The translations under genes were made by a program, and so were the position numbers. A stretch of DNA of 64,000 bases from Actinoplanes auranticolor (GTDB lineage Bacteria; Actinomycetota; Actinomycetes; Mycobacteriales; Micromonosporaceae): positions 1-64,000 of the forward strand of contig NZ_BOQL01000065.1 of NCBI RefSeq assembly GCF_018332655.1. Reading direction: 5' to 3'. This document shows, one piece after another, positions 1 to 64,000 of this stretch. Below the pieces are notes generated by a model. It saw only the letters and a list, made by a program, of their open reading frames with translations, did not search any database and had not been told where the DNA came from. Position 1 is the stretch's first letter; the number at the start of each line of letters is the position of its first letter.

Positions 1-102
1 GATCGCGGAGAAGTGGGCGAAGACGTCGGCGCCGCCGTCGTCCGGGGTGATGAATCCGAAGCCCTTGTCGGCGTTGAACCACTTCACGGTGCCTGTAGTC
101 AT
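1..102 (-). CDS. cspA: Cold-shock protein, N-terminal part (runs off the window)
   Basis: The 34 visible codons begin [20 protein letters not shown] and continue to ...DVFAHFSAI. They contain the RNP1-like KGFGFI and RNP2-like VFAHF motifs of the CspA OB-fold that binds single-stranded RNA and DNA. The start is ATG at 102, preceded by GAAGGAG at about 107-113. Family members are about 67 residues long, so roughly half the gene lies outside the window. A leader of more than 90 nt with a strong hairpin precedes it, as is common for cold-shock genes whose expression is controlled through the 5' UTR. The family call is secure; the paralogue letter is nominal. Confidence 0.9.
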
Positions 103-194
103 GTCTGCTCCTTCGCGAGCTGCAGAGCCGCACTGTGCGGACTCCATCGCCGCTGCGTTGATCACCCGCGTCGAGAACGACACGACAAACGAAA

Positions 195-230
195 AGCGCC
201 CGGTGGGTTTTGGATAACCCATCAGGCGCT
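195..230 (-). promoter_or_regulatory. Structured hairpin in the cold-shock gene leader
   Basis: AGCGCC (195-200) pairs with GGCGCT (225-230) and TGGGTT (204-209) pairs with AACCCA (216-221), separated by a symmetrical 3x3 internal loop and a 6-nt apical loop. Read on the minus strand, the stem is followed at once by TTTTCGTTTG and then, about 80 nt later, by the csp ribosome-binding site. It could be a terminator-like attenuator or a stable thermo-responsive leader element. The pairing is visible; its role is inferred. Confidence 0.55.
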
Positions 231-338
231 GAAAAACGTCTACGGAAATCAAAACTGCAACTCGACCACCGTAGCACATGATCTTCTGTCGATGTGGTGA
301 CTGGCGGTGGGCGATGACGGCCGCGGCGGCGGGCCGGG

Positions 339-480
339 TCAGCTGACGGACGTGGCGAGGGTCGGGTCGCCGGCGAGCATCCGCTGGTGGAGCTGCTGGA
401 GCTTCACCGCGGGCTCCACGCCCAGGTCCTGCACCGGCTCCGCCGCAGCTGCGAGCGTCGGGCCGGTCCGGGCGCGATGA
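339..480 (-). pseudogene. C-terminal remnant of an AfsR/SARP-type (BTAD) regulator
   Basis: On the minus strand one frame reads ...[20 protein letters not shown] followed by HQRMLAGDP and a stop at 339-341. This matches the end of the bacterial transcriptional activation domain of AfsR/SARP regulators, where LGV-P-G-L--LH--IL-GDP is characteristic. No start codon, DNA-binding domain or full BTAD remains, so this is a fragment of under 50 residues. It lies just beyond the 3' end of the aminopeptidase gene. The rest of 103-488 holds only the csp leader. Confidence 0.5.
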
Positions 481-488
481 GCCGCTGA

Positions 489-2060
489 TCAGTTGGTGGT
501 GACCGTGCCCAGCGGGCGCTTGCGCAGGGTCTCGGCCCGGCGCTGCTCGCCCTCGCGGTCCAGGTTCAGCCCGGACCGGGTGGAGGCCGCGCAGGTCGTG
601 TCGGGCGGGAGCACGCCGTCGACCAGCCAGGCGGTGCCGATGTCGAGGGCGCACGGGTTGTCGTCGAAGACGTAGACGCCGTGCTGGTTCTCGTCGACGG
701 TGACCAGGCGGGACCGGTGGGCGAACTTCGCCCGGATGATCTGCCCGCCCCACAGCGGCGTGGCGGCGTCCCGGCGGTTCTGCAGGATCAGGACGTTGGC
801 CGGACCGTCGTCGTTGACGGCGACCTGCGGCTCGGTCGGCCCGAGGGACCAGAAGGCGCACGGGTTGATGTTGGCCGACGCCGCGCCGAACATCGGGTAC
901 TTCACGCGGTCCTCGGCGACACTGCGCCGGTACACCCCGACGTTGCTCGGCCATTCACTGTCGTTGCAGGTGACGGCCAGGAACGCGGAGAAGAAGTTGG
1001 AGTACGGGCTGGGCGCCGCCGCGGGTTGCGGGCCGGCCGGCGCCGCACCGGAATCCTTCACCTGCTGCCAGGCCCGGGCCAGCACCGGGTAGTCGGACTC
1101 CCGGTACAAGGAGGCGAAGGTGGCGAGCCGGAACAAGCGACCGTCCATCCAGGGCAGCGGCTGCTCGTCGAGCCGCTCGGCCAGCGCGAAGTAGGTGGCG
1201 CGGACCTGCCTGGGTGTGCGGCCCAGGCCGTACGAGGTGTGCCGGGCCGCCGCCCAGCGCGCGAAGCCCGGGAACGCCTGTTCGAGACCCAGCCCGAAGC
1301 GGCGCAGTCCGGCGCGGGTCAGAGCGGTGTCTCCGACATTGCTGTCGATGATGACCCGGTCGGTGGTGTCCGGGAACATCGAGGCGTACGCGGCACCGAG
1401 CGCCGAGCCGTACGAGAGCCCGAAGAAACTGGCCTTCTGCTCGCCCAGCGCGGCACGGATGCGGTCCAGGTCGCGGGCGGTGTTGGCCGTCGAGATGTGC
1501 GCCATCCGGCCCCCGGTGTCGTGGGCCGCGCACTGCTCGGCGACGGCCCGGGCGGCGGCGGCCTGCTTCAGGACCGCCGCGTCGTCCTCGGCCCACGGCG
1601 GCACGTTGCCCGGGTAGCCCTGCTCGTCGGTGAATCCGCAGTCGATCCGGGCCGAGTAGCCGACACCCCGGGGGTCCATGCCGATCAGGTCGTACGCGTC
1701 CGTGACGCTCGCCGGCACGCCCAGGCCGACCAGGTCGTGCGGCATCGTCAGCGCCGAGCCGCCCGGGCCGCCCGGGTTGAGCAGCAGCACGCCGCGCCGC
1801 TTCTCCGGGTCCGTGCTGGGAATCCGCGACACCATCAGGTCGATCTGCGTCCCGCCCGGATCCCGGTAGTCCAGCGGCACCGTCACGGTCCCACACTGCA
1901 CCGTCGGGGCGGCCGCCGCGATCGGAGCCGGGCAGGCGCCCCACTCCACCTGCCCGGTCCTGCCGCCGGCCGCTGCGGCCGGGGCCGTCGCCAGTGACCC
2001 GACCAGTCCGATCACGACAGTCACAGCCAGTCCTCGGCGTATGTCATTCCATCGATTCAT
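489..2060 (-). CDS. Secreted tripeptidyl aminopeptidase-like alpha/beta hydrolase (paralogue 1)
   Basis: 523 residues, close to the Streptomyces TAP/SlpD/E family length. Residues 1-31 form a Sec signal peptide ending in an Ala-rich stretch. NPGGPGGSA (about 95-103) supplies the oxyanion loop. The nucleophile elbow is GLSYG with Ser about 216. The C-terminal TAP-like domain carries the acid in [10 protein letters not shown] (Asp about 434) and the base in NQHGVY. These enzymes remove tripeptides from the N-terminus of exported proteins or peptides outside the cell. It is one of three paralogues in the window (see 12941-14764 and 40198-41724). It diverges from the VOC gene at 2137. Confidence 0.88.
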
Positions 2061-2121
2061 GCGTCCAGTGCAGACCGTGTTCCCAGCACACTGTCAAGCC
2101 GGCGGCGTCGTCCGGCCGCAC

Positions 2122-2127
2122 TACAGT
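2122..2127 (+). promoter_or_regulatory. -10 box TACAGT of a near-leaderless promoter
   Basis: TACAGT ends 9 nt before the ATG at 2137, and no Shine-Dalgarno sequence lies between. Transcription from this box would begin at or within a few bases of the start codon. I see no convincing -35 box. Confidence 0.45.
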
Positions 2128-2136
2128 GGGCTGACC

Positions 2137-2532
2137 ATGCCTGATCTTCTCGGAATCAATCATCTGACTCTGCCCACAGGCGATCTGGACCGGCTCGTGA
2201 AGTACTACACGGAGTTGCTCGGCGCAAAGCTCGCATTCGAGCGCGCTGCCACGCATTCCGATCCGCGGATCGCCGTCATCGATGTCGGCGGGGACGACCA
2301 CTTGATGATCGTCGAAACCGCTGACGCTCCGACTATTGGTCTCGACCCGCTGGGCCGGGCGGGCTGGGGGCTGCGCGTGGGAACTCACGCGCAACTGCGT
2401 GAGCTCCGTGAACAGATCCTGGGTGCCGGGTGGCCGGTCGGACAGATCGAGACCCTGCCGACACAATGGACGATGACAGCTCACGATCCCGATGGACGCC
2501 CGGTGGACGTCCGGGCCCATCGCCCCCGCTGA
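2137..2532 (+). CDS. VOC (glyoxalase/fosfomycin-resistance fold) family protein
   Basis: 131 residues from ATG 2137. The opening LLGINHLTLPTGDLDRLVKY has the HLTL-V-D metal-ligand strand typical of vicinal-oxygen-chelate proteins. The C-terminal half ends TAHDPDGRPVDVRAH, where the usual D-DGN--E Glu ligand is replaced by Val-Asp. The substrate is therefore unclear, and it may be a binding or resistance protein rather than an isomerase. An upstream in-frame ATG at 2041 lies inside the divergent gene's leader and is unlikely; the -10 box at 2122 supports 2137. Confidence 0.75.
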   Translation: MPDLLGINHLTLPTGDLDRLVKYYTELLGAKLAFERAATHSDPRIAVIDVGGDDHLMIVETADAPTIGLDPLGRAGWGLRVGTHAQLRELREQILGAGWPVGQIETLPTQWTMTAHDPDGRPVDVRAHRPR

Positions 2533-2540
2533 AGCGACAG

Positions 2541-3380
2541 TCAGGGGCGGTCGTGCAGGAACCATGCGTCGCCGCGGGTCAGGGCGATCGCGAGTTGCCA
2601 CTGCTCGCACTGCAGGCTGCCCCCGACGGCCATCAGTTGCCCGGCGAGCTCCCACGCCTGCGGACCGGGCTCGGGCCGGCGTGCCGCGGTGAACTGCAGC
2701 ATGGTTCCCCACGCGGCGACGAGGCCGGCGCCCCACTGCCGTTCCCATTGACGCATCGCCGCGGCCCATCCCGCCTGGCCGTTGTCGCGGGCTGCGCCGA
2801 AGTAGGACACCCACGCGGGTGCCAGCCACTGTGCCGTGGTGGGTAACAGCACCAACTGCACTTCGGGCCACGTGTGCCACCTGTTGGTGCCGACGAGGTG
2901 CTCGCACCCGCTGAAGGCCCGCGTGGTCAGCTGCGGATCAGCCAGAACGGTGTCGTAGATCCACCGCTGCAGCACGTGCGAGGTGGTCGGCGGCCTCAAC
3001 TGCTGCAGCGCCGGCTCGACCAGATCCGCGCCCAGGAATACGTCCACATAGCGCTCCACGTCGTGCCGGTCCTGTGCTTCGTCGGCGCCGTAGCGCCGGT
3101 ACACCGACCATGGATCCAGCGTCCGGGCCGCTCGGTCCAGCTCCACCAGCTCCGCAGGCTCCGGTTCGTGGTGCAGGTCCCCCGGCAACGTGAAGACCGG
3201 CCACCGGCCGGTGAGCGGCATGGCCGCACGGGCAGCCTGCCACGCCTCGAGAACCCGGGCGGGGTCCACGTTCTGCACCAGGAACGTGCCGCCCAGACCT
3301 TCCTCCACCGGGTGATCTTCCAGAGTGGACCCTCGCAGGGCAGCCGCGATGTCCCCGGCCCGATCCATGAGCACAGCCAT
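2541..3380 (-). CDS. DUF4253-like cytoplasmic protein
   Basis: 279 residues, no signal peptide or membrane segment. The C-terminal ~110 residues (WPEVQLVLLPTTAQWLAPAW ... ending in a short aromatic tail) resemble the DUF4253 pattern: an LLP strand, a W/P-rich loop, a long amphipathic helix WAAAMRQWERQWGAGL, and a final strand pair. The N-terminal half is unlike anything I recognise. No catalytic motif is visible and no function is known for the family. ATG 3380 is preceded 6 nt upstream by TACCGT, suggesting leaderless transcription. It converges with the VOC gene, leaving 8 nt between. Confidence 0.55.
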   Translation of the reverse strand: MAVLMDRAGDIAAALRGSTLEDHPVEEGLGGTFLVQNVDPARVLEAWQAARAAMPLTGRWPVFTLPGDLHHEPEPAELVELDRAARTLDPWSVYRRYGADEAQDRHDVERYVDVFLGADLVEPALQQLRPPTTSHVLQRWIYDTVLADPQLTTRAFSGCEHLVGTNRWHTWPEVQLVLLPTTAQWLAPAWVSYFGAARDNGQAGWAAAMRQWERQWGAGLVAAWGTMLQFTAARRPEPGPQAWELAGQLMAVGGSLQCEQWQLAIALTRGDAWFLHDRP

Positions 3381-3386
3381 ACCTGC

Positions 3387-3392
3387 ACGGTA
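3387..3392 (-). promoter_or_regulatory. -10 box TACCGT, leaderless spacing
   Basis: TACCGT is read on the minus strand from 3392 to 3387. Exactly 6 nt (gcaggt) separate it from the ATG at 3380. This spacing recurs at several genes in the window and implies a leaderless mRNA. Confidence 0.4.
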
Positions 3393-3546
3393 GTGCCGGA
3401 CATCGATCCTCGGGGCGGGGATTGCGGCCAGCAGGAGAATAACCTCGGCGGAGCTTTTCTGTCACCATCGGTTCACCCGTTCAGATGACATTCGCAGTAT
3501 CGAGGCCGGCCGATTCATCAGATCGATGCCGAGCGAGATTCCTGCC

Positions 3547-3576
3547 TTTGGCCGCGCGTCCTGCCGGCACTAAAGT
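3547..3576 (+). promoter_or_regulatory. Candidate promoter of the conservon operon
   Basis: TTTGGC (3547-3552) and TAAAGT (3571-3576) are 18 nt apart and lie about 50 nt before the cvnA start. The -10 match is good and the -35 weak. Confidence 0.35.
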
Positions 3577-3625
3577 AAACGCCTTCGCACCGGACATTGC
3601 CGCATCACCAAGAACGAGGATGCTC

Positions 3626-5275
3626 ATGCCCGACACGCCTTATCTGATCGCCGTCATCGCGGTGCTCGCCGCGGTCGTCTTCGCCATCTGGGCGGCCCGG
3701 CACTCCAGCGCCCGGTCGAGCGGGCGGCGGGTCACGGCCGACGAGACCCCCTCGGCCCTGGCCGAGACCCAGTCTCAGCTGGCGGCTGCCCTCTCCCAGG
3801 TCGATCAGCTCACTGAGCGGCTCCGGCAGGCTCCGGCGGTGGAAACCGTCCGGGTGCCGGCGGCCCATGCCGACGGCCGGCATGTCGAGGTCTTCGTCAA
3901 TCTGTCCCGGCGGCTGCAGTCGCTGGTGCACCGCGAGATCAAGCTGCTGGACGCGCTGGAGAACGAGGTCGAGGACCCCGACCTGCTCAAGGGGCTGTTC
4001 CAGGTCGACCACCTGGCCACCCGGATCCGGCGGCACGCGGAGAACCTGGCCGTGCTCGGCGGGTCGGTGTCGCGCCGGCAGTGGAGCCGGCCGGTCGCGC
4101 TGACGGAGGTGCTGCGGTCCGCGATCGCCGAGGTCGAGCACTATTCGCGGGTCAAGCTGGTGCCGCCGATCGAAGGTACGGTGCCCGGGCACGCCGTCGC
4201 CAGCGTCATCCACCTGATCGCCGAGCTGATCGAGAACGCGACGATGTTCGCCCCGCCGCACACCCAGGTGCTGCTGCGCGCACAGCAGGTCGCCGCGGGC
4301 ATGGCGATCGAGGTGGAGGACCGCGGGCTCGGCATACAGCGCGCCGATCTGGACCGGGTCAACCAGTTGCTGGCCAACCCGGAGGACACCAACCTCGACG
4401 ATCTGCTGCGGGACGGGCGGATCGGGCTCTACGTCGTCTCGATGATCGCCCGGCAGCACGGGATCATCGTGCAGTTGCAGGCCAACATCTACGGCGGCAC
4501 CCAGGCCGTGGTCATCCTGCCGCAGATGCTGATCGGCTCGCTGCCGGAATCCGCGCCGGAAGCGGTACGGCCGCAACGCCTGCCTCGGGCACCGGAGCAG
4601 CTCCAGGTGCAGGAACGGGTTCCGCTCCAGAAGCGGATCCCGTTGCGGGAACGGGTCCCGCTGCAGGAACGTCCGGCGGGCCGCCTCCAGGGCACCCCCG
4701 AGATCGCCGAACAGTCGATCCGGCCGGTCGTCACGCCGGGCCGGACCACCCTGGCCGCGTCGTCCCACGCCACCTCGGCTCGCGTCGCGCCGGGCCAGCC
4801 CACACCGGCTCAGGCGCCTCCGGCGACCGGCTTCCCGGCCCACGTCCGGCGCGGCCACACGACATCCGGTCACGGCGAGCCCAGCCGGGCCGGATCCCAT
4901 CACGCCGAGCCCAGCGGGGCGGGATCCGATCACGGCGAGCCCGGCCGGGCCGGATCCAACCGCGCCGAGCCCGGCCGGGCCGGGTCCAACCACGCCGAGC
5001 CCGGCCGGGCCGGGTCCGGTCAGGCCGGTGCGGCGTCCGCCGCGACCCTGCAGATCGCCGGCGCGACCCTCGCCCAGCAGGTACAACCCACGCCGTCGCG
5101 GCCCCCGCTCCCGCGTCGCCGCAGTCAGACCCACATGGCTCCGCAGCTGCAGCAGGGCCCGCCGCGCCCGGCCACGGAACCGGCTGTTGAGCACCAAGCA
5201 GGCTTGATGGCGTCGTTCATGAACGGCGTCTCGCGGGGCGAGGCAGACACGTCCGCCCCGGAAAGTCATGGCTGA
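3626..5275 (+). CDS. cvnA: Conservon sensor-like ATPase (CvnA type)
   Basis: 549 residues from ATG 3626, chosen because GAGG (3616-3619) sits 6 nt upstream. A single membrane helix (LIAVIAVLAAVVFAIWAA) is followed by a coiled region and a GHKL ATPase module: N-box IAELIENATMFAP, G1 VEDRGLGI and G2 DGRIGLYVV. The kinase-type His region is RRLQSLVHREIKLLDALE. In Streptomyces conservons this membrane protein assembles with CvnB-D in a G-protein-like signalling complex. The last ~220 residues are low-complexity: an RVPLQ(E/K)R repeat and then a decapeptide HAEPGRAGSN-type repeat. The tail is longer than in most homologues and its length may vary between strains. Confidence 0.88.
   Translation: MPDTPYLIAVIAVLAAVVFAIWAARHSSARSSGRRVTADETPSALAETQSQLAAALSQVDQLTERLRQAPAVETVRVPAAHADGRHVEVFVNLSRRLQSLVHREIKLLDALENEVEDPDLLKGLFQVDHLATRIRRHAENLAVLGGSVSRRQWSRPVALTEVLRSAIAEVEHYSRVKLVPPIEGTVPGHAVASVIHLIAELIENATMFAPPHTQVLLRAQQVAAGMAIEVEDRGLGIQRADLDRVNQLLANPEDTNLDDLLRDGRIGLYVVSMIARQHGIIVQLQANIYGGTQAVVILPQMLIGSLPESAPEAVRPQRLPRAPEQLQVQERVPLQKRIPLRERVPLQERPAGRLQGTPEIAEQSIRPVVTPGRTTLAASSHATSARVAPGQPTPAQAPPATGFPAHVRRGHTTSGHGEPSRAGSHHAEPSGAGSDHGEPGRAGSNRAEPGRAGSNHAEPGRAGSGQAGAASAATLQIAGATLAQQVQPTPSRPPLPRRRSQTHMAPQLQQGPPRPATEPAVEHQAGLMASFMNGVSRGEADTSAPESHG
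4868..5022 (+). repeat. 30-bp in-frame tandem repeat in cvnA
   Basis: About five copies of a 30-bp unit containing cgagcccggccgggccgg encode (H/R)(A/G)EP(G/S)(R/G)AGS(N/H/D). Copies 3-5 are nearly identical. A shorter 18-bp repeat encoding RVPLQE-type units lies just before it at about 4614-4675. Both are in frame, so copy-number change would alter tail length without breaking the gene. Confidence 0.8.
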
Positions 5276-5744
5276 TCCCCGCTCCGTTCCCCAGGAAGGC
5301 CCGGCTCACATGTCGCGCAGCGACCCCGCACGCACGTCCCAGGACCTGGTCTGGCTGTTGTCCGGCCTGGTCGATCGCGTACCGGACACGAAGAGCGCGC
5401 TGCTCCTGTCGTCCGACGGGTTGCGCAAGGCCGCTCACGGGCTCGACGACGACGGCGCGGATCACCTGGCCGCGGTCGCGTCGGGGCTGTTCTCGCTGGC
5501 CCGTAGCGCCGGCACCCGGTTCGGCGGCAGCGACGGGGTCCGGCAGGTGGTGGCCGAGCTGGACGATTCACTGCTGTTCGTCTCGGCGGCTGGTTCCGGG
5601 GCCGTACTCGCGGTCATCGCGGGAAAGGCGGCCGATCCGGGCGTGCTCGGCTACGAGATGGCACAGCTGGTCAAGAGCGTCCGGCCGTACCTGGCGACGC
5701 CAGCCCGGAATGAGCCCGATTTCCTGGACGTGCGCGGACGGTGA
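5268..5744 (+). CDS. cvnB: Roadblock/LC7 protein (CvnB type)
   Basis: 158 residues from ATG 5268, which overlaps the cvnA stop. ATG 5310 (144 residues), with AGGAAGG at 5293-5299, fits the family length of about 140 equally well. The motif LVWLLSGLVDRVPDTKSALL followed by SSDGL and HLAAVASGLFSLA is the classical LC7/roadblock fold of MglB-like GTPase regulators. In conservons it acts with the small GTPase CvnD as an adaptor or GTPase-activating partner. It is translationally coupled to cvnA and cvnC. Confidence 0.88.
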   Translation: MADPRSVPQEGPAHMSRSDPARTSQDLVWLLSGLVDRVPDTKSALLLSSDGLRKAAHGLDDDGADHLAAVASGLFSLARSAGTRFGGSDGVRQVVAELDDSLLFVSAAGSGAVLAVIAGKAADPGVLGYEMAQLVKSVRPYLATPARNEPDFLDVRGR

Positions 5745-6118
5745 CCACGCTGGGGACGGACGACGAGCACTGGTTCGACGACGCTGCGGGACGCCTCATC
5801 CGGCCGTACACGGTGAGCAACGGCCGGACTGAGCCGACCACCCCGATGGAGCTGCTGTCGATGGTGATCGCCACCGGCTGCCACCCGCACGGTCAGCTCG
5901 GACCGGACCATGCCCAGGTGCTCGGGCTCTGCGGCACCGTCACCACGGTCGCCGAGGTCGCGGCGCGGCTGAGGCTACCCGCGGTGGTCACCAAGATTCT
6001 GCTCTCCGATCTCGTGGACTGGGGCGCGGTGGACGCCCGCTCCCCCGACCCGATGGCCAATGCCTCAAACCCGGCGGTACTGGAGACCATTCTCAATGCC
6101 CTTCAACGACGGCTCTGA
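5741..6118 (+). CDS. cvnC: DUF742 protein (CvnC type)
   Basis: 125 residues from GTG 5741, overlapping the cvnB stop by GTGA. The sequence has the DUF742 order: RLIRPYTVSNGRTEP near the start, then a winged-helix-like region with TVAEVAARLRLPAVVTKILL and DLVDWGAV, and the terminal helix ETILNALQRRL. The central segment resembles an HTH wing, so the protein may be an adaptor or DNA-binding component of the conservon. Order and coupling match cvnA-B-C-D elsewhere in actinobacteria. Confidence 0.88.
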   Translation: MTTLGTDDEHWFDDAAGRLIRPYTVSNGRTEPTTPMELLSMVIATGCHPHGQLGPDHAQVLGLCGTVTTVAEVAARLRLPAVVTKILLSDLVDWGAVDARSPDPMANASNPAVLETILNALQRRL

Positions 6119-6671
6119 CGGGTTCCCGTCCGCGCTGAAGCTCCTGATCGCGGGCGGCTTCGGCGTCGGCAAGACGACGTTCGTCGGTGCGATCAGCGAG
6201 ATCGAGCCGCTGCACACCGAGGAGCTGCTCACCGTCGCGAGCGTGGGCACGGACCGGCTGACCGGTGTCGAGCACAAGTCGACGACCACGGTCGCGATGG
6301 ACTTCGGCCGCATCACGATCAGCCAGGATCACGTGCTCTACCTGTTCGGTACCCCGGGACAGGAGCGGTTCTGGTTCATGTGGGACGAGCTGTCCAGCGG
6401 CGCGATGGGCGCGGTCGTGCTGGCCGACACCCGCCGGCTGGAGGACTGCTTCCCCGCCGTGGACTTCTTCGAGTCGCGCGGCATCGGGTTCCTGATCGCG
6501 GTCAACGAATTCGACAACTCGTGCCGGTACGAGGCAGACGATCTGCGCAGCGCTCTCGACCTGAAGTCCGAGGTCCCGATCATGCTCTGCGATGCGCGTG
6601 ACCGGCGATCTGCCACCGCCGTGCTCATCAGTCTGATCCACCATCTCCTCGCCTCGCGTGCCCGCCGATGA
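6096..6671 (+). CDS. cvnD: Conservon small GTPase (CvnD type)
   Basis: 191 residues from ATG 6096, which lies inside the 3' end of cvnC, as is usual for this operon; an upstream ATG at 6060 would add 12 non-family residues. The P-loop is GGFGVGKTT, switch II is FGTPGQERFWFMW, and the base-recognition motif is reduced to NEFD rather than NKxD, as in other CvnD proteins. It is a Ras/MglA-like ATP/GTP-binding protein that would cycle with the roadblock protein CvnB beneath the membrane component CvnA. Confidence 0.9.
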   Translation: MPFNDGSDGFPSALKLLIAGGFGVGKTTFVGAISEIEPLHTEELLTVASVGTDRLTGVEHKSTTTVAMDFGRITISQDHVLYLFGTPGQERFWFMWDELSSGAMGAVVLADTRRLEDCFPAVDFFESRGIGFLIAVNEFDNSCRYEADDLRSALDLKSEVPIMLCDARDRRSATAVLISLIHHLLASRARR

Positions 6672-7234
6672 CCGAACGGAGCTCCGGCATGATCTACGAC
6701 CTCTCCGGACACCATCCCCTCACCCCGGCGGATCCCGAGATTCCCGCTCGCATGCGCCGGCTGCGCGAGATCGGCCTGGGGGAAGGCCCGGACGCGCAGC
6801 TCGACGAGTTCGCGCGCAGGGTCGGCGACGTCACCAGGGCGCCCCTCGCGATGGTCAACTTCATCCAGGACGATCGTCAGTACCTGGGCGGTCTGTACAC
6901 CGGCGCCACCGTTCCGGGGGCTCTGCAGGCGGCTCTGGCCGGCCGCACGTTCACCCGCGAGCACGGGTACTGCCCGCATGTCGTCGTCCGGCGCAAGGCA
7001 CTGGTGCTCGATGACGTCTGCGACTATCCCCGGTTCGCCGGCAACCCGGTGGTGGACGAGATCGGCATCCGTTCCTATCTGGGTGCCCCGTTGATCGATC
7101 GCACCGGCATCGCGCTCGGCACGGTCTGCGTGGTCGACATGGAACCGCGCCCCTGGGGCCGGCCGGGGCTGGAGACGATCAAGGCGCTGGCCGCGGAACT
7201 GGTCGCCCAGATCCATGCCCGCGAGGCGAAGTAG
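6668..7234 (+). CDS. GAF-domain protein ending the conservon
   Basis: 188 residues from ATG 6668, overlapping the cvnD stop by ATGA. One GAF domain fills most of the protein: LDEFARRVGDVTRAPLAMVN, a strand with HGYCPHVV, DYPRFAGNP, and IRSYLGAPLIDRTGIALGTV. The Cys in HGYCPHVV is at the position where many GAF domains bind a ligand or chromophore. Many Streptomyces conservons carry a P450 (CvnE) in the fifth position; here a GAF sensor takes that place. It probably supplies a small-molecule or redox input to the GTPase module, an inference from position. Confidence 0.82.
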   Translation: MTERSSGMIYDLSGHHPLTPADPEIPARMRRLREIGLGEGPDAQLDEFARRVGDVTRAPLAMVNFIQDDRQYLGGLYTGATVPGALQAALAGRTFTREHGYCPHVVVRRKALVLDDVCDYPRFAGNPVVDEIGIRSYLGAPLIDRTGIALGTVCVVDMEPRPWGRPGLETIKALAAELVAQIHAREAK

Positions 7235-7245
7235 GTAAGGCCGCC

Positions 7246-7280
7246 GATATGCCGCAGGTGCCCGGCACCTGCGGCATATC
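7246..7280 (+). terminator. Perfect hairpin closing the conservon operon
   Basis: GATATGCCGCAGGTGC (7246-7261) is followed by ccg and its exact reverse complement (7265-7280), a perfect 16-bp stem starting 11 nt after the stop codon. There is no U-tract, as is common for high-GC terminators. Confidence 0.8.
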
Positions 7281-7479
7281 AGCGCGTCTGCCTGATGCGG
7301 CCTGCGTAAACAGACGAAGCACCATCGCACCGCCTGGCCCGAGGGTGGCGGCTGCGCAGCACGACTACCGGCAACTCCGCACCGTGAGGCACCTGGCGCC
7401 TGCCACAGGACCCGTGCCAGCGGCCATGCCCGGGAACATCATCGAGAGCCGCCTCACCGTGGGTGACGATGCGACCCCG

Positions 7480-7508
7480 TTGAGGAACCAAAGGTTCCGC
7501 TGTAGAGT
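7480..7508 (+). promoter_or_regulatory. Promoter with palindromic operator in its spacer
   Basis: TTGAGG (7480-7485) and TAGAGT (7503-7508) are 17 nt apart, a near-ideal sigma-70-type promoter. The spacer and -35 edge contain the palindrome GGAACCAAAGGTTCC (7484-7498), so a dimeric repressor bound there would block RNA polymerase. A second inverted repeat, TACACC-ca-GGTGTA (7529-7542), lies just downstream of the predicted start site. The rest of 7281-7706 is leader of the acyl-CoA dehydrogenase gene. It contains a possible 42-codon uORF (ATG 7558, stop 7684-7686) that overlaps ATG 7683. Confidence 0.6.
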
Positions 7509-7706
7509 GCTCTCGAAATAGACGAACATACACCCAGGTGTACAAAACGGATCACCAATGCTTCATGCATCCCGCCATTCCCTGGAGGGTGAGACCACGA
7601 AGGGCTCCCCACGGACATCGTCGGCCTCGAGGTGCACAGCCGGCAAGGTGCGGCCCGGCTACGAAGGCCAGCACGGGGCGGCATGACTCCCCAGAAGGAG
7701 CGAACG

Positions 7707-9299
7707 ATGGACACGGATGCCCTCAGTCAGGCTGCTGTGCTCTCCGCAGCGAAGGACGACCGGCCGGAAACGTCATCGGCGACGGGGATGCTGAATTTCC
7801 TGCGCGAGTATGCCCGGAATTTCCTCAACTCCCGGCTGCTGGACGAGCGCCGCTCCTTACCTCCGGCGTTGGTGTCGGATTTCGCCGCCGCCGGCTTGCT
7901 CGGTCTGCAGATTCCCCGGGAACTGGGCGGACAGAATCTGTCCCACACCGACATGAACCGGGTGTTCACCCAACTCGGGGCCATCGATGCGAACCTTGCC
8001 GTCTTCTGCGCCGTGCACAACACCCTCGGAATAGCGCCGATTCTGCTGTCCGCACCTGAGGATGTGAAGGGTCACGTGCTGCCCCGCCTGGCCATGGGAC
8101 AGGCGCTGACCACCAGCGCGATCAGCGAACCGGGCATCGGCTCGCACCTGCGGGGAATGACCACCCGTGCGGCCAAGAACGTGGACGGCTCCTACACGAT
8201 CAACGGCTTCAAGAAATGGATCTCGTTGGGCGGAGACGCGCGATACGTGAACGTATTCGCTCAGCTCCACGATGAGAGCGGCCGGCCGATGGGCATCACC
8301 GGCTTCCTAGTGGACAGCCGCACACCCGGTTTCGGCATCGGTCCTGAGATGCTCACTCTGGGGCTCCGCGCAGTGCCGCAGTACGATCTCAGCTTCACCG
8401 ATGTGCGGGTCCCCTCGTCTGCGCTGCTGGGCATCGAGGGAGACGGTCTGGCTACGGCCAAAGCGGCGTTCATGGGCGGCCGCGTCGTGCTCGCTGCGAT
8501 GTCAGTGGGCGCGGCCATGCGGTCTCTCGAACTGGCCCAGAGATTCGCCGAAGGCCGTGCGGTGGCCACCGGCTCTCTGGCCGAGAACGGCCGCATACGG
8601 GAAAGGCTGGCCGAGGCCGGAGCCGCGGTCCAGGCAGTAAAGACGCTGATCTCCCGTATTGCGACGTGGCAGGACGAGGGCAGGGAGGTGTCCGACGCCT
8701 GGTTCTTCTGCGCCAAGATACTGGGGTGTGAGCTCGGCTGGGGCGCGATAGACACGGCTCTGCAGGTATTGGCGGCCCGGGGTTTCCTCGACACCAACAC
8801 CGTCGGCCAGCACTTCCGTGACTATCGGTTGTTCAGGATCTTCGAGGGTTCCACCGAGGCGATCTCGGTGTTCCTCGGCACCATGCTCGTCCGGAATCCC
8901 GACGAGTTCACCAAACTCGTGCAGCAGGCTCAACCGACCGCGCAGGTGCTCAAGCTGATCGACCGGGTCGCGGAAGTCGGCGCCGACCGTCCCGACGACG
9001 ACGCCGCTCAGCACATCCACGCGGCCGTCGTCGGCGAACTGGTGTGCTGGACCCTCTTGACCATGGTGACGAGCGAAGTCGTCGACCAGTCGCCGATGCA
9101 TGCCTACACCGCTTCGTGGACCGAGCACCAGATGCAGCAACGGCTTCGTACGGCACGCCGGAGCTCACACCGGAATCTGCCTACTACGACCGAGTTCGCG
9201 GATCACGTCGCCGGCTACGCCGAGGTCATCGGGGACGTCGACCAACGGCGCTGGCCCGGCGAGGAGTGGCAGGCCGATCCGCTGCTCAGTCCTCGATGA
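7707..9299 (+). CDS. Acyl-CoA dehydrogenase family flavoprotein
   Basis: 530 residues from ATG 7707, chosen for AAGGAG at 7695-7700. ATG 7683, overlapping a uORF stop, is an alternative. Helical N-domain, beta domain with LTTSAISEPGIGSH and FKKWISLGG, and the C-terminal helical domain with RIFEGSTEAISVFLG, where EG marks the usual catalytic Glu position. FAD-dependent alpha,beta-desaturation of an acyl thioester is expected. The ~130-residue extension after the fold is longer than in short-chain enzymes and resembles actinobacterial secondary-metabolism types. Codon 51 is TTA (7857-7859), rare here, so translation may depend on a bldA-type tRNA. No ETF or thioesterase gene adjoins it. Confidence 0.88.
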   Translation: MDTDALSQAAVLSAAKDDRPETSSATGMLNFLREYARNFLNSRLLDERRSLPPALVSDFAAAGLLGLQIPRELGGQNLSHTDMNRVFTQLGAIDANLAVFCAVHNTLGIAPILLSAPEDVKGHVLPRLAMGQALTTSAISEPGIGSHLRGMTTRAAKNVDGSYTINGFKKWISLGGDARYVNVFAQLHDESGRPMGITGFLVDSRTPGFGIGPEMLTLGLRAVPQYDLSFTDVRVPSSALLGIEGDGLATAKAAFMGGRVVLAAMSVGAAMRSLELAQRFAEGRAVATGSLAENGRIRERLAEAGAAVQAVKTLISRIATWQDEGREVSDAWFFCAKILGCELGWGAIDTALQVLAARGFLDTNTVGQHFRDYRLFRIFEGSTEAISVFLGTMLVRNPDEFTKLVQQAQPTAQVLKLIDRVAEVGADRPDDDAAQHIHAAVVGELVCWTLLTMVTSEVVDQSPMHAYTASWTEHQMQQRLRTARRSSHRNLPTTTEFADHVAGYAEVIGDVDQRRWPGEEWQADPLLSPR

Positions 9300-9612
9300 T
9301 GCCGTACCGGACCATGATCGCTGACCGGCGTGCCCGGTTCACCGCGTGCACCCGGCGTCCCACGAAGAACACGTCGAGCAGCGTCCACAGGCCGAGCCCC
9401 CCGAAGGTGAACAGCATCGCTATGGACCGGCCGGTGTCCCCCAGATAGAAACGGTGTCCTCCGAGAATGCCGACCACGCACCACAACGCATAGGCGACCC
9501 GGGGGTCTTTCCTGACCGACCGGTAGTCCGCCTCGGCCATCAGCACGCTGTACCGCTGCCAGCCGGGTAGGGCGACCGGGCCGGATGCGGGTGGAGGCGC
9601 GCTCGAACTCAT
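9286..9612 (-). CDS. TM2-domain membrane protein
   Basis: 108 residues. The TM2 signature is clear: VAYALWCVVGILGGHRFYLG forms helix 1 and the GGHRFYLGD turn, and SIAMLFTFGGLGLWTLLDVFF forms helix 2 ending in the D-F-F motif. The function of TM2 proteins in bacteria is unknown. The last 14 bp overlap the 3' end of the convergent acyl-CoA dehydrogenase gene. ATG 9612 is 7 nt downstream of TATCGT (9620-9625, minus strand), so the mRNA is probably leaderless. Confidence 0.85.
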   Translation of the reverse strand: MSSSAPPPASGPVALPGWQRYSVLMAEADYRSVRKDPRVAYALWCVVGILGGHRFYLGDTGRSIAMLFTFGGLGLWTLLDVFFVGRRVHAVNRARRSAIMVRYGIIED

Positions 9613-9619
9613 CGGCGCA

Positions 9620-9625
9620 ACGATA
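9620..9625 (-). promoter_or_regulatory. -10 box TATCGT, leaderless spacing
   Basis: TATCGT on the minus strand lies 7 nt before the TM2 gene ATG, with no ribosome-binding site between them. Confidence 0.4.
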
Positions 9626-9633
9626 GTCCGGGA

Positions 9634-10614
9634 TCAGGGGCGGGAGAACAGCGCGGCCAGGGCGGCGTCCGAGGCGTGCAGGGCCTCGCGATCGAAGGTG
9701 CTGCCGGTGGCCACCAGTTCGGCGGCTCCGGTGCGGTCGAGGATTCCGGAGAGGCGGCGTTGCACCCGGTCGGGTGTGCCGGTGATCGCCGCGGCGAGGA
9801 ACTGGTCGAGGTACTGCTGCTGGCGCGGGGTCCGGGCGGCGGCGCGGGCGGCAGCCACCGGTTCCAGGGGCGGGAACACTCCGGTCGTACGGCTTCGAGC
9901 CATCGCCCACGCCTCGGGCAGCGCCAGGTCGGCGGCTTCCGCGTCGGTGCCGGCGACCAGCACGTCCGCACTGATCGCTATCCAGGGCTCGGGTTGCTGG
10001 GCGGAGGGTTCGAAGGTACGCCGGTAGTCGGCCAGCGCCTCGGCACCGTCCGCACCGAGCAGCGGGCCGCCCACGATCACCGGGAGGCCCAGCCGTGCCG
10101 CGATCCGCACGCCGGTTCCGGTGGCCAGCACGTACAGCGGGATGGGGCCGTCCGGCTGCGGGTGCAGAGTGATCTCCGCCGTACCGGTGAGGAAGTCACG
10201 CAGCTCGGCGAGGTCGGCCGCGAAATCGCCGTCGGCCTGCCGCAGTGCCCGGCGCACCGGCGGGGTGAAGCCCGGCGAGCGGCCCAGGCCGAGGTCGACG
10301 CGGCCCGGCGCGAAGGCGGACACCGTGGCGAACTGCTCGGCGACGACGAGCGGCTGGTGGTGCGGCAGCATGACACCGGCCGAACCGAGCCGGATCACCG
10401 TCGTGGCGCCGGCGACGGCGGTCAGCAGCGCTGCCGGGGCGGCGCCGGCGATCCCGGGCACGCCGTGGTGCTCAGCGACCCAGAAACGGTGATAGCTGAG
10501 CTGCTCGGCCCGCGTCGCGCGAGCGACGGTGCCCCGCAGCGCCGCACCGTCCGTTTCACCGCTACGGGTCCGTGACCGGTCCAGCAAGGAAAGTCGAACC
10601 TCGGCGTTGATCAC
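9634..10614 (-). CDS. LLM-class flavin-dependent monooxygenase
   Basis: 326 residues from GTG 10614. Bacterial-luciferase fold with RFWVAEHHGVPGIAGAAPAA, the LGSAGVMLPHHQPLVVAEQF strand-loop, and GRVDLGLGRSPGF, all hallmarks of the MsnO8/YhbW-like group that uses reduced FMN and O2 on small organic substrates. The substrate cannot be predicted. The gene stands alone, 140 bp from the divergent membrane-protein gene, and is separated from TM2 by 21 bp. Confidence 0.88.
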   Translation of the reverse strand: MINAEVRLSLLDRSRTRSGETDGAALRGTVARATRAEQLSYHRFWVAEHHGVPGIAGAAPAALLTAVAGATTVIRLGSAGVMLPHHQPLVVAEQFATVSAFAPGRVDLGLGRSPGFTPPVRRALRQADGDFAADLAELRDFLTGTAEITLHPQPDGPIPLYVLATGTGVRIAARLGLPVIVGGPLLGADGAEALADYRRTFEPSAQQPEPWIAISADVLVAGTDAEAADLALPEAWAMARSRTTGVFPPLEPVAAARAAARTPRQQQYLDQFLAAAITGTPDRVQRRLSGILDRTGAAELVATGSTFDREALHASDAALAALFSRP

Positions 10615-10756
10615 ACCGGTACCAGCGTCCGTGCGGGCGGATCTTGTTCCCGCAGGCTACTCTCCCGTCGTCGCGGCGATACGGACCCGTCCCAACGTGA
10701 AACCTGCCGCACGGTCGGCTCACCCTGTGCCGAAATGACCAACCCAGGAGGGTGCA

Positions 10757-12739
10757 GTGGCGGATCAGCCACCGAAACAGCCCGATCCCGCGACGGCGGC
10801 GAAGGCCGCCGCCGCGAACCCGCCGCCGGCCCCCCAGCTGCTGGTCATGCCGCCCACCGAAGCGATCCCGTCGCTGGTCTGGCCGGGGGCCGAAGGGGAG
10901 GCGGCATGGGCGATCCCGGTCCTGGTCCCGCCGGGCACGCGGGGCTATGCCATCTTCGTGCCGATGGTTCCCGCTGAGCCGGCGGCCCGGGCCGCCGGCG
11001 AACCGGCCGGCCGATCCGGGAAACCCGCGGCAACGCCGGCCGTCACCGCCCCGGCCGTCACCGCCCCGGCCGTCACCGCGCAGGCTGCGACCGCTCCGGC
11101 AGCTGCGCAGAGCCCGGCCCCGGCACCCCCCGCCCTCCCGCCGGCGAAGGCGATGCCACCGGCTCCTCAGCCTCCGCAAGTACCAGTCGCCCAGTACCCG
11201 GCGCGCCCGTTCGGCACGTACGAGCGGCCGCCGACCGCGTGGCAGACGTTCCGCAAGAAGCACTGGCCCGGGCCGAAGAAGGCCCAGGGCTGGGCCGTCC
11301 CGGCCGGCGTGCTCGCCGGCGCCCTCGGCTTCCTGATCTTCCTGCCGCTGAACCGGGTGGGCATCGGCTGGTTCCTCGGCTGGCTGGCGCTGACGCTGGG
11401 CGTCGCGTTCGCCGTCCGGAAATCCGCCGAGCTCCCGCGCGGGGAGCGGCTGCTCCGCTCCGGCTGGGCCGTGGCAGCGCTGGCCCTGCTCCTCATCCCG
11501 GCGTTCCGCAACGCGTGGTGGCTGGTGACGTTCAGTGTGCTGGGCGCGATCGGCTGCACCGCGCTGGCCATCGTCGGCGGGCGCCGGCTCAGGTCGATCC
11601 TGTTCAGCCTGGTGGCTGCCCCGTACGCCGCACTGGCCGGCATCCCGTGGGTCCGTAGCCACCTGAAAGCGGGCCGCAACCCGGGAATCGCCCGGCGGAT
11701 CCTCTTCTCCATCGCCCTCACCGCTGTGGTGCTGCTCGTCTTCGGCGCGCTGCTGTCGTCCGCCGACGTCGCGTTCTCCCAGCTGCTGGACGGCGCCGTC
11801 CCCGATCTCAGGCTCAGCTCGATCTTCCTGTGGATCTTCCTGGCCGCGGCCGGTGGCCTGCTCGCCGTCTCCGGGATCTACACGCTGGCCGCACCGCCGG
11901 CGACATCCAGCCTGGACACCGAGGGCAGGGGCAGATTCGGCCTGATCGAGTGGGCACCGGCCGGCGCCGCACTCGTGCTGCTCTTCGGCGGTTTTGTTGC
12001 CGTGCAGTTCACCGTGCTGTTCGGGGGAAGCCGGCACGTGCTGGAGACGGCCGGGCTCAGCTACTCCCAGTACGCCCGGAGCGGCTTCTGGCAGCTGGTG
12101 GCGGTCACGCTGTTGTCACTTGCGCTGATCGCGAGCCTGGCCCGCTGGGCGAAACGGGACCAGGCGGTGGAACGGGTACTGCTCCGCGTACTCCTGGGTC
12201 TGCTCTGTGCCCTGAGCGTGATCATCGTCGCGTCCGCGCTGTCGCGGATGTGGGAGTACCAGCGGGTCTACAGCTTCACCGGTGAGCGCATCTTCGTGAT
12301 GGCCTCCGAGCTGCTGCTCGGCGTGATCTTCGTGCTGATCGCGGTCGCCGGCCTCAAATGGCAGGGCCGCTGGGTCCCCGGGGCCACCGTCGGCCTGGCC
12401 GTGCTGATGCTGCTCGGTCTCGCCGCCCTCGACCCCGAAGGCTACGTGGCCGGCCGCAACGCGGCCCGCTACGAAGGCTCCGGCAAGATCGACGCCTGGT
12501 ACCTCCGGGCTCTTTCCGCCGACGCGACCCCGGCCCTGACCGAACTGCCCGATCCGGTACGCCGGTGCACGCTCAGCTGGATCGCCGAGGACCTCGAGGA
12601 ACCCGACCCCTGGTACGCCTGGAACCTCGGCCGGCAACGGGCCCGCGAAGCCCTCGCCGAACTGGGCCCCGCCGCGATCGGAAGCCAGCAGGACTGCCGC
12701 GCGGCCGACCAGTTCGACCTGCCCAAGACCCGCCGATGA
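10757..12739 (+). CDS. Multi-pass membrane protein, DUF4153/DUF4173-like
   Basis: 660 residues from GTG 10757 with AGGAGG at 10746-10751. Residues 1-170 are a Pro/Ala-rich cytoplasmic tail. About 12 hydrophobic helices follow, then a C-terminal soluble region with LDPEGYVAGRNAARYEGSGK and DAWYLRALSADATPAL. The NxxRY...G--D--YL-LS-DA pattern with a preceding membrane block is typical of DUF4153/DUF4173 proteins. Their role is unknown. A 15-bp repeat at about 11029-11085 encodes VTAPA three times in the tail. No partner gene is adjacent. Confidence 0.75.
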   Translation: MADQPPKQPDPATAAKAAAANPPPAPQLLVMPPTEAIPSLVWPGAEGEAAWAIPVLVPPGTRGYAIFVPMVPAEPAARAAGEPAGRSGKPAATPAVTAPAVTAPAVTAQAATAPAAAQSPAPAPPALPPAKAMPPAPQPPQVPVAQYPARPFGTYERPPTAWQTFRKKHWPGPKKAQGWAVPAGVLAGALGFLIFLPLNRVGIGWFLGWLALTLGVAFAVRKSAELPRGERLLRSGWAVAALALLLIPAFRNAWWLVTFSVLGAIGCTALAIVGGRRLRSILFSLVAAPYAALAGIPWVRSHLKAGRNPGIARRILFSIALTAVVLLVFGALLSSADVAFSQLLDGAVPDLRLSSIFLWIFLAAAGGLLAVSGIYTLAAPPATSSLDTEGRGRFGLIEWAPAGAALVLLFGGFVAVQFTVLFGGSRHVLETAGLSYSQYARSGFWQLVAVTLLSLALIASLARWAKRDQAVERVLLRVLLGLLCALSVIIVASALSRMWEYQRVYSFTGERIFVMASELLLGVIFVLIAVAGLKWQGRWVPGATVGLAVLMLLGLAALDPEGYVAGRNAARYEGSGKIDAWYLRALSADATPALTELPDPVRRCTLSWIAEDLEEPDPWYAWNLGRQRAREALAELGPAAIGSQQDCRAADQFDLPKTRR

Positions 12740-12940
12740 GGGATGGACCTCCGATTCCCCTCGACGCCCACTCGGCGTCCTCAACTCGCCTGCCTGCCGA
12801 GCGGTGGTGACCACGACGCGGCGATCGACCTACTTACGCCCGCTTTACCCGGAGGCTTGTCTAGTGGTTCCGCGAGGCGCATTCACAGGCGTCCATCGCG
12901 TCCACATTGCTCTGGCAATCCCTCCAGGAAGGCAATCTGC

Positions 12941-14764
12941 ATGCCGTCTGCCACATCCGTCTGGGCTGCCGGTCTTTCCGGCGCGCTCCTCGCCGCATCG
13001 GTGACCGTCCCCGCCGTGGCCGCACCCCCGACCACGGCTGCGCCCGCCGGGTTCGCGGCCCGCACCGACGTCACCAGCGCGGCGGAGAAGAAGCGCGTCG
13101 ACCGGGTCAAGACGCCCAAGCTGGGCTGGTACTCCTGCTACGACTACGCCGAGTGCGCCACGGTCGACCTGCCGCTGGACTACGACAAGCCCACCGGCGC
13201 CAAGACCGAGATCGCCGTGTTGCGCGTCAAGGCCAAGAATCAGAAGGCGAAGATCGGCAGCCTGTTCCTCAACCCGGGCGGGCCGGGCGGCTCCGGCACC
13301 GACATCGCCCTCGCCGCGCCGTACTTCCTCAGCGAATCGGTGCTGGAGAAATTCGACATCGTCGGGGTCGACCCGCGCGGCATCGCCGGCAGCCAGAACG
13401 TGCGGTGCTTCCCGTCGGTCAAGGCCCAGACCGAGGCGTACGCCGGGCTGAACGTCGCCTTCCCGTACGGCAAGAAGGAGGAGGCGGCGTACATCGCCTC
13501 GGCCAAGGCTGTCGGGCGTGGCTGCTCGACCACCGGCAAGGCCGTCGCCGGGGCGATGTCGACCGCGGAGGTCGCCCGGGACATGGACGTGCTGCGCCGC
13601 GCGGTCGGTGACAAGAAGCTGAGCTTCCTCGGCTTCAGCTACGGCACCGCCCTGGGGCAGTACTACGCCAACATGTTCCCCGATCGCGTCCGCGCGGTCG
13701 CGGTCGACGGTGTGATCAACCCGGTCACCTGGACCGGCAACAGCCGTACCAGGAACCGCATCCAGGATGACCGTCTCCGGTCGGCCGACGGGGCCTACAA
13801 GGCGCTGACCGAGATCCTCAGGCGCTGTGACACCGCCGGTGAGAAGTTCTGCACCTTCGCGGCCGGCGACCCGGTCGAGAACTTCGACACGATCACCAGG
13901 AAGCTCAAGGCCGAACCGGTGACCGTCACCGACGACTTCGGCACCTACACGGTCACCTACGCCGACTTCATCGGCGGCATCCTCGGCGCTCTGTACAGCC
14001 CGAACGCCGGTGACGCCGTCGCCGGCTCGGCCACGCAGCTGTGGGACATCCTCAACGCCGACGGCAGCGTCACCGCGGCCCGGCAGGCCGCGGCCGAGGC
14101 CGCGCTCGCCCGCCGCATCCGCGAGGCTCGGCGCAGCGCACCGGGACGTGACTTCCCGTACGACAACAGCCTGGAGACGTACGCCGGGGTCGCCTGCACT
14201 GACGGCCTGCACCCGAAGAACGCGGAGTCCTGGCCGGCGGAGACCGCCAAGTACGACAAGCGGGCCCCGTACTTCGGCCGGGCCTGGGGCTGGGGCACTG
14301 CCTCCTGCGCCTCGAAGACCTGGACCGTCCGCGACGAGGACGCCTACCGTGGCCCCTTCAACCGCCGCACCGCGGCACCGGTCCTGGTCATCGGCAACTA
14401 CTGGGATCCGGCCACCAACTACGTCGAGGCCGTCGAATCGGCCCGGCTGCTGCCCAACAGCCGGCTCCTGTCCAGTACCAACTTCGGCCACACCGCGTAC
14501 GGCACGTCCGCCTGCGCGACCGGCGCCATCGACGAATACCTGCTCACCGGCGCAGTGCCCGCGGCGGGAACCGTGTGTCAGGGCGACCTCCAGCCGTTCA
14601 CCGAGCCGCTCATGACCGAGCCGGACGAGACGACCCGCGTCAAGCGGATGGACGAGACCAAGACGGACCTGGCGGAGAAGGGCGCTCCGGCAGCCGGCGA
14701 GCCCAAGCAGCTTCCGCCGGTGGCGAACCGGGTTCCCACCTCGACACTCAACGGCACACGCTGA
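12941..14764 (+). CDS. Secreted tripeptidyl aminopeptidase-like hydrolase (paralogue 2)
   Basis: 607 residues from ATG 12941, with AGGAAGG at 12926-12932. Sec signal peptide of ~31 residues (VWAAGLSGALLAASVTVPAV then AAP). NPGGPGGSG forms the oxyanion loop, GFSYGTALGQYYA holds the nucleophile Ser, VLVIGNYWDPATNY the acid Asp, and NFGHTAYGTSAC the base His. The C-terminal ~45 residues are a charged, Pro-rich extension absent from the other two paralogues. Exported peptidase, likely acting on peptides outside the membrane. A strong hairpin at 14780-14818 closes the unit. Confidence 0.88.
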   Translation: MPSATSVWAAGLSGALLAASVTVPAVAAPPTTAAPAGFAARTDVTSAAEKKRVDRVKTPKLGWYSCYDYAECATVDLPLDYDKPTGAKTEIAVLRVKAKNQKAKIGSLFLNPGGPGGSGTDIALAAPYFLSESVLEKFDIVGVDPRGIAGSQNVRCFPSVKAQTEAYAGLNVAFPYGKKEEAAYIASAKAVGRGCSTTGKAVAGAMSTAEVARDMDVLRRAVGDKKLSFLGFSYGTALGQYYANMFPDRVRAVAVDGVINPVTWTGNSRTRNRIQDDRLRSADGAYKALTEILRRCDTAGEKFCTFAAGDPVENFDTITRKLKAEPVTVTDDFGTYTVTYADFIGGILGALYSPNAGDAVAGSATQLWDILNADGSVTAARQAAAEAALARRIREARRSAPGRDFPYDNSLETYAGVACTDGLHPKNAESWPAETAKYDKRAPYFGRAWGWGTASCASKTWTVRDEDAYRGPFNRRTAAPVLVIGNYWDPATNYVEAVESARLLPNSRLLSSTNFGHTAYGTSACATGAIDEYLLTGAVPAAGTVCQGDLQPFTEPLMTEPDETTRVKRMDETKTDLAEKGAPAAGEPKQLPPVANRVPTSTLNGTR

Positions 14765-14779
14765 CCCGTTCCATGATCA

Positions 14780-14818
14780 CAGGGCTCCGCCCAGGCCGAC
14801 AGCCTGCGCGGGGCCCTG
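14780..14818 (+). terminator. Strong hairpin after the aminopeptidase gene
   Basis: CAGGGCtCCGCcCAGGC pairs with GCCTGcGCGGgGCCCTG across a short loop, giving a ~17-bp stem with one mismatch and one G-T pair, 16 nt after the stop codon. No U-tract follows. Confidence 0.7.
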
Positions 14819-14936
14819 GCCGGAACTCCGCCGTCCGGGCGCTCACCAGTTCCTGACATCTCGTCACCAGACTTCCGGTACTCCGCGAACGAACCGTCGC
14901 TCCCTCTGCGGCGACCGCGCGGGTCCGGAGGTGATC

Positions 14937-15722
14937 ATGTCGATGACGCAACAACGGTGGACCGGAGGCAGGCGGGTGTTCCTCGCCCTCGGTGGTCTGT
15001 CTCTGCTCAGCGCCTGCGCCGAGCCGCAGCCCGAATCGCCCGGGCTCCCCCCGGTGACGGCCCGGCCCTCGCCGGCACCACCATCGCCTTCCGCGACGAG
15101 GCTGCCACGCATTCCGGTCCAGAAGGAGCCGCGGTACGTCGTACCGGCCACGCCGGGCAACAAGGGCTCGCGGGTCGTGGCGCTCACCTTCGACGACGGC
15201 CCGGACCCGGCGTACACCCCGCAGGTACTCCGGATCCTGCGGAAGCACCACGCCAGGGCCACCTTCTTCGTGATCGGGCAGCAGGCCTCGGCCCACCCGG
15301 ATCTGGTGCGGTCCATCGTCGACGACGGCCATACGGTCGGGACCCACACCTGGTCACACGCGAACCTCAGCCGATTGCCGGCCGGACGCGTACGGACCGA
15401 GGTGGGCCGGGCCGTGGACACCGTAGCCACGACGATCGGCCGGATACCCGCGCTCTTCCGAGCCCCGTACGGAAGCTGGTCGCGCACGGTCTTCGAGGCG
15501 TGCGCCACGCTCGGGCAGACCTCGGTCGCATGGGACGTCGATCCGCGCGACTGGGACAACCCCGGTGCGGGCCGGATCCGCGCCGAGATCCTGGACCAGG
15601 TCGGCAACCGGTCCATCGTGCTCACCCATGACGGCGGCGGCGACCGGTCGCAGACCGTACGGGCGCTGCGCAGCGTTCTGCCCGTGCTCATCGATACCGG
15701 ATACCGGTTCGTGGGGGTGTGA
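14937..15722 (+). CDS. Polysaccharide deacetylase (NodB domain) lipoprotein
   Basis: About 261 residues from ATG 14937; GTG 14931 and ATG 14943 are in frame, and GGAGG at 14927-14931 suits 14937. A lipobox LLSAC places the mature protein on the outer face of the membrane. The NodB motifs are complete: VALTFDDGPDPAYT (catalytic Asp and metal Asp), THTWSHANLS (two metal His), RAPYGSW, and late LTHDGGGDRSQT with its His. Expected activity is N-deacetylation of peptidoglycan or another cell-surface amino sugar. The stop is 3 nt from the LCP gene start, so the two are co-transcribed cell-envelope genes. Confidence 0.9.
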   Translation: MSMTQQRWTGGRRVFLALGGLSLLSACAEPQPESPGLPPVTARPSPAPPSPSATRLPRIPVQKEPRYVVPATPGNKGSRVVALTFDDGPDPAYTPQVLRILRKHHARATFFVIGQQASAHPDLVRSIVDDGHTVGTHTWSHANLSRLPAGRVRTEVGRAVDTVATTIGRIPALFRAPYGSWSRTVFEACATLGQTSVAWDVDPRDWDNPGAGRIRAEILDQVGNRSIVLTHDGGGDRSQTVRALRSVLPVLIDTGYRFVGV

Positions 15723-15725
15723 GCG

Positions 15726-16811
15726 ATGGCCGAACGTCGTCATCCGCGACGCCGCCGGCGTCTGGTGCTCGCCGCAGTTCTTGCCGTGCTCGTCACCGGG
15801 TCGGTGGCCGGCGTCGCCGGGATGCGAACGCTCTCCGGCCGCTACGAGGACGCGGTCGACCGTGCCGACCTGCTGCCTCCGGCACCGGCCCGGTCCCCGG
15901 GCGCCAGGACCGAGCCGCCCAAGGTACGGGGACCGATGAACCTGCTGCTCATCGGCTCGGACAGCCGCACGAGAGGCGAACCGGGTGACGGGCGCAGCGA
16001 CGTCGTCATCCTCGTTCACATTCCGGCGTCGACCGGCAAGGCCTACGTGATCTCCATCCCGCGCGACACGTACGTTCCGATCGCCACGGCCGACGGCGGG
16101 CGCGGGTCCGGGAACAAGATCAACGCGGCATTCGCCTGGGGTGGCGCGCCCAGGCTGGTCCAGACGATCAACCGGTTCGGCGGTATCACCATCGACTGGC
16201 CGGTCATCGTGGACTTCGCCGGGATACGCAGGATCACCGATCTGGTCGGCGGGGTCGACGTCACCATCGACAAGAAGAGCGTCGACGCCTACCGCTTTCT
16301 GCCCGAGGACAGCCCGTACCCGTCGGCACCATGCACCGACCCGCAGGGCCGTCCCCGGCGCTGCGTGGTCTTCCCCGCGGGCAAGGTGCATCTCGACGGC
16401 AAGCTCGCCGAGTTCTACGTCCGTCAGCGCCGCGGCCTGCCCGCCGACGACCTCGACCGGGCCCGGCGCCATCAGCAGTACCTGCGGGCGCTGGCCGAGA
16501 AGATGGCCGGCCGGAATCTGCTCACCGATCCGCGAAAACTGGATCGGCTGGTTCGTACCGCGGCCGGCATGCTCACCGTGGATCGGCGCATGCCGGTGCA
16601 ACGCCTCGCCATCACGCTCCGGCACCTGCGCGCCCAGGATCTGATCTTCGTGACGTTGCCCATCGCGGAGAACCGGGACGTTCCCGGGATCGGCGCGGTG
16701 ATGGTGCCCGATCCGGCGCGCTGCCGGGAACTGTTCGCCGCGCTGCGGGGTGGACGGCTCGACGAGTACCTGCGTGAGCACCCACCCAACGACGTACGGC
16801 ACGGTCGCTGA
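15726..16811 (+). CDS. LytR-CpsA-Psr (LCP) family cell-wall ligase
   Basis: 361 residues. A basic N-terminus and one membrane helix (LVLAAVLAVLVTGSVAG) precede the LCP domain: NLLLIGSDSR, the RSDVVILVHI strand with its metal-binding Asp, SIPRDTYVPI with the catalytic Arg, and a later RRGLPADDLDRARRHQQYL motif with conserved Arg and Asp. LCP enzymes transfer undecaprenyl-phosphate-linked glycopolymers to peptidoglycan. Coupling to a NodB deacetylase suggests joint remodelling of wall-linked glycan. No C-terminal LytR domain is present. Confidence 0.9.
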   Translation: MAERRHPRRRRRLVLAAVLAVLVTGSVAGVAGMRTLSGRYEDAVDRADLLPPAPARSPGARTEPPKVRGPMNLLLIGSDSRTRGEPGDGRSDVVILVHIPASTGKAYVISIPRDTYVPIATADGGRGSGNKINAAFAWGGAPRLVQTINRFGGITIDWPVIVDFAGIRRITDLVGGVDVTIDKKSVDAYRFLPEDSPYPSAPCTDPQGRPRRCVVFPAGKVHLDGKLAEFYVRQRRGLPADDLDRARRHQQYLRALAEKMAGRNLLTDPRKLDRLVRTAAGMLTVDRRMPVQRLAITLRHLRAQDLIFVTLPIAENRDVPGIGAVMVPDPARCRELFAALRGGRLDEYLREHPPNDVRHGR

Positions 16812-17156
16812 GCGTCCCCTCCGCCGACGCGTAGAGACATCGGCGAAATTCGATCTGTAGGGGTTGTTAACAGCATCGTCGCCTTCTATCGTTGACAACG
16901 ATGTCGGCGATAACGGATCAATCTGATACGGCCGTCGATCCGATCCGTGCCGGTCGCCGCGCGTCGCCCATTCCGTGCGCCCTATCGCCCCATCGGTAAA
17001 CGCATCGTCCGACCATTCCCCTCCACGCGAACGTGCACCGAATTCCGCTCCCTCGCCTGACATGCGGCTACCCCACCGCGTGGCAATCCTCCATGCCTGG
17101 AGGAATCCCCGATCCCACGCTCGTTCCCCCGAGCGGGGCAAGCGAAAGGCAATCGC
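16812..17156. other. 345-bp intergenic region with a 15-bp palindrome
   Basis: No gene is visible. The clearest structure is ATCGTTGACAACGAT (16888-16902), a perfect palindrome around a central A, close to GTTAAC at 16866-16871. It may be an operator for the protease gene that starts at 17157. The related sequences acatcggcgaaatt (16839-) and atgtcggcgataac (16901-) flank it. Confidence 0.4.
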
Positions 17157-18296
17157 ATGACGCATCGCAAGCGTCTCAGCGCAGCCGTCGGCGTCGCTGT
17201 TCTGGCTTCCACCGTGCTGGCCTCGGCCCCGGCCGCCGCTTCGCCGGCCCCGGACCCAGCAGCTGTGACGTTCCCATTCCCGGAGCACGCCCGCAAACAG
17301 ATTCCCCTGGTCCAAGCGGCCAGCGCCGTGCGCAAAGAAATCGAGCGCCGGGGCCCGGCCGGCTACGCCGGGATCGAGCTCGAGGACGAACACGTCACGG
17401 TGTGGTGGAAGGGCAAGCTGCCCGCGGAGATGGAACGGACGATTGCCGCCGCCCGGAAGATCGCGCCCGTACACGTCGGGACGGCCAAGCACTCACTGCG
17501 CGAACTGCGAACGGCGGGCGCCGAGCTGCGGTCGGCCTATGCCGCGGCGAAGCCACGGATCAAGTACGCCGTGGACGGCAGCCGCATCGTCGTCGCGACG
17601 AGCGGGCGCTCGGGCATCACCCGGCAACTGCCGAACGTCGGCGTGGCAGTCGAGATCGTCGACCAGGGCACGAAGCTGCTGACCAGCCGGCGCGACGACT
17701 GGGCACCCTGGAAGAGCGGCGCCGACCAGATCAACGGCAATTCCCGCTGTACGACCGGCTTCCCCGTCCGCAACGGCAACAACGAGCGGTTCATCCTCAC
17801 CGCCGGGCACTGCGGCAGCAACGGCAACCAGATCCGCGACGGCGTCGGCGAGTTCATGGGCACCTTCACGGCCGACAACGACGGGCACGACATCGCCCTG
17901 ATCAGCACGCCCGGCAACGTGGACAACGTGATGTACGTCGGCGGGCTCGACAGCAACGTCGTCACCACTGTCGTCGGCTGGGACTGGACGTTCCCCGGCG
18001 AGTACCTCTGCCAGTCCGGCGGGTCGTCCGCCCGCGACACCGGCGGCCCGGTGTGCGGACTGCGGGTCGAGAAGTTCAACACCGACTCCGGCGACGCCGT
18101 CGAGGCCCGCCAGGTCGACGGCCGGCCGGCGGTCCGCGGGGGCGACAGCGGCGGCCCCGTCTACGGTCCGGCCGCCAACGGCGGAGTGGTCGCCAAGGGC
18201 ATCAACAACTACACCTACGTCGGCAACAACACGATCCTCGGCTTCCAGGACTTCGGCACCGCGACCCGCGACTACGGCATCTGGATCGTGGAGTAG
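17157..18296 (+). CDS. Secreted streptogrisin/alpha-lytic-type serine protease (S1 family)
   Basis: 379 residues. Sec signal peptide (1-27), a ~160-residue propeptide resembling the pro-region of alpha-lytic proteases, and a chymotrypsin-fold catalytic domain. The triad is intact: TAGHCG (His), GHDIALIS (Asp) and GGDSGGPV (Ser). Cys pairs around TAGHC, YLCQSGG and GPVCGL fit the usual disulfides. GAAAGG-like GAAAGG at 17144-17149 supports ATG 17157. It would be exported and self-processed to degrade extracellular protein. Confidence 0.9.
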   Translation: MTHRKRLSAAVGVAVLASTVLASAPAAASPAPDPAAVTFPFPEHARKQIPLVQAASAVRKEIERRGPAGYAGIELEDEHVTVWWKGKLPAEMERTIAAARKIAPVHVGTAKHSLRELRTAGAELRSAYAAAKPRIKYAVDGSRIVVATSGRSGITRQLPNVGVAVEIVDQGTKLLTSRRDDWAPWKSGADQINGNSRCTTGFPVRNGNNERFILTAGHCGSNGNQIRDGVGEFMGTFTADNDGHDIALISTPGNVDNVMYVGGLDSNVVTTVVGWDWTFPGEYLCQSGGSSARDTGGPVCGLRVEKFNTDSGDAVEARQVDGRPAVRGGDSGGPVYGPAANGGVVAKGINNYTYVGNNTILGFQDFGTATRDYGIWIVE

Positions 18297-18323
18297 CGCG
18301 AGCCGGAATCTCGGATCAACCCG

Positions 18324-18361
18324 ACCACCGGCACCGCCGATCCGCCGACGGTGCCGGTGGT
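18324..18361. terminator. Bidirectional hairpin between convergent genes
   Basis: ACCACCGGCACCG (18324-18336) and its exact complement CGGTGCCGGTGGT (18349-18361) flank a 12-nt loop. It lies midway between the convergent protease and methyltransferase stops and can serve both. Confidence 0.7.
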
Positions 18362-18372
18362 GCCGGTGGCGA

Positions 18373-18993
18373 TCAGCCACACGGTGACGATCCCGCTGCC
18401 ACGTGGACGTGACCGGCGCGAAAGACTTCATGTGACCCGTCCGCGGTGGTTCGCGTCAACGCCTGCCAGGGACGCCGGTACGGGTCGGCTCCGCCGGCCT
18501 GGCAGGCAAGCCAGGCCAGCGGCGCCAGCAGACGCCAGCGTCCCGTGGGCAGACCGAGGTCGACCACGGCTATCCGGCCGCCGGGCCGCACCAGCGCGAG
18601 TGATCGGCTCCACGCCTGTCGCCAGCGGTCCATCACGCTGAGTGTGTAAGTGAACAGCAGTGCATCGAACGGCTCACCGATGGTCGGTGGTGTCTCCGCG
18701 GCGTCGCCGAGGACCGTGGTGACATTCGTCCATCGGTGCCGGCGGATACGGACGTGTGCCTGACGCAGCATCGCCGAGCTCGCGTCGAGGCCGACGACTG
18801 CGCCCGACGGCCCCACGGCGGCGCGGAGAAGAGGAAGGTTGAGCCCGGTGCCACAGCCGACGTCCAGCACTCGGTCACCGGTGCGCAGGCCCAACGCGGC
18901 GATACCGGCCTCACGTCCCACCCGATAGACCGGACGCTCCAGCGACACCAGGTCGTAGAACCGGGCCGTGAGCTCATAGCGTCGTCGCCTCAT
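18373..18993 (-). CDS. Class I SAM-dependent methyltransferase
   Basis: 206 residues from ATG 18993, with GAGGAGC 7 nt upstream; GTG 18996 is adjacent. Motif I is VLDVGCGTGLNLPLL, the acidic loop is VVGLDASSAML, and motif II/III regions are FDALLFTYTLSVM and RPGGRIAVVDLG. It resembles UbiE/COQ5-like and phospholipid N-methyltransferase-like enzymes by its N-terminal RFYDLVSLER. The substrate is not predictable. It is monocistronic. Confidence 0.85.
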   Translation of the reverse strand: MRRRRYELTARFYDLVSLERPVYRVGREAGIAALGLRTGDRVLDVGCGTGLNLPLLRAAVGPSGAVVGLDASSAMLRQAHVRIRRHRWTNVTTVLGDAAETPPTIGEPFDALLFTYTLSVMDRWRQAWSRSLALVRPGGRIAVVDLGLPTGRWRLLAPLAWLACQAGGADPYRRPWQALTRTTADGSHEVFRAGHVHVAAGSSPCG

Positions 18994-19109
18994 CACCGAT
19001 GCTCCTCGACGTAGCTGCCGCCACTGCTGGTATGCCCTCCACCGCCGACGAGCTCCTACCGTTCGCTTTCCTGTCTCCCCGGAAGAGCGTGGGTCGCCGC
19101 AGGGCGCGG

Positions 19110-19115
19110 TAGTTT
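19110..19115 (+). promoter_or_regulatory. -10 box TAGTTT driving a leaderless uORF
   Basis: TAGTTT is followed by 6 nt (cacatc) and then ATG 19122. The geometry equals that at 37153-37165. Confidence 0.4.
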
Positions 19116-19121
19116 CACATC

Positions 19122-19178
19122 ATGGACGACGACCGGCGTGAGCGACGATCCCTCGGTCCCGGGGCGGTGGCCGCGTGA
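19122..19178 (+). CDS. Leaderless 18-codon upstream ORF
   Basis: Encodes MDDDRRERRSLGPGAVAA. Its TGA (19176-19178) overlaps the GTG (19175) of the following reading frame as GTGA. A -10-like TAGTTT sits 6 nt upstream and no ribosome-binding site precedes the next gene, so the peptide would couple translation to it. The downstream gene is truncated, so the arrangement is now a relic. Expression is unproven. Confidence 0.4.
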   Translation: MDDDRRERRSLGPGAVAA

Positions 19179-19453
19179 CGGCGGATCTGGACCTGCTCGT
19201 GCTGGGTGGCGGCACGGCCGGCCTGGTCAGCGCAGTCATCGCCGGCGGCCTCGGTGCCAAGGTGCTGATGGTCGAGCGGGAGCGGACCGGCGGTGAATGC
19301 CTGTGGACCGGCTGCGTGCCCAGCAAGGCGCTGATCGAGTCGGCCGGCCTGGCCCATCGCATGCGACACGCCGACCAGCTCGGTCTGACCCCCGCCGACC
19401 CGGGCGGCGACATCACGGCCCGGACCAGGTCGTTCAGCGAGGTCCCCTCGTAG
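19175..19453 (+). pseudogene. Truncated flavoprotein disulfide reductase (N-terminal FAD part)
   Basis: The first ~80 residues are a good match to mercuric reductase/dihydrolipoamide dehydrogenase-like proteins: LLVLGGGTAGLVSAVIAGGL (Rossmann FAD motif), VERERTGGECLWTGCVPSKA with the redox-active CLWTGC, and LGLTPADPGGD. Homology stops near 19415 and the frame ends at 19453 in DNA that belongs to an antisense TetR fragment. The NAD and dimerisation domains are missing, so it cannot be a working reductase. Confidence 0.75.
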
Positions 19454-19534
19454 CCCCGCTCCCAGAACACGTCCAACGCCCTGGTGCAGGGCGGTTTCCG
19501 GGTCGAAGGTGCGCGGCCGGCCGCGAGTAGCCAT
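19414..19534 (-). pseudogene. TetR-family N-terminal remnant with frameshift
   Basis: On the minus strand MATRGRPRTFDPETALHQ is followed, after a +1 shift near 19479, by ALDVFWERGYEGTSLNDLVR. Together they are the HTH half of a TetR/AcrR regulator. One extra G separates the frames, and the ligand-binding domain is absent. It is sandwiched between two plus-strand gene fragments. Confidence 0.65.
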
Positions 19535-19536
19535 CG

Positions 19537-19957
19537 TCCGCCGACCACGTCATCGACTCCCGGCGCACCGACCTCGCCGCCGAGGTCCTGCGACTGACCG
19601 GCGGCGCGGGCGTCGACCTCGTGCTGGAGGCGGTCGGCGGTGCCACCCTCGAGGCCGGCCTGGCCGCGACCAAGCGCGGCACCGGCCGGGTCGTGGTCTA
19701 CGGCCTGCCCGGCGGCGACGCCGCGATCACCCATCGCGGTCTGGTCTACCGGCACCAGGTCCACGTCGTCGGCATCGGCGTCCTGATCCGGGCCGCACCG
19801 CAGATCTTCGGCGACGTCATGGGCGAGCTGTTCGGGCTCATCGCGGCCGGGGTGCTCAGCCCTCGGCGGCCCACCACCTACCAGCTGACCGAGGGACCGA
19901 AGGCCCTCGCCCAGCTGGAAGCGAGCCACCGTGGGCAAACTGCCGCTGCTGCCCTGA
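19537..19957 (+). pseudogene. MDR/quinone-oxidoreductase C-terminal remnant
   Basis: The frame reads SADHVIDSRRTDLAAEVLRL then TGGAGVDLVLEAVGG, the nucleotide-binding C-half of a zinc-type or quinone oxidoreductase. It continues through QLTEGPKALAQLEA. Near 19922 about two bases are missing; in the other frame the natural end ATVGKLPLLP-stop (19955-19957) follows. The N-terminal catalytic half is lost. It was probably the neighbour of the TetR fragment, since TetR-MDR pairs are common. Confidence 0.7.
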
Positions 19958-20070
19958 GCGGCTGGGAGTTTGTGGGCACGTCCTTGCAATTACTTGAGCC
20001 TTAAAATAGATTTCCTTCCATGTCTGGGTGTTTCGTCCAGACTTTGTCCGCCAGTGGATGGGGAGCAGCC

Positions 20071-22236
20071 TTGGTATCGACTCGACATCGCCGGAGAATC
20101 GCCGCGGCCACGGCCGGGGCGCTCATCGCCACCGGCACTGCCGTGCCCGCCTCGGCGGAAGGCCCGGTCACCGCGGCCGCGGGGCCGGCCGCCATCGCCG
20201 GGTCCTACATCGTCGTACTCGAGGACGTGGCTGCGGACGCGGTCGCTCGTACGGCGGCAGCGCTGGCCGATCGGCACGACGGCGGTGTCGTACGGACGTA
20301 CCGTCATGCTCTGCGAGGTTTTGAGGCGACGCTCACGGAGCGGGCCGCGCGCCGGCTGGCCGCCGACCCGGCGGTCGCGTCGGTGACCCAGAACCAGGTG
20401 GTCACCGCCTCCGATGTGCAGGCGCCGACCACCTCGTGGGGGCTGGATCGGATCGACCAGCGCGCCCTGCCGGGCGACGGCAGCTTCACCTATCCGGACG
20501 GCTCACCGGTCGTGACCGCCTACATCATCGACGGCGGCATCAACCTCGCGCACACCGAGTTCGCCGGGCGGATCCGCCCGGGACGGGACTTCATCGACAA
20601 CGACGCCACCGCTGACGACTGCCGCGGGCACGGGACGCACGTGGCGGGCACCGTCGGCGGGACGAGCTTCGGTGTGGCCAAGAACGTGGAGCTGGTGCCC
20701 CTGCGCGTGCTCGACTGCGAGGGTCGGGGCTCGGTCGGCACCGTCATGGCGGCGATCGACTGGATCACCGCCGACCACGCCGCCGGCACCCCGGCGGTGG
20801 CCAACATGAGCCTGAACGGCCGGCGGTACGCACCGCAGGAGCAGGCGATCAGCCGGTCCATCGCCGACGGCGTCACCTACGTGGTCTCGGCCGGCAACGA
20901 CAACACCGACGCCTGCGCGAACACGCCCGCCGCCCTGCCCGACGCCGTCACCGTGGGCGCGATCGGCCCGGACGACGCGCGGGCGGAGTTCTCCAACTTC
21001 GGCCCCTGCGTGGATCTGTTCGCGCCCGGCGTGGACATCACCAGCGCGTCCATCGGAAGCGACACCGCCACCCGGATCGCCAGCGGCACGTCGATGGCCG
21101 CCCCGCACGTCACCGGCGCGGCCGCGCTGATCCTGGCCGACCATCCGACCTGGACGCCGGCTCAGGTGACGGCCGAACTGCTCGCCGACGCCACCCCCGG
21201 CGTGGTCACCGGCCCGGGCGCCGGGTCGCCCGACCGGCTGCTGTACGTCGACGCCACCCCACCGGCCGACGACTTCTCGCTCGCCGTCGCCCCGGCCGCC
21301 GCCACCGTCACGGCGGGCGATGCCGTCACCGTCGCCGTGGACGCGTCCCGGCCCGTCACTTGGAGCGTGAACGGGCTCCCGGCCGGAGCGAAGGCCACCT
21401 TCGACGGCTCCGCGATGACCGTCACCACCGGCCCGAGGACCGCGCCGGGCACGTACCGGCTCCTGGTCGTCGGCAGCGGCACGGGCACGACGCGAGCGGC
21501 CTGGTTCACGCTCACCGTCGCGGCAGCCGCCGGGTGCATCGGCGCCAGCGACACCGACGTCACCCTGCCCGAGTCGAACGTCGTCGAGATCCCGGTGACG
21601 ATCGACGGCTGCGCCGGGCCGGGCGCCGTGGACAGCACCGTCGAGCTGCACGTCGACCACACGTACGTCAGTGACCTCGAGATCCGGCTCCTCGCGCCGA
21701 GCGGCACCAGCTACAGCCTGCTCTCCCGGACGGGCGACGACATCCAGGACATCGACTACACCTTCACCCACGACCTGTCCGCCGAGCAGGCAGACGGGGT
21801 GTGGAAGGTGTACCTGCTGGACAATGCGCCGAACGGCATCGGCACGTTCGACAACGTCGTGCTCGACCTGGGCGGCGAGCAGCTACCCGCGCCGGTGTGC
21901 GGCGGCGTCGCCACCACCGACGTCCCGATCGCGGACGGCGTCGCCGAGAGCCCGATCACGGTCACCGGATGCGACCGGGCGCCGGCCGCCGGCGCCTACA
22001 TCGAGGTGCGCATCAGGCACCCGTGGGAACGCGACCTCGGCGTCTTCCTGGTCACCCCGAACGGCGAGCAGATCACTCTGCAGGACATGAAACCCTCCGG
22101 GCAGCGGGACGTCATCCGGACGTACCTCGAACGTCTGCCGGGACCGGCTGACGGCGTGTGGACGCTCAAGGTCGAGGACCGGCAATCGAGCTTCCCGCCG
22201 GGCGGCCTGCTGGATAGCTGGAAGCTGACCCTCTGA
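20071..22236 (+). CDS. Secreted subtilisin-like protease with two P-type domains
   Basis: 721 residues from TTG 20071. This start is preferred over ATG 20020 because GGGGAG (20060-20065) lies 5 nt upstream and translation then begins with a textbook signal peptide (RHRRRIAAATAGALIATGTA). An I9 propeptide (SYIVVLEDVAADAVARTAAA) is followed by the S8 domain: YIIDGGINLAHTEF (Asp, with Gly replacing the usual Thr/Ser), RGHGTHVAGTVGG (His) and SGTSMAAPHVTGAAAL (Ser). After a short Ig-like linker come two proprotein-convertase P-like beta-sandwich modules (LHVDHTYVSDLEIRLLAPSG and IRHPWERDLGVFLVTPNG). Extracellular endopeptidase. Confidence 0.88.
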   Translation: MVSTRHRRRIAAATAGALIATGTAVPASAEGPVTAAAGPAAIAGSYIVVLEDVAADAVARTAAALADRHDGGVVRTYRHALRGFEATLTERAARRLAADPAVASVTQNQVVTASDVQAPTTSWGLDRIDQRALPGDGSFTYPDGSPVVTAYIIDGGINLAHTEFAGRIRPGRDFIDNDATADDCRGHGTHVAGTVGGTSFGVAKNVELVPLRVLDCEGRGSVGTVMAAIDWITADHAAGTPAVANMSLNGRRYAPQEQAISRSIADGVTYVVSAGNDNTDACANTPAALPDAVTVGAIGPDDARAEFSNFGPCVDLFAPGVDITSASIGSDTATRIASGTSMAAPHVTGAAALILADHPTWTPAQVTAELLADATPGVVTGPGAGSPDRLLYVDATPPADDFSLAVAPAAATVTAGDAVTVAVDASRPVTWSVNGLPAGAKATFDGSAMTVTTGPRTAPGTYRLLVVGSGTGTTRAAWFTLTVAAAAGCIGASDTDVTLPESNVVEIPVTIDGCAGPGAVDSTVELHVDHTYVSDLEIRLLAPSGTSYSLLSRTGDDIQDIDYTFTHDLSAEQADGVWKVYLLDNAPNGIGTFDNVVLDLGGEQLPAPVCGGVATTDVPIADGVAESPITVTGCDRAPAAGAYIEVRIRHPWERDLGVFLVTPNGEQITLQDMKPSGQRDVIRTYLERLPGPADGVWTLKVEDRQSSFPPGGLLDSWKLTL

Positions 22237-22264
22237 GCCGTCCTGCCTCGCGGAACGCGCCGAG

Positions 22265-22292
22265 GAGGCCGCCCACGATCCCGGGCGGCCTC
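22265..22292 (+). terminator. Hairpin after the subtilase gene
   Basis: GAGGCCGCCC (22265-22274) and GGGCGGCCTC (22283-22292) form a perfect 10-bp stem with an 8-nt loop, 29 nt after the stop codon. Confidence 0.65.
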
Positions 22293-22344
22293 CGGGCGGA
22301 GGTACGTTCCTCCTGACAGCGAACCGGACTGAGGAGGGTGGGTC

Positions 22345-22716
22345 ATGGCGTACGACTCGGAGACGGCCGAACGCGTCCGGGCCGCGCTGGCCGATCGACA
22401 GGTCCGCGAGGTCAAGATGTTCGGCGGGCTGGCCTTCATGGTCGACGAGCGGATGGTCGTCTGCGTCTCCGGGGGCGGCTCCGACCTGCTCGTACGGGTA
22501 TCGCCGGACAGCGACGCCCAGCACCTGGAGAAGCCGGGCGCCGCACGCGCAGAGATGGGCAGAGGTCGTTCGATGGGCGAAGGGTGGATCACGGTCGGCA
22601 AGACGGCCTTCGCTGCGGAGAAGGACTTCGCGTACTGGATGACGGCGGCGCTGTCCTTCCACGCGCAGGGCTCGGGTGGAAAATCGGCGACAAGGTCCAG
22701 GACCAAGGCCAGCTAG
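22345..22716 (+). CDS. TfoX N-terminal-domain protein
   Basis: 123 residues from ATG 22345 with a GAGGAGGG ribosome-binding site. The TfoX_N pattern is clear: an N-terminal helix, REVKMFGGLAFMVDERMVVC, LLVRVSP, and a terminal helix KDFAYWMTAALSF. The proteobacterial TfoX competence regulator has a second domain that is missing here. The role of single-domain actinobacterial forms is unknown. The basic Ser/Lys/Arg tail is typical. Confidence 0.85.
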   Translation: MAYDSETAERVRAALADRQVREVKMFGGLAFMVDERMVVCVSGGGSDLLVRVSPDSDAQHLEKPGAARAEMGRGRSMGEGWITVGKTAFAAEKDFAYWMTAALSFHAQGSGGKSATRSRTKAS

Positions 22717-22815
22717 CCGGACAGGATGTGCCGAGTTGCGCCGATCTGCCGGTCTTCGCCACTCGGGGCGCGCTGGTGGGTGACCATGGACGCGTGCGTA
22801 CCGGAAGTGATGGTC

Positions 22816-23736
22816 ATGGCGTCGCAGTCGGGTGACGTCCGTGCCTGGCTGCGGACCAGGCCGTCGCTGGACCAGCTGTGCGAACGCTGGCCCGCCGAGT
22901 GGGCGGCGGTCGAGGCCGAGATCAGCGAGCTGACCGAGCGCGGTGACATCGAAGAGCTCAAGGCGCACGTCGCCGCCGTGGCGGCCCCGCAGGCCGCCCG
23001 CGGGCGGAGCGGCAACCCGCAGATGCAGGTACGGCTCGAGGTGCGCCGGCAGATGATGGTGGCCGCCCTCAAACAGGTGTCGCTGGCCACGGCCGCCGGG
23101 GTGCGCCGCGGGCGGATGCGGTTCAACCTGGTCAACGGCTGGGTCGCGCAGAAGCTGCTGTTCGCCCGCGAGCTCGAGCGCAAGCCGGTGCCGATGACGT
23201 GGTTCCGGACGCTGTGGCCGCTGCTGTGGCAACGGCGCCGGCTGATGCCGCTGGTCAGCTCCAAAGGCATCTACTGCTTCTACTCCGACCGGCTGATCGC
23301 CGAGCTGGCCGCCCTCATCGGCGAGCGCGACACCCTGGAGATCGCCGCCGGCGACGGCACCCTGTCGCGGTTCCTGGCCGATGCCGGCGTCCGCATCACC
23401 GCGACCGACGACCACAGCTGGAAGCACGCGGTCAGCTTCCCCGCCGACGTCCGCCGGCAGGACGCGCGCACGGCGCTGCGGGCGCACCGGCCGCAGGCGG
23501 TCGTCTGCTCCTGGCCACCCGCGGGCAACTCCTTCGAGCGGCACGTGTTCGCGACGCCCAGCGTGCAGCTCTACATCGTGCTGGGCAGCCGGCACGAGTT
23601 CGCCACCGGTGACCGGGCCGCCTACACCGGCCAGGACCGCTTCCTGATGGCCGAGCAACCCGAACTGGGCCGCCTCGTCCTGCCACCGGAGATCGACCCG
23701 CAAGTGCTCGTCTTCCGGCGCCACGACGGCAGCTGA
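22816..23736 (+). CDS. Putative SAM-dependent methyltransferase-like protein
   Basis: 306 residues from ATG 22816, with GGAAG 8 nt upstream; in-frame starts at 22726, 22786 and 22810 are less well supported. The N-terminal ~150 residues are helical and unfamiliar. A Rossmann-like module follows: LEIAAGDGTLSRFLADAG (motif I), RITATDDHSW (acidic loop) and AVVCSWPPAGNSFE, where SWPP occupies the motif IV position seen as NPP(Y/F) or DPP in amino-methyltransferases. A methyl-transfer function is inferred. Neighbours give no pathway. Confidence 0.6.
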   Translation: MASQSGDVRAWLRTRPSLDQLCERWPAEWAAVEAEISELTERGDIEELKAHVAAVAAPQAARGRSGNPQMQVRLEVRRQMMVAALKQVSLATAAGVRRGRMRFNLVNGWVAQKLLFARELERKPVPMTWFRTLWPLLWQRRRLMPLVSSKGIYCFYSDRLIAELAALIGERDTLEIAAGDGTLSRFLADAGVRITATDDHSWKHAVSFPADVRRQDARTALRAHRPQAVVCSWPPAGNSFERHVFATPSVQLYIVLGSRHEFATGDRAAYTGQDRFLMAEQPELGRLVLPPEIDPQVLVFRRHDGS

Positions 23737-23848
23737 GCGCACCGCCGGCCGGCCACGATCTCAGCGATCGGCAGGGCTCGACCGGCGCCCGGGCCGGGAG
23801 GTCGGCGGGGTACCGGTCCGGGGACGCCGGGTGTTAGATGAGGTCGTC

Positions 23849-25117
23849 ATGACCATCATCGAGCTGGGTGATCCCGGCTCCCCCGCGACGGCGGCCGCAC
23901 CGGCACGACGCCGTGTTGATCACCGCGTCGTCATGCGCTGGGCGGCAGCCGCTGTGGCGGTCCTCTGCGCGGCGACGCTCACCGGCTCGGCCGTCTCCGG
24001 GTCCGCCGTGATCCGGCCCCGGTGGAGCGTCGCCTTCAGCCTGACCAGCCTCGTCGACGCGGCCCGCGACACGGTGTTCGTCCAGTCCATCAACGCGGGC
24101 TCCCAGATCACGGCGTACGAGCTCGGGAGCGGGGCGGTCCGCTGGTCGAAGGGGCTGCCGATGCCGCGCGGCCGGATGACGGCCCGGGTGCCGGGTGCGG
24201 TGCTGGTCCCGATCCTGCTGGAGGGCACGGTCGCGCTCGATCCGCGTACGGGGGCAGAAATGTGGCGGCTTCCCGGCGACGTCGTGTCCGCGACACCCGA
24301 GACCGCGTTGCTCAGGCAGCCGGACCGGGCGCTGAGCCTGGTACGGATGGCCGACGGCAGCCGGATCTGGTCGCGGGCGATCGAGGGTGACGAGTCCTGG
24401 GCGGTCGTCGGTCCCGAACGGCAACGGATCGTGGCCGCCACCCCGGACGGCCGGGTCCAGGTGCTGCGCCTGAGCGACGGTGCTCTGCTGTCCCAGGGTC
24501 GCGTGGACAACGGCAGTGGCGTACCCGTCCCCAACGGCCTCGTGGCCGAGTCCGGCCTGCTGTTCGTCAACCGGATGGAGACGGACCGGGCGGTGGTGAC
24601 CGCGTACGACCTGGACACGCTGCAGCAGCGCTGGCGGTACGGGCAGTCGGCGACCGACGAGATCGTGACCGGGCCGGCGGCCCGCGCGTGCGGCGTCGTG
24701 CTGTGCTTCGCCGACGGCACCGCGACCGTCGGGCTGAATCCGGGCACCGGCACCGTCCGCTGGCGCGCGGCGGGCTTCGTCGACGCCGTACCGGTCACCG
24801 GGCAGAACAGGGTGCTGGCGGACAACGGCGACCAGGGCAGGTATGCGCTGATCGACGCCGCCACGGGCACCGTCGTGGTGTCCCTCGGCGTGGGCACCGC
24901 CGTACGGGACGCCGTCCGCTCCGTCCCGGCGTACTACCTGCGCCCGGTCGCCCCGGACGGCCGCCGGGTCGCGGCCGGCCGGATCGACCTGACCACCGGC
25001 GGGTTGCAGCTGCGCGGCATCGTCGAGGCCGTCGGCCCGCAGGGCTGCACGGCCGTCGCGGACAACCTGATCTGCGGCACGAACGACGGCCGGCTGACCG
25101 TCACCGACGTCGGCTGA
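23849..25117 (+). CDS. Membrane-anchored PQQ-like beta-propeller protein
   Basis: 422 residues from ATG 23849. One N-terminal membrane helix (WAAAAVAVLCAATLTGSAV), then repeated blade motifs such as ITAYELGSGAVRWSKGLP, VALDPRTGAEMWRLPG, ATVGLNPGTGTVRWRAAG and ALIDAATGTVVVSLG. These are the PQQ/pyrrolo-quinoline repeat type, but cofactor residues cannot be checked by eye. It is probably an extracytoplasmic binding or scaffold protein. TTAGAT at 23834-23839 is 9 nt upstream of the start, so the mRNA may be near-leaderless; GATGAGG could also serve as a ribosome-binding site. Confidence 0.75.
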   Translation: MTIIELGDPGSPATAAAPARRRVDHRVVMRWAAAAVAVLCAATLTGSAVSGSAVIRPRWSVAFSLTSLVDAARDTVFVQSINAGSQITAYELGSGAVRWSKGLPMPRGRMTARVPGAVLVPILLEGTVALDPRTGAEMWRLPGDVVSATPETALLRQPDRALSLVRMADGSRIWSRAIEGDESWAVVGPERQRIVAATPDGRVQVLRLSDGALLSQGRVDNGSGVPVPNGLVAESGLLFVNRMETDRAVVTAYDLDTLQQRWRYGQSATDEIVTGPAARACGVVLCFADGTATVGLNPGTGTVRWRAAGFVDAVPVTGQNRVLADNGDQGRYALIDAATGTVVVSLGVGTAVRDAVRSVPAYYLRPVAPDGRRVAAGRIDLTTGGLQLRGIVEAVGPQGCTAVADNLICGTNDGRLTVTDVG

Positions 25118-25209
25118 GCCCGGCGCAACCAGCGGTCCAGGCCCGAGCCTGCCGTCCCAGGGGCGGTGCGCCCGGGAGATCGGGCCTCGGAGCGACCGGG
25201 CGCCGGCGC

Positions 25210-26187
25210 TCACCCGGTCTCGCCCGGGCGGTCCACGATGGCCGCCTTGCGATAGATCACCTGCCGGTACAGGTCACCCTTGCGCCCGTCGCCGGCGCCG
25301 CGCTGGTCTTCGACCGCGATCAGGCGCTCGCCGATCAGTGTGTACGTCTGCTTGTCGAAGAGCAGCTCCTGCGACAGGTAACCCTCCGTTACCCGGCCCA
25401 GCCCGATCGCCGGATGGCCGTCGAGGTTGACCGCGTCCGGGTTGACCTTCATGCCCGGCTGCCGGGCGAGGTAGCGGAAGATGGCCGCTTTGACCTCGGG
25501 CGGCAGCGCGTACTGGCCGGCCAGCGCGTCGGGCACCGCCATCACCCCGCCCTCGGGACGCTCGAGGTAGGAGGCGATCGCCTCGGGCGTGGTCAGCTTG
25601 ACGATCTGCGACCAGGGGACAAAGGCGAAATACGTGTCGTCCTGGCCCTGCCGCCGCACGTCCAGCTTGCCGTTGCGCATCGACGCCTGCACCTGGCCGT
25701 CGATCCGGTTCCAGCTCTGGACCTTGCGGTACTTGGCCTTGCCGGGCAGGAGCGCCCCGTTCGGCGCCTTCTGCTCGTACGCCGGCGGGTTGCGCATCTC
25801 CTGGGTCTCGACGTACATGAAATCGGTCGGAGCCGGATCGGTCCACTTCTCCTGCTCGACCGTCCACGCCGCGTTCTCCAGCACCTGTGCCGCGTTGACC
25901 GGTCGCAGGTGCGGCACGGTCGCGACCGCCTGGGTGTGGTCCGGCCGCTGCTCCGATATCGGGGGCGTCACCCGGGTCCCGCCATCGGCGTTGCTGATCG
26001 CCACCGCCGCGACGACGGCCGCCGCCATGGCGACACCGACGCCCACCGGGACCCGCAGACGCCACGGGGCCCGGGTCCGGGGCGTCATCCGGCCCCGCAA
26101 GGCTTTCAGCGCGCGCTGCTCGGCTGCCGGGGACGGCTCCGGGTCCGGGCCGAAGGTCTCCCGCAGGATGCTGATCTCGTCCATCAT
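25210..26187 (-). CDS. CU044_5270-family membrane protein, partner of an ECF sigma factor
   Basis: 325 residues. A short cytoplasmic N-terminus (EISILRETFGPDPEPSPAAE), one membrane helix (VPVGVGVAMAAAVVAAVAIS) and a large external domain with AWTVEQEKWTDPAPTDFMYV and QELLFDKQTYTLIGERLI. This pattern matches the actinobacterial CU044_5270 family, which is encoded directly after ECF sigma factors. The start overlaps the sigma stop by 4 bp. A role as membrane sensor or anti-sigma protein is inferred from position and topology; the cytoplasmic part lacks a recognisable zinc anti-sigma motif. Confidence 0.78.
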   Translation of the reverse strand: MMDEISILRETFGPDPEPSPAAEQRALKALRGRMTPRTRAPWRLRVPVGVGVAMAAAVVAAVAISNADGGTRVTPPISEQRPDHTQAVATVPHLRPVNAAQVLENAAWTVEQEKWTDPAPTDFMYVETQEMRNPPAYEQKAPNGALLPGKAKYRKVQSWNRIDGQVQASMRNGKLDVRRQGQDDTYFAFVPWSQIVKLTTPEAIASYLERPEGGVMAVPDALAGQYALPPEVKAAIFRYLARQPGMKVNPDAVNLDGHPAIGLGRVTEGYLSQELLFDKQTYTLIGERLIAVEDQRGAGDGRKGDLYRQVIYRKAAIVDRPGETG

Positions 26188-26759
26188 TCGTCCACCTCGA
26201 TCTGGGCGCCCAGCGCCTGCCGCATGTCCTGTCGTGCCCGGTGCAACCGGGACCTGGCCGTGCCCGCGGGTATGCCCAGCGCCTCGGCCGCCTCGTGCTG
26301 GGTGAGCCCAGCCCAGGCGACCAGCAGCAGGACGGCTCGTACCGGCTCCGGCAGCCGCCGCAGGGCCTCGGCGAGCCGGCCGCGCACGGCCGCCGCGTCG
26401 AGCCGTCCCGCGACTGCGTCGGCGTGGCTGTCGGCCTCGCCGGTGTCCTGCCCGCCGGCCCGGGCCAGCGCCCGATAGCGCCGCAACTCGGCCCGGACGT
26501 GCCGGGCGACCAGGTTCGAGGCGATCCCGAACAGCCAGGGCCGCGCGTCGCCGCGGGCCGGGTCGAAGGTGTGCCGGCGATCGAACGCGATCAGGAACGT
26601 CTCCGACGCCACGTCCTCGGCCAGATCGGGCCCGAGCCGCCGCGCCACGTACGCGTAGATGGCGCGATAGTGCCGGTCGAAGATCGCCGTGAAGTCCCGC
26701 TCGATGAGGTGAGCGTCGGCATCCAAGCCCGTGGTGCCCGGTTGTTCCACAGGGTGCAT
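26184..26759 (-). CDS. ECF-type RNA polymerase sigma factor
   Basis: 191 residues from ATG 26759 (GTG 26762 adjacent). Region 2 is FTAIFDRHYRAIYAYVARRL with DLAEDVASETFLIAF. Region 4 is RLPEPVRAVLLLVAWAGLTQ followed by HEAAEALGIPAGTARSRLHRAR, the HTH that reads the -35 element. It belongs to the sigma-factor group coupled to CU044_5270 proteins. The in-frame upstream extension to 26924 lacks conservation and starts inside a terminator hairpin, so it is rejected. Confidence 0.9.
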   Translation of the reverse strand: MHPVEQPGTTGLDADAHLIERDFTAIFDRHYRAIYAYVARRLGPDLAEDVASETFLIAFDRRHTFDPARGDARPWLFGIASNLVARHVRAELRRYRALARAGGQDTGEADSHADAVAGRLDAAAVRGRLAEALRRLPEPVRAVLLLVAWAGLTQHEAAEALGIPAGTARSRLHRARQDMRQALGAQIEVDE

Positions 26760-26905
26760 CACACCCTTACTTCGCCGGAGCCGGGAAGAGTGTTCAGTCG
26801 AGTTGTCGGCGACACCGACGACGATGGTCCCGGTGCCGCGAACACCGGTACCCAGCCGGAGATCCAGCTCTCGCCGCGTCAGCGCAGCACCGCCGCAGCG
26901 ATTCT

Positions 26906-26946
26906 CGGCCGGCTTGCGGAACACGATCGGTTCCGCAAGCCGGCCG
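26906..26946 (-). terminator. Perfect 17-bp hairpin ending the 26971-31628 operon
   Basis: The arms 26906-26922 and 26930-26946 are exact reverse complements (core GGCCGGCTTGCGGAAC) around a 7-nt loop. It lies 24 nt beyond the GDSL hydrolase stop, so it ends the six-gene minus-strand operon. Confidence 0.8.
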
Positions 26947-26970
26947 GATCACCACAGCTCCTTCCCCACC

Positions 26971-28545
26971 TCAGAACGGGAGTGCGCGGCGCAGCAGGTC
27001 GAACGCCTCGTCAGCCCAGCCGAGTACCGCCAAGCCGGCCGCGAGGTTCTGGGGCGGCCTGGTCAGCAGGGTGTCGCGGCGTAGCAGCCGGCCGAAGTCG
27101 ACGCTCACCGGGTCCGGTCTCGGCGTAACCCCGTCGGTGCGACAGAACTGCACACCGGCGCGCCGCATCACCCGGATGATCTCGTCGGCCAGCAAGCCGT
27201 AGCCGATCGTGGTCGGGTGCACGCCGTCCAGCGAGAACAGGCCTCCGTCGGCGCGCCCACCGCGCCGATCCGAGATCATGAAGCGCGAGGTGACGGGCGG
27301 CGACACCGCGGACAGTGCTGCCGGCAGCGGGTATCGCTGCCACCACGGCGGCCTGGCGGTTGGATCGTCGATGTAGCGGCGGTCCGCCAGCCGGTCGAGC
27401 ATTCCGGCCGCCTCCATCACGAACCAGTCGAGGCCGTCGGAGCGGGCCTGCCGTACGACCCCGGTGATGGCGTCGTTGAAATGATCGATGGCACTGTCCA
27501 CGGCCCGGGCCTCGTCCGCCGTGATGTTCGGGTCCCGGCGCGGATCGAAGGCCCGATCCGAGATCCATGGCCGGGTGTAGAAGGGGAAGTAACGGGATCC
27601 GGCCTCGATCTTCGAGCCCACGCCGCGACTGATCGGAGGGATCGTCACGTGCGGCACAGTGCACCAGATGACGTGGCGGGCCTTGATCTTTCGCACCGCG
27701 GCGACCACTTCAGCAAGTTCAGCGGCGAAGTGGCTGGGCCGCCATACCGTGTAATCGCCCTTCCGGTCGGGATCGTCGTATCCGTCCCCGCTCCAGACCA
27801 CTTTGAGCCGGGTTACGGCGCCCAGCGCGTTGTTGGCACCCAGGGACACCACCAGGGTTTCGATGCCGCAGTCCGCGCCGGCGCCGGCGCCCTCCTCGCC
27901 CAGTTCCTCGGCCAGTTCGAACAGAGTTGCGGAGCCCCGGGCGTCGGTGTCCGGGTAGACGCGCAAGGCGGCCCGCTCGCTGTTGTTCTCGACCACCTGC
28001 GTCACGAGGTCGTCTTTGGGCTTCGCCAGCCGGTCGCGGCAAGCTTTCGCGTTCTGGGACAGGGCGTCGCGCAGATCCCAGCCGTACATGGCGAGGTTGT
28101 GATTCACGCCGTTGACATGAGGGATGACCGAGCCGGGGCCACGTTCCCAGTAGTCCTCGAGGGTGTCCATCCACTGGCGGGCTGAGAACAGAGCCGCCGG
28201 GACTTCCCACCAACTGAGCTGTTCGCCGTACCGCTGTTCAAGAGTGCGCAGGAGCAGTTCGATGTTGATCGGGAGACCGCCGGGACCGCCGTACGTCGGG
28301 CGGCGGAACGTGTCGAGGCAACCGAGCTCGTAAGCGATGATCGCCGGCACCGAGAGGTCGGTCTGGTACACGGCACCGCTCTGGAACCCATGGAACAGGG
28401 AGTCGCCGATTGTCACCAAACGGTGCGGCGGGACACCTTGCCAGTTCGTCTGCACGTCGACACCCAGCGCGGGGTCGGCGACCGGGGTACGGGGGGTCCG
28501 GGTGACGCCGACGTCGTCGGGAATCCCTTCGGGCATTGTCTGCAC
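26971..28545 (-). CDS. SGNH/GDSL-family hydrolase, last gene of the prenyltransferase operon
   Basis: 524 residues, no signal peptide. Block I is LVTIGDSLFHGFQSG with the nucleophile Ser. Block III is LVVSLGANNALGAV, where the usual G-x-N-D is A-N-N. Block V is LDGVHPTTIGYGLLAD with the catalytic Asp and His. Long insertions between blocks make it about twice the length of a minimal SGNH esterase. It would cleave an ester or acyl bond on an unknown substrate. It follows the 154-residue protein gene by 18 nt containing GGAAGGGAGG, and is the sixth gene of the operon. Confidence 0.8.
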   Translation of the reverse strand: MQTMPEGIPDDVGVTRTPRTPVADPALGVDVQTNWQGVPPHRLVTIGDSLFHGFQSGAVYQTDLSVPAIIAYELGCLDTFRRPTYGGPGGLPINIELLLRTLEQRYGEQLSWWEVPAALFSARQWMDTLEDYWERGPGSVIPHVNGVNHNLAMYGWDLRDALSQNAKACRDRLAKPKDDLVTQVVENNSERAALRVYPDTDARGSATLFELAEELGEEGAGAGADCGIETLVVSLGANNALGAVTRLKVVWSGDGYDDPDRKGDYTVWRPSHFAAELAEVVAAVRKIKARHVIWCTVPHVTIPPISRGVGSKIEAGSRYFPFYTRPWISDRAFDPRRDPNITADEARAVDSAIDHFNDAITGVVRQARSDGLDWFVMEAAGMLDRLADRRYIDDPTARPPWWQRYPLPAALSAVSPPVTSRFMISDRRGGRADGGLFSLDGVHPTTIGYGLLADEIIRVMRRAGVQFCRTDGVTPRPDPVSVDFGRLLRRDTLLTRPPQNLAAGLAVLGWADEAFDLLRRALPF

Positions 28546-28563
28546 CTCCCTTCCGAGGTGGTG

Positions 28564-29025
28564 TCAGGCGGCCGACACCTCGTCACACCGCAGGATCTCT
28601 CCGTTGACGACCGCGTTCGCGGTCGCCTGCACCGACCGGACGTCCAACTTCGGCCCTATGCCGGGCTTGGCGGTGCCCGGGTCGGGCAACCCGGAGCCGG
28701 CGCCGGCGTCCACCGAGATGCCGATCCCCGCACTCCACAGGCGGGCATCCGCCTCCGCGGCGTTGACCCGCCGGTCGGACCGGCGCGCCGCGCCGGGCAC
28801 CGTGCTGGGCAGGACGCCCTGGAAGGTGGCGGAAACCTCGATGGACTCCACCGGCTTGTCGACCCAGTCCTGCTTTTTGAAGAAGATCCAGACGGTGGTC
28901 TCCTCCCAGTGCTGAGCGTGTACCGTCGCGCCGATGGCGTTGTAGAACAACAGGTTGGTACGCCAGGCGGTCAGGACGAGCCGCCAGGTCCGATCCCGCG
29001 TGTAAGCCCGGCTCTCGGTGGCCAT
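28564..29025 (-). CDS. Unknown 153-residue protein of the prenyltransferase operon
   Basis: Start ATG 29025 is set by GGAGG 7 nt upstream and forms a TGATG overlap with the previous stop. Begins ATESRAYTRDRTWRLVLTAW and then has hydrophobic, Trp-rich strands (HAQHWEETTVWIFFKKQDW). A Gly/Pro-rich middle and a second beta-type segment (PKLDVRSVQATANAVVNGEI) follow. No signal peptide, no membrane helix and no motif I recognise. The alternating pattern suggests an all-beta fold. Tight coupling implies it functions with its neighbours. Confidence 0.7.
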   Translation of the reverse strand: MATESRAYTRDRTWRLVLTAWRTNLLFYNAIGATVHAQHWEETTVWIFFKKQDWVDKPVESIEVSATFQGVLPSTVPGAARRSDRRVNAAEADARLWSAGIGISVDAGAGSGLPDPGTAKPGIGPKLDVRSVQATANAVVNGEILRCDEVSAA

Positions 29026-29324
29026 CACCGCACCTCCACGGGCTTCGGGAAGGGTGGCAACAGACGGATCCCTCGCCGGCGGGAAGCCGCGAACAAGGCG
29101 AGGGCACCGCGGACGCCGAGTCGTGACAACAACACCGCCAGAGCGTGGGCGCCGGTGCTGATCCGGGTCCGGCCGCCACGAGTCGACCGGATGACGTACG
29201 GGCGTTCCAGGCGGCCCGGGCCCCTGTGCGGTTCCACGTGGACGCGCGTCCGGGCGGCGCCGGCGATGACATGGGCGAGTTCGTCGCAGTGTGGGCAGTC
29301 GCTGTCGTACACCAACGTGACCAT
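29025..29324 (-). CDS. Small CPHC thiol-redox protein (thioredoxin/DUF393-like)
   Basis: 99 residues from ATG 29324, with AAAGGAG 7 nt upstream and a TGATG overlap with the prenyltransferase stop. It opens MVTLVYDSDCPHCDELAHVI, a beta strand leading to a CPHC active site and helix, as in glutaredoxin/thioredoxin-fold proteins. CPHC is the DsbA-type dithiol. After about residue 35 the chain is Arg-rich and gives no clear second half of a thioredoxin fold. No signal peptide is present, so it would act in the cytoplasm. A role in thiol or disulfide handling of an operon substrate is inferred. Confidence 0.65.
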   Translation of the reverse strand: MVTLVYDSDCPHCDELAHVIAGAARTRVHVEPHRGPGRLERPYVIRSTRGGRTRISTGAHALAVLLSRLGVRGALALFAASRRRGIRLLPPFPKPVEVR

Positions 29325-30340
29325 CAAGAGACTCCTTTGGTCGCGGTCAAGTAGTAGGTGAGCGTGGGAATGCCGGTCAGCCGGATGCCGAGCATGGTCG
29401 GCACGGCTCCGGCGGCTACCAGCCGAACGGCGGCGTTCACCGGCGCGCTGGGCAGGCCGAGTACTCGGGTCAGGTCACCGACCGCTGCGGCGCCGTCGGT
29501 GGCGGGATCGAGGAGCTTGGTGGGGAGGTAGAGCGCGGTGGTCACCAGCGCGGCCAAGTCCGCTGTACCGGTCCGGCCCACCACCGCCTGCCGCTCCGGC
29601 ACGGGTGCCGCACCACGCAGAACGGCCGCCACATCTGGGTGCCGAGCCGCCTCGGGCAGCAATGCGAGCGCTGCAGTCGCGGTACACGGTCGTTCGACCC
29701 GGCGATAGACCTTGACCGTGTCGGGGCCGTCCCCGCTCACTGCGAGACCGACGATGCCCGTACGCGCCGGAAGATCACGGTCGCCGTCGAGCAGCCGGCG
29801 CAGCATCGGCACGGTGTGCTCGGGCATCAGATCCGCGGCGGGCACGGCACCCAGCTGAGGCGGCAGATAGACCTTGGCGACGGCCGGCGACGAGCCGCCG
29901 GCGCGGTAACCGATGCTGCACCAGAGCCCGAATCGGTGGACCGTGGTGAGGGCCGGCGCAGAGGCCCGCAGACGGCAGGCCAGCCGATGCCCGGCGGACC
30001 AGCGAAGCGCGGTCGAAACCCGCGTCAACTGGTCCGCCTGGCGAACCAGTCGTTGCGGTCCCGGCGGTTCGGTCGCGTAGGCGTCCGTGGTGAGCCGCAC
30101 CGCTGTACGGCCGTCCGCCCGGACGGACACCGACATCTCCACGGGTACGCCTGACGGCGTCAGGGTCGAGCCACGCCGTCCGGTGGAGGCGGGGAACGAA
30201 CCGACGGTCAGGGCGTCCCACGAACGAGACGTCGCTGTGGCCGGCACACCCGCGGCTTCCGCGGCCAGCGCGTCCCACAGCGCGCGAACCGGCGCAGCCG
30301 CGGTGGCGGACGCCGCTGTGGGGCAGCCTGAGCCCACCAT
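29324..30340 (-). CDS. ABBA/DMATS-type aromatic prenyltransferase-like enzyme
   Basis: 338 residues from ATG 30340, 4 nt after the preceding stop; longer in-frame starts run through the collagen-like gene and are rejected. Features matching bacterial DMATS-type ABBA prenyltransferases: STLTPSGVPVEMSVSV near residue 60 (compare the S-L-x-D-G-P-E-S strand); HRFGLWCSIGYRAGG then VAKVYLPPQ (FGLWxS...KVYxxP); DTVKVYRRVERP (second K-V-Y strand, one of the diphosphate-shielding Lys/Tyr positions); and a final strand LTGIPTLTYYLTA. These enzymes attach prenyl groups to Trp, Tyr or other aromatic rings. The acceptor is unknown. The family call is by motif spacing only. Confidence 0.6.
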   Translation of the reverse strand: MVGSGCPTAASATAAAPVRALWDALAAEAAGVPATATSRSWDALTVGSFPASTGRRGSTLTPSGVPVEMSVSVRADGRTAVRLTTDAYATEPPGPQRLVRQADQLTRVSTALRWSAGHRLACRLRASAPALTTVHRFGLWCSIGYRAGGSSPAVAKVYLPPQLGAVPAADLMPEHTVPMLRRLLDGDRDLPARTGIVGLAVSGDGPDTVKVYRRVERPCTATAALALLPEAARHPDVAAVLRGAAPVPERQAVVGRTGTADLAALVTTALYLPTKLLDPATDGAAAVGDLTRVLGLPSAPVNAAVRLVAAGAVPTMLGIRLTGIPTLTYYLTATKGVS

Positions 30341-30344
30341 GACG

Positions 30345-31046
30345 TCATGCCTGCTTGATGAACTGCCCGGAGCCGGCAACGCCGGTGTTGCCCGAGGCGG
30401 CCGACGCGCCCGGTTCGCCGGTGTTCGCGGGTCCCGGGGGATCGCCCGGCTCGTAGTCGGAGTGGCTGTAGCTCGTCGCGCGGCCCTTGCCGGTTTGACC
30501 GGTGTTGCCGGCCGGTCCACCGGCACCGCCGAGCCCGCCGGGCCCACCGCGGCCGCCACTGACGTCCCACACGGGCGGGATTCCTGAGAGGTCGTCGCGG
30601 TAGTAGATCACGATGCTGCCGCCCGGCCCGCCGTCACCGCCACGACCGCCGTCACCGCCACGGCCGCCGTCACCGCCACGGCCGCCGTACGCGTTGCTCT
30701 CACAGTCGGCACCCCATCCGCCGTCGCCCCCGGGACCGCCGCTGCCTCCGGTGCCGCCATTGCCGCCTGTGCCGCCGATGCCGCCGAGACAGCTGATCTG
30801 GATACCGCCCAGGTAGTCGTCCACCTTGATGACGACTGCTCCGCCGGCGCCACCCGGTGTACCGGCGGAACCGGAACTACCGGCGGCACCCCGCCCGCCG
30901 TCGGAGCCACGAGTCGGCTCGTTGTCGTCCCAGAAGCCGCAGTCGGCATCCTGGCCGGGAACGCCGTTGGCGCCGGCCGTACCGACGAAACCGTTCTGTC
31001 CCGCAGCGCCAGTGGCACCGGCCGCCACGATGTTGAATCCAGGCAT
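30345..31046 (-). CDS. Collagen-like Gly-rich repeat protein
   Basis: 233 residues, more than a third Gly, with long GGxGGx and GxY runs (for example GGRGGDGGRGGDGGRGGDGG). Two related modules interrupt the Gly tracts: GGAVVIKVDDYLGGIQISC (about 69-87) and GGSIVIYYRDDLSGI (about 142-156), each a beta strand pair. Cys occurs at CGFWDDNEP, QISCLGG and ADCESN. No signal peptide or membrane segment. Similar proteins are thought to form beta-solenoid or polyglycine-II-like rods. It sits 9 nt after the preceding gene and 4 nt before the prenyltransferase gene. Confidence 0.75.
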   Translation of the reverse strand: MPGFNIVAAGATGAAGQNGFVGTAGANGVPGQDADCGFWDDNEPTRGSDGGRGAAGSSGSAGTPGGAGGAVVIKVDDYLGGIQISCLGGIGGTGGNGGTGGSGGPGGDGGWGADCESNAYGGRGGDGGRGGDGGRGGDGGPGGSIVIYYRDDLSGIPPVWDVSGGRGGPGGLGGAGGPAGNTGQTGKGRATSYSHSDYEPGDPPGPANTGEPGASAASGNTGVAGSGQFIKQA

Positions 31047-31055
31047 GCTGATCTC

Positions 31056-31628
31056 CTATTCGCCCTTGATGGATGTCGCGGTGATCTGCAAGCTCTTGCC
31101 CGACGCGACGATCCGGGCATTGCTTCGGATGAGCAGGTTGCGACAGGCCAGTGCCGCGTTGAAGTCGGTGAGCAGCAGCGTGCCGCCGGGGTTCACGGTC
31201 ACGTCCTGAAAGAGCCACTTGACGATCTGCGGCTTGCCCGGGAGCACGGTGTCGCGATCCAGGCCGTGGGTTGCGATCACAGCCGGGTCGAATTGACGCG
31301 CGATCCGCCAGAAGGTGCTGATCTTGGTGCGCTCAGCGGTTGGCAGGGCGGCGAGCATGCGCGGGTAGCGGCCGAGGTCCGGCCGCAACGACCCGGGCAC
31401 AAAGCGGCGGGACCGGTGTACGGCCACGTCCGCGAGCGCGTCCCGGGTGACGGTGGTCGCGGCCTCGGCGAGCTGCCGAAGTTCGCCGTCGGTGTCGACG
31501 ACGCCCTGATCGACGAGGTCGCCGAGCCTGGTGAGCGTCATCGTCCGGCGGGCGTCCGAGAACGGTTGCCCGGCTCGGTCGTCCAGCCGCACGGTGGAGT
31601 TGTCCGCAACGAGGATGTCGTCGGGCAT
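31056..31628 (-). CDS. First gene of the operon: helical protein with beta-solenoid-like C-terminus
   Basis: 190 residues from ATG 31628, supported by GAAAGG upstream; the in-frame extension to 31676 is not conserved-looking. An N-terminal beta segment (DDILVADNSTVRLDD) and a helical middle are followed by VKWLFQDVTVNPGGTLLLTD, then ACRNLLIRSNARIVASGKSL and a last strand ITATSIKGE. The final 50 residues look like two or three rungs of a right-handed beta-helix. The Gly-rich protein encoded next could continue such a structure. No function is recognised. Confidence 0.65.
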   Translation of the reverse strand: MPDDILVADNSTVRLDDRAGQPFSDARRTMTLTRLGDLVDQGVVDTDGELRQLAEAATTVTRDALADVAVHRSRRFVPGSLRPDLGRYPRMLAALPTAERTKISTFWRIARQFDPAVIATHGLDRDTVLPGKPQIVKWLFQDVTVNPGGTLLLTDFNAALACRNLLIRSNARIVASGKSLQITATSIKGE

Positions 31629-31873
31629 GACATCACGCCTTTCCGGTCGGTGGCAATGGCCGGTGGAGTCGGCCACCTGTTTCCAGGCTGGCCGGTCGCG
31701 CGACGGCAGTAATCCGGCTGCGACATGAATTGCGGTGTCATCCGCGGGACGTATCCGGCGTAGGCGGGTACCGCCCCGGTCGTATGTGTCGGGTACATGA
31801 ATGACGGATGTCGCCGGGCCGAGATACCGAGAAGAATCGGTGATGATCCATTTGTTGCCCGAAGGGAGTCACC
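31629..31873. other. 245-bp divergent regulatory region
   Basis: This region separates the minus-strand six-gene operon from the plus-strand peptide/two-component unit and must hold both promoters. Two partly symmetrical stretches, ATGTGTCGGGTACAT (31783-31797) and acgtcgtgtgtaggt at the plus-strand start, are possible sites for the adjacent LuxR-type response regulator. No clear -35/-10 pair is visible. Confidence 0.3.
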
Positions 31874-32452
31874 GTGGTCACGTCGTGTGTAGGTATCGTT
31901 TCGGTTCAGCGCGTGACGGCCGGCGACGCCGTTGATCGCCACATTGTTTTCGGAGAGCTCGTTGATGCCGACGCGGTCGTGGTGCCCGGCCCTCTCGACT
32001 GGTTGCGGGACCCGGCGATCGACTTCGAGGTGTTGATCGCATCGAGCCGCCGGGGCGGCCCCGGCCACGTCGAGCGGGTACGGGTCCGGCAGGCGGAGGT
32101 GATCGGTGTCGACTCCGGCCCGGAGGGCGCCTGCGCGGTATTACGTCTGGAGCGGGCGGCGGCACACCGCCCCTACGCCGGTGGCCGCTTCGACGGGGAC
32201 CGGCTGCGGACCGAGCTCGAGGGCTATCCGGACGTATGGCGTGGGCTCTGCGCCATCGGCGCGGTGCGCACCGAGCTCACCGACCTGGACAAGGATCGAG
32301 TGCTCCGCCCGGTGGCGGATTGGGAGGCGGCCCGGCGTGCCGCCCTGGTACGGGAACGACTGGTCAGTCCGGCCGAAGTCGCGCAGCTGAAGTGCTGCAT
32401 CTTCGTGATCTGCTGGTGGTGCCAGGAATGCCGGGGGGACTGGTGGGACTGA
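31874..32452 (+). CDS. Degenerate trypsin-like domain with Cys/Trp-rich C-terminal tail
   Basis: 192 residues from GTG 31874 with GAAGGGAG at 31861-31868. The first ~95 residues follow the order of a trypsin N-terminal barrel (FGELVDADAVVVPGPLDWL, FEVLIASS, ACAVLRLERA), but the His expected in the AAHC position and the Asp expected before ALLRL are absent, so no protease activity is expected. After a charged helical linker the protein ends CCIFVICWWCQECRGDWWD, with five Cys (including CxxCxxC) and four Trp in 19 residues. The tail could be a modified core peptide, a metal site or a membrane anchor. Its codons overlap the kinase start. Confidence 0.6.
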   Translation: MVTSCVGIVSVQRVTAGDAVDRHIVFGELVDADAVVVPGPLDWLRDPAIDFEVLIASSRRGGPGHVERVRVRQAEVIGVDSGPEGACAVLRLERAAAHRPYAGGRFDGDRLRTELEGYPDVWRGLCAIGAVRTELTDLDKDRVLRPVADWEAARRAALVRERLVSPAEVAQLKCCIFVICWWCQECRGDWWD

Positions 32453-33630
32453 TCCGGCGGCGGCTGCCCGGGGCCACCCGCCAGATTCTGATCGATGGCG
32501 CACTGGCGGTGCCACTCTGCGCCCTCGACCTCGCGATCTCATGGAGCGCCAACCGCCGGGGCGACCTCGCATTCTGGGTTGTCCCCGGCTACGCCATTGC
32601 GGGATATCTGATCCTTGCGATACGACGACGCTATCCGATTGCGGTGTTCGCTGTCGTCGTGATCCATTCAGCATCGGCCGGGGTCTTCTTTGCCGGCTTC
32701 CATCCCACCATCGGCGTGTGGTGGGCTCTCTACACCGTTGCGTACTGCAAGGAATTGCGCGTCGCTCTGCTCTGCCTGCCGGCGGTCGCCGTCCCGATGG
32801 GTCTCAACATCATTGATGCGGTGGACCGTCAGCCACCGGATCGGCGGATCGACGCTCTGATCGGCGTGACGGTCGGCCTGACGCTGTTCAATGCGATCGC
32901 CTTCGGTGTCGGCCGCTGGGTGCGCTGGGCTGGACGCCAGCGGCGCCTGGCCGCAGAGCACGCCGCGGCCGATGCGGTCGCGGAGGAGCGGGCCCGCATC
33001 GCCCGCGACCTGCACGACATCGTTGCTCACGCGATCACGATGATGCTGCTGCAGGCCGGTGGCGCCGCACGCTGGGTGCGTCCCGACCCCGCCCGCGCGG
33101 AGCAGGCGCTGGGCCATGTCGACGCGCTGGGTCAACAGGCGATCGTCGATCTACGACGGATGCTGGATCTCATGCGGGTCGGCCGGGCCGGAGAGCCGCC
33201 CGAGCCGTCGGCCCTGCCGGGCCTCAACCGGCTTGCGGAGCTGGTGAACCATATGCGATCCGACGATCTGCCGGTCGAGCTCGCGTGTACGGGTCAGGTC
33301 CGCGCTCTGCCGCCAGGAACCGAGGTGTGCGCCTATCGGATCCTGCAAGAGGCGCTGACCAACGCCACCCGGTACGCCGAGCGGGGAACCGTCGTCCGGG
33401 TGGCCGTGGACTGGCAGCCGTCCCGCATCGTCCTGAGCGTCCACAATCGTCAGATACCGCAGGGCAGAGCCCACCGGAGACTGGGCACCGGCCACGGAAT
33501 CCTGAACATGCAGGAGCGCGCGCACTCCGTCGGCGGTCGGGTGACGGCCAATCCCGCACCCGGCGGTGTCTTCGTCGTCCGGGCCGTCCTGCCGGTCGCC
33601 GCCGAGACGGCCGTGGATGTCCGGTCATGA
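32428..33630 (+). CDS. NarL-type sensor histidine kinase
   Basis: 400 residues from ATG 32428; GTG 32443 with GGGGGG just upstream is an alternative. About five membrane helices (LIDGALAVPLCALDLAI, FWVVPGYAIAGYLILAI and others) with no large external domain. HisKA_3 motif ARIARDLHDIVAHAITMML carries the phospho-His. HATPase_c has EALTNATRYAERG (N box) and GTGHGILNMQERAHSVGG (G box). The start lies inside the last codons of the tailed protein gene, so the two are translationally coupled. It probably senses a membrane or cell-wall signal. Confidence 0.9.
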   Translation: MPGGLVGLIRRRLPGATRQILIDGALAVPLCALDLAISWSANRRGDLAFWVVPGYAIAGYLILAIRRRYPIAVFAVVVIHSASAGVFFAGFHPTIGVWWALYTVAYCKELRVALLCLPAVAVPMGLNIIDAVDRQPPDRRIDALIGVTVGLTLFNAIAFGVGRWVRWAGRQRRLAAEHAAADAVAEERARIARDLHDIVAHAITMMLLQAGGAARWVRPDPARAEQALGHVDALGQQAIVDLRRMLDLMRVGRAGEPPEPSALPGLNRLAELVNHMRSDDLPVELACTGQVRALPPGTEVCAYRILQEALTNATRYAERGTVVRVAVDWQPSRIVLSVHNRQIPQGRAHRRLGTGHGILNMQERAHSVGGRVTANPAPGGVFVVRAVLPVAAETAVDVRS

Positions 33631-34358
33631 GCCGCCCGCCGAACGGCACCCGGATCCGGGTTCTGCTCGTCGACGACGAGCAGATGGTTCGTGACGGACT
33701 CGCGATGATGATCGACGCCGAGCCGGACATGGTCGTGGTCGGTCAGGCCGGCGACGGGGACGAAGCCGTCGCGCGAGCGCGGTCACTGCGACCGGACGTG
33801 GTGGTGATGGACGTACGGATGCCCCGCGCTGACGGAGTGCAGGCCACGCGCCGGCTGGTGGCTGACGAATTCGTGGTGGACGGAAAGTTCGTTTCGGCGG
33901 TCCTGATCCTGACGACCTTCAACGACGACTCGGTCGTGCACGAGGCGCTGCACGCCGGTGCGTCGGGTTTCCTGCTGAAGAGCGCCTCGTCCCGCATGCT
34001 CGGCGAAGCCGTACGGGCAGTCGCCGGGGGTTATGCGTGGCTCGACCCACCGGTGGCACGCAAGCTGCTCGCCGAGTTCGTATCCCGGCCGGTGTCCCTC
34101 CTGCCCGCCGATTCGTACCTGGAACGGCTGACGCTGCGCGAGACGGAAGTCCTCATCATCGCCGCACACGGGTTCACCAACCAGGACATCGTCGAGCACC
34201 TGATCATAAGCGAGGCGACCGTCAAGACCCACGTGTCGCGGGTGCTGACGAAGCTCGGTCTGCACGACCGGGCCCAGGCCGTCGCCTGGGCCTACAGAAG
34301 CGGGCTCGTACGCCCGGAAGATCCGCCTCCCGTACGGCGCCGAGGACCGCATCGATGA
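33627..34358 (+). CDS. LuxR/NarL-family response regulator
   Basis: 243 residues from ATG 33627, overlapping the kinase stop by ATGA. Receiver domain: VLLVDDEQMVRDGL (acid pocket), VVVMDVRMPRADG with phospho-acceptor Asp, LILTTFNDDS and FLLKSA with the conserved Lys. Output: LTLRETEVLIIAAHGFTNQD then VEHLIISEATVKTHVSRVL, a GerE-type HTH. The likely target is the divergent promoter region 31629-31873, an inference from position. Confidence 0.92.
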   Translation: MSRPPNGTRIRVLLVDDEQMVRDGLAMMIDAEPDMVVVGQAGDGDEAVARARSLRPDVVVMDVRMPRADGVQATRRLVADEFVVDGKFVSAVLILTTFNDDSVVHEALHAGASGFLLKSASSRMLGEAVRAVAGGYAWLDPPVARKLLAEFVSRPVSLLPADSYLERLTLRETEVLIIAAHGFTNQDIVEHLIISEATVKTHVSRVLTKLGLHDRAQAVAWAYRSGLVRPEDPPPVRRRGPHR

Positions 34359-34425
34359 GATGAGCCGGTCGTCGCTTGTTGAGTGATCACCCCAGGGCGT
34401 CGATACGCGCCCCGTAAGGCGCCGC

Positions 34426-37098
34426 TCACCGTAGGATCGCTCGACCTTGGCCGGATGGTGCTCGCCGGTCCCGCCGAGCGTACGCGTCCCGGCGCTCCAC
34501 CAGCACGGCGGACCAGCGGCGCCGGGCGTTCTCCTCCCCGTCCAGCCAGGCCACGGTAGTGGCGGGCCCGGGCTCCCCCGTCCACCACCCGGTCACGTCG
34601 CGCAGGTGTACGTGGGTCTCGTTGTCGGCGATCAGGGTGAGGATGCGCTCCCGCACCGTGGCGGCGGCCGCGGCGTCCCCGGTCACACAGTGCAGCAGCA
34701 GCTCCACGAGCAGCGGGTGCAGGGCGTCGGCGCGATATCCGGTGCGCTCGATCAGCCGCAGGCTCTCCCGGGTCTGCGCCAGCACGTCCGCCGGCTGCTC
34801 GGAGCCGACGCCGGCCAGCGCGCACGCCGCGAGGGAGCGGGCGGTCCCGATGAGGCTCCCGATGCGCCGGTTGAGCTCCAGGGCCTCCGAGGCCAGCCCG
34901 CGGGCCGCCGCCGGGTCGCACCAGGCCGTCGCCCACGCCAGATGCTCGCGCATGAGCGCTTCCGCCGGTGGGAGCCGTCCCTCGCGGGCGGCCTCCACCG
35001 CGGCCGCGAACTGCTCGGCGGCGCGTTCGAACTCGGCGTTGGCGAGCCGGACGAACCCGGTCATGCTCGCGACCGCGCGCCGGTCGTCCGGGGTGTCGCC
35101 GTCCTCGCCGGCGGCCCAGCCCAGCACGGCCGGGAACCGTCCGGCCCGCTCGTCGAGGATGGCGCGCCAGTGCCGGGCCCGCCGGCCGAAGCGGTCCGAG
35201 CGGCGGGCCAGCCGCTCCAGGATCGTCTGCGCCTCGGCGTTGCGGTCCAGGCGCATCAGGACCTCGGCGCGTTCCAGCTCCAGCCACAGCGTGGTGTCCG
35301 GGGTCGGCGCCGGCTCGGCGAGGGCCAGGTCGAGCAGCTCCAGCGCCTCGCCCAGTCCGGCCACGTCCCGCCGGTACGCCGCCCGGCACCCGAGGACGAC
35401 GGGGTTGCCGGCCGAGCCGGGAGCCTGCGGCAGCGACTCCAGGCGCTGGAGCACCTGCCACTGGCCCAGGGCACACACGGTCTTCGCGACGTCCAGCAGC
35501 CAGTCGGCGGGCAGGCTGAACTCGAGGGCGAGCTGCGCGGCGTCCAGGAAGGCCTCGACCAGGCGGCTGCGGTACGCGGTGGTGCCGCCCGCCACGTCCT
35601 CGGCGATCTCCCGGCGGAAGAACTCGACGATCCGTCCGGCCGCCTCCCGCCATTCCCGCGCCGACCACGGGTCACCCGACACGGAGTCGTACTCGCGCAC
35701 CGACGCCCGCAGCGTGTCGTGCATGGAGTGCCGCAACCAGCCCACCCGCTCCTCGCGGACGAAGTGCCGGGCGGTGAAGCGATGGATGACCGCGTCGCGG
35801 TGCTCCGGCACGGCCGCGTGCAGCAGGTCACGGTTGAACCCCGTCACCAGCGCGGCGGCCCGCAGGAGCTGGCGTTCCCCGCCGTCCAGGTCCCGGATCA
35901 CCCGGGTGACCAGGTGCGGAAGGCTGGATCCGAAGTCCTCGGCTTGCGGGGTCCCGCGCCCGGACAGCGAGTCGAAGTGCTCGGCGGACAGGTCGAGGTA
36001 GAGCGGCAGGCCCTGCGAGCCCGCGATGATGCGTTCGCGGATCGGCCCGGGGATGGCCGGGCCGCCCTCGACGACGAGCCGCTGCCGCAGGTAGCGTTCG
36101 CAGTCCTCGGGGGACAGGGCCCCCAGCAGGCGCTGGTCGGGGGCGCCGCCGCGCAGGTCGAGCCCGGGCCAGCACTGCGGGCCGGCGTACTTGAGGTCCA
36201 CGGCGCGTTCGGGGTCGGCCCAGCTGAGCTGCGAGCGGCCGGTGACGACGAAGAGCACGTTCGGCATGAGATAGACGAGGCGGCTCAGCGCGTCCTCCAC
36301 CCCGCCGGGCTCGCGGCGCTGGGCCTGCACCGTCTCCCAGGTGTCCAGGAAGATCGTCACGTCGGCGTCGTCCCGGCGCTGGAATTGCTCGAGGTCCCAG
36401 GCCAGCAGCGCGGGCAGGAACTGCCGGGCCCGGTCGGGCTGCGTCTCGGTCATCAGCGGCTCGAAGAAGGGGCAGTCGCGCAGCACGGCGGCCTTCGCGA
36501 GGCGGGCCGCGACGCCGTCCTTGACCAGCGTCCCGAGCCGCCAGGCCGCGCCGACCAGGCCGGTGCCGCCCAGGAACGCGTCGAGCCCGGACTGGATGGT
36601 GTCCGACAGCTTCGCCTTGTCCTCGAGGGCACCGATCGCCGAGCGCCGATCGAGGAACTCGGCGAGCGGCTGGCCCGGGTGCTTGCGTTCCCAGTACGCG
36701 GCGAAGGCCAGGTCGAAGGCGTGCAGCTCGCCGGTGAGCCCGCCCAGGCAGCCACGCAGGCGCAGCAGCATGACCTCGGGGTCGAACGTGGACAGGTCGG
36801 CGAAGTCGACGCGGGCGCTGACCCGCCGCTCGGCCACCGGGACCTCGCCCTCGTCGAAGCGGCGTTGCAGCTCCCGGGAGAGGGTGCTCTTGCCGATGCC
36901 GCCCATGCCGTAGAAGGCGAGCACGTTGTCGCGGCCGCGGCCCAGGTCCTCGGTCAGGCGGCCGGAGCTGCGGCGCAGGGCGGCGACGCGCTGCACGGCC
37001 GACCGGAAGGCGGCCAGCTCGGCCACGCGGTTGGTGAACACGGCATGGGAGGTGATGGCCGCTCCCGAGGACACGGCGAACAGACGTTCGAGATCCAC
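34426..37098 (-). CDS. STAND-type AAA ATPase with TPR-like C-terminus
   Basis: 890 residues. P-loop FYGMGGIGKSTLSRELQRRF (about 64-83), Walker B VTIFLDTWETV, a sensor-like LFVVTGRSQLSW, then a winged-helix-like segment and about 400 helical residues with TPR-type repeats (LLDLALAEPAPTPDTTLWLE and AEAQTILERLARRSD regions). STAND proteins act as ligand-triggered switches in regulation or phage defence. The first 40 residues contain no recognisable effector enzyme, so a signalling or regulatory role is as likely as defence. It converges with the response regulator gene. Confidence 0.75.
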   Translation of the reverse strand: MDLERLFAVSSGAAITSHAVFTNRVAELAAFRSAVQRVAALRRSSGRLTEDLGRGRDNVLAFYGMGGIGKSTLSRELQRRFDEGEVPVAERRVSARVDFADLSTFDPEVMLLRLRGCLGGLTGELHAFDLAFAAYWERKHPGQPLAEFLDRRSAIGALEDKAKLSDTIQSGLDAFLGGTGLVGAAWRLGTLVKDGVAARLAKAAVLRDCPFFEPLMTETQPDRARQFLPALLAWDLEQFQRRDDADVTIFLDTWETVQAQRREPGGVEDALSRLVYLMPNVLFVVTGRSQLSWADPERAVDLKYAGPQCWPGLDLRGGAPDQRLLGALSPEDCERYLRQRLVVEGGPAIPGPIRERIIAGSQGLPLYLDLSAEHFDSLSGRGTPQAEDFGSSLPHLVTRVIRDLDGGERQLLRAAALVTGFNRDLLHAAVPEHRDAVIHRFTARHFVREERVGWLRHSMHDTLRASVREYDSVSGDPWSAREWREAAGRIVEFFRREIAEDVAGGTTAYRSRLVEAFLDAAQLALEFSLPADWLLDVAKTVCALGQWQVLQRLESLPQAPGSAGNPVVLGCRAAYRRDVAGLGEALELLDLALAEPAPTPDTTLWLELERAEVLMRLDRNAEAQTILERLARRSDRFGRRARHWRAILDERAGRFPAVLGWAAGEDGDTPDDRRAVASMTGFVRLANAEFERAAEQFAAAVEAAREGRLPPAEALMREHLAWATAWCDPAAARGLASEALELNRRIGSLIGTARSLAACALAGVGSEQPADVLAQTRESLRLIERTGYRADALHPLLVELLLHCVTGDAAAAATVRERILTLIADNETHVHLRDVTGWWTGEPGPATTVAWLDGEENARRRWSAVLVERRDAYARRDRRAPSGQGRAILR

Positions 37099-37152
37099 AT
37101 TCCTCCCTCGTCGGCCGGATCAGCGTAGCGGATCGACGCAGCCCCGATCACG

Positions 37153-37158
37153 TACAGT
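37153..37158 (+). promoter_or_regulatory. -10 box TACAGT of a leaderless uORF/MFS unit
   Basis: TACAGT is followed by 6 nt (gttcgg) and ATG 37165. The position predicts a transcript starting at or next to that ATG. Confidence 0.5.
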
Positions 37159-37164
37159 GTTCGG

Positions 37165-37194
37165 ATGATCGGACCGCCTGCGCCGACCGGATGA
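37165..37194 (+). CDS. Leaderless 9-codon uORF (MIGPPAPTG) coupled to the MFS gene
   Basis: ATG ATC GGA CCG CCT GCG CCG ACC GGA TGA. The stop overlaps the MFS start as ATGA (37191-37194). The MFS ATG has no ribosome-binding site of its own, so reinitiation after this peptide is the simplest route to its translation. The two consecutive Pro codons plus a third could slow ribosomes and tune expression of the transporter. Expression is inferred from the -10 box spacing. Confidence 0.5.
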   Translation: MIGPPAPTG

Positions 37195-38381
37195 CCGCCG
37201 CGGACGGTCCGATCTGGCCGGTGCGCCGGCTCGCCGGCGCCCGCCTGGCCTCCATGATCGGCACCGGGGCCGCCTCCGCGGCGATCGTGTACGAGGTGTA
37301 CGCGCTGACCGGCTCCGCACTGTGGATCACCGCGGTCCTGATCAGCACCACCGCGGTGAGCAGCGTGTTCCTCCCCTTCGCCGGAGTGCTCGCGGACACG
37401 CTCGGCCGCCGGCGGGTCATGATCGCCTCGGACTGCCTGGCCGCGCTCTGCTTCGCGCTGCTGGCGCTGGGCTGGCCGGCCCCGGCCATCGTGGCGCTCG
37501 CCGCGCTGGCCGCCCTGGCGGAGGCGCCGTTCCTGCCGGCTTCCGCGGCGGCCGTGCCGGACCTGGTCGGCGAGGACCGGTTGTCGTGGGCCAACGGGCT
37601 GCTCGCCGCCGCGGCCAGCCTCGGCCGGGCGGCCGGGCCGATCCTGGCGATCCCGCTGCTGGCCTTCGGCGACCCCCGGCTCGTGTACGCCTGCAACGCG
37701 ATCTCGTTCCTGATCTCGGCCGCGCTCGTGCTGTGGGTTCCCCTGCGCCGCCACACCCGCCGCCACCAGCCGCATCGCAGCCGATGGCTCACCGAGGGCG
37801 CCCGGCACATCCGCGCGACCCCCGGCATCCGCCTCGTGCTGGCCTCGTCCGTGGCCGCGTACGTGACCACGAGCTTCGCCATGGTCGCGGAGCCCATCCT
37901 CGCCGACGACTTCGGCGCCGGGGTGCTCGGCTACAACCTCATGAACGCCGGCTGGGCGACCGGCCTGGTGCTGGGCGGATGGCTGGCCGGCCGGCGGCTG
38001 TCCGCGGCCACGGAACCGCGCGCGTTGTTCGCCGGGCGCATCGTCATGGGTGCGGGCATGGTCGCCGTCCCGCTGTCGCCGTGGTTCGCCGCGGTACCGC
38101 CGTTGATGGCCGTCGGCGGCTTCGGCAGCGGGATGCTGCTGGTCGCGGTCCACTCCCAGCTCCAGCGCCGCACCCCCGACCGGATCCGGGGCACGGTGTT
38201 CGCCCTGTTCGAGGGGGCGGGCACCGGCGCCTTCCTGCTCGGGGTACTGCTGGCGGGATTCGTGGTGGAGCACGTCGGCTACCGCGCCGCCTACATCACG
38301 GCGGGCATCGGGACGCTCATCACGGCCGTACCCCTCTACGTGAATCTGGCCCGTCAGCGGCCGGACGTCAGCCGGCCGTAG
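37191..38381 (+). CDS. MFS transporter (drug-efflux-like, 12 TM)
   Basis: 396 residues with about 12 hydrophobic segments. The DHA/MFS_3 signature is seen in the loop after helix 2: GVLADTLGRRRVMIASD (motif A GxLaDrxGrrr). WANGLLAAAASLGRAAGPIL and GYNLMNAGWATGLVLGGWLAG match the MefE/enterobactin-exporter-like subgroup. Expected to export a small molecule by proton antiport. It diverges from the STAND ATPase and is translationally coupled to a leaderless 9-codon uORF. No local biosynthetic partner is obvious. Confidence 0.88.
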   Translation: MTAADGPIWPVRRLAGARLASMIGTGAASAAIVYEVYALTGSALWITAVLISTTAVSSVFLPFAGVLADTLGRRRVMIASDCLAALCFALLALGWPAPAIVALAALAALAEAPFLPASAAAVPDLVGEDRLSWANGLLAAAASLGRAAGPILAIPLLAFGDPRLVYACNAISFLISAALVLWVPLRRHTRRHQPHRSRWLTEGARHIRATPGIRLVLASSVAAYVTTSFAMVAEPILADDFGAGVLGYNLMNAGWATGLVLGGWLAGRRLSAATEPRALFAGRIVMGAGMVAVPLSPWFAAVPPLMAVGGFGSGMLLVAVHSQLQRRTPDRIRGTVFALFEGAGTGAFLLGVLLAGFVVEHVGYRAAYITAGIGTLITAVPLYVNLARQRPDVSRP

Positions 38382-38557
38382 AGCTCGCCGGAAAGGTTCT
38401 CACAAGGAATCCACAAGCGACGCCCGAGAGCATGGCGGCGAGCTGACGGATCGTGAGGAGTTGATCACTTTCGGCGCATACGCCTCCGTATCGAGACTCG
38501 CGGAGGGCGTGCGCCGCCATGGCGCGCCACCAAGTCCGATGAGACCGAGGAAACGGA

Positions 38558-39964
38558 GTGACGCGACACGCGTCCACCGTCCCTGATGGAGGAGGAACCA
38601 TCCCTACGCGCAGAACAGTTCTGACCGGAGCGTTGACGATCGCGCTGACGACCGGTGGCCTGTCGATCGGTGGCAGTCCGGCCGCCGCCGCAGCCACCGA
38701 CGACCGGATCGACTTCTGGAACGAGACGCTCCTGGACGCCTTCCGCGACGCCGCCGACTTCGGCGCTCCCACCGCGCTGTCGCGGGCCGCGGCGATGATG
38801 CACCTGGCGATCTACGACACCTCGGTGTCACTCGGGGAAAGCACTACCGCCCCGTACATCGCCAGGGTGCCCCGGCAGCCGGGGGTCAGCTACGACTTCA
38901 ACGCCAACGTCGATGTGGCGGCGTACACGGTCCTGAAGGCCCTGTTCCCCGACCCGGAGGTGGCAGCGAAGATCGATGCGGCGTACGCCCTGGCCCGGGC
39001 CACTCCCCCGGTCGGCACCCCTGGGCCGGGGGGATGGAGTACGAGTGTCGGTCAGGCGGCCGCCGACCAGATCCTTGCCGCCCGCCGGTCCGACGGCTCC
39101 GCCGACACCATTGACTATCAGATCAGGCGCGTACCCGGACAGTGGCGCCCCACGGGAGCGGGTCCCGATCCGGTGACGCCGCACTGGGGCCGGGTGCGAC
39201 CGTTCGGCATCAACGGGACGCCGCAGTTCCGGCCCGGACCACCCGGTGGTTTCACGTCGCTGGAGGCGATGCTGGCCAGCGACGCCTACGCGGCCCAGGT
39301 CATCGAGGTCAAGAGGGTAGGCAAGCTCACGGCACCGAAGGCCAACCGTGACGACGAGCAGACTCAGATCGCCCACTTCTGGGCCAACGACCTGAAGGGC
39401 ACCTACAAGCCGCCGGGCCAGCTGCTGCGGCACACCCGGATCGTCCTCAGGCAGTTCCCGAACATCTCCCGCGGCGAGCGGGCCCGGCTCTACGCCCTGG
39501 TGTCGATGGCGCTGGCCGACGCCGCCATCGTCGCCTGGGAGGCGAAGTACGACACCCTCATCGACCTGTGGCGCCCGGAGAGCGCGATTCAGCTGGCTGA
39601 CACCGACCTGACTGAGCTGACCGTGAAGGACCCCGACTGGCTTCCGCTCTCGCAGAGGCGCAACGGCACGCCGGTGTCACCACCGTTCCCGGCCTACATC
39701 TCCGGCCACGCCACGTTCGCCGGCGCCTGGGCCGGGGCCATGAAGTCGTTCTTCGGCACCGACAACGTGACGTTCGCCGCGAACACCGAGGATCCGTTCA
39801 TCGCCAACGGTGTGACGCGAACATTCACCTCCTTCTCGGCCGCCGCGGCCGAGAACGCTCGCAGCCGGATCTACCTCGGCGTGCACTTCCAGTGGGACGC
39901 AGACGCCGGGATCAGCTCCGGCACTGCCATCGGTACCTGGATCGGGGCCAACCGGCTTCGCTGA
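38558..39964 (+). CDS. Exported vanadium-dependent haloperoxidase/PAP2-type protein
   Basis: 468 residues from GTG 38558 with GAGGAA upstream. A twin-arginine-type signal (RRTVLTGALTIALTTGGLSI) ends in an Ala run. The helical body carries the vanadium haloperoxidase/PAP2 motifs: PPFPAYISGHATFAGAWAGA (SGH) and ARSRIYLGVHFQWDAD (SRxxxGxHxxxD), plus an upstream DLWRPESAIQL equivalent of the KxxxxxxRP motif, here R-P. It may oxidise halides or hydrolyse phosphate; bacterial homologues of this length are usually annotated as haloperoxidases. Folded export by Tat fits a cofactor-containing enzyme. Confidence 0.82.
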   Translation: MTRHASTVPDGGGTIPTRRTVLTGALTIALTTGGLSIGGSPAAAAATDDRIDFWNETLLDAFRDAADFGAPTALSRAAAMMHLAIYDTSVSLGESTTAPYIARVPRQPGVSYDFNANVDVAAYTVLKALFPDPEVAAKIDAAYALARATPPVGTPGPGGWSTSVGQAAADQILAARRSDGSADTIDYQIRRVPGQWRPTGAGPDPVTPHWGRVRPFGINGTPQFRPGPPGGFTSLEAMLASDAYAAQVIEVKRVGKLTAPKANRDDEQTQIAHFWANDLKGTYKPPGQLLRHTRIVLRQFPNISRGERARLYALVSMALADAAIVAWEAKYDTLIDLWRPESAIQLADTDLTELTVKDPDWLPLSQRRNGTPVSPPFPAYISGHATFAGAWAGAMKSFFGTDNVTFAANTEDPFIANGVTRTFTSFSAAAAENARSRIYLGVHFQWDADAGISSGTAIGTWIGANRLR

Positions 39965-39988
39965 CCTCATCGGTCGACTCGACCCGGA

Positions 39989-40024
39989 AAGCGGCCGGCT
40001 CCTCCACGGAGGAGCCGGCCGCTT
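39989..40024 (+). terminator. Perfect hairpin after the haloperoxidase gene
   Basis: AAGCGGCCGGCTCCTC and its exact complement face each other across a 4-nt loop (16-bp stem), 24 nt after the stop codon. Confidence 0.8.
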
Positions 40025-40142
40025 CGGCCTGGGAGATCCGCGACGTTGCCGATGGCGTCGAGGTCGGTGCCGGGAACTGCCGGAACTGCTGTGGGAGAAC
40101 GCCGGCCGCGCCCAGGACCTCAAGAACGCGGCCGGGTGACGC

Positions 40143-40180
40143 CGGGCCCCGCCCCACCACGTGCAGCGGGACGGGGCCCG
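40143..40180 (-). terminator. Hairpin after the third aminopeptidase gene
   Basis: CGGGCCCCG (40143-40151) pairs with CGGGGCCCG (40172-40180), extended inward by a CCC/GGG step after one mismatch. It lies 17 nt past the minus-strand stop at 40198. Between this and the previous hairpin (40025-40142) no gene is visible. Confidence 0.65.
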
Positions 40181-40197
40181 CGGTGCCTCACTGCGGG

Positions 40198-41724
40198 TCA
40201 GCTCACCCGCGGCTCGATGGCCGGACAGTGCGTGCCGCGTCTCGGCGTCCGTACCTCGGTCAGGTACAGCCCGATCGCCGCGTTGGCGCAGTCGCTGCCC
40301 GCCGAGGCCACTCCGTGGCCCCACCCGTCGAAGGTCAGCAGCACCGCGCCGGTCTGACGCTCCACGCTCTGCGCCCACTGGTACGGCGTGGCCGGGTCGT
40401 AGCGGCTGTTGAGCAGCAGTACCGGGGCCACGCCCGTCCACCGCACCGGCTCCTGCGGGTTCCGGATCCCGGCCGGCCAGGCGAGGCATCGCATGGTCAC
40501 TCCCCATGCCTGCACCGACATCCGCATGTCCGGGGCCACCGACGCCTGTCGCCGGAGCAAGCTCCTCACCTGGGCGGCGTCACGTACCGGTATCTGCCAG
40601 TCCGCGCAGAAGATGGCCGTCGGGTCCTCGCTGCTCTCGGTCCCGAAACGCGCGACCCCGAGGCGCGGCGCCTGGGGCTCGGCAGCCGGCGACCGGCTGT
40701 CGGTGGGCTCACCGGCGGCCAGTTTCGCCAAAATCTCCGAGATCGGTTTCCAGGTGTGGTCCGGGTCGCCGAGGTGGGCTTGCACGTCGGCGACCAGCTC
40801 CAGCGGGTGGAGCTTCCGGGTCTCCCCCGACTCGGTCACCTGCGTCAGCTCCCCACGCTCGGCCTTGGCGTAGAGGTCGTTGAAGACGCGGCGGGCGTCC
40901 CGGCCGTGCAGCGCACACGGCGTGGCCCGCGCGCACCACGCCACGAACTCGTCGAAGGTCTCCTCCACGGCAATCGCCTCGGTGCGCAGGAAGTCCCAGG
41001 TCGTCTTCAGGCTGTGGTCCATCGTGCTGTCGAGGATCAGCGCGCGGACCCGACGCGGGAACTCCTGCGCGTACTGCTGGCCCAGCAGGGTGCCGTACGA
41101 CAGGCTGGTCAGACTCAGTTGCTTCTCGCCGAGGGCCGCCCGGACGGCGTCGAGATCCCGGACGGCGCTCTTGGTGTCGATGAAGTCGAACAGCGGTCCG
41201 GTGTGCTTGCGGCAGCTCTCATCCGTGGCCCGCATGCTTGTGTGCAACCGCTCGAAGCGCTCATCCGTCGTGGGCAGGAAGTCGTCGACGGACCCCCATT
41301 CCGGTTCGTCGCAGCGGATCGGGTGGCTCCCGGACGTGCCACGCGGGTCGAAGCCGACCAGGTCGAAACGCCGGGCGACCTCGGCGGGCACCGGCTGGCT
41401 GTACATACCTCCCCTCACCGCGTCCACGCCGGACCCGCCCGGACCACCGGGCAGGACCACGAGAGTGCCGATGCGTGCGCCGGTGGCTTTGCGCCGGGCG
41501 AGCGCGATGTCGATCGTCGGCCCGTTCGGCTTCGACCAGTCGATCGGAACGGCCAGGCTGCCGCACTCCACCGGCTCGTCCTGGACGGGACACGGTTTCC
41601 AGTCGACGGCCTTCGCCCGGGCCTGCAGGTCGCCCTGCGGGCCCGCGTACACCGGCGTGGTCCCTACCGTCACGGCCGCGGCGAAGACAGCCACCGCGGT
41701 ACCGATCCTCGCTTGTCGTCTCAT
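40198..41724 (-). CDS. Secreted tripeptidyl aminopeptidase-like hydrolase (paralogue 3)
   Basis: 508 residues with a Sec signal peptide (RIGTAVAVFAAAVTVGTTPV then YAG). LPGGPGGSG forms the oxyanion loop. The nucleophile region reads SLTSLSYGTLLGQQYA, so the elbow is SLSYG instead of the GxSxG seen in paralogues 1 and 2. The acid is in LLLNSRYDPATPYQW and the base in DGWGHGVAS. Cys pairs (PCPVQDEPVEC, DCANA...HCPA) suggest extracellular disulfides. The Ser substitution before the nucleophile is known in some family members and need not abolish activity. Confidence 0.87.
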   Translation of the reverse strand: MRRQARIGTAVAVFAAAVTVGTTPVYAGPQGDLQARAKAVDWKPCPVQDEPVECGSLAVPIDWSKPNGPTIDIALARRKATGARIGTLVVLPGGPGGSGVDAVRGGMYSQPVPAEVARRFDLVGFDPRGTSGSHPIRCDEPEWGSVDDFLPTTDERFERLHTSMRATDESCRKHTGPLFDFIDTKSAVRDLDAVRAALGEKQLSLTSLSYGTLLGQQYAQEFPRRVRALILDSTMDHSLKTTWDFLRTEAIAVEETFDEFVAWCARATPCALHGRDARRVFNDLYAKAERGELTQVTESGETRKLHPLELVADVQAHLGDPDHTWKPISEILAKLAAGEPTDSRSPAAEPQAPRLGVARFGTESSEDPTAIFCADWQIPVRDAAQVRSLLRRQASVAPDMRMSVQAWGVTMRCLAWPAGIRNPQEPVRWTGVAPVLLLNSRYDPATPYQWAQSVERQTGAVLLTFDGWGHGVASAGSDCANAAIGLYLTEVRTPRRGTHCPAIEPRVS

Positions 41725-41919
41725 GCCGTAGCTCCTGTGTCACGCATGACCGGTAAGACGACGCGAGCGAACCGATCGGGTTCGCGACTCCGCGCAAGAA
41801 GTTGACTGCCCGTATGACGAGGCGGCCAACGCCGGCGGCGCCCGGCGCTCATGCCCTGGTGGCTCGAAACCCGTCCGCCTCGTTTAGGGTCGAAGCGGCG
41901 TCTGTGGATGGAGGTGGGT

Positions 41920-42966
41920 ATGGACCCGAATGCGGAGACCCGGCGCCGGCGGCGGTGGATCGGCCTGTCCGCAGTGTTGCTCCTGGCGGCCGGCGTCGGC
42001 GTACCGGTCTCGGTGGTGCAGCTGCGCGACCCCGTGGCGGATCCGGTCGCGGAGCTACCCGCGGGCCCCGCGGGCCCGCGCCTGGTCACCGCCTACGCGG
42101 CCGACCAGAAGTGGTACGTGATCGATCCGGCGGCGGGGCGGTACCGGCAGGTGGACGGCGGCGGCGTCGCCTCGGTGTCGCCGGATCTGCGGCTCTACAC
42201 CGACGTGGCCACGCAGGACGGCAGGACGAGCCTGGTGCGGATCACGCCGACCTCGGGCGCCGGTCCGGACGAGTACCACGAGATCGCCGGCGACGCGGCC
42301 ATCCCGGTGTGGTCGCCGGACGGCAGCCGGCTGGCGCTGCCGGTGTTCGGGAACCCGGCCGACGGCCTCAAAACCGCGCACGGCTTCACCGAGCTCATCC
42401 TCGTCGACGTGGGTGCAGGCACGATGCAGCGCCGGAAGATCGAGATCGGCGACCGGTACGGGCGCTGGGTGAGCTGGGCCGGCGACGACACCCTGCTGGT
42501 CGGCACGGACGGGGCAGGCGCTGAGGAGGAGGCGGGCGTGGCCGTGGTGCGCCGGGACGGCAGGATGCTCAGCTGGCGCCCGCTGCCGGCCGGCGATCCC
42601 TGCGAGGCCCCGCCGCGCACGGCCCCGCCCAGCCACGGCGGCAAGGTGTTGAGCTGTACGCAGGACGGGTCGGACCAGATATACCGCGTCTTCGACCCAC
42701 GGCGCGGAACGACCGGACCCGAGCTCGGCCGACTCCCGCTGTCGCCGGACCGGCGCGCCGAGCCCCTGTTCTGGCAGGGCGACGACGCCCTGGTGCTACG
42801 GCTGTTCGACCTGGCCGGCGACGGGGATTTCGCCGACGTACGGGTCGCGCGACTGTCCACCGGCCAGATCGAGGCGGCGCCGCGAGGCTTGCCCGAGGCA
42901 CCGGTTCAGGCGTCGGTGGGCTCGTCGGCCGGCCTGTCCGCGGCCGGCGCGAAGCTCACCTTCTAA
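41920..42966 (+). CDS. Membrane-anchored TolB/WD40-like beta-propeller protein
   Basis: 348 residues from ATG 41920, with GGAGG at 41910-41914. A basic N-terminus and one helix (WIGLSAVLLLAAGVGVPVSV) anchor an external domain of beta strands with TolB/WD40-like signatures: AAIPVWSPDGSRLALPVF, WVSWAGDDTLLVGTDG and LPLSPDRRAEPLFWQGDDAL. No catalytic residues are evident. Similar in plan to the PQQ-propeller protein at 23849 but not obviously homologous in sequence. Confidence 0.7.
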   Translation: MDPNAETRRRRRWIGLSAVLLLAAGVGVPVSVVQLRDPVADPVAELPAGPAGPRLVTAYAADQKWYVIDPAAGRYRQVDGGGVASVSPDLRLYTDVATQDGRTSLVRITPTSGAGPDEYHEIAGDAAIPVWSPDGSRLALPVFGNPADGLKTAHGFTELILVDVGAGTMQRRKIEIGDRYGRWVSWAGDDTLLVGTDGAGAEEEAGVAVVRRDGRMLSWRPLPAGDPCEAPPRTAPPSHGGKVLSCTQDGSDQIYRVFDPRRGTTGPELGRLPLSPDRRAEPLFWQGDDALVLRLFDLAGDGDFADVRVARLSTGQIEAAPRGLPEAPVQASVGSSAGLSAAGAKLTF

Positions 42967-42989
42967 CGCGGCCCGCGGTCCACCGATGA

Positions 42990-43232
42990 TCGCCCGCGGA
43001 GGTCTTCCGAATTCCGGCTGCGAACGACAGCGAGCTCCCGCAGCACTTCTGGCTGGTGCGCCACTGAGGCGAGATCCTGGACAACGTGGAGACGTACACC
43101 TGGCTCGACGATCTCCTGGTCGTTGCCTGCCGGATCCGGCAGCCGTTCCGTAGTGAGATATTCGTGGCCCGGGTGCCGCCGGACGAGTTCGTGGCCACCA
43201 TCGACGAAGCCGCCCGCCTCCTGGACAGCTGA
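42990..43232 (+). pseudogene. Unidentified gene remnant with in-frame stop
   Basis: One frame reads AEVFRIPAANDSELPQHFWL then VRH, a TGA at 43065-43067, and continues GEILDNVETYTWLDDLLVVA and ...RVPPDEFVATIDEAARLLDS to a stop at 43230-43232. Composition and codon use on both sides of the TGA look coding. The N-terminus is missing. The second part could start at GTG 43086 as a 48-residue protein. I do not recognise the family. The rest of the 42967-43319 gap holds only a terminator. Confidence 0.4.
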
Positions 43233-43270
43233 GTCGATCCCGGTCATGCGGCGATGGCCGGGACAGACCA

Positions 43271-43302
43271 GGGCGCGGGGACCGTCGAAGGTCCCCGCGC
43301 CC
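43271..43302 (-). terminator. Perfect 13-bp hairpin after the ThuA/GSDH gene
   Basis: GGGCGCGGGGACC (43271-43283) and its exact complement (43290-43302) flank a 6-nt loop, 20 nt past the minus-strand stop at 43323. Confidence 0.75.
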
Positions 43303-43322
43303 ATCACGCGCGGTCTACCCGG

Positions 43323-46300
43323 TCAGCTGTAGACCTCGAACTCGAACAGCGAGTAACCCCAGGCCGTGGCGCGGGCCGTACCGTTGACCCGCACGTAGCG
43401 ACCCGTCGCGGCCAGCGCGGTGTTGTCGTCCACCCCACCGTCACTACCGGTGACCGTCCGGACCGTGGTCCAGGTCGTCCCGTTGGCCGACGTCTGGATC
43501 TGGTACCCCGAGCCGTACGCCCCCTCCCAGGTCAGCTTGACCCGATTGACCGGGTACGACTGACCGAGATCCACCTGGATCCACTGCGGATCGGCGAAGG
43601 CACTCGCCCACCTGCTGGTCAGCGATCCGTCCACCGCGGCGGAGGCCGGGTAGGCGACCGCCTCTGTGCTCGACGCCGTCGCCGGCTTGTTCAACGCCAG
43701 GTTGCCCGAGGGCGGCGGTACGACGCCGCCACCGTAGACCTCGAACTCGAACAGCGAGTAACCCCAGGCTGTGGCGCGGGCCGTACCGTTGATCCGCACG
43801 TAGCGACCCGTGGCGCCCAGCGCGGTGTTGTCGTCCACCCCGCCGTCACCGCCGGTGACCGTCCGGACCGTGGTCCAGGTCGTCCCGTTGGCCGACGTCT
43901 GGATCTGGTACCCCGAGCCGTAAGCCGCCTCCCAGGTCAGCTTGACCCGGTCGATGGAGGTCGACTGACCGAGATCCACCTGGATCCACTGCGGGTCGCT
44001 CGCGGTGCTCGCCCACCTGGTGGTCGGCGAACCGTCCACCGCGGCCGAGGCCGGGAACGCGCCGGACTCCGTGCTCGACGCCGTCACCGGCTTGTTCAAC
44101 GCCAGGTTCCCCGACTGCGGTGGCGTCGTGCCGCCGGAGGTGAACGTGAAGTCGTCGATGTCGAACAGCGATCCTGCGCCGCCGGTGAACACCAGGTACA
44201 GCTCGCGCGTACCGGTCGGCGGGTTGATCGTCCCCGTGACGTCGGCCCACGTCTCCCAGCCACCGGTCGGGGCGACCTGCACCGTGCCGGCCACCGGGCC
44301 GGTCGGCGAGTCGGCCCGCACGGTCAGCGTGCCGCCGACGCCGGCCGAGGCCACCCGCGCCCTGATGCCGGTGACGCCGGCCAGGTTGTACGGCGTGAAG
44401 GAGATCCAGTCGCCGTTCTCGATGTATCCGATGGCGTTGCCGCCGTGGGCGCTGGCCTTGGCGGCGACCTGGACGCCGTTCATGGTGCCGAAGTGCTCGG
44501 CCTGCCGGGTCCGCGGCTGCAGCACGTGCTGGTCCTGGACGGCGGCCCCGCTGACCGGGGTGTACACGGCGGCGAGCACCCCGAAGATGTTCGCGCTGGC
44601 GTCGTGCTCACCGTCCACCGTGGTCTGGATCGACCCGGTGCAGCCGTTCTTACTGGTGATCGGGTGACCGTGGCTGTCGTGCCCGAGGACGTAGTTGATC
44701 ACGACCCGGCTGCAGTCGACGGTGCCGGCGTTCGGATCGGTGACCCGCACCTCGAACGGCACCAGGTCACCGGGCTGGTACACCGATCCGTCGGCCGGTG
44801 TGATCAACTGGATGGACGGTCGGCCGACCCCGATGACGGAACTGGCCGTCGAGGTCTTGCCGCCGGAGTCCCGTACCGTCAACGTCGCGGTGTATTCGCC
44901 GTTCGCCGGGTAGGTGAACGTCGGGTTGGCCGCCGTGGAGTCGGTGCTGCCGTTACTGGTGAAGTCCCAGGCGTACGTGATCGGGTCGCCGTCCGGGTCG
45001 TTGCTGCCCGCCGAGCTGAACTGCACGGCCAGCGGCGCCGCACCGGACGACGGGGTGGCACTCATCTGCGCGATCGGCGCCCGGTTGCCGCCGGTGTTGT
45101 ACTCGATCCGGTAGACAGCCGAGTTGGCGTCGCCGCCGAACCAGGTGGTGCCGTAATCGAGCACGTACAGGGCGCCGTCAGGCCCGAACTCCATGTCCAT
45201 GATCGCGGTTCCGGACCACGGGATCGGCTCGATCGCGCCGGCCGTGCCGTTGGCGTTCAGGGTGACCGCCTTGATCCAGCGACTGGTGAACTCGCCGAGG
45301 AAGACCTTCCCGTGGTACGACGCCGGGAACTTCACATCGGAGGCCAGCGCCGGGTTGAAGTTGTAGACCGGACCGGCCATGGGCCCGCCCCCACCCAGCT
45401 CGGGCCGCCAGGGCCCCTGCCCGCCGTAGGGCAGCCAGGCCGCCTGCGACGGCGGCAGTTTGGTGATGCCGGTGTTGTTGCGCGAGTTGTTCGTCGGCCC
45501 ACCGGCACAGTCGTACGGACCGGACGACGGTCCGCTGGGGAACGTGAACTCCTGGTAGGGAGTGTTGTAGTTGGAGCAGTACGGCCAGCCGTAGAAGCCC
45601 GGCTGGGTGATCCGCTCGAACGAGACGGTGCCCGCCGGCCCGCGCTGCGGGTCGGCCGAGCCGGCGTCGGGGCCGTAGTCACCGAGGTAGACGACCCCGG
45701 TGGCCTTGTCGACGCTCATCTTGAACGGGTTACGGAAGCCCATGGCGTACACCTCGGGTCTGGTGTTCGCCGTGCCCGGGGCGAACATGTTGCCGGCCGG
45801 GACGGTGTAGCCGCCCGTCGCACCCGGCTTGATCCGCAGCACCTTGCCGCGCAGGTCGTTGCTGTTGGCCGAGGTGCGCTGCGCGTCGTAGGCGGGGTTG
45901 CGGTCGGCCCGCTCGTCGAGCGGCGCGGAACCGGCCGAGTCGAACGGGTTGGAGTCGTCACCGGTGGACAGGTACAGGTTGCCGGCGGCGTCGAAGTCGA
46001 TGTCACCGCCGACGTGGCAGCACAGCCCACGACTGGTCGGCACGTCGAGGATCGTCACCAGCGAGGCCGGGTCGATCGTGTTGTCGTCCCGTACGGTGAG
46101 CCGGGCCAGTTTGTTGGAGCCGTTGAACGGGGCGAACTGCGCCGCCGTGCCGGTGGACGGAGCGTCGCCGCCCGGCGTGCTGAGCGGTGGCGCGTAGTAG
46201 ACGTACACCCAGCGGTTGCTGGCGAAGTTCGGGTCGGCCTTGATGCTCTGCAGACCCTCCTCGTCGTGGCTGTAGACCGGCAGCGTCAGGGCGACCTTGG

Positions 46301-47198
46301 TGTTGCCGTTGACGTCGGTGTACCGGATGGCGCCGTTCCGCGAGGTGTGCAGCACACCCCGGTTGGGCAGCACGGTGAGGCCCATCGGCTCACCGGTCTC
46401 CGCCACGCCCTTGGCCAGGGTCACCTGGCTGAACGTGCCGGCGGGGGCCTGGACCGAGCAGTTGCCGAGGTTCTGCGCGGCGTACCTGATGCCGCCGAGC
46501 AGGTGGGTGCGGAAGTTGGCCTCGGTGTAGCTCTCCTGGGTGTGGCCGAGGCCGGTGTACCAGGAGCGTCCGCCGTCGTAGGGCCGGCACCACGAGATCG
46601 GGTGGTCGCCGTTCATGGTGCCGCCGGTGTACGTGGCCTCGTTGAGATTGGCGAGGACGTGCACCTGCGGGCGGGGGTTGGTGCGGTAGTTGTACAGCTC
46701 GTCGGTGCGGTTCCAGTTCACCGGGATGCCTGCGGTGGACGGGTGGGCGGTGTCCTCGATGCGGACGGTGACCGGCTGGATCGCGGGGTGGCTGGCGAAG
46801 TAGGCGCCGACGAGGTTGCCGTACCAGGGCCAGTCGTATTCGGTGTCGGAAGCGGCGTGCACGCCGACATAGCCGCCGCCGGCGCGGATGTAGCGCTCGA
46901 ACGCGGCCTGCTGGGTCGTGTTGAGCACGTCGGCGGTCGTGGACAGCCAGATGACCGCTTTGAACCTGGCCAGGTTCGTGTCGGTGAACTGGGCGGCGTC
47001 CTCGGTCGCCTCGACCGTGAAGTTGTTCTGCGTGCCCAGTTGCTGGATCGCGGCGATCCCCGCGGGGATCGCGTCATGCCGGAACCCCGCGGTCTTGCTG
47101 AAGATCAGCACCGAGAAGTCGGCCGCGAATGCCGGGGCGACGTTGACGCCCATCCCGGCCAGGACAAGAGCGACGATGAACAGCACTCTGCGAATCAT
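43323..47198 (-). CDS. Secreted multidomain ThuA-GSDH-PKD-CBM6-F5/8C carbohydrate protein
   Basis: 1291 residues from ATG 47198 (signal peptide VLFIVALVLAGMGVNVAPAF to residue ~24; the in-frame extension to 47489 crosses the operator and is rejected). Order: ThuA-like domain (about 27-240, SVLIFSKTAGFRHDAIPAGI, GGGYVGVHAASDTEYDWPWY); glucose/sorbosone dehydrogenase-like propeller (about 255-690, VYSHDEEGLQSIKADPNF, GDIDFDAAGNLYLSTGDDSN); PKD (NDPDGDPITYAWDF); a CBM6-like sandwich (YIENGDWISFTPYNLAG); and two F5/8-type C domains. Such proteins oxidise or bind plant-type sugars outside the cell. The promoter carries a LacI-type site, so sugar induction is likely. Cofactor requirement is unverified. 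Confidence 0.85.
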   Translation of the reverse strand: MIRRVLFIVALVLAGMGVNVAPAFAADFSVLIFSKTAGFRHDAIPAGIAAIQQLGTQNNFTVEATEDAAQFTDTNLARFKAVIWLSTTADVLNTTQQAAFERYIRAGGGYVGVHAASDTEYDWPWYGNLVGAYFASHPAIQPVTVRIEDTAHPSTAGIPVNWNRTDELYNYRTNPRPQVHVLANLNEATYTGGTMNGDHPISWCRPYDGGRSWYTGLGHTQESYTEANFRTHLLGGIRYAAQNLGNCSVQAPAGTFSQVTLAKGVAETGEPMGLTVLPNRGVLHTSRNGAIRYTDVNGNTKVALTLPVYSHDEEGLQSIKADPNFASNRWVYVYYAPPLSTPGGDAPSTGTAAQFAPFNGSNKLARLTVRDDNTIDPASLVTILDVPTSRGLCCHVGGDIDFDAAGNLYLSTGDDSNPFDSAGSAPLDERADRNPAYDAQRTSANSNDLRGKVLRIKPGATGGYTVPAGNMFAPGTANTRPEVYAMGFRNPFKMSVDKATGVVYLGDYGPDAGSADPQRGPAGTVSFERITQPGFYGWPYCSNYNTPYQEFTFPSGPSSGPYDCAGGPTNNSRNNTGITKLPPSQAAWLPYGGQGPWRPELGGGGPMAGPVYNFNPALASDVKFPASYHGKVFLGEFTSRWIKAVTLNANGTAGAIEPIPWSGTAIMDMEFGPDGALYVLDYGTTWFGGDANSAVYRIEYNTGGNRAPIAQMSATPSSGAAPLAVQFSSAGSNDPDGDPITYAWDFTSNGSTDSTAANPTFTYPANGEYTATLTVRDSGGKTSTASSVIGVGRPSIQLITPADGSVYQPGDLVPFEVRVTDPNAGTVDCSRVVINYVLGHDSHGHPITSKNGCTGSIQTTVDGEHDASANIFGVLAAVYTPVSGAAVQDQHVLQPRTRQAEHFGTMNGVQVAAKASAHGGNAIGYIENGDWISFTPYNLAGVTGIRARVASAGVGGTLTVRADSPTGPVAGTVQVAPTGGWETWADVTGTINPPTGTRELYLVFTGGAGSLFDIDDFTFTSGGTTPPQSGNLALNKPVTASSTESGAFPASAAVDGSPTTRWASTASDPQWIQVDLGQSTSIDRVKLTWEAAYGSGYQIQTSANGTTWTTVRTVTGGDGGVDDNTALGATGRYVRINGTARATAWGYSLFEFEVYGGGVVPPPSGNLALNKPATASSTEAVAYPASAAVDGSLTSRWASAFADPQWIQVDLGQSYPVNRVKLTWEGAYGSGYQIQTSANGTTWTTVRTVTGSDGGVDDNTALAATGRYVRVNGTARATAWGYSLFEFEVYS
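43329..44119 (-). repeat. Tandem duplicated F5/8C coding units, 405-bp offset
   Basis: The blocks 43329-43714 and 43734-44119 are nearly identical, with only scattered substitutions, and encode the two C-terminal discoidin-like domains. The high identity at silent positions suggests a recent duplication or ongoing gene conversion within the gene. Confidence 0.85.
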
Positions 47199-47470
47199 GA
47201 TCGGTTGGGTACCTCTCGTGAGGAAGCAACCGAGACGTGCGCCGATCACGTCTCGAACGGGGGCCGCGGTGGGCGACCCCGCGGGCGGGTCCCGGGACGC
47301 GCATGGCGGTGCCGCGTCTGTCCCGGCGGTGGAGAGTCGTCGGCACGTCGCGCCTCGGGGAAGGTCGCGCGGCGCCGTGATGGGGGATGGGGTGGGGGTC
47401 GGGTGGACGTGGGCGGCTGTGGACGGCGACCGAATCGGGGGTGCAGTGCCGTCGTCTTCACCTCGATCGG

Positions 47471-47490
47471 CGAGAGAGCGCTTTCCCATC
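47471..47490 (-). promoter_or_regulatory. LacI-family operator-like site
   Basis: GAGAGAGCGCTTTCCC is centred on AGCGCT (47477-47482), resembling CebR/MalR-type operators (GGGAGCGCTCCC core). It lies ~20 nt downstream of the predicted -10 box at 47503-47508, in a repressing position. Confidence 0.55.
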
Positions 47491-47502
47491 GAGGTGTGGA
47501 AA

Positions 47503-47530
47503 AGTTAACAGATTCGTCATCGCCCATCAA
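47503..47530 (-). promoter_or_regulatory. Promoter of the ThuA/GSDH gene
   Basis: On the minus strand TTGATG (47530-47525) and TTAACT (47508-47503) are 16 nt apart. Transcription would start about 47495, giving a ~300-nt leader that contains the LacI-type operator. Confidence 0.5.
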
Positions 47531-47716
47531 CGGTTTCATCGACCGCCGTGAAAAACCGCCTGCCGAGGTTTGCCCGGCCGGGGAGCACGCGGCGGTGATC
47601 CACGGGACGGTCCGACGAAGATTGCCTGGCCGGGGCGGGTCTGCCGATGATCTGCTGTCGGCAGACGGGCCATGGCGACGACCAGGCGACTCAGCGGGCG
47701 GATCTCTTCATCGCTG

Positions 47717-47735
47717 CTGGAGAGCGCTTCCCCAG
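47717..47735. promoter_or_regulatory. Second LacI-type operator-like palindrome
   Basis: CTGGAGAGCGCTTCCCCAG is a near-palindrome around AGCGCT (47723-47728), about 246 bp upstream of the first site. Paired sites could support DNA looping. Otherwise 47531-47956 holds no recognisable gene. Confidence 0.5.
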
Positions 47736-47956
47736 CCTGTTCAGACCACGCTACCCAACCGCGACACGGTCGGGCTCCGTTCCGAGATGGTTATCCAGGC
47801 AGAACGACACGCATCCCATGAAGCCGAGAAACCCGACTCCCGGTAGTCCATGTACGAGCTGCCCATACGAAAAGTAGATCAGCCCGGTGGTAGTCGGTCG
47901 CCTCTGGGTGAGCCGTCGGCAGACCAGTGCAACGACAGGCTGAGTTTCCAGCGATC

Positions 47957-48721
47957 TCAGCGATCCGGATCACCGTGGACCACACACGTCATCAGGGAAC
48001 TGACCGGGTGTCGCCGGTATCTGCGCCAGAAGGCCTCGTCGCGTTCACGGTCGGGTGGCGGCGTGCGGATCGGTGACCATTGGACGGTGTCGAAGCCGGC
48101 CCGCCTCGCGGCGCCCTCGTAGTCGGCGAGTTGCCACTCGTAGTCCTCCAGGGGTGTGGGCGGGTCGGTGGTGAACTCCTGACGGATCAGCGGGACCTCC
48201 CGGCCGGGAACGCGTTCGAGGATGCGCAGGCCGAACTCGTCATAGTTGGCCTCCGGGAACGGCGTGGGGTTGGCCACGATGGCCAGCAGGCGGCCGTGGT
48301 CGGCGAGGTTGGCGCGAATGCCGCGGAACATGGAGTCCAGCGCCGCGCGGGTGGGTGCGTAATTGAACAGGTAGATCGCGGTGGCGAGGTCGAACCGTCG
48401 CAGGGACGGCAGGTCCGCCACATCCGCGACGACGTAGTCGATGCCCATCGGCGACCCGGCCTCGTTCTTCTCGGCGAGGCGGATCATCTCCACGGAGACG
48501 TCGACGCCCACGACGGGCCGGGCCCCGCGTGCGGCCAGCAGCCGGGTGTTGTAGCCGTACCCGCAGGCGAGGTCGAGGGCGGCCAGACCGGTGACCTCAC
48601 CGAGGGCGCCGCGCAGCGTGAACGTGTCCGCGGCGGAGAAGGCGGCCGTCGACTTCGACTCCTCGAAGCGCGCGCCGATCGAGTCGTACTGCTCCGCGCC
48701 CGTCCCCGTGCCCGGCTTCAT
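47957..48721 (-). CDS. Class I SAM methyltransferase of the P450 operon
   Basis: 254 residues. Motif I is ALDLACGYGYNTRLLAARGA, the acidic loop is VVGVDVSVEMIRLA, and later motifs are IDYVVADVADLP, FDLATAIYLFNYAP and GRLLAIVANPTPF. It resembles ToxA/NodS-like small-molecule methyltransferases. The start overlaps the asparagine-synthase stop by 4 bp (ATGA), so it is the last gene of the minus-strand operon that begins at the P450. It is the probable O- or N-methylation step; the substrate is unknown. Confidence 0.85.
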   Translation of the reverse strand: MKPGTGTGAEQYDSIGARFEESKSTAAFSAADTFTLRGALGEVTGLAALDLACGYGYNTRLLAARGARPVVGVDVSVEMIRLAEKNEAGSPMGIDYVVADVADLPSLRRFDLATAIYLFNYAPTRAALDSMFRGIRANLADHGRLLAIVANPTPFPEANYDEFGLRILERVPGREVPLIRQEFTTDPPTPLEDYEWQLADYEGAARRAGFDTVQWSPIRTPPPDRERDEAFWRRYRRHPVSSLMTCVVHGDPDR

Positions 48722-50721
48722 CGGCGGATCAGCGCCCCGCCCGTGCCGTCGAACTGCCGGAGGAGCATCCGGTCGATGTCGACCTCCGGCACCTCGACAT
48801 TGTCGACCAGACTCTCCTGCAGCAGCAGCGTGCTGAGCACCTGCAGGTAGGCGTGGTTGTAGGGGAACGGAACTTGTCCCCCGGCGAAGGAGCCGACGTG
48901 GGCGACCAGCCGCTGCACCCCGGCGGCGTCGAGCACGCCGCAGTCGCGCACCCGGCGCGGCGAGAGGATGTCGTCCACCCAGTCCCCCGTGCCGGTGGGC
49001 AGGAGATGCTCGGCCCCGGGGATCCGCATCCCGAACTTCGGCCGGTCACGGATCTCCTCGGGCAGAACGTCCGCGTACGCCTCGCGAAGAATGTGCTTCT
49101 CCCTGGTCAATCCGCGCAGCTTCCACTCGCGGGGCAGACCGGCCGCGAAGGCGACGACCGAACGATCCACGAAGGGGTATCGCGATTCGATGCGGCACCC
49201 CGCGCCGGGACGGTCGGCGAGGCAGGTCATCCCGTACCCGCTCAGCAGTGTCTGGTAGTCCAGCCACTGGGAGCGGCCGACCGTGTCCAGGTCGTCGAAG
49301 CCGGTGATGCGGGAGCGCGCGAAGTCGGCCAGTCGCCGGTCATCGTCGGCGACGCCGTTCCTGGCCCGCAGCAGGCCGGGATACAGCTCGGCCTCGAACC
49401 GGCGCAGGTGCGCCCCCATTACCGGCGTTTGCCGGCCGGCACGGTCCTCGAAGAAGCGCAGGATCGCGGCCGGTGTCGTGGGATCGGTGAGCAGGACGTC
49501 GGCCAGGCCGGAGCCCAGCAGCTTCTCCTGCTCCGCCGTGAACCCGCCGGCCAGGCAGGAATCCAGGACGGTGGCCTCCTTGAGGATGTCGTACCCGAAG
49601 AACGCCTCGTCGGCGCCCTCCCCGCCGAGCACGATCCGGACCCCGCTCTGCCCCACGTGCTCGGCCAGCATCTCGACGGCGACCGGTGCGGCGAAGTGCA
49701 GCAGCGACTCGCACTTGCGGACGAGATTGGGGAACCGCTCGCGGATGTCCCGGCCGGTGGCCACGACGGACGAGTGCCGGGTGCCCAGCTTCGCCGCGAT
49801 GATCTTCTGGTACGCCGATTCGTCGGCCCACGAGTCCGGCACGGTGATGGAGAAGGTCGGCAGATCGCCGGTGATGTGCTGCCGGGCGATCCAGGCGACG
49901 ATGCTGGAGTCGAGGCCGCCGCTGAGGAACGCGCCGCGCGGGTAGTCCCCCCGCAGCCGGAACCGGACCGCTTCGTCGAGTTTGTCGCGCAACGCCGCCT
50001 TCGCGTCGGTGAACGACAGCTCCGTCCGGCCGCGGTCGCCACGGTCGATCGGGATCTCGAAGTAGGCCGACAGCACCGTCCCGCCGGGCCCGACGCGCAG
50101 AGTGTGACCAGGCGGAAGGCTGCGCACCCCGGTGAAACACGATTCGCCCGGCACCGGTGTCCAGAACCGGCCATTGGCCCGGACGCCCTCGACGGACAGC
50201 TCACGGTGCACTTCGGGGAACGCGAACAGCCCCTTGATCTCAGAGGCGAAGAGGAAGGCGCCGTTCTGCTCGGTGTAGAACAGCGGGCGTTCTCCGAACG
50301 GGTCACGCCCCAACAGCAGTTCACGGCGTTGCCGGTCGTAGAAGGCGAAGGCGAACTGGCCGTTGAGCCGGTCGAGGGCGGCCTCACCCCAGGTGGCGAG
50401 GCTGTGCAGCAGCACTTCCGTGTCGGAGTTCGTGGCGAAGGTGACGCCCTGCGCCACCAACTCCTGCCGGAGCTCCAGATAGTTGAAGATCTCTCCGTTG
50501 AAGCCCAGCACGAATCGTTCGTCGGCTGTGACCATCGGTTGCTTGCCGAGCATGGGGTCGATGACCGACAGCCGGACCGTCCCGAGGGTGAACTCGTCGT
50601 CGTCGTAGATGCCCGCCTCGTCCGGGCCGCGATGGGCGATGCCACGGAGGCCCCGGCGCAGGCTGGTGATCCGGTCGTCCCTGCGCTTTCGGCTGTTGAG
50701 GAAGCCGACGACACCGCACAT
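48718..50721 (-). CDS. asnB: Asparagine synthase (glutamine-hydrolysing)-type amidotransferase
   Basis: 667 residues. The N-terminal Ntn glutaminase domain starts MCGVVGFLN with Cys2 as nucleophile and has IAHRGPDEAG and GFNGEIFNYLELR. The synthetase domain has the PP-loop FLSGGLDSSIVAWIA and GEGADEAFFGYDI. It is slightly longer than housekeeping AsnB (~610-640). Placement between a GS-type ligase and a methyltransferase suggests amide formation on a biosynthetic intermediate rather than free aspartate. GAAAGGGG precedes ATG 50721. A lasso-peptide cyclase is less likely because the glutaminase domain is intact and no B-protein or precursor is nearby. Confidence 0.88.
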   Translation of the reverse strand: MCGVVGFLNSRKRRDDRITSLRRGLRGIAHRGPDEAGIYDDDEFTLGTVRLSVIDPMLGKQPMVTADERFVLGFNGEIFNYLELRQELVAQGVTFATNSDTEVLLHSLATWGEAALDRLNGQFAFAFYDRQRRELLLGRDPFGERPLFYTEQNGAFLFASEIKGLFAFPEVHRELSVEGVRANGRFWTPVPGESCFTGVRSLPPGHTLRVGPGGTVLSAYFEIPIDRGDRGRTELSFTDAKAALRDKLDEAVRFRLRGDYPRGAFLSGGLDSSIVAWIARQHITGDLPTFSITVPDSWADESAYQKIIAAKLGTRHSSVVATGRDIRERFPNLVRKCESLLHFAAPVAVEMLAEHVGQSGVRIVLGGEGADEAFFGYDILKEATVLDSCLAGGFTAEQEKLLGSGLADVLLTDPTTPAAILRFFEDRAGRQTPVMGAHLRRFEAELYPGLLRARNGVADDDRRLADFARSRITGFDDLDTVGRSQWLDYQTLLSGYGMTCLADRPGAGCRIESRYPFVDRSVVAFAAGLPREWKLRGLTREKHILREAYADVLPEEIRDRPKFGMRIPGAEHLLPTGTGDWVDDILSPRRVRDCGVLDAAGVQRLVAHVGSFAGGQVPFPYNHAYLQVLSTLLLQESLVDNVEVPEVDIDRMLLRQFDGTGGALIRR

Positions 50722-50743
50722 GGAAGCGAGCCCCTTTCGTAGG

Positions 50744-52051
50744 TCAGACAGATTCGAGGTAACGGCTGCGCTCCCAGCCGGACACCTCGGCGTCGGCGGC
50801 CGCCTGCTCCGCCCGGCCCAGCTGGCACAACAGGTCAGTCACCTGGTCACCCAGCGCCGTCCGCGCAAAGGTGCTGCCGCTGAGCAGGGCCAGGGCCTCC
50901 GACACGTTCCCCGGCAGCGGGTCGGCGTCGGTTGCCGCGTACACGTCGCTCGTGACGGCGGGTGGCGGTTCCAGTTGCTTCTCCAGGCCGGCCAGGCCGG
51001 CGAGCAGCTGGGTGGCGACCAGGAAGTACGGGTTGGCGTCGGCCGCCGCCACCCGGTGCTCCAGCCGTGTTCCGCTGTCCCCGTGCACCAGCGCCCGCAG
51101 GGCGACGGAGCGGTGGTCGTACCCCCACGTCACGTGCGTGGGTGCGAACGAATAGGTGGCCGACCGTTTGTAGCCGTTGGGCGTCGGCACGGCGACGTAA
51201 CTCGTCTCGGCGGCGTGATGCATCAGCCCGCCCAGATACCACCGCGCCTGCATGCTGAGTTCGCCGGATTCCGCGTCCCAGAACACATTGCGACCGGTCT
51301 CCCGGCTGCGCAGGCTCTGGTGGACGTGCAGGCCGCTGCCGGACGACTCCGCCCACGGCTTGGCCATGAAAGTGGCCAGATAGCCGTGCGCGGCCGCGAT
51401 CTGCTTGACGGCGTAGCGGAAGAACAGCAGGTCGTCGGCCGCGGCCAGCGGCGTGGACTGGCCCAGGTTGATCTCCACCTGGCCGGCGCCGTACTCCGCT
51501 CCGCTGGCCTCCACCGCGACGCCCGCGGCCAGCAGCGCCGACTGGATGTCCCGGAGCACCGGCCACAGGTAGGAGTCGTCGTGCAGGCTGTAGATGGGGA
51601 TGCGCGGATGCCGGGGGCGGAGCGTTCCGGGGTCGAGCAGATAGAACTCCGTCTCGAGACCGAAGCGCGCGTCGTACCCCGCCTGCCGGGCCTCGGTCTC
51701 CGCCCGGCTGAGGATCAGGCGCGGGTCGAGCGGGACGGGATGACCGGCCCGGTCCACGACAGTGCAGAACACCAGCGCTGTTCCCGGGCGCCAGGGCACC
51801 AGCCGTACGGTGTCCGGGTCGGGCACCAGGAAGACGTCCGGATAGCCACTCGCCCAGCTGTACTCGCCGGCGGAGAGCACGCCGAGGCCGTAGTCGAGAC
51901 AGAAGTACCCGGACGACATCGCGAACTGGGAAGTCTGCTGGAACACAGCCGCGGGTATGCGTTTGCCCCGGATCGCGCCGTGCGTGTCCACCACCGCCAG
52001 TTCCACGGTCTCGATCGCGTGGTCCTTGATGAACCGGTCAATCGGCGGCAT
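50744..52051 (-). CDS. Glutamine synthetase-family ATP-dependent ligase
   Basis: 435 residues from ATG 52051 with GGAGGAGG upstream; the start lies 14 bp inside the preceding gene. GS beta-grasp start VELAVVDTHGAIRGKRIPAA, metal-ligand region FGLETEFYLLDP and GAEYGAGQVEINLGQ, the catalytic FMAKPWAESSGSGLHVHQSL, and NGYKRSATYSFAPTHVTWGY with RLEHRVAAADANPYFLVA. It belongs to the GlnA3/PuuA-like group that forms gamma-glutamyl amides rather than the housekeeping dodecameric GSI-beta enzyme with an adenylylation Tyr loop. In this operon it likely activates a carboxylate as acyl phosphate for amide formation. Confidence 0.85.
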   Translation of the reverse strand: MPPIDRFIKDHAIETVELAVVDTHGAIRGKRIPAAVFQQTSQFAMSSGYFCLDYGLGVLSAGEYSWASGYPDVFLVPDPDTVRLVPWRPGTALVFCTVVDRAGHPVPLDPRLILSRAETEARQAGYDARFGLETEFYLLDPGTLRPRHPRIPIYSLHDDSYLWPVLRDIQSALLAAGVAVEASGAEYGAGQVEINLGQSTPLAAADDLLFFRYAVKQIAAAHGYLATFMAKPWAESSGSGLHVHQSLRSRETGRNVFWDAESGELSMQARWYLGGLMHHAAETSYVAVPTPNGYKRSATYSFAPTHVTWGYDHRSVALRALVHGDSGTRLEHRVAAADANPYFLVATQLLAGLAGLEKQLEPPPAVTSDVYAATDADPLPGNVSEALALLSGSTFARTALGDQVTDLLCQLGRAEQAAADAEVSGWERSRYLESV

Positions 52052-53213
52052 GGATCCTCCTCCGGCCGGACCGCAGGAAGGGGAATACCTCGGCGGCCCG
52101 CGCCGGCAGGTCGGCAAGATAGCTCTGCCACGCGGTGCGGCATCCGTGACAGAGGTCGACGCCGCCGAAGCGACTGGATCCCTCGGCCCCGTACGAGGCT
52201 CGATAGCGGCACTGGACGCAATGCGGTTCACCGGACTTCTCCAGCATGTCCGCAAGCCCGGGGAACATCAGTTCGCCGCTGCGCGCGATCACGCCGGTGT
52301 AGCGCGTGTCGCTGGTGCTGCGGCCGGTCGCGTCGATCCGGTTCCACAGTTTGACGTTCCGGCGGGTCTCGGCCACCACGTGCGGGGTCTCCGGCAACCC
52401 CACCGTCAGGCCGTCCTCCGTGAAGCGGTACCGGCGCATCATCATGTGGATCGGGCCGCCGAAGTAACGCAGGAAGTTGACCGCGCAGCGGTGTGCCGGC
52501 GATGTCGCCCAGGCAACGTCCAGTGCCCACAGGACCTCGCGAGCGCGCCGGAAGGACTCGTTGCGCAGCTCGTGCCCGGCGTACGCGAAGGTGCTGTTGG
52601 TCTCGCCCTCGGCCCGATGCTTGTGGTACGCGACCGCGTCGTACAGCGTGTCGCCGAGCTCGGTGAGGATCTCGAACTCCTCCTCGCCGAACCAGGTGTC
52701 GTCGAGGTCGTTGCAGGCCAGGGCGGCGGCGATGGTGAAGCGGGCCAGCGCGTCGCAGTCGCGCAGCCGGAACCAGTCCCGCGGCGAGCGGGCCAGCGCG
52801 TTCACGTACCGGCGGAACAGCTCCGAGTCGCGCCGGTCGCTGGACTTGTCCGCGGTGATCAGCAGGAACGTCCGGTACTCCCGCGCCATCTCCCGGTGGC
52901 CCGGGGTGCCGGCGAAGACCGTGTCGAGCAGCTCGTCGAGGTCGTACCCCAGGACTTCGCCGCCGGTGGTGATCTCGACGAGCGAGCCGCGGAACTCCGC
53001 GATGATCCCGATGATGATGATCCGGGTGAAGGCGACGTAGCGCTCCCAGTTGGTGAACTGCGGGATCACGCACCTGGTGTACTCCCACGCACAGGCGAGC
53101 GTCTCGGCGATGATCTCGTCCGACAGGCCGGTCCCGCGCAGGTCGTGCTCCAGGACACTCGGGTAGAACCAGAGATCGCCGTCCGTAGGCGTCTCCATCG
53201 GCCGTGCGGTCAT
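52038..53213 (-). CDS. Unknown helical protein with NDLDD motif and CxxC...CxxC tail
   Basis: 391 residues from ATG 53213 (AAGGAG upstream, ATGA overlap with the P450 stop). Nearly all helical, without signal peptide. ALACNDLDDTWFGEEEF and GDTLYDAVAYHKHRAEGETN resemble, but do not clearly match, the acidic metal-binding motifs of class I isoprenoid synthases. RYRFTED follows later. The C-terminus carries HCVQCRYRA ... DLCHGCRTAW, a probable structural zinc site. Adjacent P450 and tight coupling favour a biosynthetic role such as a non-canonical terpene-synthase-like enzyme, but this is weak inference. I do not recognise the family. Confidence 0.55.
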   Translation of the reverse strand: MTARPMETPTDGDLWFYPSVLEHDLRGTGLSDEIIAETLACAWEYTRCVIPQFTNWERYVAFTRIIIIGIIAEFRGSLVEITTGGEVLGYDLDELLDTVFAGTPGHREMAREYRTFLLITADKSSDRRDSELFRRYVNALARSPRDWFRLRDCDALARFTIAAALACNDLDDTWFGEEEFEILTELGDTLYDAVAYHKHRAEGETNSTFAYAGHELRNESFRRAREVLWALDVAWATSPAHRCAVNFLRYFGGPIHMMMRRYRFTEDGLTVGLPETPHVVAETRRNVKLWNRIDATGRSTSDTRYTGVIARSGELMFPGLADMLEKSGEPHCVQCRYRASYGAEGSSRFGGVDLCHGCRTAWQSYLADLPARAAEVFPFLRSGRRRIHAAD

Positions 53214-54559
53214 GCGGCTGCTCCTTCGGGGTCGGCGGCGTGCAGACGCATACGCAGCGCCCGTGGGGTCAGCACCAGGCTCACCGCGGGGCGGACGGGC
53301 GGGCCCGGCACCGGCCGCAGTGACCACCGGCGGACGATGGCCGACACCATCAGCGTCGCCTCGGCCAGGCCGAGCACGTCACCGACGCATCGCCGGGCGC
53401 CGCCACCGAAGGCGAGGAAAGGACCGCGTGGCGGCCGCAGCGGGTCCGCGTGTTCCGCCCATCTCCCGGGACGGAAGTCGTCCGGGTCCGGGAAGTGCGC
53501 GGCCTGGCGCTGGACCGCGTACGGGCTGTAGGCGATCGTCGTGCCGGCGGGTACGGGATGCCCGCCCAACTCCGTGTCCTCGGTGGTCAGCCGGGTCAGG
53601 AAAGGAACGGGCGGATACAGCCGCATCGTCTCCAGCACCACCTGGCGGCACACCGCCAGCCGCGACAGGTCCGCCACCGTGACCTCGCCGTCTCCGACCA
53701 CCTCCACCGCCTCGGCGCGCAGGCGCCGCTCGATGTCGGGGTGCCCGGCCAGCAGGTGCAGGGCCCAGCTGACCACGTTCGCCGTCGTTTCCGTCCCGGC
53801 CAGCAGGAACGTCAGCACCTGGTCATGAATCTCGTCCTCGGTGAGACCGTCGGGGTCATAGGAGGACAGCAGACCGGACAGCAGGTCGTCGTGGTCGGTC
53901 TCCCGTGAGCGGTGCTCGGCGACGAGGCCGGCGACGATGGCGCGCAGCCGTTCCTGCGCCCGGCGATAACGCCGGTTGGCCGGTGTCGGCACCCGGTCCA
54001 GGCGCTTCGGTACGATCGCCCGCCACGTCACCCCGGCCAGGATCACGTGCATGTCGGTGAACATCTGCTCCATCACGGCGGGCGGCAGGCCCCGGGGTAG
54101 CAGCGTGCGGGCGGTGATCGCCTGCATGTCGGTACGGACGTCGACGGTCTCGCCGTCCCGCCAGCCCGCGAGGACCACGTCGATCTGCCTGCTCATCATC
54201 CGCAGGTATCCCGGCAACCGGTCGCGGTGAAAAGCCGGCTGCACGAGGCGCCGTTGCCGCCTGTGGTCGCGGTGCGGGCAGCTGACCAGCCCGTTGCCAC
54301 CGGTCTCCCGGATGCGGTCGAACAGATAGCCGCCCTTGTCGAAGACCCGGTCGGCGACCAGCATTTCTCCGGTCAGCTCGGCGCTCGTGACGACCAGCGC
54401 CCGCCACGGCCCGATGTGCACGCGGACCAGGTCGCCGTAATGGTGCAACCGCCGGAGGAACGCGAGCCGGTCGCGCATGAGCGGTACCAGGTGGCCGATC
54501 AGTGGCCAAGCTCCCGGCGCCGACGCCACATCGGACATCGCTGCGTGTTCGTCAACCAC
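53210..54559 (-). CDS. Cytochrome P450, first gene of the operon
   Basis: 449 residues from GTG 54559; ATG 54538 is possible. I-helix FLLAGTETTANVVSWALH (AGxxTT), K-helix ETMRLYPPVP (ExxR) and heme loop PFLAFGGGARRCVGDVLGLAEA with the Cys ligand. The R-L-Y-P-P-V sequence and length resemble CYP102/CYP4-like bacterial hydroxylases acting on lipids or terpenes. The start lies 6 nt after TAGCGT, so the mRNA is probably leaderless. It would hydroxylate the scaffold made or modified by the next proteins. It needs external ferredoxin and reductase; none is encoded nearby. Confidence 0.92.
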   Translation of the reverse strand: MVDEHAAMSDVASAPGAWPLIGHLVPLMRDRLAFLRRLHHYGDLVRVHIGPWRALVVTSAELTGEMLVADRVFDKGGYLFDRIRETGGNGLVSCPHRDHRRQRRLVQPAFHRDRLPGYLRMMSRQIDVVLAGWRDGETVDVRTDMQAITARTLLPRGLPPAVMEQMFTDMHVILAGVTWRAIVPKRLDRVPTPANRRYRRAQERLRAIVAGLVAEHRSRETDHDDLLSGLLSSYDPDGLTEDEIHDQVLTFLLAGTETTANVVSWALHLLAGHPDIERRLRAEAVEVVGDGEVTVADLSRLAVCRQVVLETMRLYPPVPFLTRLTTEDTELGGHPVPAGTTIAYSPYAVQRQAAHFPDPDDFRPGRWAEHADPLRPPRGPFLAFGGGARRCVGDVLGLAEATLMVSAIVRRWSLRPVPGPPVRPAVSLVLTPRALRMRLHAADPEGAAA

Positions 54560-54565
54560 GCCGTG

Positions 54566-54571
54566 ACGCTA
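54566..54571 (-). promoter_or_regulatory. -10 box TAGCGT, leaderless spacing
   Basis: TAGCGT on the minus strand is 6 nt upstream of the P450 GTG 54559 and sets the head of the five-gene operon. Confidence 0.4.
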
Positions 54572-54715
54572 CGTCGGCCGGTCGGCGCCGCAGTCTCATC
54601 CGGTCGTTTCGGGACCATCTAGGCAGAACCCTTGCCCCGAGGGGCACGCAGCCACAGCCCCGGTATTTCGGACGCCGCTGCCACGTCCAGCGAGCTCACC
54701 GCGCCGGGTCGCCTG

Positions 54716-54742
54716 TTGACAACGCGGCGTTGCGGGTACGGT
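54716..54742 (+). promoter_or_regulatory. Candidate promoter of the XRE regulator gene
   Basis: TTGACA (54716-54721) and TACGGT (54737-54742) are 15 nt apart, slightly short of the ideal 17. They lie 45 nt upstream of the GTG start. Confidence 0.35.
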
Positions 54743-54786
54743 GGTCGGCGTCACCGTCCACAGGGGTTGGCAAGGCGGAGGTAAGG

Positions 54787-55608
54787 GTGCCGGTCACAGG
54801 CCAACGCGTCGTGCGACGGGCGTTGGGGCGGCGGTTGACGCGCCTGCGCACGGCGTCCGGGATGAGCCGCCGTGACGTGGTGGAAGCGCGGCTGGGCATC
54901 TCGGAACCGACGCTGCACCGCATCGAGACGGGCAAGGTGCCGGTCACCGGGGCCAACGTGCGCGCGCTCTGCTGGCTCTACGGTGCCGACCAGAGCATCA
55001 CTGACGCGCTTGCCGACCTCGCGCTGGGCACGTCACAGCAGGAGTGGTGGGACGCCAGCCCGGTGATCCCCGATTGGTTCAAGCTGTACGTCGGGCTGGA
55101 GGCGTCCGCGTCCCGGATGTTCGGGTACGACGGCGAGGTCGTCCCCGGCGAGCTGCAGACCCCGGAGTACGCACGAGCCGTCTTCGGCGCTGAGCAGCCG
55201 GCCGACTCGGAGATCGCCGAGCGCCACATCAAGCTCCGCATGCAGCGGCAGAAAACGCTCTTCGCCCGCAACCCGCCGGTCCGCCTCGTGACGGTGCTCG
55301 GCGAGGGGACGTTGACCCGGATGGTCGGCGGCGAGCAGGTGATGAAGGGGCAGCTCGAGCATCTACGGCGGCTGTCCCGAGAGGATACGGTCGACATCCG
55401 GGTGCTGCCGTTCTCGGCCGGGGCGCACGCGGCGATGGCCGGCGCCTTCCGGATCCTGGAGTTCGACGACCCGGACGATCCGGACGTGGTCTACCTCGAA
55501 TCCCACGTCGGTGCGCTCTACCTGGAGGAGCAGGTCGAGGTCGACGAATACCGGCGGGTCTTCGATCTCATCAGCAAAGATTCCGTACCGGTCGGAGAGT
55601 TCCGCTGA
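54787..55608 (+). CDS. XRE-family regulator with DUF5753 domain
   Basis: 273 residues from GTG 54787 with GGAGG 6 nt upstream. The HTH is LRTASGMSRRDVVEARLGIS then EPTLHRIETGKVPVTG. The C-terminal DUF5753 domain has PDWFKLYVGLEASASRMFGY, VVPGELQTPEYARAVF and RVLPFSAGAHAAMAGAFRIL. These actinobacterial regulators are almost always paired with a DUF397 protein, here encoded convergently at 55641. They resemble WhiJ-type developmental and metabolite regulators. Its start region lies back to back with the P450 operon promoter, so it may control that operon. Confidence 0.9.
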   Translation: MPVTGQRVVRRALGRRLTRLRTASGMSRRDVVEARLGISEPTLHRIETGKVPVTGANVRALCWLYGADQSITDALADLALGTSQQEWWDASPVIPDWFKLYVGLEASASRMFGYDGEVVPGELQTPEYARAVFGAEQPADSEIAERHIKLRMQRQKTLFARNPPVRLVTVLGEGTLTRMVGGEQVMKGQLEHLRRLSREDTVDIRVLPFSAGAHAAMAGAFRILEFDDPDDPDVVYLESHVGALYLEEQVEVDEYRRVFDLISKDSVPVGEFR

Positions 55609-55640
55609 CGAACTGATCTGGTTGCCGAGGTCCGCCGCGA

Positions 55641-55847
55641 TCAGTCGGTCAAGAGCTGGTCGAACTCGCCGCGCTTGGCACCGAACAGGAACGAGTCCCA
55701 CTCCTCGACCGTGAACACCACGGTGCCGGCCTCGCGGGCCTTGCTGTTGCGGACCTCGATGAGGCCGTCCTGGCGGCGCGCCTCGACGCAGCTGCCTCCG
55801 TTGCCGGTCGATCTGCTGGAAATGATCCAACCGCTTTCGCCACTCAT
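55641..55847 (-). CDS. DUF397 protein, partner of the XRE/DUF5753 regulator
   Basis: 68 residues from ATG 55847 with AAGGAGGGG upstream. The pattern WIISSRSTGNGGSCVEARRQ, IEVRNSKAREAGTVVFTVEE and WDSFLFGAKRGEFD is the DUF397 signature. In several actinomycetes such small proteins bind and modulate the neighbouring WhiJ-like regulator. The two genes converge with 32 bp between stops. Confidence 0.88.
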   Translation of the reverse strand: MSGESGWIISSRSTGNGGSCVEARRQDGLIEVRNSKAREAGTVVFTVEEWDSFLFGAKRGEFDQLLTD

Positions 55848-55978
55848 CAGTGCCCCTCCTTCTGGAGTTGCTTACTGTGGGTCATCAGCTTGCCACCGAC
55901 CCAGAGGCCCGGTGTGCCTCTCAGCGCCGGCCTGGAGTGCGAAATCAGTGCTTCAGGTCCAAGGACGACTCTTTCACC

Positions 55979-56038
55979 ATGAAAGTGCACGTACCTAAAG
56001 TAGCCGAAACCTGCTGTGGATGCATCACGTCACCGTGA
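55979..56038 (+). CDS. Possible 19-residue Cys-rich micropeptide
   Basis: ATG 55979 opens a short frame encoding MKVHVPKVAETCCGCITSP. AAGGA lies 13 nt upstream, wider than normal. The ETCCGCITSP end is Cys/Thr/Ser-rich like some ribosomal peptide cores, but no modifying enzyme is adjacent. A -10-like TAAAGT (55994-55999) lies inside it, so this stretch may instead be promoter DNA for the GGDEF gene. The rest of 55848-56165 shows no other gene. Confidence 0.25.
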   Translation: MKVHVPKVAETCCGCITSP

Positions 56039-56165
56039 CAGTTGTCGACGTGAAATCTTGCACGCACCCCGGCCGGCTGCCATGATTCCATTGTGGCGCT
56101 CGGCGATGCCTCGCCGTCGACTCGACAGCTCCCGCTGGTCCGCCGCAGTCTTGAGAGGACGGCCG

Positions 56166-57119
56166 ATGCGGATCCTCGAACCTGCCGCCGACACGGGCGG
56201 TGTTCTACCGGATGACGCTCAGCTGCGGTCTGAGCCCGCAACCGCCCGCCTCCAGGCCCGCATCGATCAGCTCGCGGCGCACGTTCAGCAGCTGGAGCAG
56301 GAGCGCGCCTCGCTCCGGTGGATGGCCGACCATGACGAGCTCACCGGACTCGCCAACCGCCGCCTCTTCCACGCGCTCGCCCCGGAGCTGCTCCGCGGCG
56401 ACGATTGCCCGTCGGCCGTCCTGATCCTCGACCTCAATGGATTCAAGCCGATCAACGACACGTACGGGCACGATGCCGGCGACGAGGTCCTCTGCGTGGT
56501 CGCCCGGCGGATGGCCGCCTGCCTCGGCGATCATCTGGTGGCCCGGTTCGGCGGCGACGAGTTCGCCGCGCTGCCGCGCGCCCCGCGCGCCGACGTTCCG
56601 GAGGCGTGGTGGCATGAGGTGGCCGGCTCGCTGAGCGCCGCGATCGCACCGCCGATGGACGTGCAGGGCCACACCCTGTCCGTCACCGCCTCGATCGGCG
56701 TCGTACCGGCTGGGCCCTCCGCCGACCTTCCCGACCTGCTGCGCCGTGCGGACCAGGCGATGTTCAGCGCCAAGCGGCACGCGAGCACCACCGACAAGGC
56801 CGGGATCACCTGGGTCGTGGCCACGGAGAGCGGCGACCACACCGAGACGTACGAGCCGGCCGCGACCCCCGGGTCTCCGCCGGAACCGACCCTCTCGGGA
56901 TCTGGAGTGGCGTGCCGGCCGGGCGACCCGGTATGGGTGCACCGGAGTGGTGCCCGTCGTGCGGGAGTGGTCGAGAGCGCCTGCGAATGGGCAGCTCTGG
57001 TCCGCTACCGATGCCTGAACGGCGCCGGCACGATGGTCGACACGATCCCCAAGAACTGTCTCACGGTCCGAACCGAAGCCGATCCGTACCTGGACCGGAC
57101 GTCCTCCACCAACCGGTGA
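56166..57119 (+). CDS. GGDEF-domain diguanylate cyclase
   Basis: 317 residues from ATG 56166 with GAGAGGA 6 nt upstream. An N-terminal coiled coil (LQARIDQLAAHVQQLEQERA) leads to the GGDEF domain: DELTGLANRR, LILDLNGFKPINDTYGHDAG and the intact active site RFGGDEFAAL. No RxxD inhibitory site is evident just upstream. The C-terminal ~90 residues form a small beta domain (PGDPVWVHRSGARRAGVVES and ALVRYRCLNGAGTMVDTIP). It should make cyclic di-GMP, which controls development in actinomycetes. No membrane or sensory domain is present; the coiled coil may mediate dimerisation. Confidence 0.88.
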   Translation: MRILEPAADTGGVLPDDAQLRSEPATARLQARIDQLAAHVQQLEQERASLRWMADHDELTGLANRRLFHALAPELLRGDDCPSAVLILDLNGFKPINDTYGHDAGDEVLCVVARRMAACLGDHLVARFGGDEFAALPRAPRADVPEAWWHEVAGSLSAAIAPPMDVQGHTLSVTASIGVVPAGPSADLPDLLRRADQAMFSAKRHASTTDKAGITWVVATESGDHTETYEPAATPGSPPEPTLSGSGVACRPGDPVWVHRSGARRAGVVESACEWAALVRYRCLNGAGTMVDTIPKNCLTVRTEADPYLDRTSSTNR

Positions 57120-57150
57120 ACGCGCGAGCTGACGGCCGCCACGCTCCCCG

Positions 57151-58077
57151 TCAGCCCACCGTCAGAACGACCTTTCCGCGCAGGCCACCGGCCAGCACCC
57201 GCCGGTGGGCGTCGGCCGCTTCGGTCAACGGCATCGTGACCGCCACGCGCGTGCGCAGCCGTCCCGTCGCCACCTGCCCCACCAGGTCGGCCAACAGCTC
57301 GCGCTCGAGCCGGATCAGTTGCAGCTCTTGGCGCACACCACGTGCCGGAACGATGGCCGGCGTGGGCCGGGTCACGACCACGACTCCCCTGTCCTCGACG
57401 GCAGCGGCCGCCGCCTCGCCGAGGGGGATCGCGTCGAACACCGCTGCCACCGGCCCCACCGTGGACAGGTCGACCGAACGGGAAACCACCTCGTGAGCGC
57501 CGAGATCGTGCACCCATTGCTCATCGTCGTGGCTGGCCTGCGCCAGGACGCGGTAGCCGCTCTGAACGGCAAGCTGGGCGGCGAAGCCGCCGACACCGCC
57601 GCTGGCCCCGGTGACCAGGATGCTGCTGCCGGCCGGAAGCATGGCCAAGGACACCAGTGACAGCCCCTGGTGTGCGGTCTGGGCGTTGAGCGGCACCGTG
57701 GCTGCGGACACGAAGTCGAGCCCGTCCGGCAACCGCACCAACCAGTCCGTGTCGGCCGCCACGAACTCGGCGTAGCCACCCGGTGCACCGCGGGTCAGGT
57801 ACCACGGAATCATCCCGACGACACGATCGCCCACCGCGAATTCAGCCGTGTCGGGGCCGACCGAGGCCACCTCGCCGGCGATGTCCCACCCGGGCGAGAA
57901 CGGCGGCTGAACCGGCCCGCGAGGAATCTCTCCCGTGGTGGCGGCGACGTCAGCCGGGTGCACACAGACCGCGCGGATCCGGACCACAACCTGCCCGGGT
58001 CCCGCTTCCGGCTCGGGCAGCTCGGTCACCTGTAATACCTCTGGACCGCCAAGCGCGGCCGCGACTACTCCCAGCAC
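57151..58077 (-). CDS. MDR-family NADP-dependent quinone/alkene reductase-like protein
   Basis: 308 residues from GTG 58077. GroES-like half VVRIRAVCVHPADVAATTGE with PPFSPGWDIAGEVASVG, and Rossmann half ILVTGASGGVGGFAAQLAVQ. No zinc-ligand Cys cluster, as in quinone oxidoreductases. It would reduce a small carbonyl or enone with NADPH. The start lies 6 nt after TAGAGT (58084-58089, minus strand), suggesting leaderless mRNA. It converges with the GGDEF gene. Confidence 0.88.
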   Translation of the reverse strand: MLGVVAAALGGPEVLQVTELPEPEAGPGQVVVRIRAVCVHPADVAATTGEIPRGPVQPPFSPGWDIAGEVASVGPDTAEFAVGDRVVGMIPWYLTRGAPGGYAEFVAADTDWLVRLPDGLDFVSAATVPLNAQTAHQGLSLVSLAMLPAGSSILVTGASGGVGGFAAQLAVQSGYRVLAQASHDDEQWVHDLGAHEVVSRSVDLSTVGPVAAVFDAIPLGEAAAAAVEDRGVVVVTRPTPAIVPARGVRQELQLIRLERELLADLVGQVATGRLRTRVAVTMPLTEAADAHRRVLAGGLRGKVVLTVG

Positions 58078-58083
58078 GCGTCC

Positions 58084-58089
58084 ACTCTA
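58084..58089 (-). promoter_or_regulatory. -10 box TAGAGT, leaderless spacing
   Basis: TAGAGT on the minus strand is followed by 6 nt (ggacgc) and the MDR GTG start at 58077. Confidence 0.45.
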
Positions 58090-58157
58090 GACCCCTGTCT
58101 CCCGATAGAGAGCCCGTCAAGTCGGAAAAGAGGGGCGTCCGCCAAACAGCTGCCGGG

Positions 58158-58469
58158 TCAGGGCAGGGGTTTGAGAACGACGGTGTCGGGCTCGCCCAGC
58201 AGATAGGGGGTGACCGTCTCGGCGAAGCCGGCCATGAAGTCCTGCGCTTGGTGGCGGGCCAGGAGGGCGGGAGACGCCCACCGCTCGTAGAAGACGATCT
58301 CGCCGGGCTCCGAGGCGGATTCGTGCACCTCGTAGATCAGGCAGCCGTCCTCCTGGCGGGTAGCCGTGACGACCTTGCGGAGTTCTTCGCGCAGGGTTGT
58401 CATGCCGTCCGCGCGTACCCGGACCGTCACGAGCAGGGTCACAGGGCCTTCGGCGATATCTGCGGCCAT
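58158..58469 (-). CDS. Antibiotic biosynthesis monooxygenase (ABM)-type protein
   Basis: 103 residues from ATG 58469, with AAGGAG 9 nt upstream; 58505 is a poorer start. The ABM ferredoxin-like fold is visible: VTLLVTVRVRADGMTTLREE, TRQEDGCLIYEVHESASEPG, FYERWASPALLARHQ and a final FAETVTPYLL. Such small dimers act as quinol or anthrone monooxygenases without cofactor. It diverges from the AraC regulator at 58584, which is the likely controller. Confidence 0.85.
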   Translation of the reverse strand: MAADIAEGPVTLLVTVRVRADGMTTLREELRKVVTATRQEDGCLIYEVHESASEPGEIVFYERWASPALLARHQAQDFMAGFAETVTPYLLGEPDTVVLKPLP

Positions 58470-58570
58470 GAAGGGGAGCTCCTTACGTAGCGATGTCACA
58501 GCCACGGTAAGTGCGGGGACGGTCCGGGCGGTTGATCACGGGCGACAGGAGCTGGAATCCGTACGCCATC

Positions 58571-58576
58571 TACAGT
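58571..58576 (+). promoter_or_regulatory. -10 box TACAGT of the AraC regulator gene
   Basis: TACAGT is followed by 7 nt (cacgacg) and ATG 58584 with no ribosome-binding site, consistent with a leaderless transcript. Confidence 0.45.
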
Positions 58577-58583
58577 CACGACG

Positions 58584-59558
58584 ATGGAACGCGAGCTGGG
58601 GGGCTTCTCCCTCGACACCGCCGTGACCGGCGCCGGGCAGCCGATGTGGGAGGCGTTCACGCGCGGATGGCGGCGTGAGATCGGCGAGCGGTTCCCTCTG
58701 CCCCGCTTCACGGCCGGGACGGGCGCCGCTATGAGCGGTCAGGTCAGCGCGGGTCGCTTGTTCGACGTCGCGCTGACCGACCTCACTGTCGCCTCGCCGA
58801 TGCGAACCTCCACGGTGACCGCTGGGCAGGCTGCCGGAGAGCGGCTCGTGCGCCTGTACGTGGTACAGCGCGGCGCGTGGGTGCTGGACGATCCGCTCGG
58901 CCGGGGCGAGCACCCGTTGCGTAGCGGGGATTTTCTGCTGCAGCACGTCACCGGGCAGGCCGCCTTCCGGTCCCTGCCCCACACCTCGGCGCGGATCCTC
59001 ATGTTCCCCGCCGACGTGCTGGCTCCGCTGCTCGGCCGCGGCGCCCGGGCCGGCCACGGCGACAGCCCGGAACTGCGCCTGCTGATGTCGCACGCCCAGC
59101 TGGTCCACGCCGGCCTGGCGGCTCTGAGCCCGGCCGGGGCTCTGGCTGCCCACGCTGCGTTGATGGAGCTGGCCAAGGGCGTCGTCGCGCGGCAGCTGGA
59201 CGACGCCGAGCCCGCCTTCTTCCCCGCTCTGGTGCAGGCCGCGCGCGGGCTTACCGACGCTCGGCTTACCGATCCGGAACTGACACCGGTGGACGTGGCC
59301 CGCCGGCTACACGTCTCCTCACGCAGCTTGCAACGCGCCTTCGCCGGGACCGGCGAGTCCCTTGCCGGCTACATCCGGCGCCGCCGGCTCGAGGAGGCCC
59401 GGCAGGCGTTGGTGGACGGCCGGGGACGCACGAGCGTGGCGCAAGTGGCCGCCCGTTACCAGTTCGCGGACAGCAGTCACTTCATCCGGACGTTCAAGCG
59501 GCGGTTCGGCGACACACCCGCCAACTTCCTCCGGCGACGGCTGCCCGTTCGGGCCTGA
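58584..59558 (+). CDS. AraC-family transcriptional regulator
   Basis: 324 residues. The N-terminal AraC-binding-like domain contains RLVRLYVVQRGAWVLDD and GDFLLQHVTGQAAFRS. The C-terminal double HTH is intact: VDVARRLHVSSRSLQRAFAG, LAGYIRRRRLEEARQAL and VAQVAARYQFADSSHFIRTF with RRFGDTPANFL. It probably controls the divergent ABM monooxygenase gene and perhaps the MDR reductase. Confidence 0.92.
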   Translation: MERELGGFSLDTAVTGAGQPMWEAFTRGWRREIGERFPLPRFTAGTGAAMSGQVSAGRLFDVALTDLTVASPMRTSTVTAGQAAGERLVRLYVVQRGAWVLDDPLGRGEHPLRSGDFLLQHVTGQAAFRSLPHTSARILMFPADVLAPLLGRGARAGHGDSPELRLLMSHAQLVHAGLAALSPAGALAAHAALMELAKGVVARQLDDAEPAFFPALVQAARGLTDARLTDPELTPVDVARRLHVSSRSLQRAFAGTGESLAGYIRRRRLEEARQALVDGRGRTSVAQVAARYQFADSSHFIRTFKRRFGDTPANFLRRRLPVRA

Positions 59559-59571
59559 TCCTCCTCGCGCC

Positions 59572-60324
59572 GGCGATCATCGAACGGTGCTGCGGGACCG
59601 GCCCGAGGCGTTCCGCCGGGGCCAGTTCGTGTCCGACCTGATCGACGAGCTCGGCGGATACGGCCTGTTCAGCGCCGAGGGCGACGATTGGCGCCGGTTA
59701 CGCCGGATCGCCACCCGCGGCCTGTCCACCAGATACCTGCGGCAGTCGTTCAGCATGATCCTGCGGTCGGCCGGGCGGCTCACCGACCGCTGGGGTGCCG
59801 CGGCCGCCCGCGGCGAACGGATAGACGTCCTCGACGATCTGGCCCGCTACACGCTGGAGGCGGCCGTCGGCGTCACCATGAACCACGACCTCGGCGTCGC
59901 CGGCCGCACCGGCGACGACCTGCACCTGGCGCTCGTGTTCGAAACCCTGCGGCGCCGGCTGAACAGCCCCGTGCCGTACTGGAGGTACCTACGGCTACCG
60001 GCCGACCGCCGAGCGGACGCGGCCATCGCGCGGGCCCGCGCCTTGATCCTGGACCGCTACGCCGAGGCCAGGGGCCTGATGGCGGCCGGCGGTGAGCCCC
60101 GCGACTACCTCACCGCGCTCGCCGGGGCAGACGTCGACGGCGACGACCCGCTCAGCGAGAACGACGTGGTGGGCAGCGTGCTCACCATGATCGTCGCCGG
60201 GGAGGAACCCACCGCGGCCGCCGCCGCATGGGCGCTGCACCACCTCGCCATGCATCCGGAAGCGCAGCAACGGGTACGCGCTGAGACCGCCGCGGTGTTC
60301 GGACCCGACGGCGCGCCGCATTGA
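59572..60324 (+). pseudogene. Cytochrome P450 fragment lacking both ends
   Basis: The frame opens without a start at DHRTVLRDRPEAFRRGQ, equivalent to the B-C region of a P450. It has DDWRRLRRIATRGLSTRYLR (C-helix W-R-R), and SVLTMIVAGEEPTAAAAAWA (I-helix AGxxPT), and ends VFGPDGAPH at 60322-60324. The N-terminal ~80 residues, the ExxR motif and the heme Cys loop are missing. A TTA codon occurs at 59698. It directly follows the AraC gene. Confidence 0.7.
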
Positions 60325-60724
60325 TGCCCACCAACCTCGGTCCCCGGCTGCATTCCGCGTCGCGCGAACCGGCCTGAGCAGGACCGACCCCTTCCCCTGG
60401 AACGCGGCGACAAGCCCGATGACCACCGCGGCCACCCCGCAGGCCTGGGCCGGCAAGGTCCATCGACGCGGGGGAAGCTCAGGGTGCGTTCACTCCAGAG
60501 TAGGCGTAGGGTCACGTCTTGCTACCCCAGACCTAGGCGGCGTGCCGTATCCACGATCGCCCAAGGCCAGGGTTCTCGCGGATCAATCCTCTGTAGACAC
60601 CCCAAGCGTTTCCTGTCGGTGTGCTGCGCCCTGCGATCCGAACATCTCTTGTCTCGCCGCAGAAGCATCACGCGACCGGTTCGTGCGGCCATCCATGCAC
60701 CTGATCAGCACTGGAGGCGCCACC
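60325..60724. other. 400-bp gap without a recognisable gene
   Basis: No convincing coding frame and no strong hairpin are seen. The last ~100 bp are less GC-rich and should carry the promoter of the RTX-type gene, but no clear -35/-10 pair stands out. Confidence 0.3.
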
Positions 60725-61462
60725 ATGAACCACCACCGGATCCATCGACTTCGCAGCGGCATGCTCGCCGGCACTGCGGCCCTGGCAATCGTCCTGCCCA
60801 TCGCGCTGTTCAGCGGCGCCACGGCGGCCTACGCCGCCGTCCCCTGCGTCGTCGGCCCCGGAGTGACACAGACTGACACGACCGTGACCGGGAGTCCCGG
60901 CAACGACACGATCGACTGCGGCGGAACGGACCCCGGAAAGACGATCAACGGTAACGGCGGCAACGACACGATCACCGGCACAGCCTTCGACGACACGATC
61001 ACCGGCGGCGACGGCAACGACACGATCACCGGCGGGGCGGGCAACGACACCCTCACCGGCGGCCTGGGCATCGACACCATCTCCGGCAGCGACGGCAACG
61101 ACACCCTGACCGGCGCTTCCAACGACGGCAGCCAGGACAGCCTCGACGGCGGGCTCGGTACCGACATCTGCCAGGGCCCGGCGCCGGACCCCGATATCCA
61201 TGCCAGCTGCGAGAACACGAGCACCCCGCCGGCATCGGGCCCGGGTTCGAGCATGACCAACGCGTCCGCGCTCTGCCTGGCCAGCGGCGGGACGCTCTCT
61301 CTTACGGTGAACCCGCTGGGGTACGCCTGCGCGTTCCTGCTCGTTCCCTCCAGCAGGCAGCGCCTCGGTGAGGCCCGCCAGGTGTGCACCAACCAGGGCG
61401 GTGGGTTCACCGTCCTACCGCTGGCACTGGGCTACACCTGCCTCGGCACCAGCTCGAGGTAA
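60725..61462 (+). CDS. Secreted RTX-type calcium-binding repeat protein
   Basis: 245 residues from ATG 60725 with TGGAGG 8 nt upstream. A signal peptide (GMLAGTAALAIVLPIALFSG) precedes six to seven RTX nonapeptides of the form GGxGNDTIT (for example ITGGDGNDTITGGAGNDTLT), which fold as a Ca2+-binding beta-roll. The C-terminal ~80 residues contain Cys pairs (ASALCLASGG, GYACAFLL, ARQVCTNQGG, GYTCLG) and may be a disulfide-bonded domain. No catalytic domain and no type I secretion genes are present, so Sec export is expected. Confidence 0.82.
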   Translation: MNHHRIHRLRSGMLAGTAALAIVLPIALFSGATAAYAAVPCVVGPGVTQTDTTVTGSPGNDTIDCGGTDPGKTINGNGGNDTITGTAFDDTITGGDGNDTITGGAGNDTLTGGLGIDTISGSDGNDTLTGASNDGSQDSLDGGLGTDICQGPAPDPDIHASCENTSTPPASGPGSSMTNASALCLASGGTLSLTVNPLGYACAFLLVPSSRQRLGEARQVCTNQGGGFTVLPLALGYTCLGTSSR

Positions 61463-61544
61463 CCACCACAGGTCTGATACCTGCTCGCCCACGCCGTGCT
61501 CGTTCTCGGGCCGGCTTGGGCGGCCGGGCCGGGGAGAGCGACCC

Positions 61545-61718
61545 TCACGCCGGATCAGCGGCTGCCAGCTTGCTCGGATCGAGATGCAGTGTGGCCAGCA
61601 GGCCCCCGTGCTGGGCAGGGTCGATGCGTTCGGGCAGCTCGCGATCGACGAAGTCGGCCCGGGCGTTCTGCCCGCGCTCGCGAAGGATGCTGAGCACCTG
61701 GGCTTTGGAAATGATCAT
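61545..61718 (-). CDS. Small acidic/basic mixed protein of 57 residues
   Basis: Encodes MIISKAQVLSILRERGQNAR, then ADFVDRELPERIDPAQHGGL and a tail ending in DPSKLAAADPA. ATG 61718 is preceded by AAAGAG. High third-codon GC and a helix-turn arrangement with conserved-looking RADFVDRELPE and HGGLLATL suggest a real gene. I believe similar short proteins occur in related actinomycetes, but I cannot assign a function. The flanks 61463-61544 and 61719-61947 show nothing else. Confidence 0.6.
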   Translation of the reverse strand: MIISKAQVLSILRERGQNARADFVDRELPERIDPAQHGGLLATLHLDPSKLAAADPA

Positions 61719-61947
61719 GTCTGCTCTTTCGTGGTCGCGTCCGCCGGCGTGGAATCAGAGCCGCCGGGGTCTGGAGCGACAACCACGAGACTACGCCTGC
61801 TTCAGGTCATCCCGGCTGTGGTCAAGAAGCGTAGGGTCAGCGTGCAGTGAACGACTTTGCGACTGTCGCGGGTCTTCGTCATCTGCACGCCGCGGTCAGG
61901 CGGGTACCACGCTGCACGTTCACCGACCTGTTCCAGGAGGTTCGATC

Positions 61948-62082
61948 ATGTCCAAGGACTCGACGACCAAGGCGAACGTCAAGAAGAAGGGCAAGACGAT
62001 CAAGGAGAAGCAGACGGCGAAGCGCCTGAAGCGCGAGGAACAGAACGGGCACTCCTCGAACGTCTTGTCCACCAAGCGCTGA
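61948..62082 (+). CDS. Small Lys-rich protein of 44 residues
   Basis: ATG 61948 has an ideal AGGAGG (61935-61940) 7 nt upstream. The product, MSKDSTTKANVKKKGKTIKE followed by KQTAKRLKREEQNGHSS and a short tail, is about one third Lys/Arg and predicted to be helical or disordered. It may bind nucleic acid. It is below the usual annotation length limit but has the best ribosome-binding site in the region. Confidence 0.6.
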   Translation: MSKDSTTKANVKKKGKTIKEKQTAKRLKREEQNGHSSNVLSTKR

Positions 62083-62199
62083 CGCGGCACAGTCGCTCGG
62101 TCTGCGGCGAACACCCGTCGGCGGCGTACGCCAGGGCTTTGATCTTGGTGGGCCGCCGCGGGCGGGCGTTTCAGTGCTGCGCGACACCTCGGACAACGC

Positions 62200-62533
62200 G
62201 TGAGGACGGAACCCGCACCTCTGGCGTCGTACCACTCAGTTTTTGATCTCGAGGCTCTGGGGTCGGTGCGGCGGGCGGTCGCCGGCTGGCAGCGGAACCG
62301 TCCGTCTGAGCCTGACCGGCCGCGGTGTCACCTGCCTCATCAGCGACGACGGACCGGGCCTGCCCGACCGGATCGATCGCCACCACCCACCGCGGCCCGA
62401 TGCTGCAGCCGTGGACGGGCGTGGTCTCTGGCTGGCCTTCACGGTGTGCACGGCCGTCCGGTTGTTCTCATCGATGCACGGCACACGGGTGGAGTTGCTG
62501 ATGGAAATGCCGCGCGCATCCCCTCGCCCATGA
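62200..62533 (+). pseudogene. Anti-sigma-type HATPase remnant with internal deletion
   Basis: GTG 62200 begins an N-terminal piece (SVFDLEALGSVRRAVAGW). About 60 bp later, in a different frame, comes the C-terminal half GSGTVRLSLTGRGVTCLISD followed by DGPGLPDR, GRGLWLAFTVCTAVRL and GTRVELLME. The N-box helix (normally ELVTNAVRH), about 35-40 residues, has been lost and the two halves joined out of frame. The kinase-like ATP site cannot form. Confidence 0.6.
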
Positions 62534-62554
62534 CGAGCCGCAACCGCGCCGGGA

Positions 62555-63460
62555 TCACATCACCGTCGCCCACACCACCTTGCCGTGACGCGTCGGCACG
62601 ACACCCCACGCGGTGGCGATCATGTGCACCAGGGGCAGGCCTCGTCGTCGTTCCTCGAGCGCGGCCTGCCGGCAGATGAGTTCGGATCCGCTCCGGCGTG
62701 AGAACCTGCTGACGCGGTCATGAACCGCCATGTGCAGCCGGGTGCCGTGGTGTGACACGGTGACGATGAAGTCGGTGCAGGCATGCTCCACCGCATTGGC
62801 CGCTAGCTCGGACACGATCAAGCAGGCGTCCTGGAGCGCATCCGGCCGGTTCTGGAGCCGGCATGCCTGCGTGACGAGGGTGCGGGCGGCGGCGACCGAT
62901 GCCGGACGAGGCTCCAGGCGGATCTGCAGACGGTCGGCCCGCGACGTCCGGGCGGCAATCCCCATCCGCGCCTCGAGCACGGTGGCGAACACCCGTGGTT
63001 GCGGCCCTCGGAGATTCCGGAGGCGCCGGCTCAACGCCGTCGTCTCCGGCAAGCTGAACGTCATGTTCATCGGCGCGTCGGCGAGCCTGGCCTCCCGCCA
63101 CAGCGCCAGCCAGAACGGCAGGCTCGCCCCGTAGGTGTCCCCCAGATCGCGCAGATCGACGATGATCGAGGAGGACGGTCCGGCCAGGCACAAGGGCAGA
63201 GCGGCGGACACCGTGTCACTCACGCGAGGCGACCACTGGCCGTGCACCGCGACCTCGATCGCCTCGATGCTCACGTCGGTCATGACGGTCGTTCCCACGC
63301 CGTTGCGGTCCAGGACGCCATGGACGAGGTACGGGGACTCCAGCGGCCGGGCCTGTGCCCGCCGGTCGACCGCGGTCACAACGACCTGCCCACACGCACG
63401 GCACGGCTGACCGGCCGCACGACGCGACAATGCACTTCGACCACAGCGGCTCCCGGGCAC
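62555..63460 (-). CDS. STAS-like plus HATPase anti-sigma/regulatory protein
   Basis: 301 residues from GTG 63460; ATG 63283 (242 residues) is an alternative, but the intervening codons keep high third-position GC and contain CRACGQVVVTAVDRR. The middle is STAS-like (SIEAIEVAVHGQWSPRVSDT, SSIIVDLRDLGD). The C-terminal RsbW/SpoIIAB-like ATPase has the N box CLIVSELAANAVEHACTDF, but the usual D-G-G loop reads VHDRVSRFSRRS and the G box RRGLPLVHMIATAWGV. Such proteins bind anti-sigma antagonists or sigma factors. The altered loop makes kinase activity uncertain. Confidence 0.75.
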   Translation of the reverse strand: MPGSRCGRSALSRRAAGQPCRACGQVVVTAVDRRAQARPLESPYLVHGVLDRNGVGTTVMTDVSIEAIEVAVHGQWSPRVSDTVSAALPLCLAGPSSSIIVDLRDLGDTYGASLPFWLALWREARLADAPMNMTFSLPETTALSRRLRNLRGPQPRVFATVLEARMGIAARTSRADRLQIRLEPRPASVAAARTLVTQACRLQNRPDALQDACLIVSELAANAVEHACTDFIVTVSHHGTRLHMAVHDRVSRFSRRSGSELICRQAALEERRRGLPLVHMIATAWGVVPTRHGKVVWATVM

Positions 63461-63557
63461 CTGATCAGAACTGAGAGGACTGCCGGGGGCTGGAGCAGCG
63501 ATGCGGAACGAGAAACTGTCCGACCTGACAACGATACACCAAACGGGTGAAATTACT

Positions 63558-63592
63558 GGTCACCGTAGGGGTGACCGACATCGGCGTAGAGT
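63558..63592 (+). promoter_or_regulatory. Inverted repeat over a candidate promoter
   Basis: GGTCACC (63558-63564) and GGTGACC (63570-63576) form a perfect 7-bp inverted repeat with a 5-nt spacer. TAGAGT (63587-63592) downstream is a good -10 box, so the repeat would cover the -35 region. It probably serves the nitroreductase gene, with a ~200-nt leader. Nothing else is visible in 63461-63798. Confidence 0.45.
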
Positions 63593-63798
63593 GTCGGTGT
63601 CGGCGTTCGCATCTCGACGCCGCTCAGCGTGCCGACTGACACGCTCTCCAGCCGCCTGGACCCCGCGGCATGACTCCATCCCGCGGCGCCGGTGTCATCG
63701 TTGCCGACACGGACGCGTCCTCCTCAGTAGATGTCGACAAGTGCCGAGCACCACGTCGCCTGCGCGGCCACCTGATCGACGTCGAAAGGAATGCCACC

Positions 63799-64000
63799 AT
63801 GGACATCGACGCCCTGACCCACCCCACCGACCCGGAGATCGCCACCCACGCTCTGGCTGAAGCAGCCGCCGCCGCCGGATATGCCCCGTCGATCCACAAC
63901 ACCCAGCCGTGGCGGTGGCGGCTCACCGCCGAGACCCTCGAGCTGCGGCTCGTCCGCGACCGGATCCTGCCGGTCACCGACCCCGAGGGACGGTTGGCCA
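63799..64000 (+). CDS. Acg-like nitroreductase family protein (N-terminal part)
   Basis: 67 codons are visible from ATG 63799, with GAAAGGA 8 nt upstream; the gene continues past the window. ALAEAAAAAGYAPSIHNTQP then WRWRL is the FMN-binding entry of the nitroreductase fold in the Acg/Rv2032-like family, which is linked to hypoxia and dormancy in mycobacteria. The internal AxxAPSxHNTQPW motif is diagnostic. The function of these proteins is uncertain; some have lost catalysis and sequester flavin. Confidence 0.82.
   Translation, partial: MDIDALTHPTDPEIATHALAEAAAAAGYAPSIHNTQPWRWRLTAETLELRLVRDRILPVTDPEGRLA

Follow-up and report, generated by a model that had tools for sequence, protein, structure and literature searches.

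A predicted half-trypsin protein with a cysteine-rich tail is conserved beside a two-component system in Micromonosporaceae and faces a divergent DMATS-type operon in Actinoplanes auranticolor

Introduction

HbpS-SenS-SenR of Streptomyces is the closest described relative, in layout, of the signalling genes reported here. In this system a separate accessory protein senses and modulates the kinase (PMC4991794, PMC3754957). Its three genes are co-oriented in several actinobacteria, and a neighbouring target gene is found only in some of them (PMC4991794). Trypsin domains that have lost their catalytic activity have been described as non-enzymatic signalling parts of the vWA-MoxR/VMAP conflict systems (PMC7159879). 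Our literature search returned no match for an accessory protein rich in Cys or for a protease encoded opposite such genes.

Here we analyse a 64,000-nt stretch of Actinoplanes auranticolor DNA (the window); it lies on a 65-kb contig, and the whole genome measures 9.88 Mb. An earlier note on this DNA had joined two divergent gene units in it into one prenylation pathway. We find that the protein at the head of one unit belongs to an undescribed family, and that the new element is a conserved triad carrying this half-trypsin/Cys-tail protein together with a kinase and a regulator. We consider it probable that the triad is an accessory-protein two-component system with the Cys-tailed protein as its input subunit, and that the facing DMATS operon is a genome-specific unit, probably serving as the output of the triad.

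Results

The two units are separated by a 245-bp intergenic region (31629-31873). On the plus strand, three overlapping genes run from 31874 to 34358 and encode the tailed protein (31874-32452), a membrane histidine kinase (about 32443-33630) and a response regulator (33627-34358), the kinase gene overlapping the end of the tailed gene and the regulator gene overlapping the kinase gene. On the minus strand, six closely spaced genes run from 31628 down to 26971, and every gene that the earlier note had listed was indeed found, at or close to where it had been placed. Reading along this block, the first two genes (31056-31628 and 30345-31046) are 9 nt apart, the second and the prenyltransferase gene (29324-30340) 4 nt apart, and the next two junctions, to 29025-29324 (TGATG) and from there to 28564-29025, are 1-nt overlaps; the last gap, to 26971-28536, is 27 nt, or 18 nt with an upstream GTG start. 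Homologues of the tailed protein, the kinase, the regulator, the GDSL protein, the DMATS and the 153-aa protein exist elsewhere, which shows that the frames of these six are real genes. The intergenic region contains an imperfect 12-nt inverted repeat (31733-31744 and 31805-31816), a candidate element. In a check for insertion of the block as one island, the sigma/anti-sigma genes that flank it had different neighbours in every relative inspected.

Relatives of the tailed protein are present in at least 19 genomes besides that of the window, all in the same order: the kinase gene lies directly downstream of the tailed gene, on the same strand, at 19 of 19 other loci, in the majority of them overlapping it or separated by about 10 nt at most. 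These genomes comprise G025, G030, G097 and G299 together with 15 more from a family-level search, in which 19 of 301 genomes were positive with the window genome counted; a scan of the closer alignment subset gave seven tailed loci. A regulator gene adjoins at all 19 as well (17 downstream, one upstream in G097, one on the opposite strand in G356), and an accessory gene conserved beside both a kinase and a regulator is thus what the other genomes directly display. All relatives with named records belong to Micromonosporaceae (Catellatospora, Micromonospora, Rhizocola and Plantactinospora). One genome, G422, carries a second, shortened tailed copy without a kinase. As the earlier note had proposed, the partners in the window form a NarL-type pair: Pfam supports HisKA_3 and HATPase domains in the kinase, for which hydropathy predicts about five membrane helices, and Pfam and NCBIfam support a receiver (Response_reg) and a GerE domain in the regulator. 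The kinase has little extracellular sequence and no sizeable extracellular sensor domain.

In the model, the tailed protein itself has just one six-stranded half of the trypsin (S1) fold, lacking catalytic residues (approximately residues 1-95), followed by a helical region and a disordered C-terminal tail, CCIFVICWWCQEC. Its AlphaFold2 model (pLDDT 85.4, pTM 0.76) passes from six strands through helices into a low-confidence tail. The matches listed by Foldseek for this model are all S1 proteases, with alignments of about 100 residues and a best E-value of 6e-4; these E-values are modest and the TM-scores low (about 0.35), and the query exceeds one barrel. By our reading of the family alignment, neither the catalytic His nor the catalytic Asp is retained, so that where an S1 peptidase has two barrels and a His-Asp-Ser triad, this protein has one barrel and lacks the triad positions. 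We saw no signal peptide or membrane helix in it, found no significant Pfam match in any of the 20 family members, and found no NCBIfam model for the two members that were tried.

As had been noted earlier, the window protein ends in CCIFVICWWCQECRGDWWD, with five Cys and four Trp. Across the 20 members, two Cys are invariant and a third is nearly so, in a pattern of roughly C-x(3-7)-C-x(0-2)-C that is often followed by His. The tails otherwise vary: most relatives carry GGFCIFFCFCHPHHPK or near variants of it, and others end in DICDYVPCCEPCPPRLRR, WDICPFILWPCRPCQPCRP, WPCLWPLICLCVPDEPY or DCCKPVFPRTCCENCFAGW.

The gene that faces the triad changes from genome to genome. It encodes a secreted S1-like protease with EHC/AHC and GDSGG motifs at seven other loci, a B-lectin protein at three and a DUF1444-like protein at one. 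At three further loci (L095, L109 and L138) the upstream gene is a co-directional AMP ligase and is not divergent; because the upstream gene is co-directional at several loci, control of the facing gene by the triad cannot be a general rule. We looked for a shared regulator site upstream of the tailed genes and found none. Within the window, the product of 17265-18296 is a secreted S1 protease that matches the facing proteases of the seven other loci (30% identity, E 4e-28), and its gene lies 13.6 kb from the tailed gene. It is conceivable, if doubtful, that this gene or another elsewhere is the real target and that the DMATS operon adjoins the triad by chance, a reading that also draws on the variable facing genes and on the differing neighbours of the flanking sigma/anti-sigma genes. 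However, secreted S1 proteases are common in actinomycetes, so a copy at a distance of 13.6 kb may be there by accident. Targets are also ordinarily placed as the operon is here, across a 245-bp divergent promoter region from the regulator unit.

The same protease neighbours bear on a second alternative, namely that the tailed protein has an effector or structural role of its own, such as that of a membrane-attached scaffold or a protease inhibitor, and that the two-component system merely controls its expression. An S1-like half barrel next to S1 proteases could indicate protease binding, and hydrophobic tails of the FCIFFCFC kind could provide membrane anchoring. Yet the tailed protein has no signal peptide whereas the proteases are secreted, and the overlap of its gene with the kinase gene better fits a stoichiometric partner of the kinase. 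We regard an effector role as unlikely and continue with the tailed protein as the probable input subunit of the kinase.

The product of 29324-30340 (minus strand) is, judging from profile comparisons and a structural model, a genuine and highly divergent DMATS-type ABBA protein, whose enzyme activity is presumed from this relationship. General family models detect it only below their thresholds (Pfam Trp_DMAT, E 0.034 and 14.0 bits against a cut-off of 25; NCBIfam arom_pren_DMATS, E 0.005). Of 151 related genomes, 32 carry PF11991, and a bacterial DMATS profile built from the proteins of twelve of these genomes gave 28.8 bits (E 1.4e-8; hmmsearch against 302 sequences), compared with 4.5 bits for the best of 300 shuffled controls and at most 1.4 bits for the other open frames of the window. 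Comparison by hhalign with DMATS gave 94.6% over 248 columns. In the alignment, E68, R82, K156, Y158, K210, Y212, Y271 and Y330 are kept and one diphosphate-binding Arg is replaced by Thr208; the roles of the catalytic Glu, the diphosphate-binding Arg/Lys and the tyrosine shield are those which we assume from FgaPT2.

The AlphaFold2 model of this protein shows ten antiparallel strands in beta-beta-alpha-alpha repeats (pLDDT 56, pTM 0.60). It is of modest quality, and because canonical DMATS sequences were in the alignment from which it was built, the fold depends in part on the sequence evidence. Bacterial DMATS structures rank first for it in both Foldseek and VIA-align, with a VIA Z of 19.5 over 299 residues to 6zs0 (S. 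coelicolor 5-DMATS). The structure prediction that the earlier note had proposed thus returned an ABBA barrel, and its ABBA/DMATS assignment agrees with the profile score, the ten-stranded model, the structure match and most of the catalytic residues. No second DMATS was detected in the window genome, and one pattern scan of 84,980 species gave no direct relatives of the enzyme. Weak DMATS matches in G016, G028 and G045 were discarded, as they lie inside unrelated rhamnulokinase-like genes.

The other minus-strand genes do not point to a common function or to a particular product, and the operon resembles a genome-specific collection of parts that are not related to one another. The 190-aa protein (31056-31628) had been labelled beta-solenoid-like, a label for which we found no support: it has no significant match in Pfam, NCBIfam, PHROGs or plasmids, and no relatives in 120 related genomes, where the weak matches sat in unrelated genes. 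Its neighbour (30345-31046; 34% Gly) had been called collagen-like; it does contain five G-X-Y runs, mostly GGX, but is simply Gly-rich, with no detectable relatives, plasmids included. The CPHC-motif protein (29025-29324) is a candidate DCC1-like thiol-disulfide protein, the family profile matching it weakly and in the N-terminal CPHC region only (E 0.095, 14.4 bits against a cut-off of 27.8). The 153-aa protein (28564-29025) matches no family and has one clear relative (31% identity, pairwise BLAST E 4e-12), in G093, a genome from another family of the order; the downstream neighbours of that relative include a weakly squalene-cyclase-like protein.

The last gene (26971-28536) encodes a GDSL hydrolase. 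Its Pfam match is below the cut-off (E 0.0074), but GDS, GANN and DGVHP motifs are present, and relatives with 64-71% identity occur in six related genomes, with a broken-up match in a seventh. Five of the six, and the seventh, sit in a radical-SAM/SPASM peptide maturase cluster that is conserved within the same genus. The maturase is nearest to TIGR04463, under the cut-off of that model, and the cluster usually also contains a small upstream protein, a large LuxR-type regulator, a NarL-type regulator and a metallopeptidase-like protein.

Could the two units nevertheless form one pathway, as the earlier note suggested, with the DMATS attaching prenyl groups to Trp in the Cys/Trp tail and the CPHC protein acting on the tail thiols? 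They stand side by side with divergent promoters, the enzyme does belong with the DMATS proteins, and four Trp are present in the window tail. However, the co-occurrence that the earlier note had made a condition of its reading was not seen: in the 19 other genomes, the tailed gene is nowhere faced by a DMATS operon. Using a profile that included the window's own DMATS, we detected no DMATS at all in 15 of them, and in the remaining four it lies megabases away or on another contig. Moreover, the alignments reveal that the tail Trp residues are not conserved across the family, most relatives having Phe, Pro or His at these positions. Since the Trp residues are not conserved and the Cys residues are, it is unlikely that the tail serves as a substrate for prenylation. 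Characterised bacterial DMATS enzymes, for their part, have free amino acids or small cyclic peptides as substrates. With both co-occurrence and Trp conservation absent, we rejected prenylation of the tail, and consider a single pathway of this kind extremely improbable. The triad and the DMATS operon appear to be two separate, apparently unrelated units placed back to back. We likewise found no described pathway with this gene set, as the earlier note had stated, although the set appears to be two unrelated units and not one pathway.

Discussion

Taken together, these results favour the reading of the triad as an accessory-protein two-component system with the DMATS operon as its probable output. 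In our proposal the tailed protein stays in the cytoplasm as a half-trypsin barrel without catalytic activity and would serve as the input subunit of the kinase. The conserved cysteines of its tail would most likely bind metal or switch between thiol and disulfide states, and the protein may dock on the membrane kinase and set its activity. The NarL-type regulator would then switch transcription, most simply that of the facing genes through the shared intergenic region. In this genome the output would probably be the DMATS operon, which probably alkylates an aromatic substrate other than the tail.

A bolder version of this proposal would make the triad an undescribed class of two-component system, in which a separate degenerate half-trypsin sensor with a metal- or thiol-sensing Cys tail reads the state of the often-facing secreted protease, or the redox or metal status of the cell, and which has been rewired here so that it drives a prenyltransferase operon with a new prenylated compound as its product. 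We offer this extended version as speculation, and think it rather unlikely to hold in full.

Whichever signal is read, the tailed family, for which there is no Pfam or NCBIfam model, shows a stable association with one kinase/regulator pair in Micromonosporaceae. The triad is a testable case of a dead protease half-domain being reused as a signal input, and offers a way to learn what these sensor-poor kinases respond to. The divergent DMATS, which sits in a non-canonical operon, is a candidate enzyme for prenylating a new substrate. The locus is also an example in which adjacency alone was misleading, the tail being very unlikely to be the substrate of the enzyme that faces it.

Compared with known bacterial DMATS enzymes (S. 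coelicolor 5-DMATS 6zs0/6zrz, IptA 7w8u, PriB 5jxm and CymD 6os3), the window enzyme shares the modelled fold (Z 18.5-19.5) and most of the catalytic and diphosphate-binding residues. It differs in having lost one conserved Arg (Thr208) and in being just 19-26% identical to the DMATS proteins of its relatives. In most of the relatives examined the DMATS gene adjoins a tryptophanase-like gene, whereas the window gene has no such neighbour and has other operon partners.

With S1 (trypsin-like) peptidases, the tailed protein has the N-terminal six-stranded barrel in common; the second barrel and the catalytic triad are missing, and helices and a Cys tail are added. The vWA-MoxR/VMAP systems and the triad both use dead trypsin domains in bacterial signalling. 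Around the tailed genes we recognised no gene for vWA, MoxR or VMAP, and the partner in the triad is a histidine kinase, a domain not found among the vWA-associated effectors in PMC7159879.

HbpS is a secreted, octameric, heme/iron-binding protein with a GAF-like fold, whereas the tailed protein has no signal peptide, a predicted half-trypsin (S1-like) barrel and a Cys-rich tail. Because HbpS is secreted and GAF-like, the tailed protein is not a member of the HbpS family. The triad would nevertheless work in the manner of HbpS-SenS-SenR, and the two are alike in arrangement: in both, the gene of an accessory protein stands beside co-oriented genes for a membrane kinase and a response regulator.

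Other features of the window and rearranged triads

A secreted S1 protease is encoded at 17265-18296 of the window and is related (30% identity, E 4e-28) to the proteases that face the triad of Cys-tailed protein, membrane kinase and NarL-type regulator in seven other genomes; its called start lies downstream of the signal peptide start. We also observed that the order of the triad was rearranged at two loci, L010:9659-11006 and L114 (genomes G097 and G356): the regulator precedes the tailed gene in G097 and is carried on the opposite strand in G356.

Elsewhere in the window, a secreted protein with RTX-like GGxGxD repeats is encoded at 60725-61462, and a minus-strand set at 47957-54478, read from sequence as methyltransferase, asparagine-synthase-like, glutamine-synthetase-like, unassigned and P450-like proteins, is possibly a biosynthetic cluster. 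A set of conservon-like genes occupies 3626-6671, encoding a sensor, a roadblock-like and a DUF742-like protein and a small GTPase. Near the canonical DMATS-tryptophanase pairs of relatives, such a set, with a large sensor, was repeatedly found (many of loci L070-L089).

Relatives of the DMATS operon members

A relative of the 153-aa protein is followed at L039:9349-12189 by two further genes, for one unassigned protein and one weakly matching squalene-hopene cyclase (E 0.0012). A GDSL hydrolase lies within a conserved cluster in six related genomes (L031-L035 and L037, where it is broken up; for example, L034:5720-16969). Usual further members are a small protein encoded upstream, two regulators (a LuxR-type ATPase and one of NarL type) and a metallopeptidase-like protein of 590-640 aa. 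The hydrolase is accompanied there by a radical-SAM/SPASM peptide maturase, whose nearest family is TIGR04463, and the whole is a candidate RiPP cluster.

Follow-up and report, generated by a model that had tools for sequence, protein, structure and literature searches.

The closest described relatives of the protein reported here are the bacterial DMATS-type indole prenyltransferases, which are represented by the PF11991 and TIGR03429 models and by the solved structures 6zry/6zrx, 5inj (PriB), and 6os3 (CymD). In TleC, as described in PMC4786772, Glu106 contacts the indole N-1, the diphosphate is anchored by Arg119, Lys187, Arg248, and Arg378, and Tyr252, Tyr317, and Tyr382 form the shield. 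For the NphB and DMATS families, Bonitz et al. (2011) took HHsearch probabilities of 50–75% to mean a common ancestry (PMC3227686). In NctPC, described in PMC13290415, a terpene cyclase is fused to a barrel prenyltransferase, and the enzyme geranylgeranylates Trp.

In the window, that is, the whole 64,000-nucleotide stretch of Actinoplanes auranticolor DNA analyzed here, the initial annotation had described a divergent ABBA/DMATS-like prenyltransferase at 29324–30340 and had given no strand for it. All of the strings that it quoted were found, in the same order, in the minus-strand translation of this region: HRFGLWCSIGYRAGG at residues 135–149, AKVYLPPQ at 155–162, DTVKVYRR at 207–214, and TLTYYL at 326–331 of the protein designated P0001. 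Stops were present on the plus strand in the P0001 frame, and the GC contents of the three codon positions of the ORF (0.74/0.63/0.80) were coding-like; an antisense or spurious ORF was ruled out by the minus-strand translation and the codon-position GC. Because the part added in a longer form (411 aa from an upstream GTG) had GC contents of 0.74/0.81/0.71, without the coding-like pattern, the 338-aa form starting at ATG 30340 was favored. P0001 matched nothing in PHROGs or PADLOC, and on these empty results a phage or defense gene was ruled out. P0001 was located in a tight minus-strand run of six genes, in the following order:

31056–31676, minus strand: ORF-A, with which the run begins, 206 aa; no match above the cut-off to a Pfam or NCBIfam family
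30345–31046, minus strand: 233-aa glycine-rich repeat protein; no family match in Pfam or NCBIfam
29324–30340, minus strand: P0001, DMATS-like protein of the PT-barrel superfamily, 338 aa; assigned by homology and the retained residues E68, R82, K156/Y158, K210/Y212, and Y330
29025–29327, minus strand: CPHC protein, 100 aa, possibly thioredoxin-like; start overlaps the P0001 stop; good ribosome-binding site
28564–29028, minus strand: 154-aa protein; no family match; start overlaps the CPHC stop; good ribosome-binding site
26971–28545, minus strand: GDSL/SGNH-hydrolase-like protein, 524 aa; PF00657 at E 0.0074, below the cut-off

The gaps between these genes were, in order, 9, 4, −4, −4, and 18 nt, the gene of the glycine-rich protein, which contains W and Y, ending 4 nt upstream of the P0001 start; sequences like ribosome-binding sites preceded the last three genes. 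The CPHC protein had weak DCC1-like (E 0.095) and TrbB (E 0.048) matches, both under the cut-off, and ORF-A had no match outside its own genome among 180 genomes of the family, its own included. Near-full-length orthologs of the SGNH gene, with 66–71% identity, were present in 5 of 66 other congeners, and fragments in a sixth; the orthologous stretches of these five congeners showed no significant match to other genes of the P0001 run. A conserved syntenic operon of the congeners was ruled out, as their SGNH orthologs have a different neighborhood without the other run genes, and the run appears to be a module specific to the strain, set beside a gene of the genus. The GC3 values of P0001 (0.80) and the glycine-rich gene (0.78) were lower than those of the other four genes (0.84–0.92). 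No sigma-70-type promoter was seen in 26800–32300, which is weak information in a GC-rich actinomycete.

The context had also been called non-canonical, with the usual partners missing, and this was borne out: there was no NRPS, PKS, tryptophan, phenazine, or terpene synthase gene among the 40 window ORFs scanned with Pfam. A possible small biosynthetic group consisting of a methyltransferase, an asparagine synthase-like amidotransferase, and a P450 was located at 47957–54559, at least 17 kb from P0001. Other features of the window were a PAP2-type protein at 38558–39964, with a match to the vanadium chloroperoxidase N-terminal domain under the cut-off (E 0.00027), and a 1530-aa plus-strand ORF at 43254–47846, which had no Pfam match and overlapped along almost its whole length with a minus-strand ORF of 1388 aa.

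With Pfam Trp_DMAT (PF11991), P0001 gave an E value of 0.034 (14 bits against a cut-off of 25), and with NCBIfam arom_pren_DMATS (TIGR03429) one of 0.0049 (16.2 against 163.85 bits), both matches covering only residues 47–90 or so. The initial annotation had set a score above the DMATS threshold beforehand as its test; P0001 was far under both cut-offs and therefore should not be filed under either family. For scale, the canonical DMATS of a congener, P0002 (L004), which matched the solved DMATS-type enzyme 6zry with 526.7 bits, itself scored 121.4 bits on TIGR03429. The cut-off of this model was passed by none of 200 genomes of the family, and 45 of the 200 had a match at E ≤ 0.01; canonical DMATS genes are common there. 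The P0001 genome itself had no second TIGR03429 match at E ≤ 10. Apart from DMATS, no other prenyltransferase family of Pfam or NCBIfam matched P0001 at E up to 1, and phmmer gave no match to PDB sequences.

BLAST aligned P0001 with P0002 at 32% identity over 126 aa (E 9e-8). When P0001 alone was compared by HHalign with 30 canonical DMATS enzymes of its family (L004 and L022 being omitted as duplicates of L036 and L005), the match ran nearly end to end over 300 columns, with a probability of 92.4 and an E value of 5e-7. The score was 55.4, whereas 175 other ORFs of 280–450 aa reached 24.5 at most, and 100 shuffles likewise 24.5. This profile homology with its controls upheld the description of P0001 as divergent ABBA/DMATS-like, and the full-length homology to bacterial DMATS enzymes was decisive. 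In the invariant DMATS columns (MAFFT --add), P0001 kept 25 of 60; the 100 shuffles averaged 16.2 and went up to 25, and among 54 other ORFs of the window one had 27, so that the count for P0001 was not above chance. Because the column count fails its controls, the homology claim rests on the profile score; a chance motif match was ruled out by the HHalign controls, though the invariant-column count alone would not do so. The AlphaFold (AF2) models of P0001, alone and with a Nocardia sequence, had mean pLDDT values of 34.2 and 34.9, and Foldseek with the second gave no match at E ≤ 0.001; because the models were without confidence, the fold comparison was uninformative as to the ten-stranded barrel of five alpha-beta repeats expected of the superfamily.

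No ortholog of P0001 was found in 60 neighborhood, 250 family, and 348 order genomes (overlapping sets), and P0001 is therefore without close kin among them. At E ≤ 0.001, the P0001 query matched in 4 of 60, 7 of 250, and 2 of 348 genomes, namely its own genome and otherwise weak matches only; the weak early matches L002, L003, L006, and L007, the first of which falls where another long ORF runs, were left aside. The A2 profile matched in 2 of 396 genomes of the phylum, the A3 profile in 3 of 218 genomes (the class of G901), and the A4 profile, from whose alignment the over-long ORFs L070, L079, and L083 (3 of 21 Nocardia proteins) were omitted, in 3 of 131 genomes of the family, two of them at E 0.004–0.009. 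The A4 profile gave no credible match to the PDB. Plasmid relatives of P0001, ORF-A, and the Nocardia protein were absent by tblastn, and no relatives were found on viral contigs. Two relatives were obtained, one of 355 aa from Nocardia flavorosea (L039, identical with L043) and one of 341 aa from an actinobacterial genome that belongs to another class (L040/L041). Directly upstream of the latter gene was another at L040:38–2403, whose stop overlaps the start of the DMATS-like gene and whose product we take, by eye, to be RHS-core-like. The position directly downstream of an RHS gene is often occupied by polymorphic-toxin partner genes.

A search of the genus Nocardia, which belongs to the same order as the host of P0001, gave a DMATS-like match in 36 of 148 genomes, two of them fragmentary only. 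The members of this family (L043 and L068–L087) were mostly 334–365 aa long and were also under the curated cut-offs, the three scanned with NCBIfam scoring 21.4 to 25.4 bits. HHalign of P0001 against 21 Nocardia proteins gave a probability of 89.4%, with a score of 50.7 over 308 columns and control maxima of 26.1 and 22.0; the Nocardia family against canonical DMATS alone gave a weak match (probability 6.0). Besides L042 and L043, 20 Nocardia loci with flanks, about 15 kb each, were compared with 20 arbitrarily chosen stretches of like length from the same genomes. Of the 20 loci, 17 encoded a protein whose N-terminus is of the EspC type (PF10824), as did 1 of the 20 control stretches. A squalene-cyclase-like gene, near the DMATS-like gene and encoding a protein of about 320 aa with weak SCO2321 and SQHop matches, was present in 5 of the 20 loci, in L043, and in none of the controls:

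L043, 10983–11954: squalene-cyclase-like gene
L078, 8179–9162: squalene-cyclase-like gene
L068, L071, L075, and L077: squalene-cyclase-like gene as a neighbor

The Nocardia loci are not independent, because several occupy one chromosomal site beside a glutamine synthetase-like gene, presumably glnA as judged by eye. The family is sizeable and, as far as one narrow literature search that gave no account of it can tell, apparently undescribed. In a maximum-likelihood tree, P0001 fell between the canonical group and the group of Nocardia proteins and L041, on a branch of 3.45; for this tree, canonical ORFs were trimmed N-terminally, and ORFs longer than 380 aa (L070, L079, and L083) were cut to the last 345 or 360 aa. 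The position is unsure because of the very long branch and the unusual composition of P0001, which stands at about equal distance from the canonical bacterial DMATS enzymes and the Nocardia family.

In a joint alignment of 53 proteins, 81 columns counted as conserved, with no more than one of the 30 canonical enzymes deviating. P0001 kept 28 of them; 14 of the 28 were also kept in at least 19 of the 21 Nocardia proteins, and 11 of the 14 in L041 as well. The 11 columns common to all groups were G47, E68, S70, R82, W140, K156, Y158, L183, K210, Y212, and Y330, with E68 identical in all 30 canonical enzymes, 20 of 21 Nocardia proteins, and L041. AKVYLPPQ and DTVKVYRR had been read as pyrophosphate-binding Lys/Tyr strands, and K156/Y158 and K210/Y212 did align with the canonical enzymes; the last strand, TLTYYL, also fitted, with Y330 kept in P0001 and in the canonical, Nocardia, and L041 groups. 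Y212 was likewise kept in all groups compared. When mapped by motif order, not by direct alignment, onto TleC as described in PMC4786772, E68, R82, K156, and Y212 would correspond to Glu106, Arg119, Lys187, and Tyr252, and Y330 probably to Tyr382. T208 is at the position of the canonical Arg in A-R-V-K-x-Y (TleC Arg248 by spacing), with K210 kept nearby, and I324 is at that of the last-strand Arg (TleC Arg378 by position, uncertain). Because of these two replacements, P0001 is predicted to retain the core of the active site, not the complete set. A canonical Tyr was replaced at T268, and Y271 matched a canonical Tyr that is not kept in the Nocardia family.

The homology, the retained residues, and the gene arrangement are observed, and from them we infer the fold, activity, donor, and acceptor of P0001: it is probably an orphan, fast-evolving member of the DMATS/PT-barrel group that still functions as a soluble aromatic prenyltransferase. 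The donor would be an allylic diphosphate, for example DMAPP or GPP, with R82, K156, and K210 binding its diphosphate and Y158, Y212, and Y330 shielding the allyl cation; E68 would be the base that acts towards an electron-rich aromatic acceptor. The allylic group would most likely be transferred in a metal-independent manner, as in DMATS enzymes. The acceptor, which need not be an indole, would probably be a metabolite that the co-encoded proteins handle, either a small aromatic or a peptide. The reading of the initial annotation is thus supported as essentially right, and P0001 is best named a DMATS-like orphan lineage within the PT-barrel superfamily, as that superfamily is defined by Bonitz et al. 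(PMC3227686).

A reading that we consider unlikely, though it carries some weight, is that the PT-barrel was kept and repurposed, and that P0001 is now a binding, partner, or regulatory protein without prenyl transfer. The loss of one phosphate-binding Arg, the doubtful second one, the replacement at T268, and the very long branch are consistent with this, as is the relative that lies directly downstream of the RHS-core-like gene with overlapping stop and start. However, every group still has the Glu, the Arg, the two K-x-Y pairs, and the final Tyr though most other columns have changed, which suggests selection on catalysis. It is more doubtful that P0001 attaches prenyl groups to Trp or Tyr in a protein or peptide of its own cluster, for example the glycine-rich protein. 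The tight run does include that protein with its W and Y, the divergent relatives adjoin genes of exported-type proteins in Nocardia and the RHS-like gene, and peptide-acting barrel prenyltransferases exist, the cyanobactin enzymes and NctPC as described in PMC13290415; however, no leader or precursor signature was recognized, and the neighboring proteins differ among the three lineages. Slightly less probable again is a broader proposal, in which P0001, the Nocardia family, and L041 would form a previously undescribed PT-barrel branch acting on exported proteins or peptides encoded alongside its members (type VII-type, RHS-linked, or glycine-rich) and not on free small molecules, with a terpene-cyclase-like partner in part of the Nocardia loci. 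That P0001 is unrelated to prenyltransferases and the match an artefact of chance or composition, as the sub-threshold profile matches and the invariant-column count might suggest, is very improbable, since the alignment is full-length and co-linear and the HHalign matches to two families are independent, each far above the controls of 175 ORFs and 100 shuffles.

As a probable aromatic prenyltransferase, P0001 bridges the canonical DMATS enzymes and a common Nocardia family that is missed by the curated models. If active, P0001 and this family would widen the prenylation toolkit and hint at acceptors outside classic biosynthetic clusters, and the type VII link in Nocardia raises the question of whether barrel prenyltransferases modify secreted actinobacterial proteins.

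Compared with known systems, P0001 shares with the bacterial DMATS-type indole prenyltransferases full-length profile homology, the catalytic Glu, the first Arg, the two K-x-Y strands, and the last-strand Tyr. Unlike them, it has a divergent N-terminal part and scores far below both model cut-offs, lacks the Arg of A-R-V-K-x-Y, has a doubtful last-strand Arg, and has no recognized biosynthetic partners nearby. The barrel prenyl transfer chemistry of the cyanobactin prenyltransferases and NctPC is a possible analogy (PMC13290415). A possible parallel is that some Nocardia loci, like NctPC, appear to combine a prenyltransferase with a terpene cyclase. The Nocardia family, with about 25% identity to P0001, differs from it in the link to EspC-type type VII genes and sometimes to a cyclase-like gene, and has in common with it the 'LTxSGxPxE' motif and the active-site residues.
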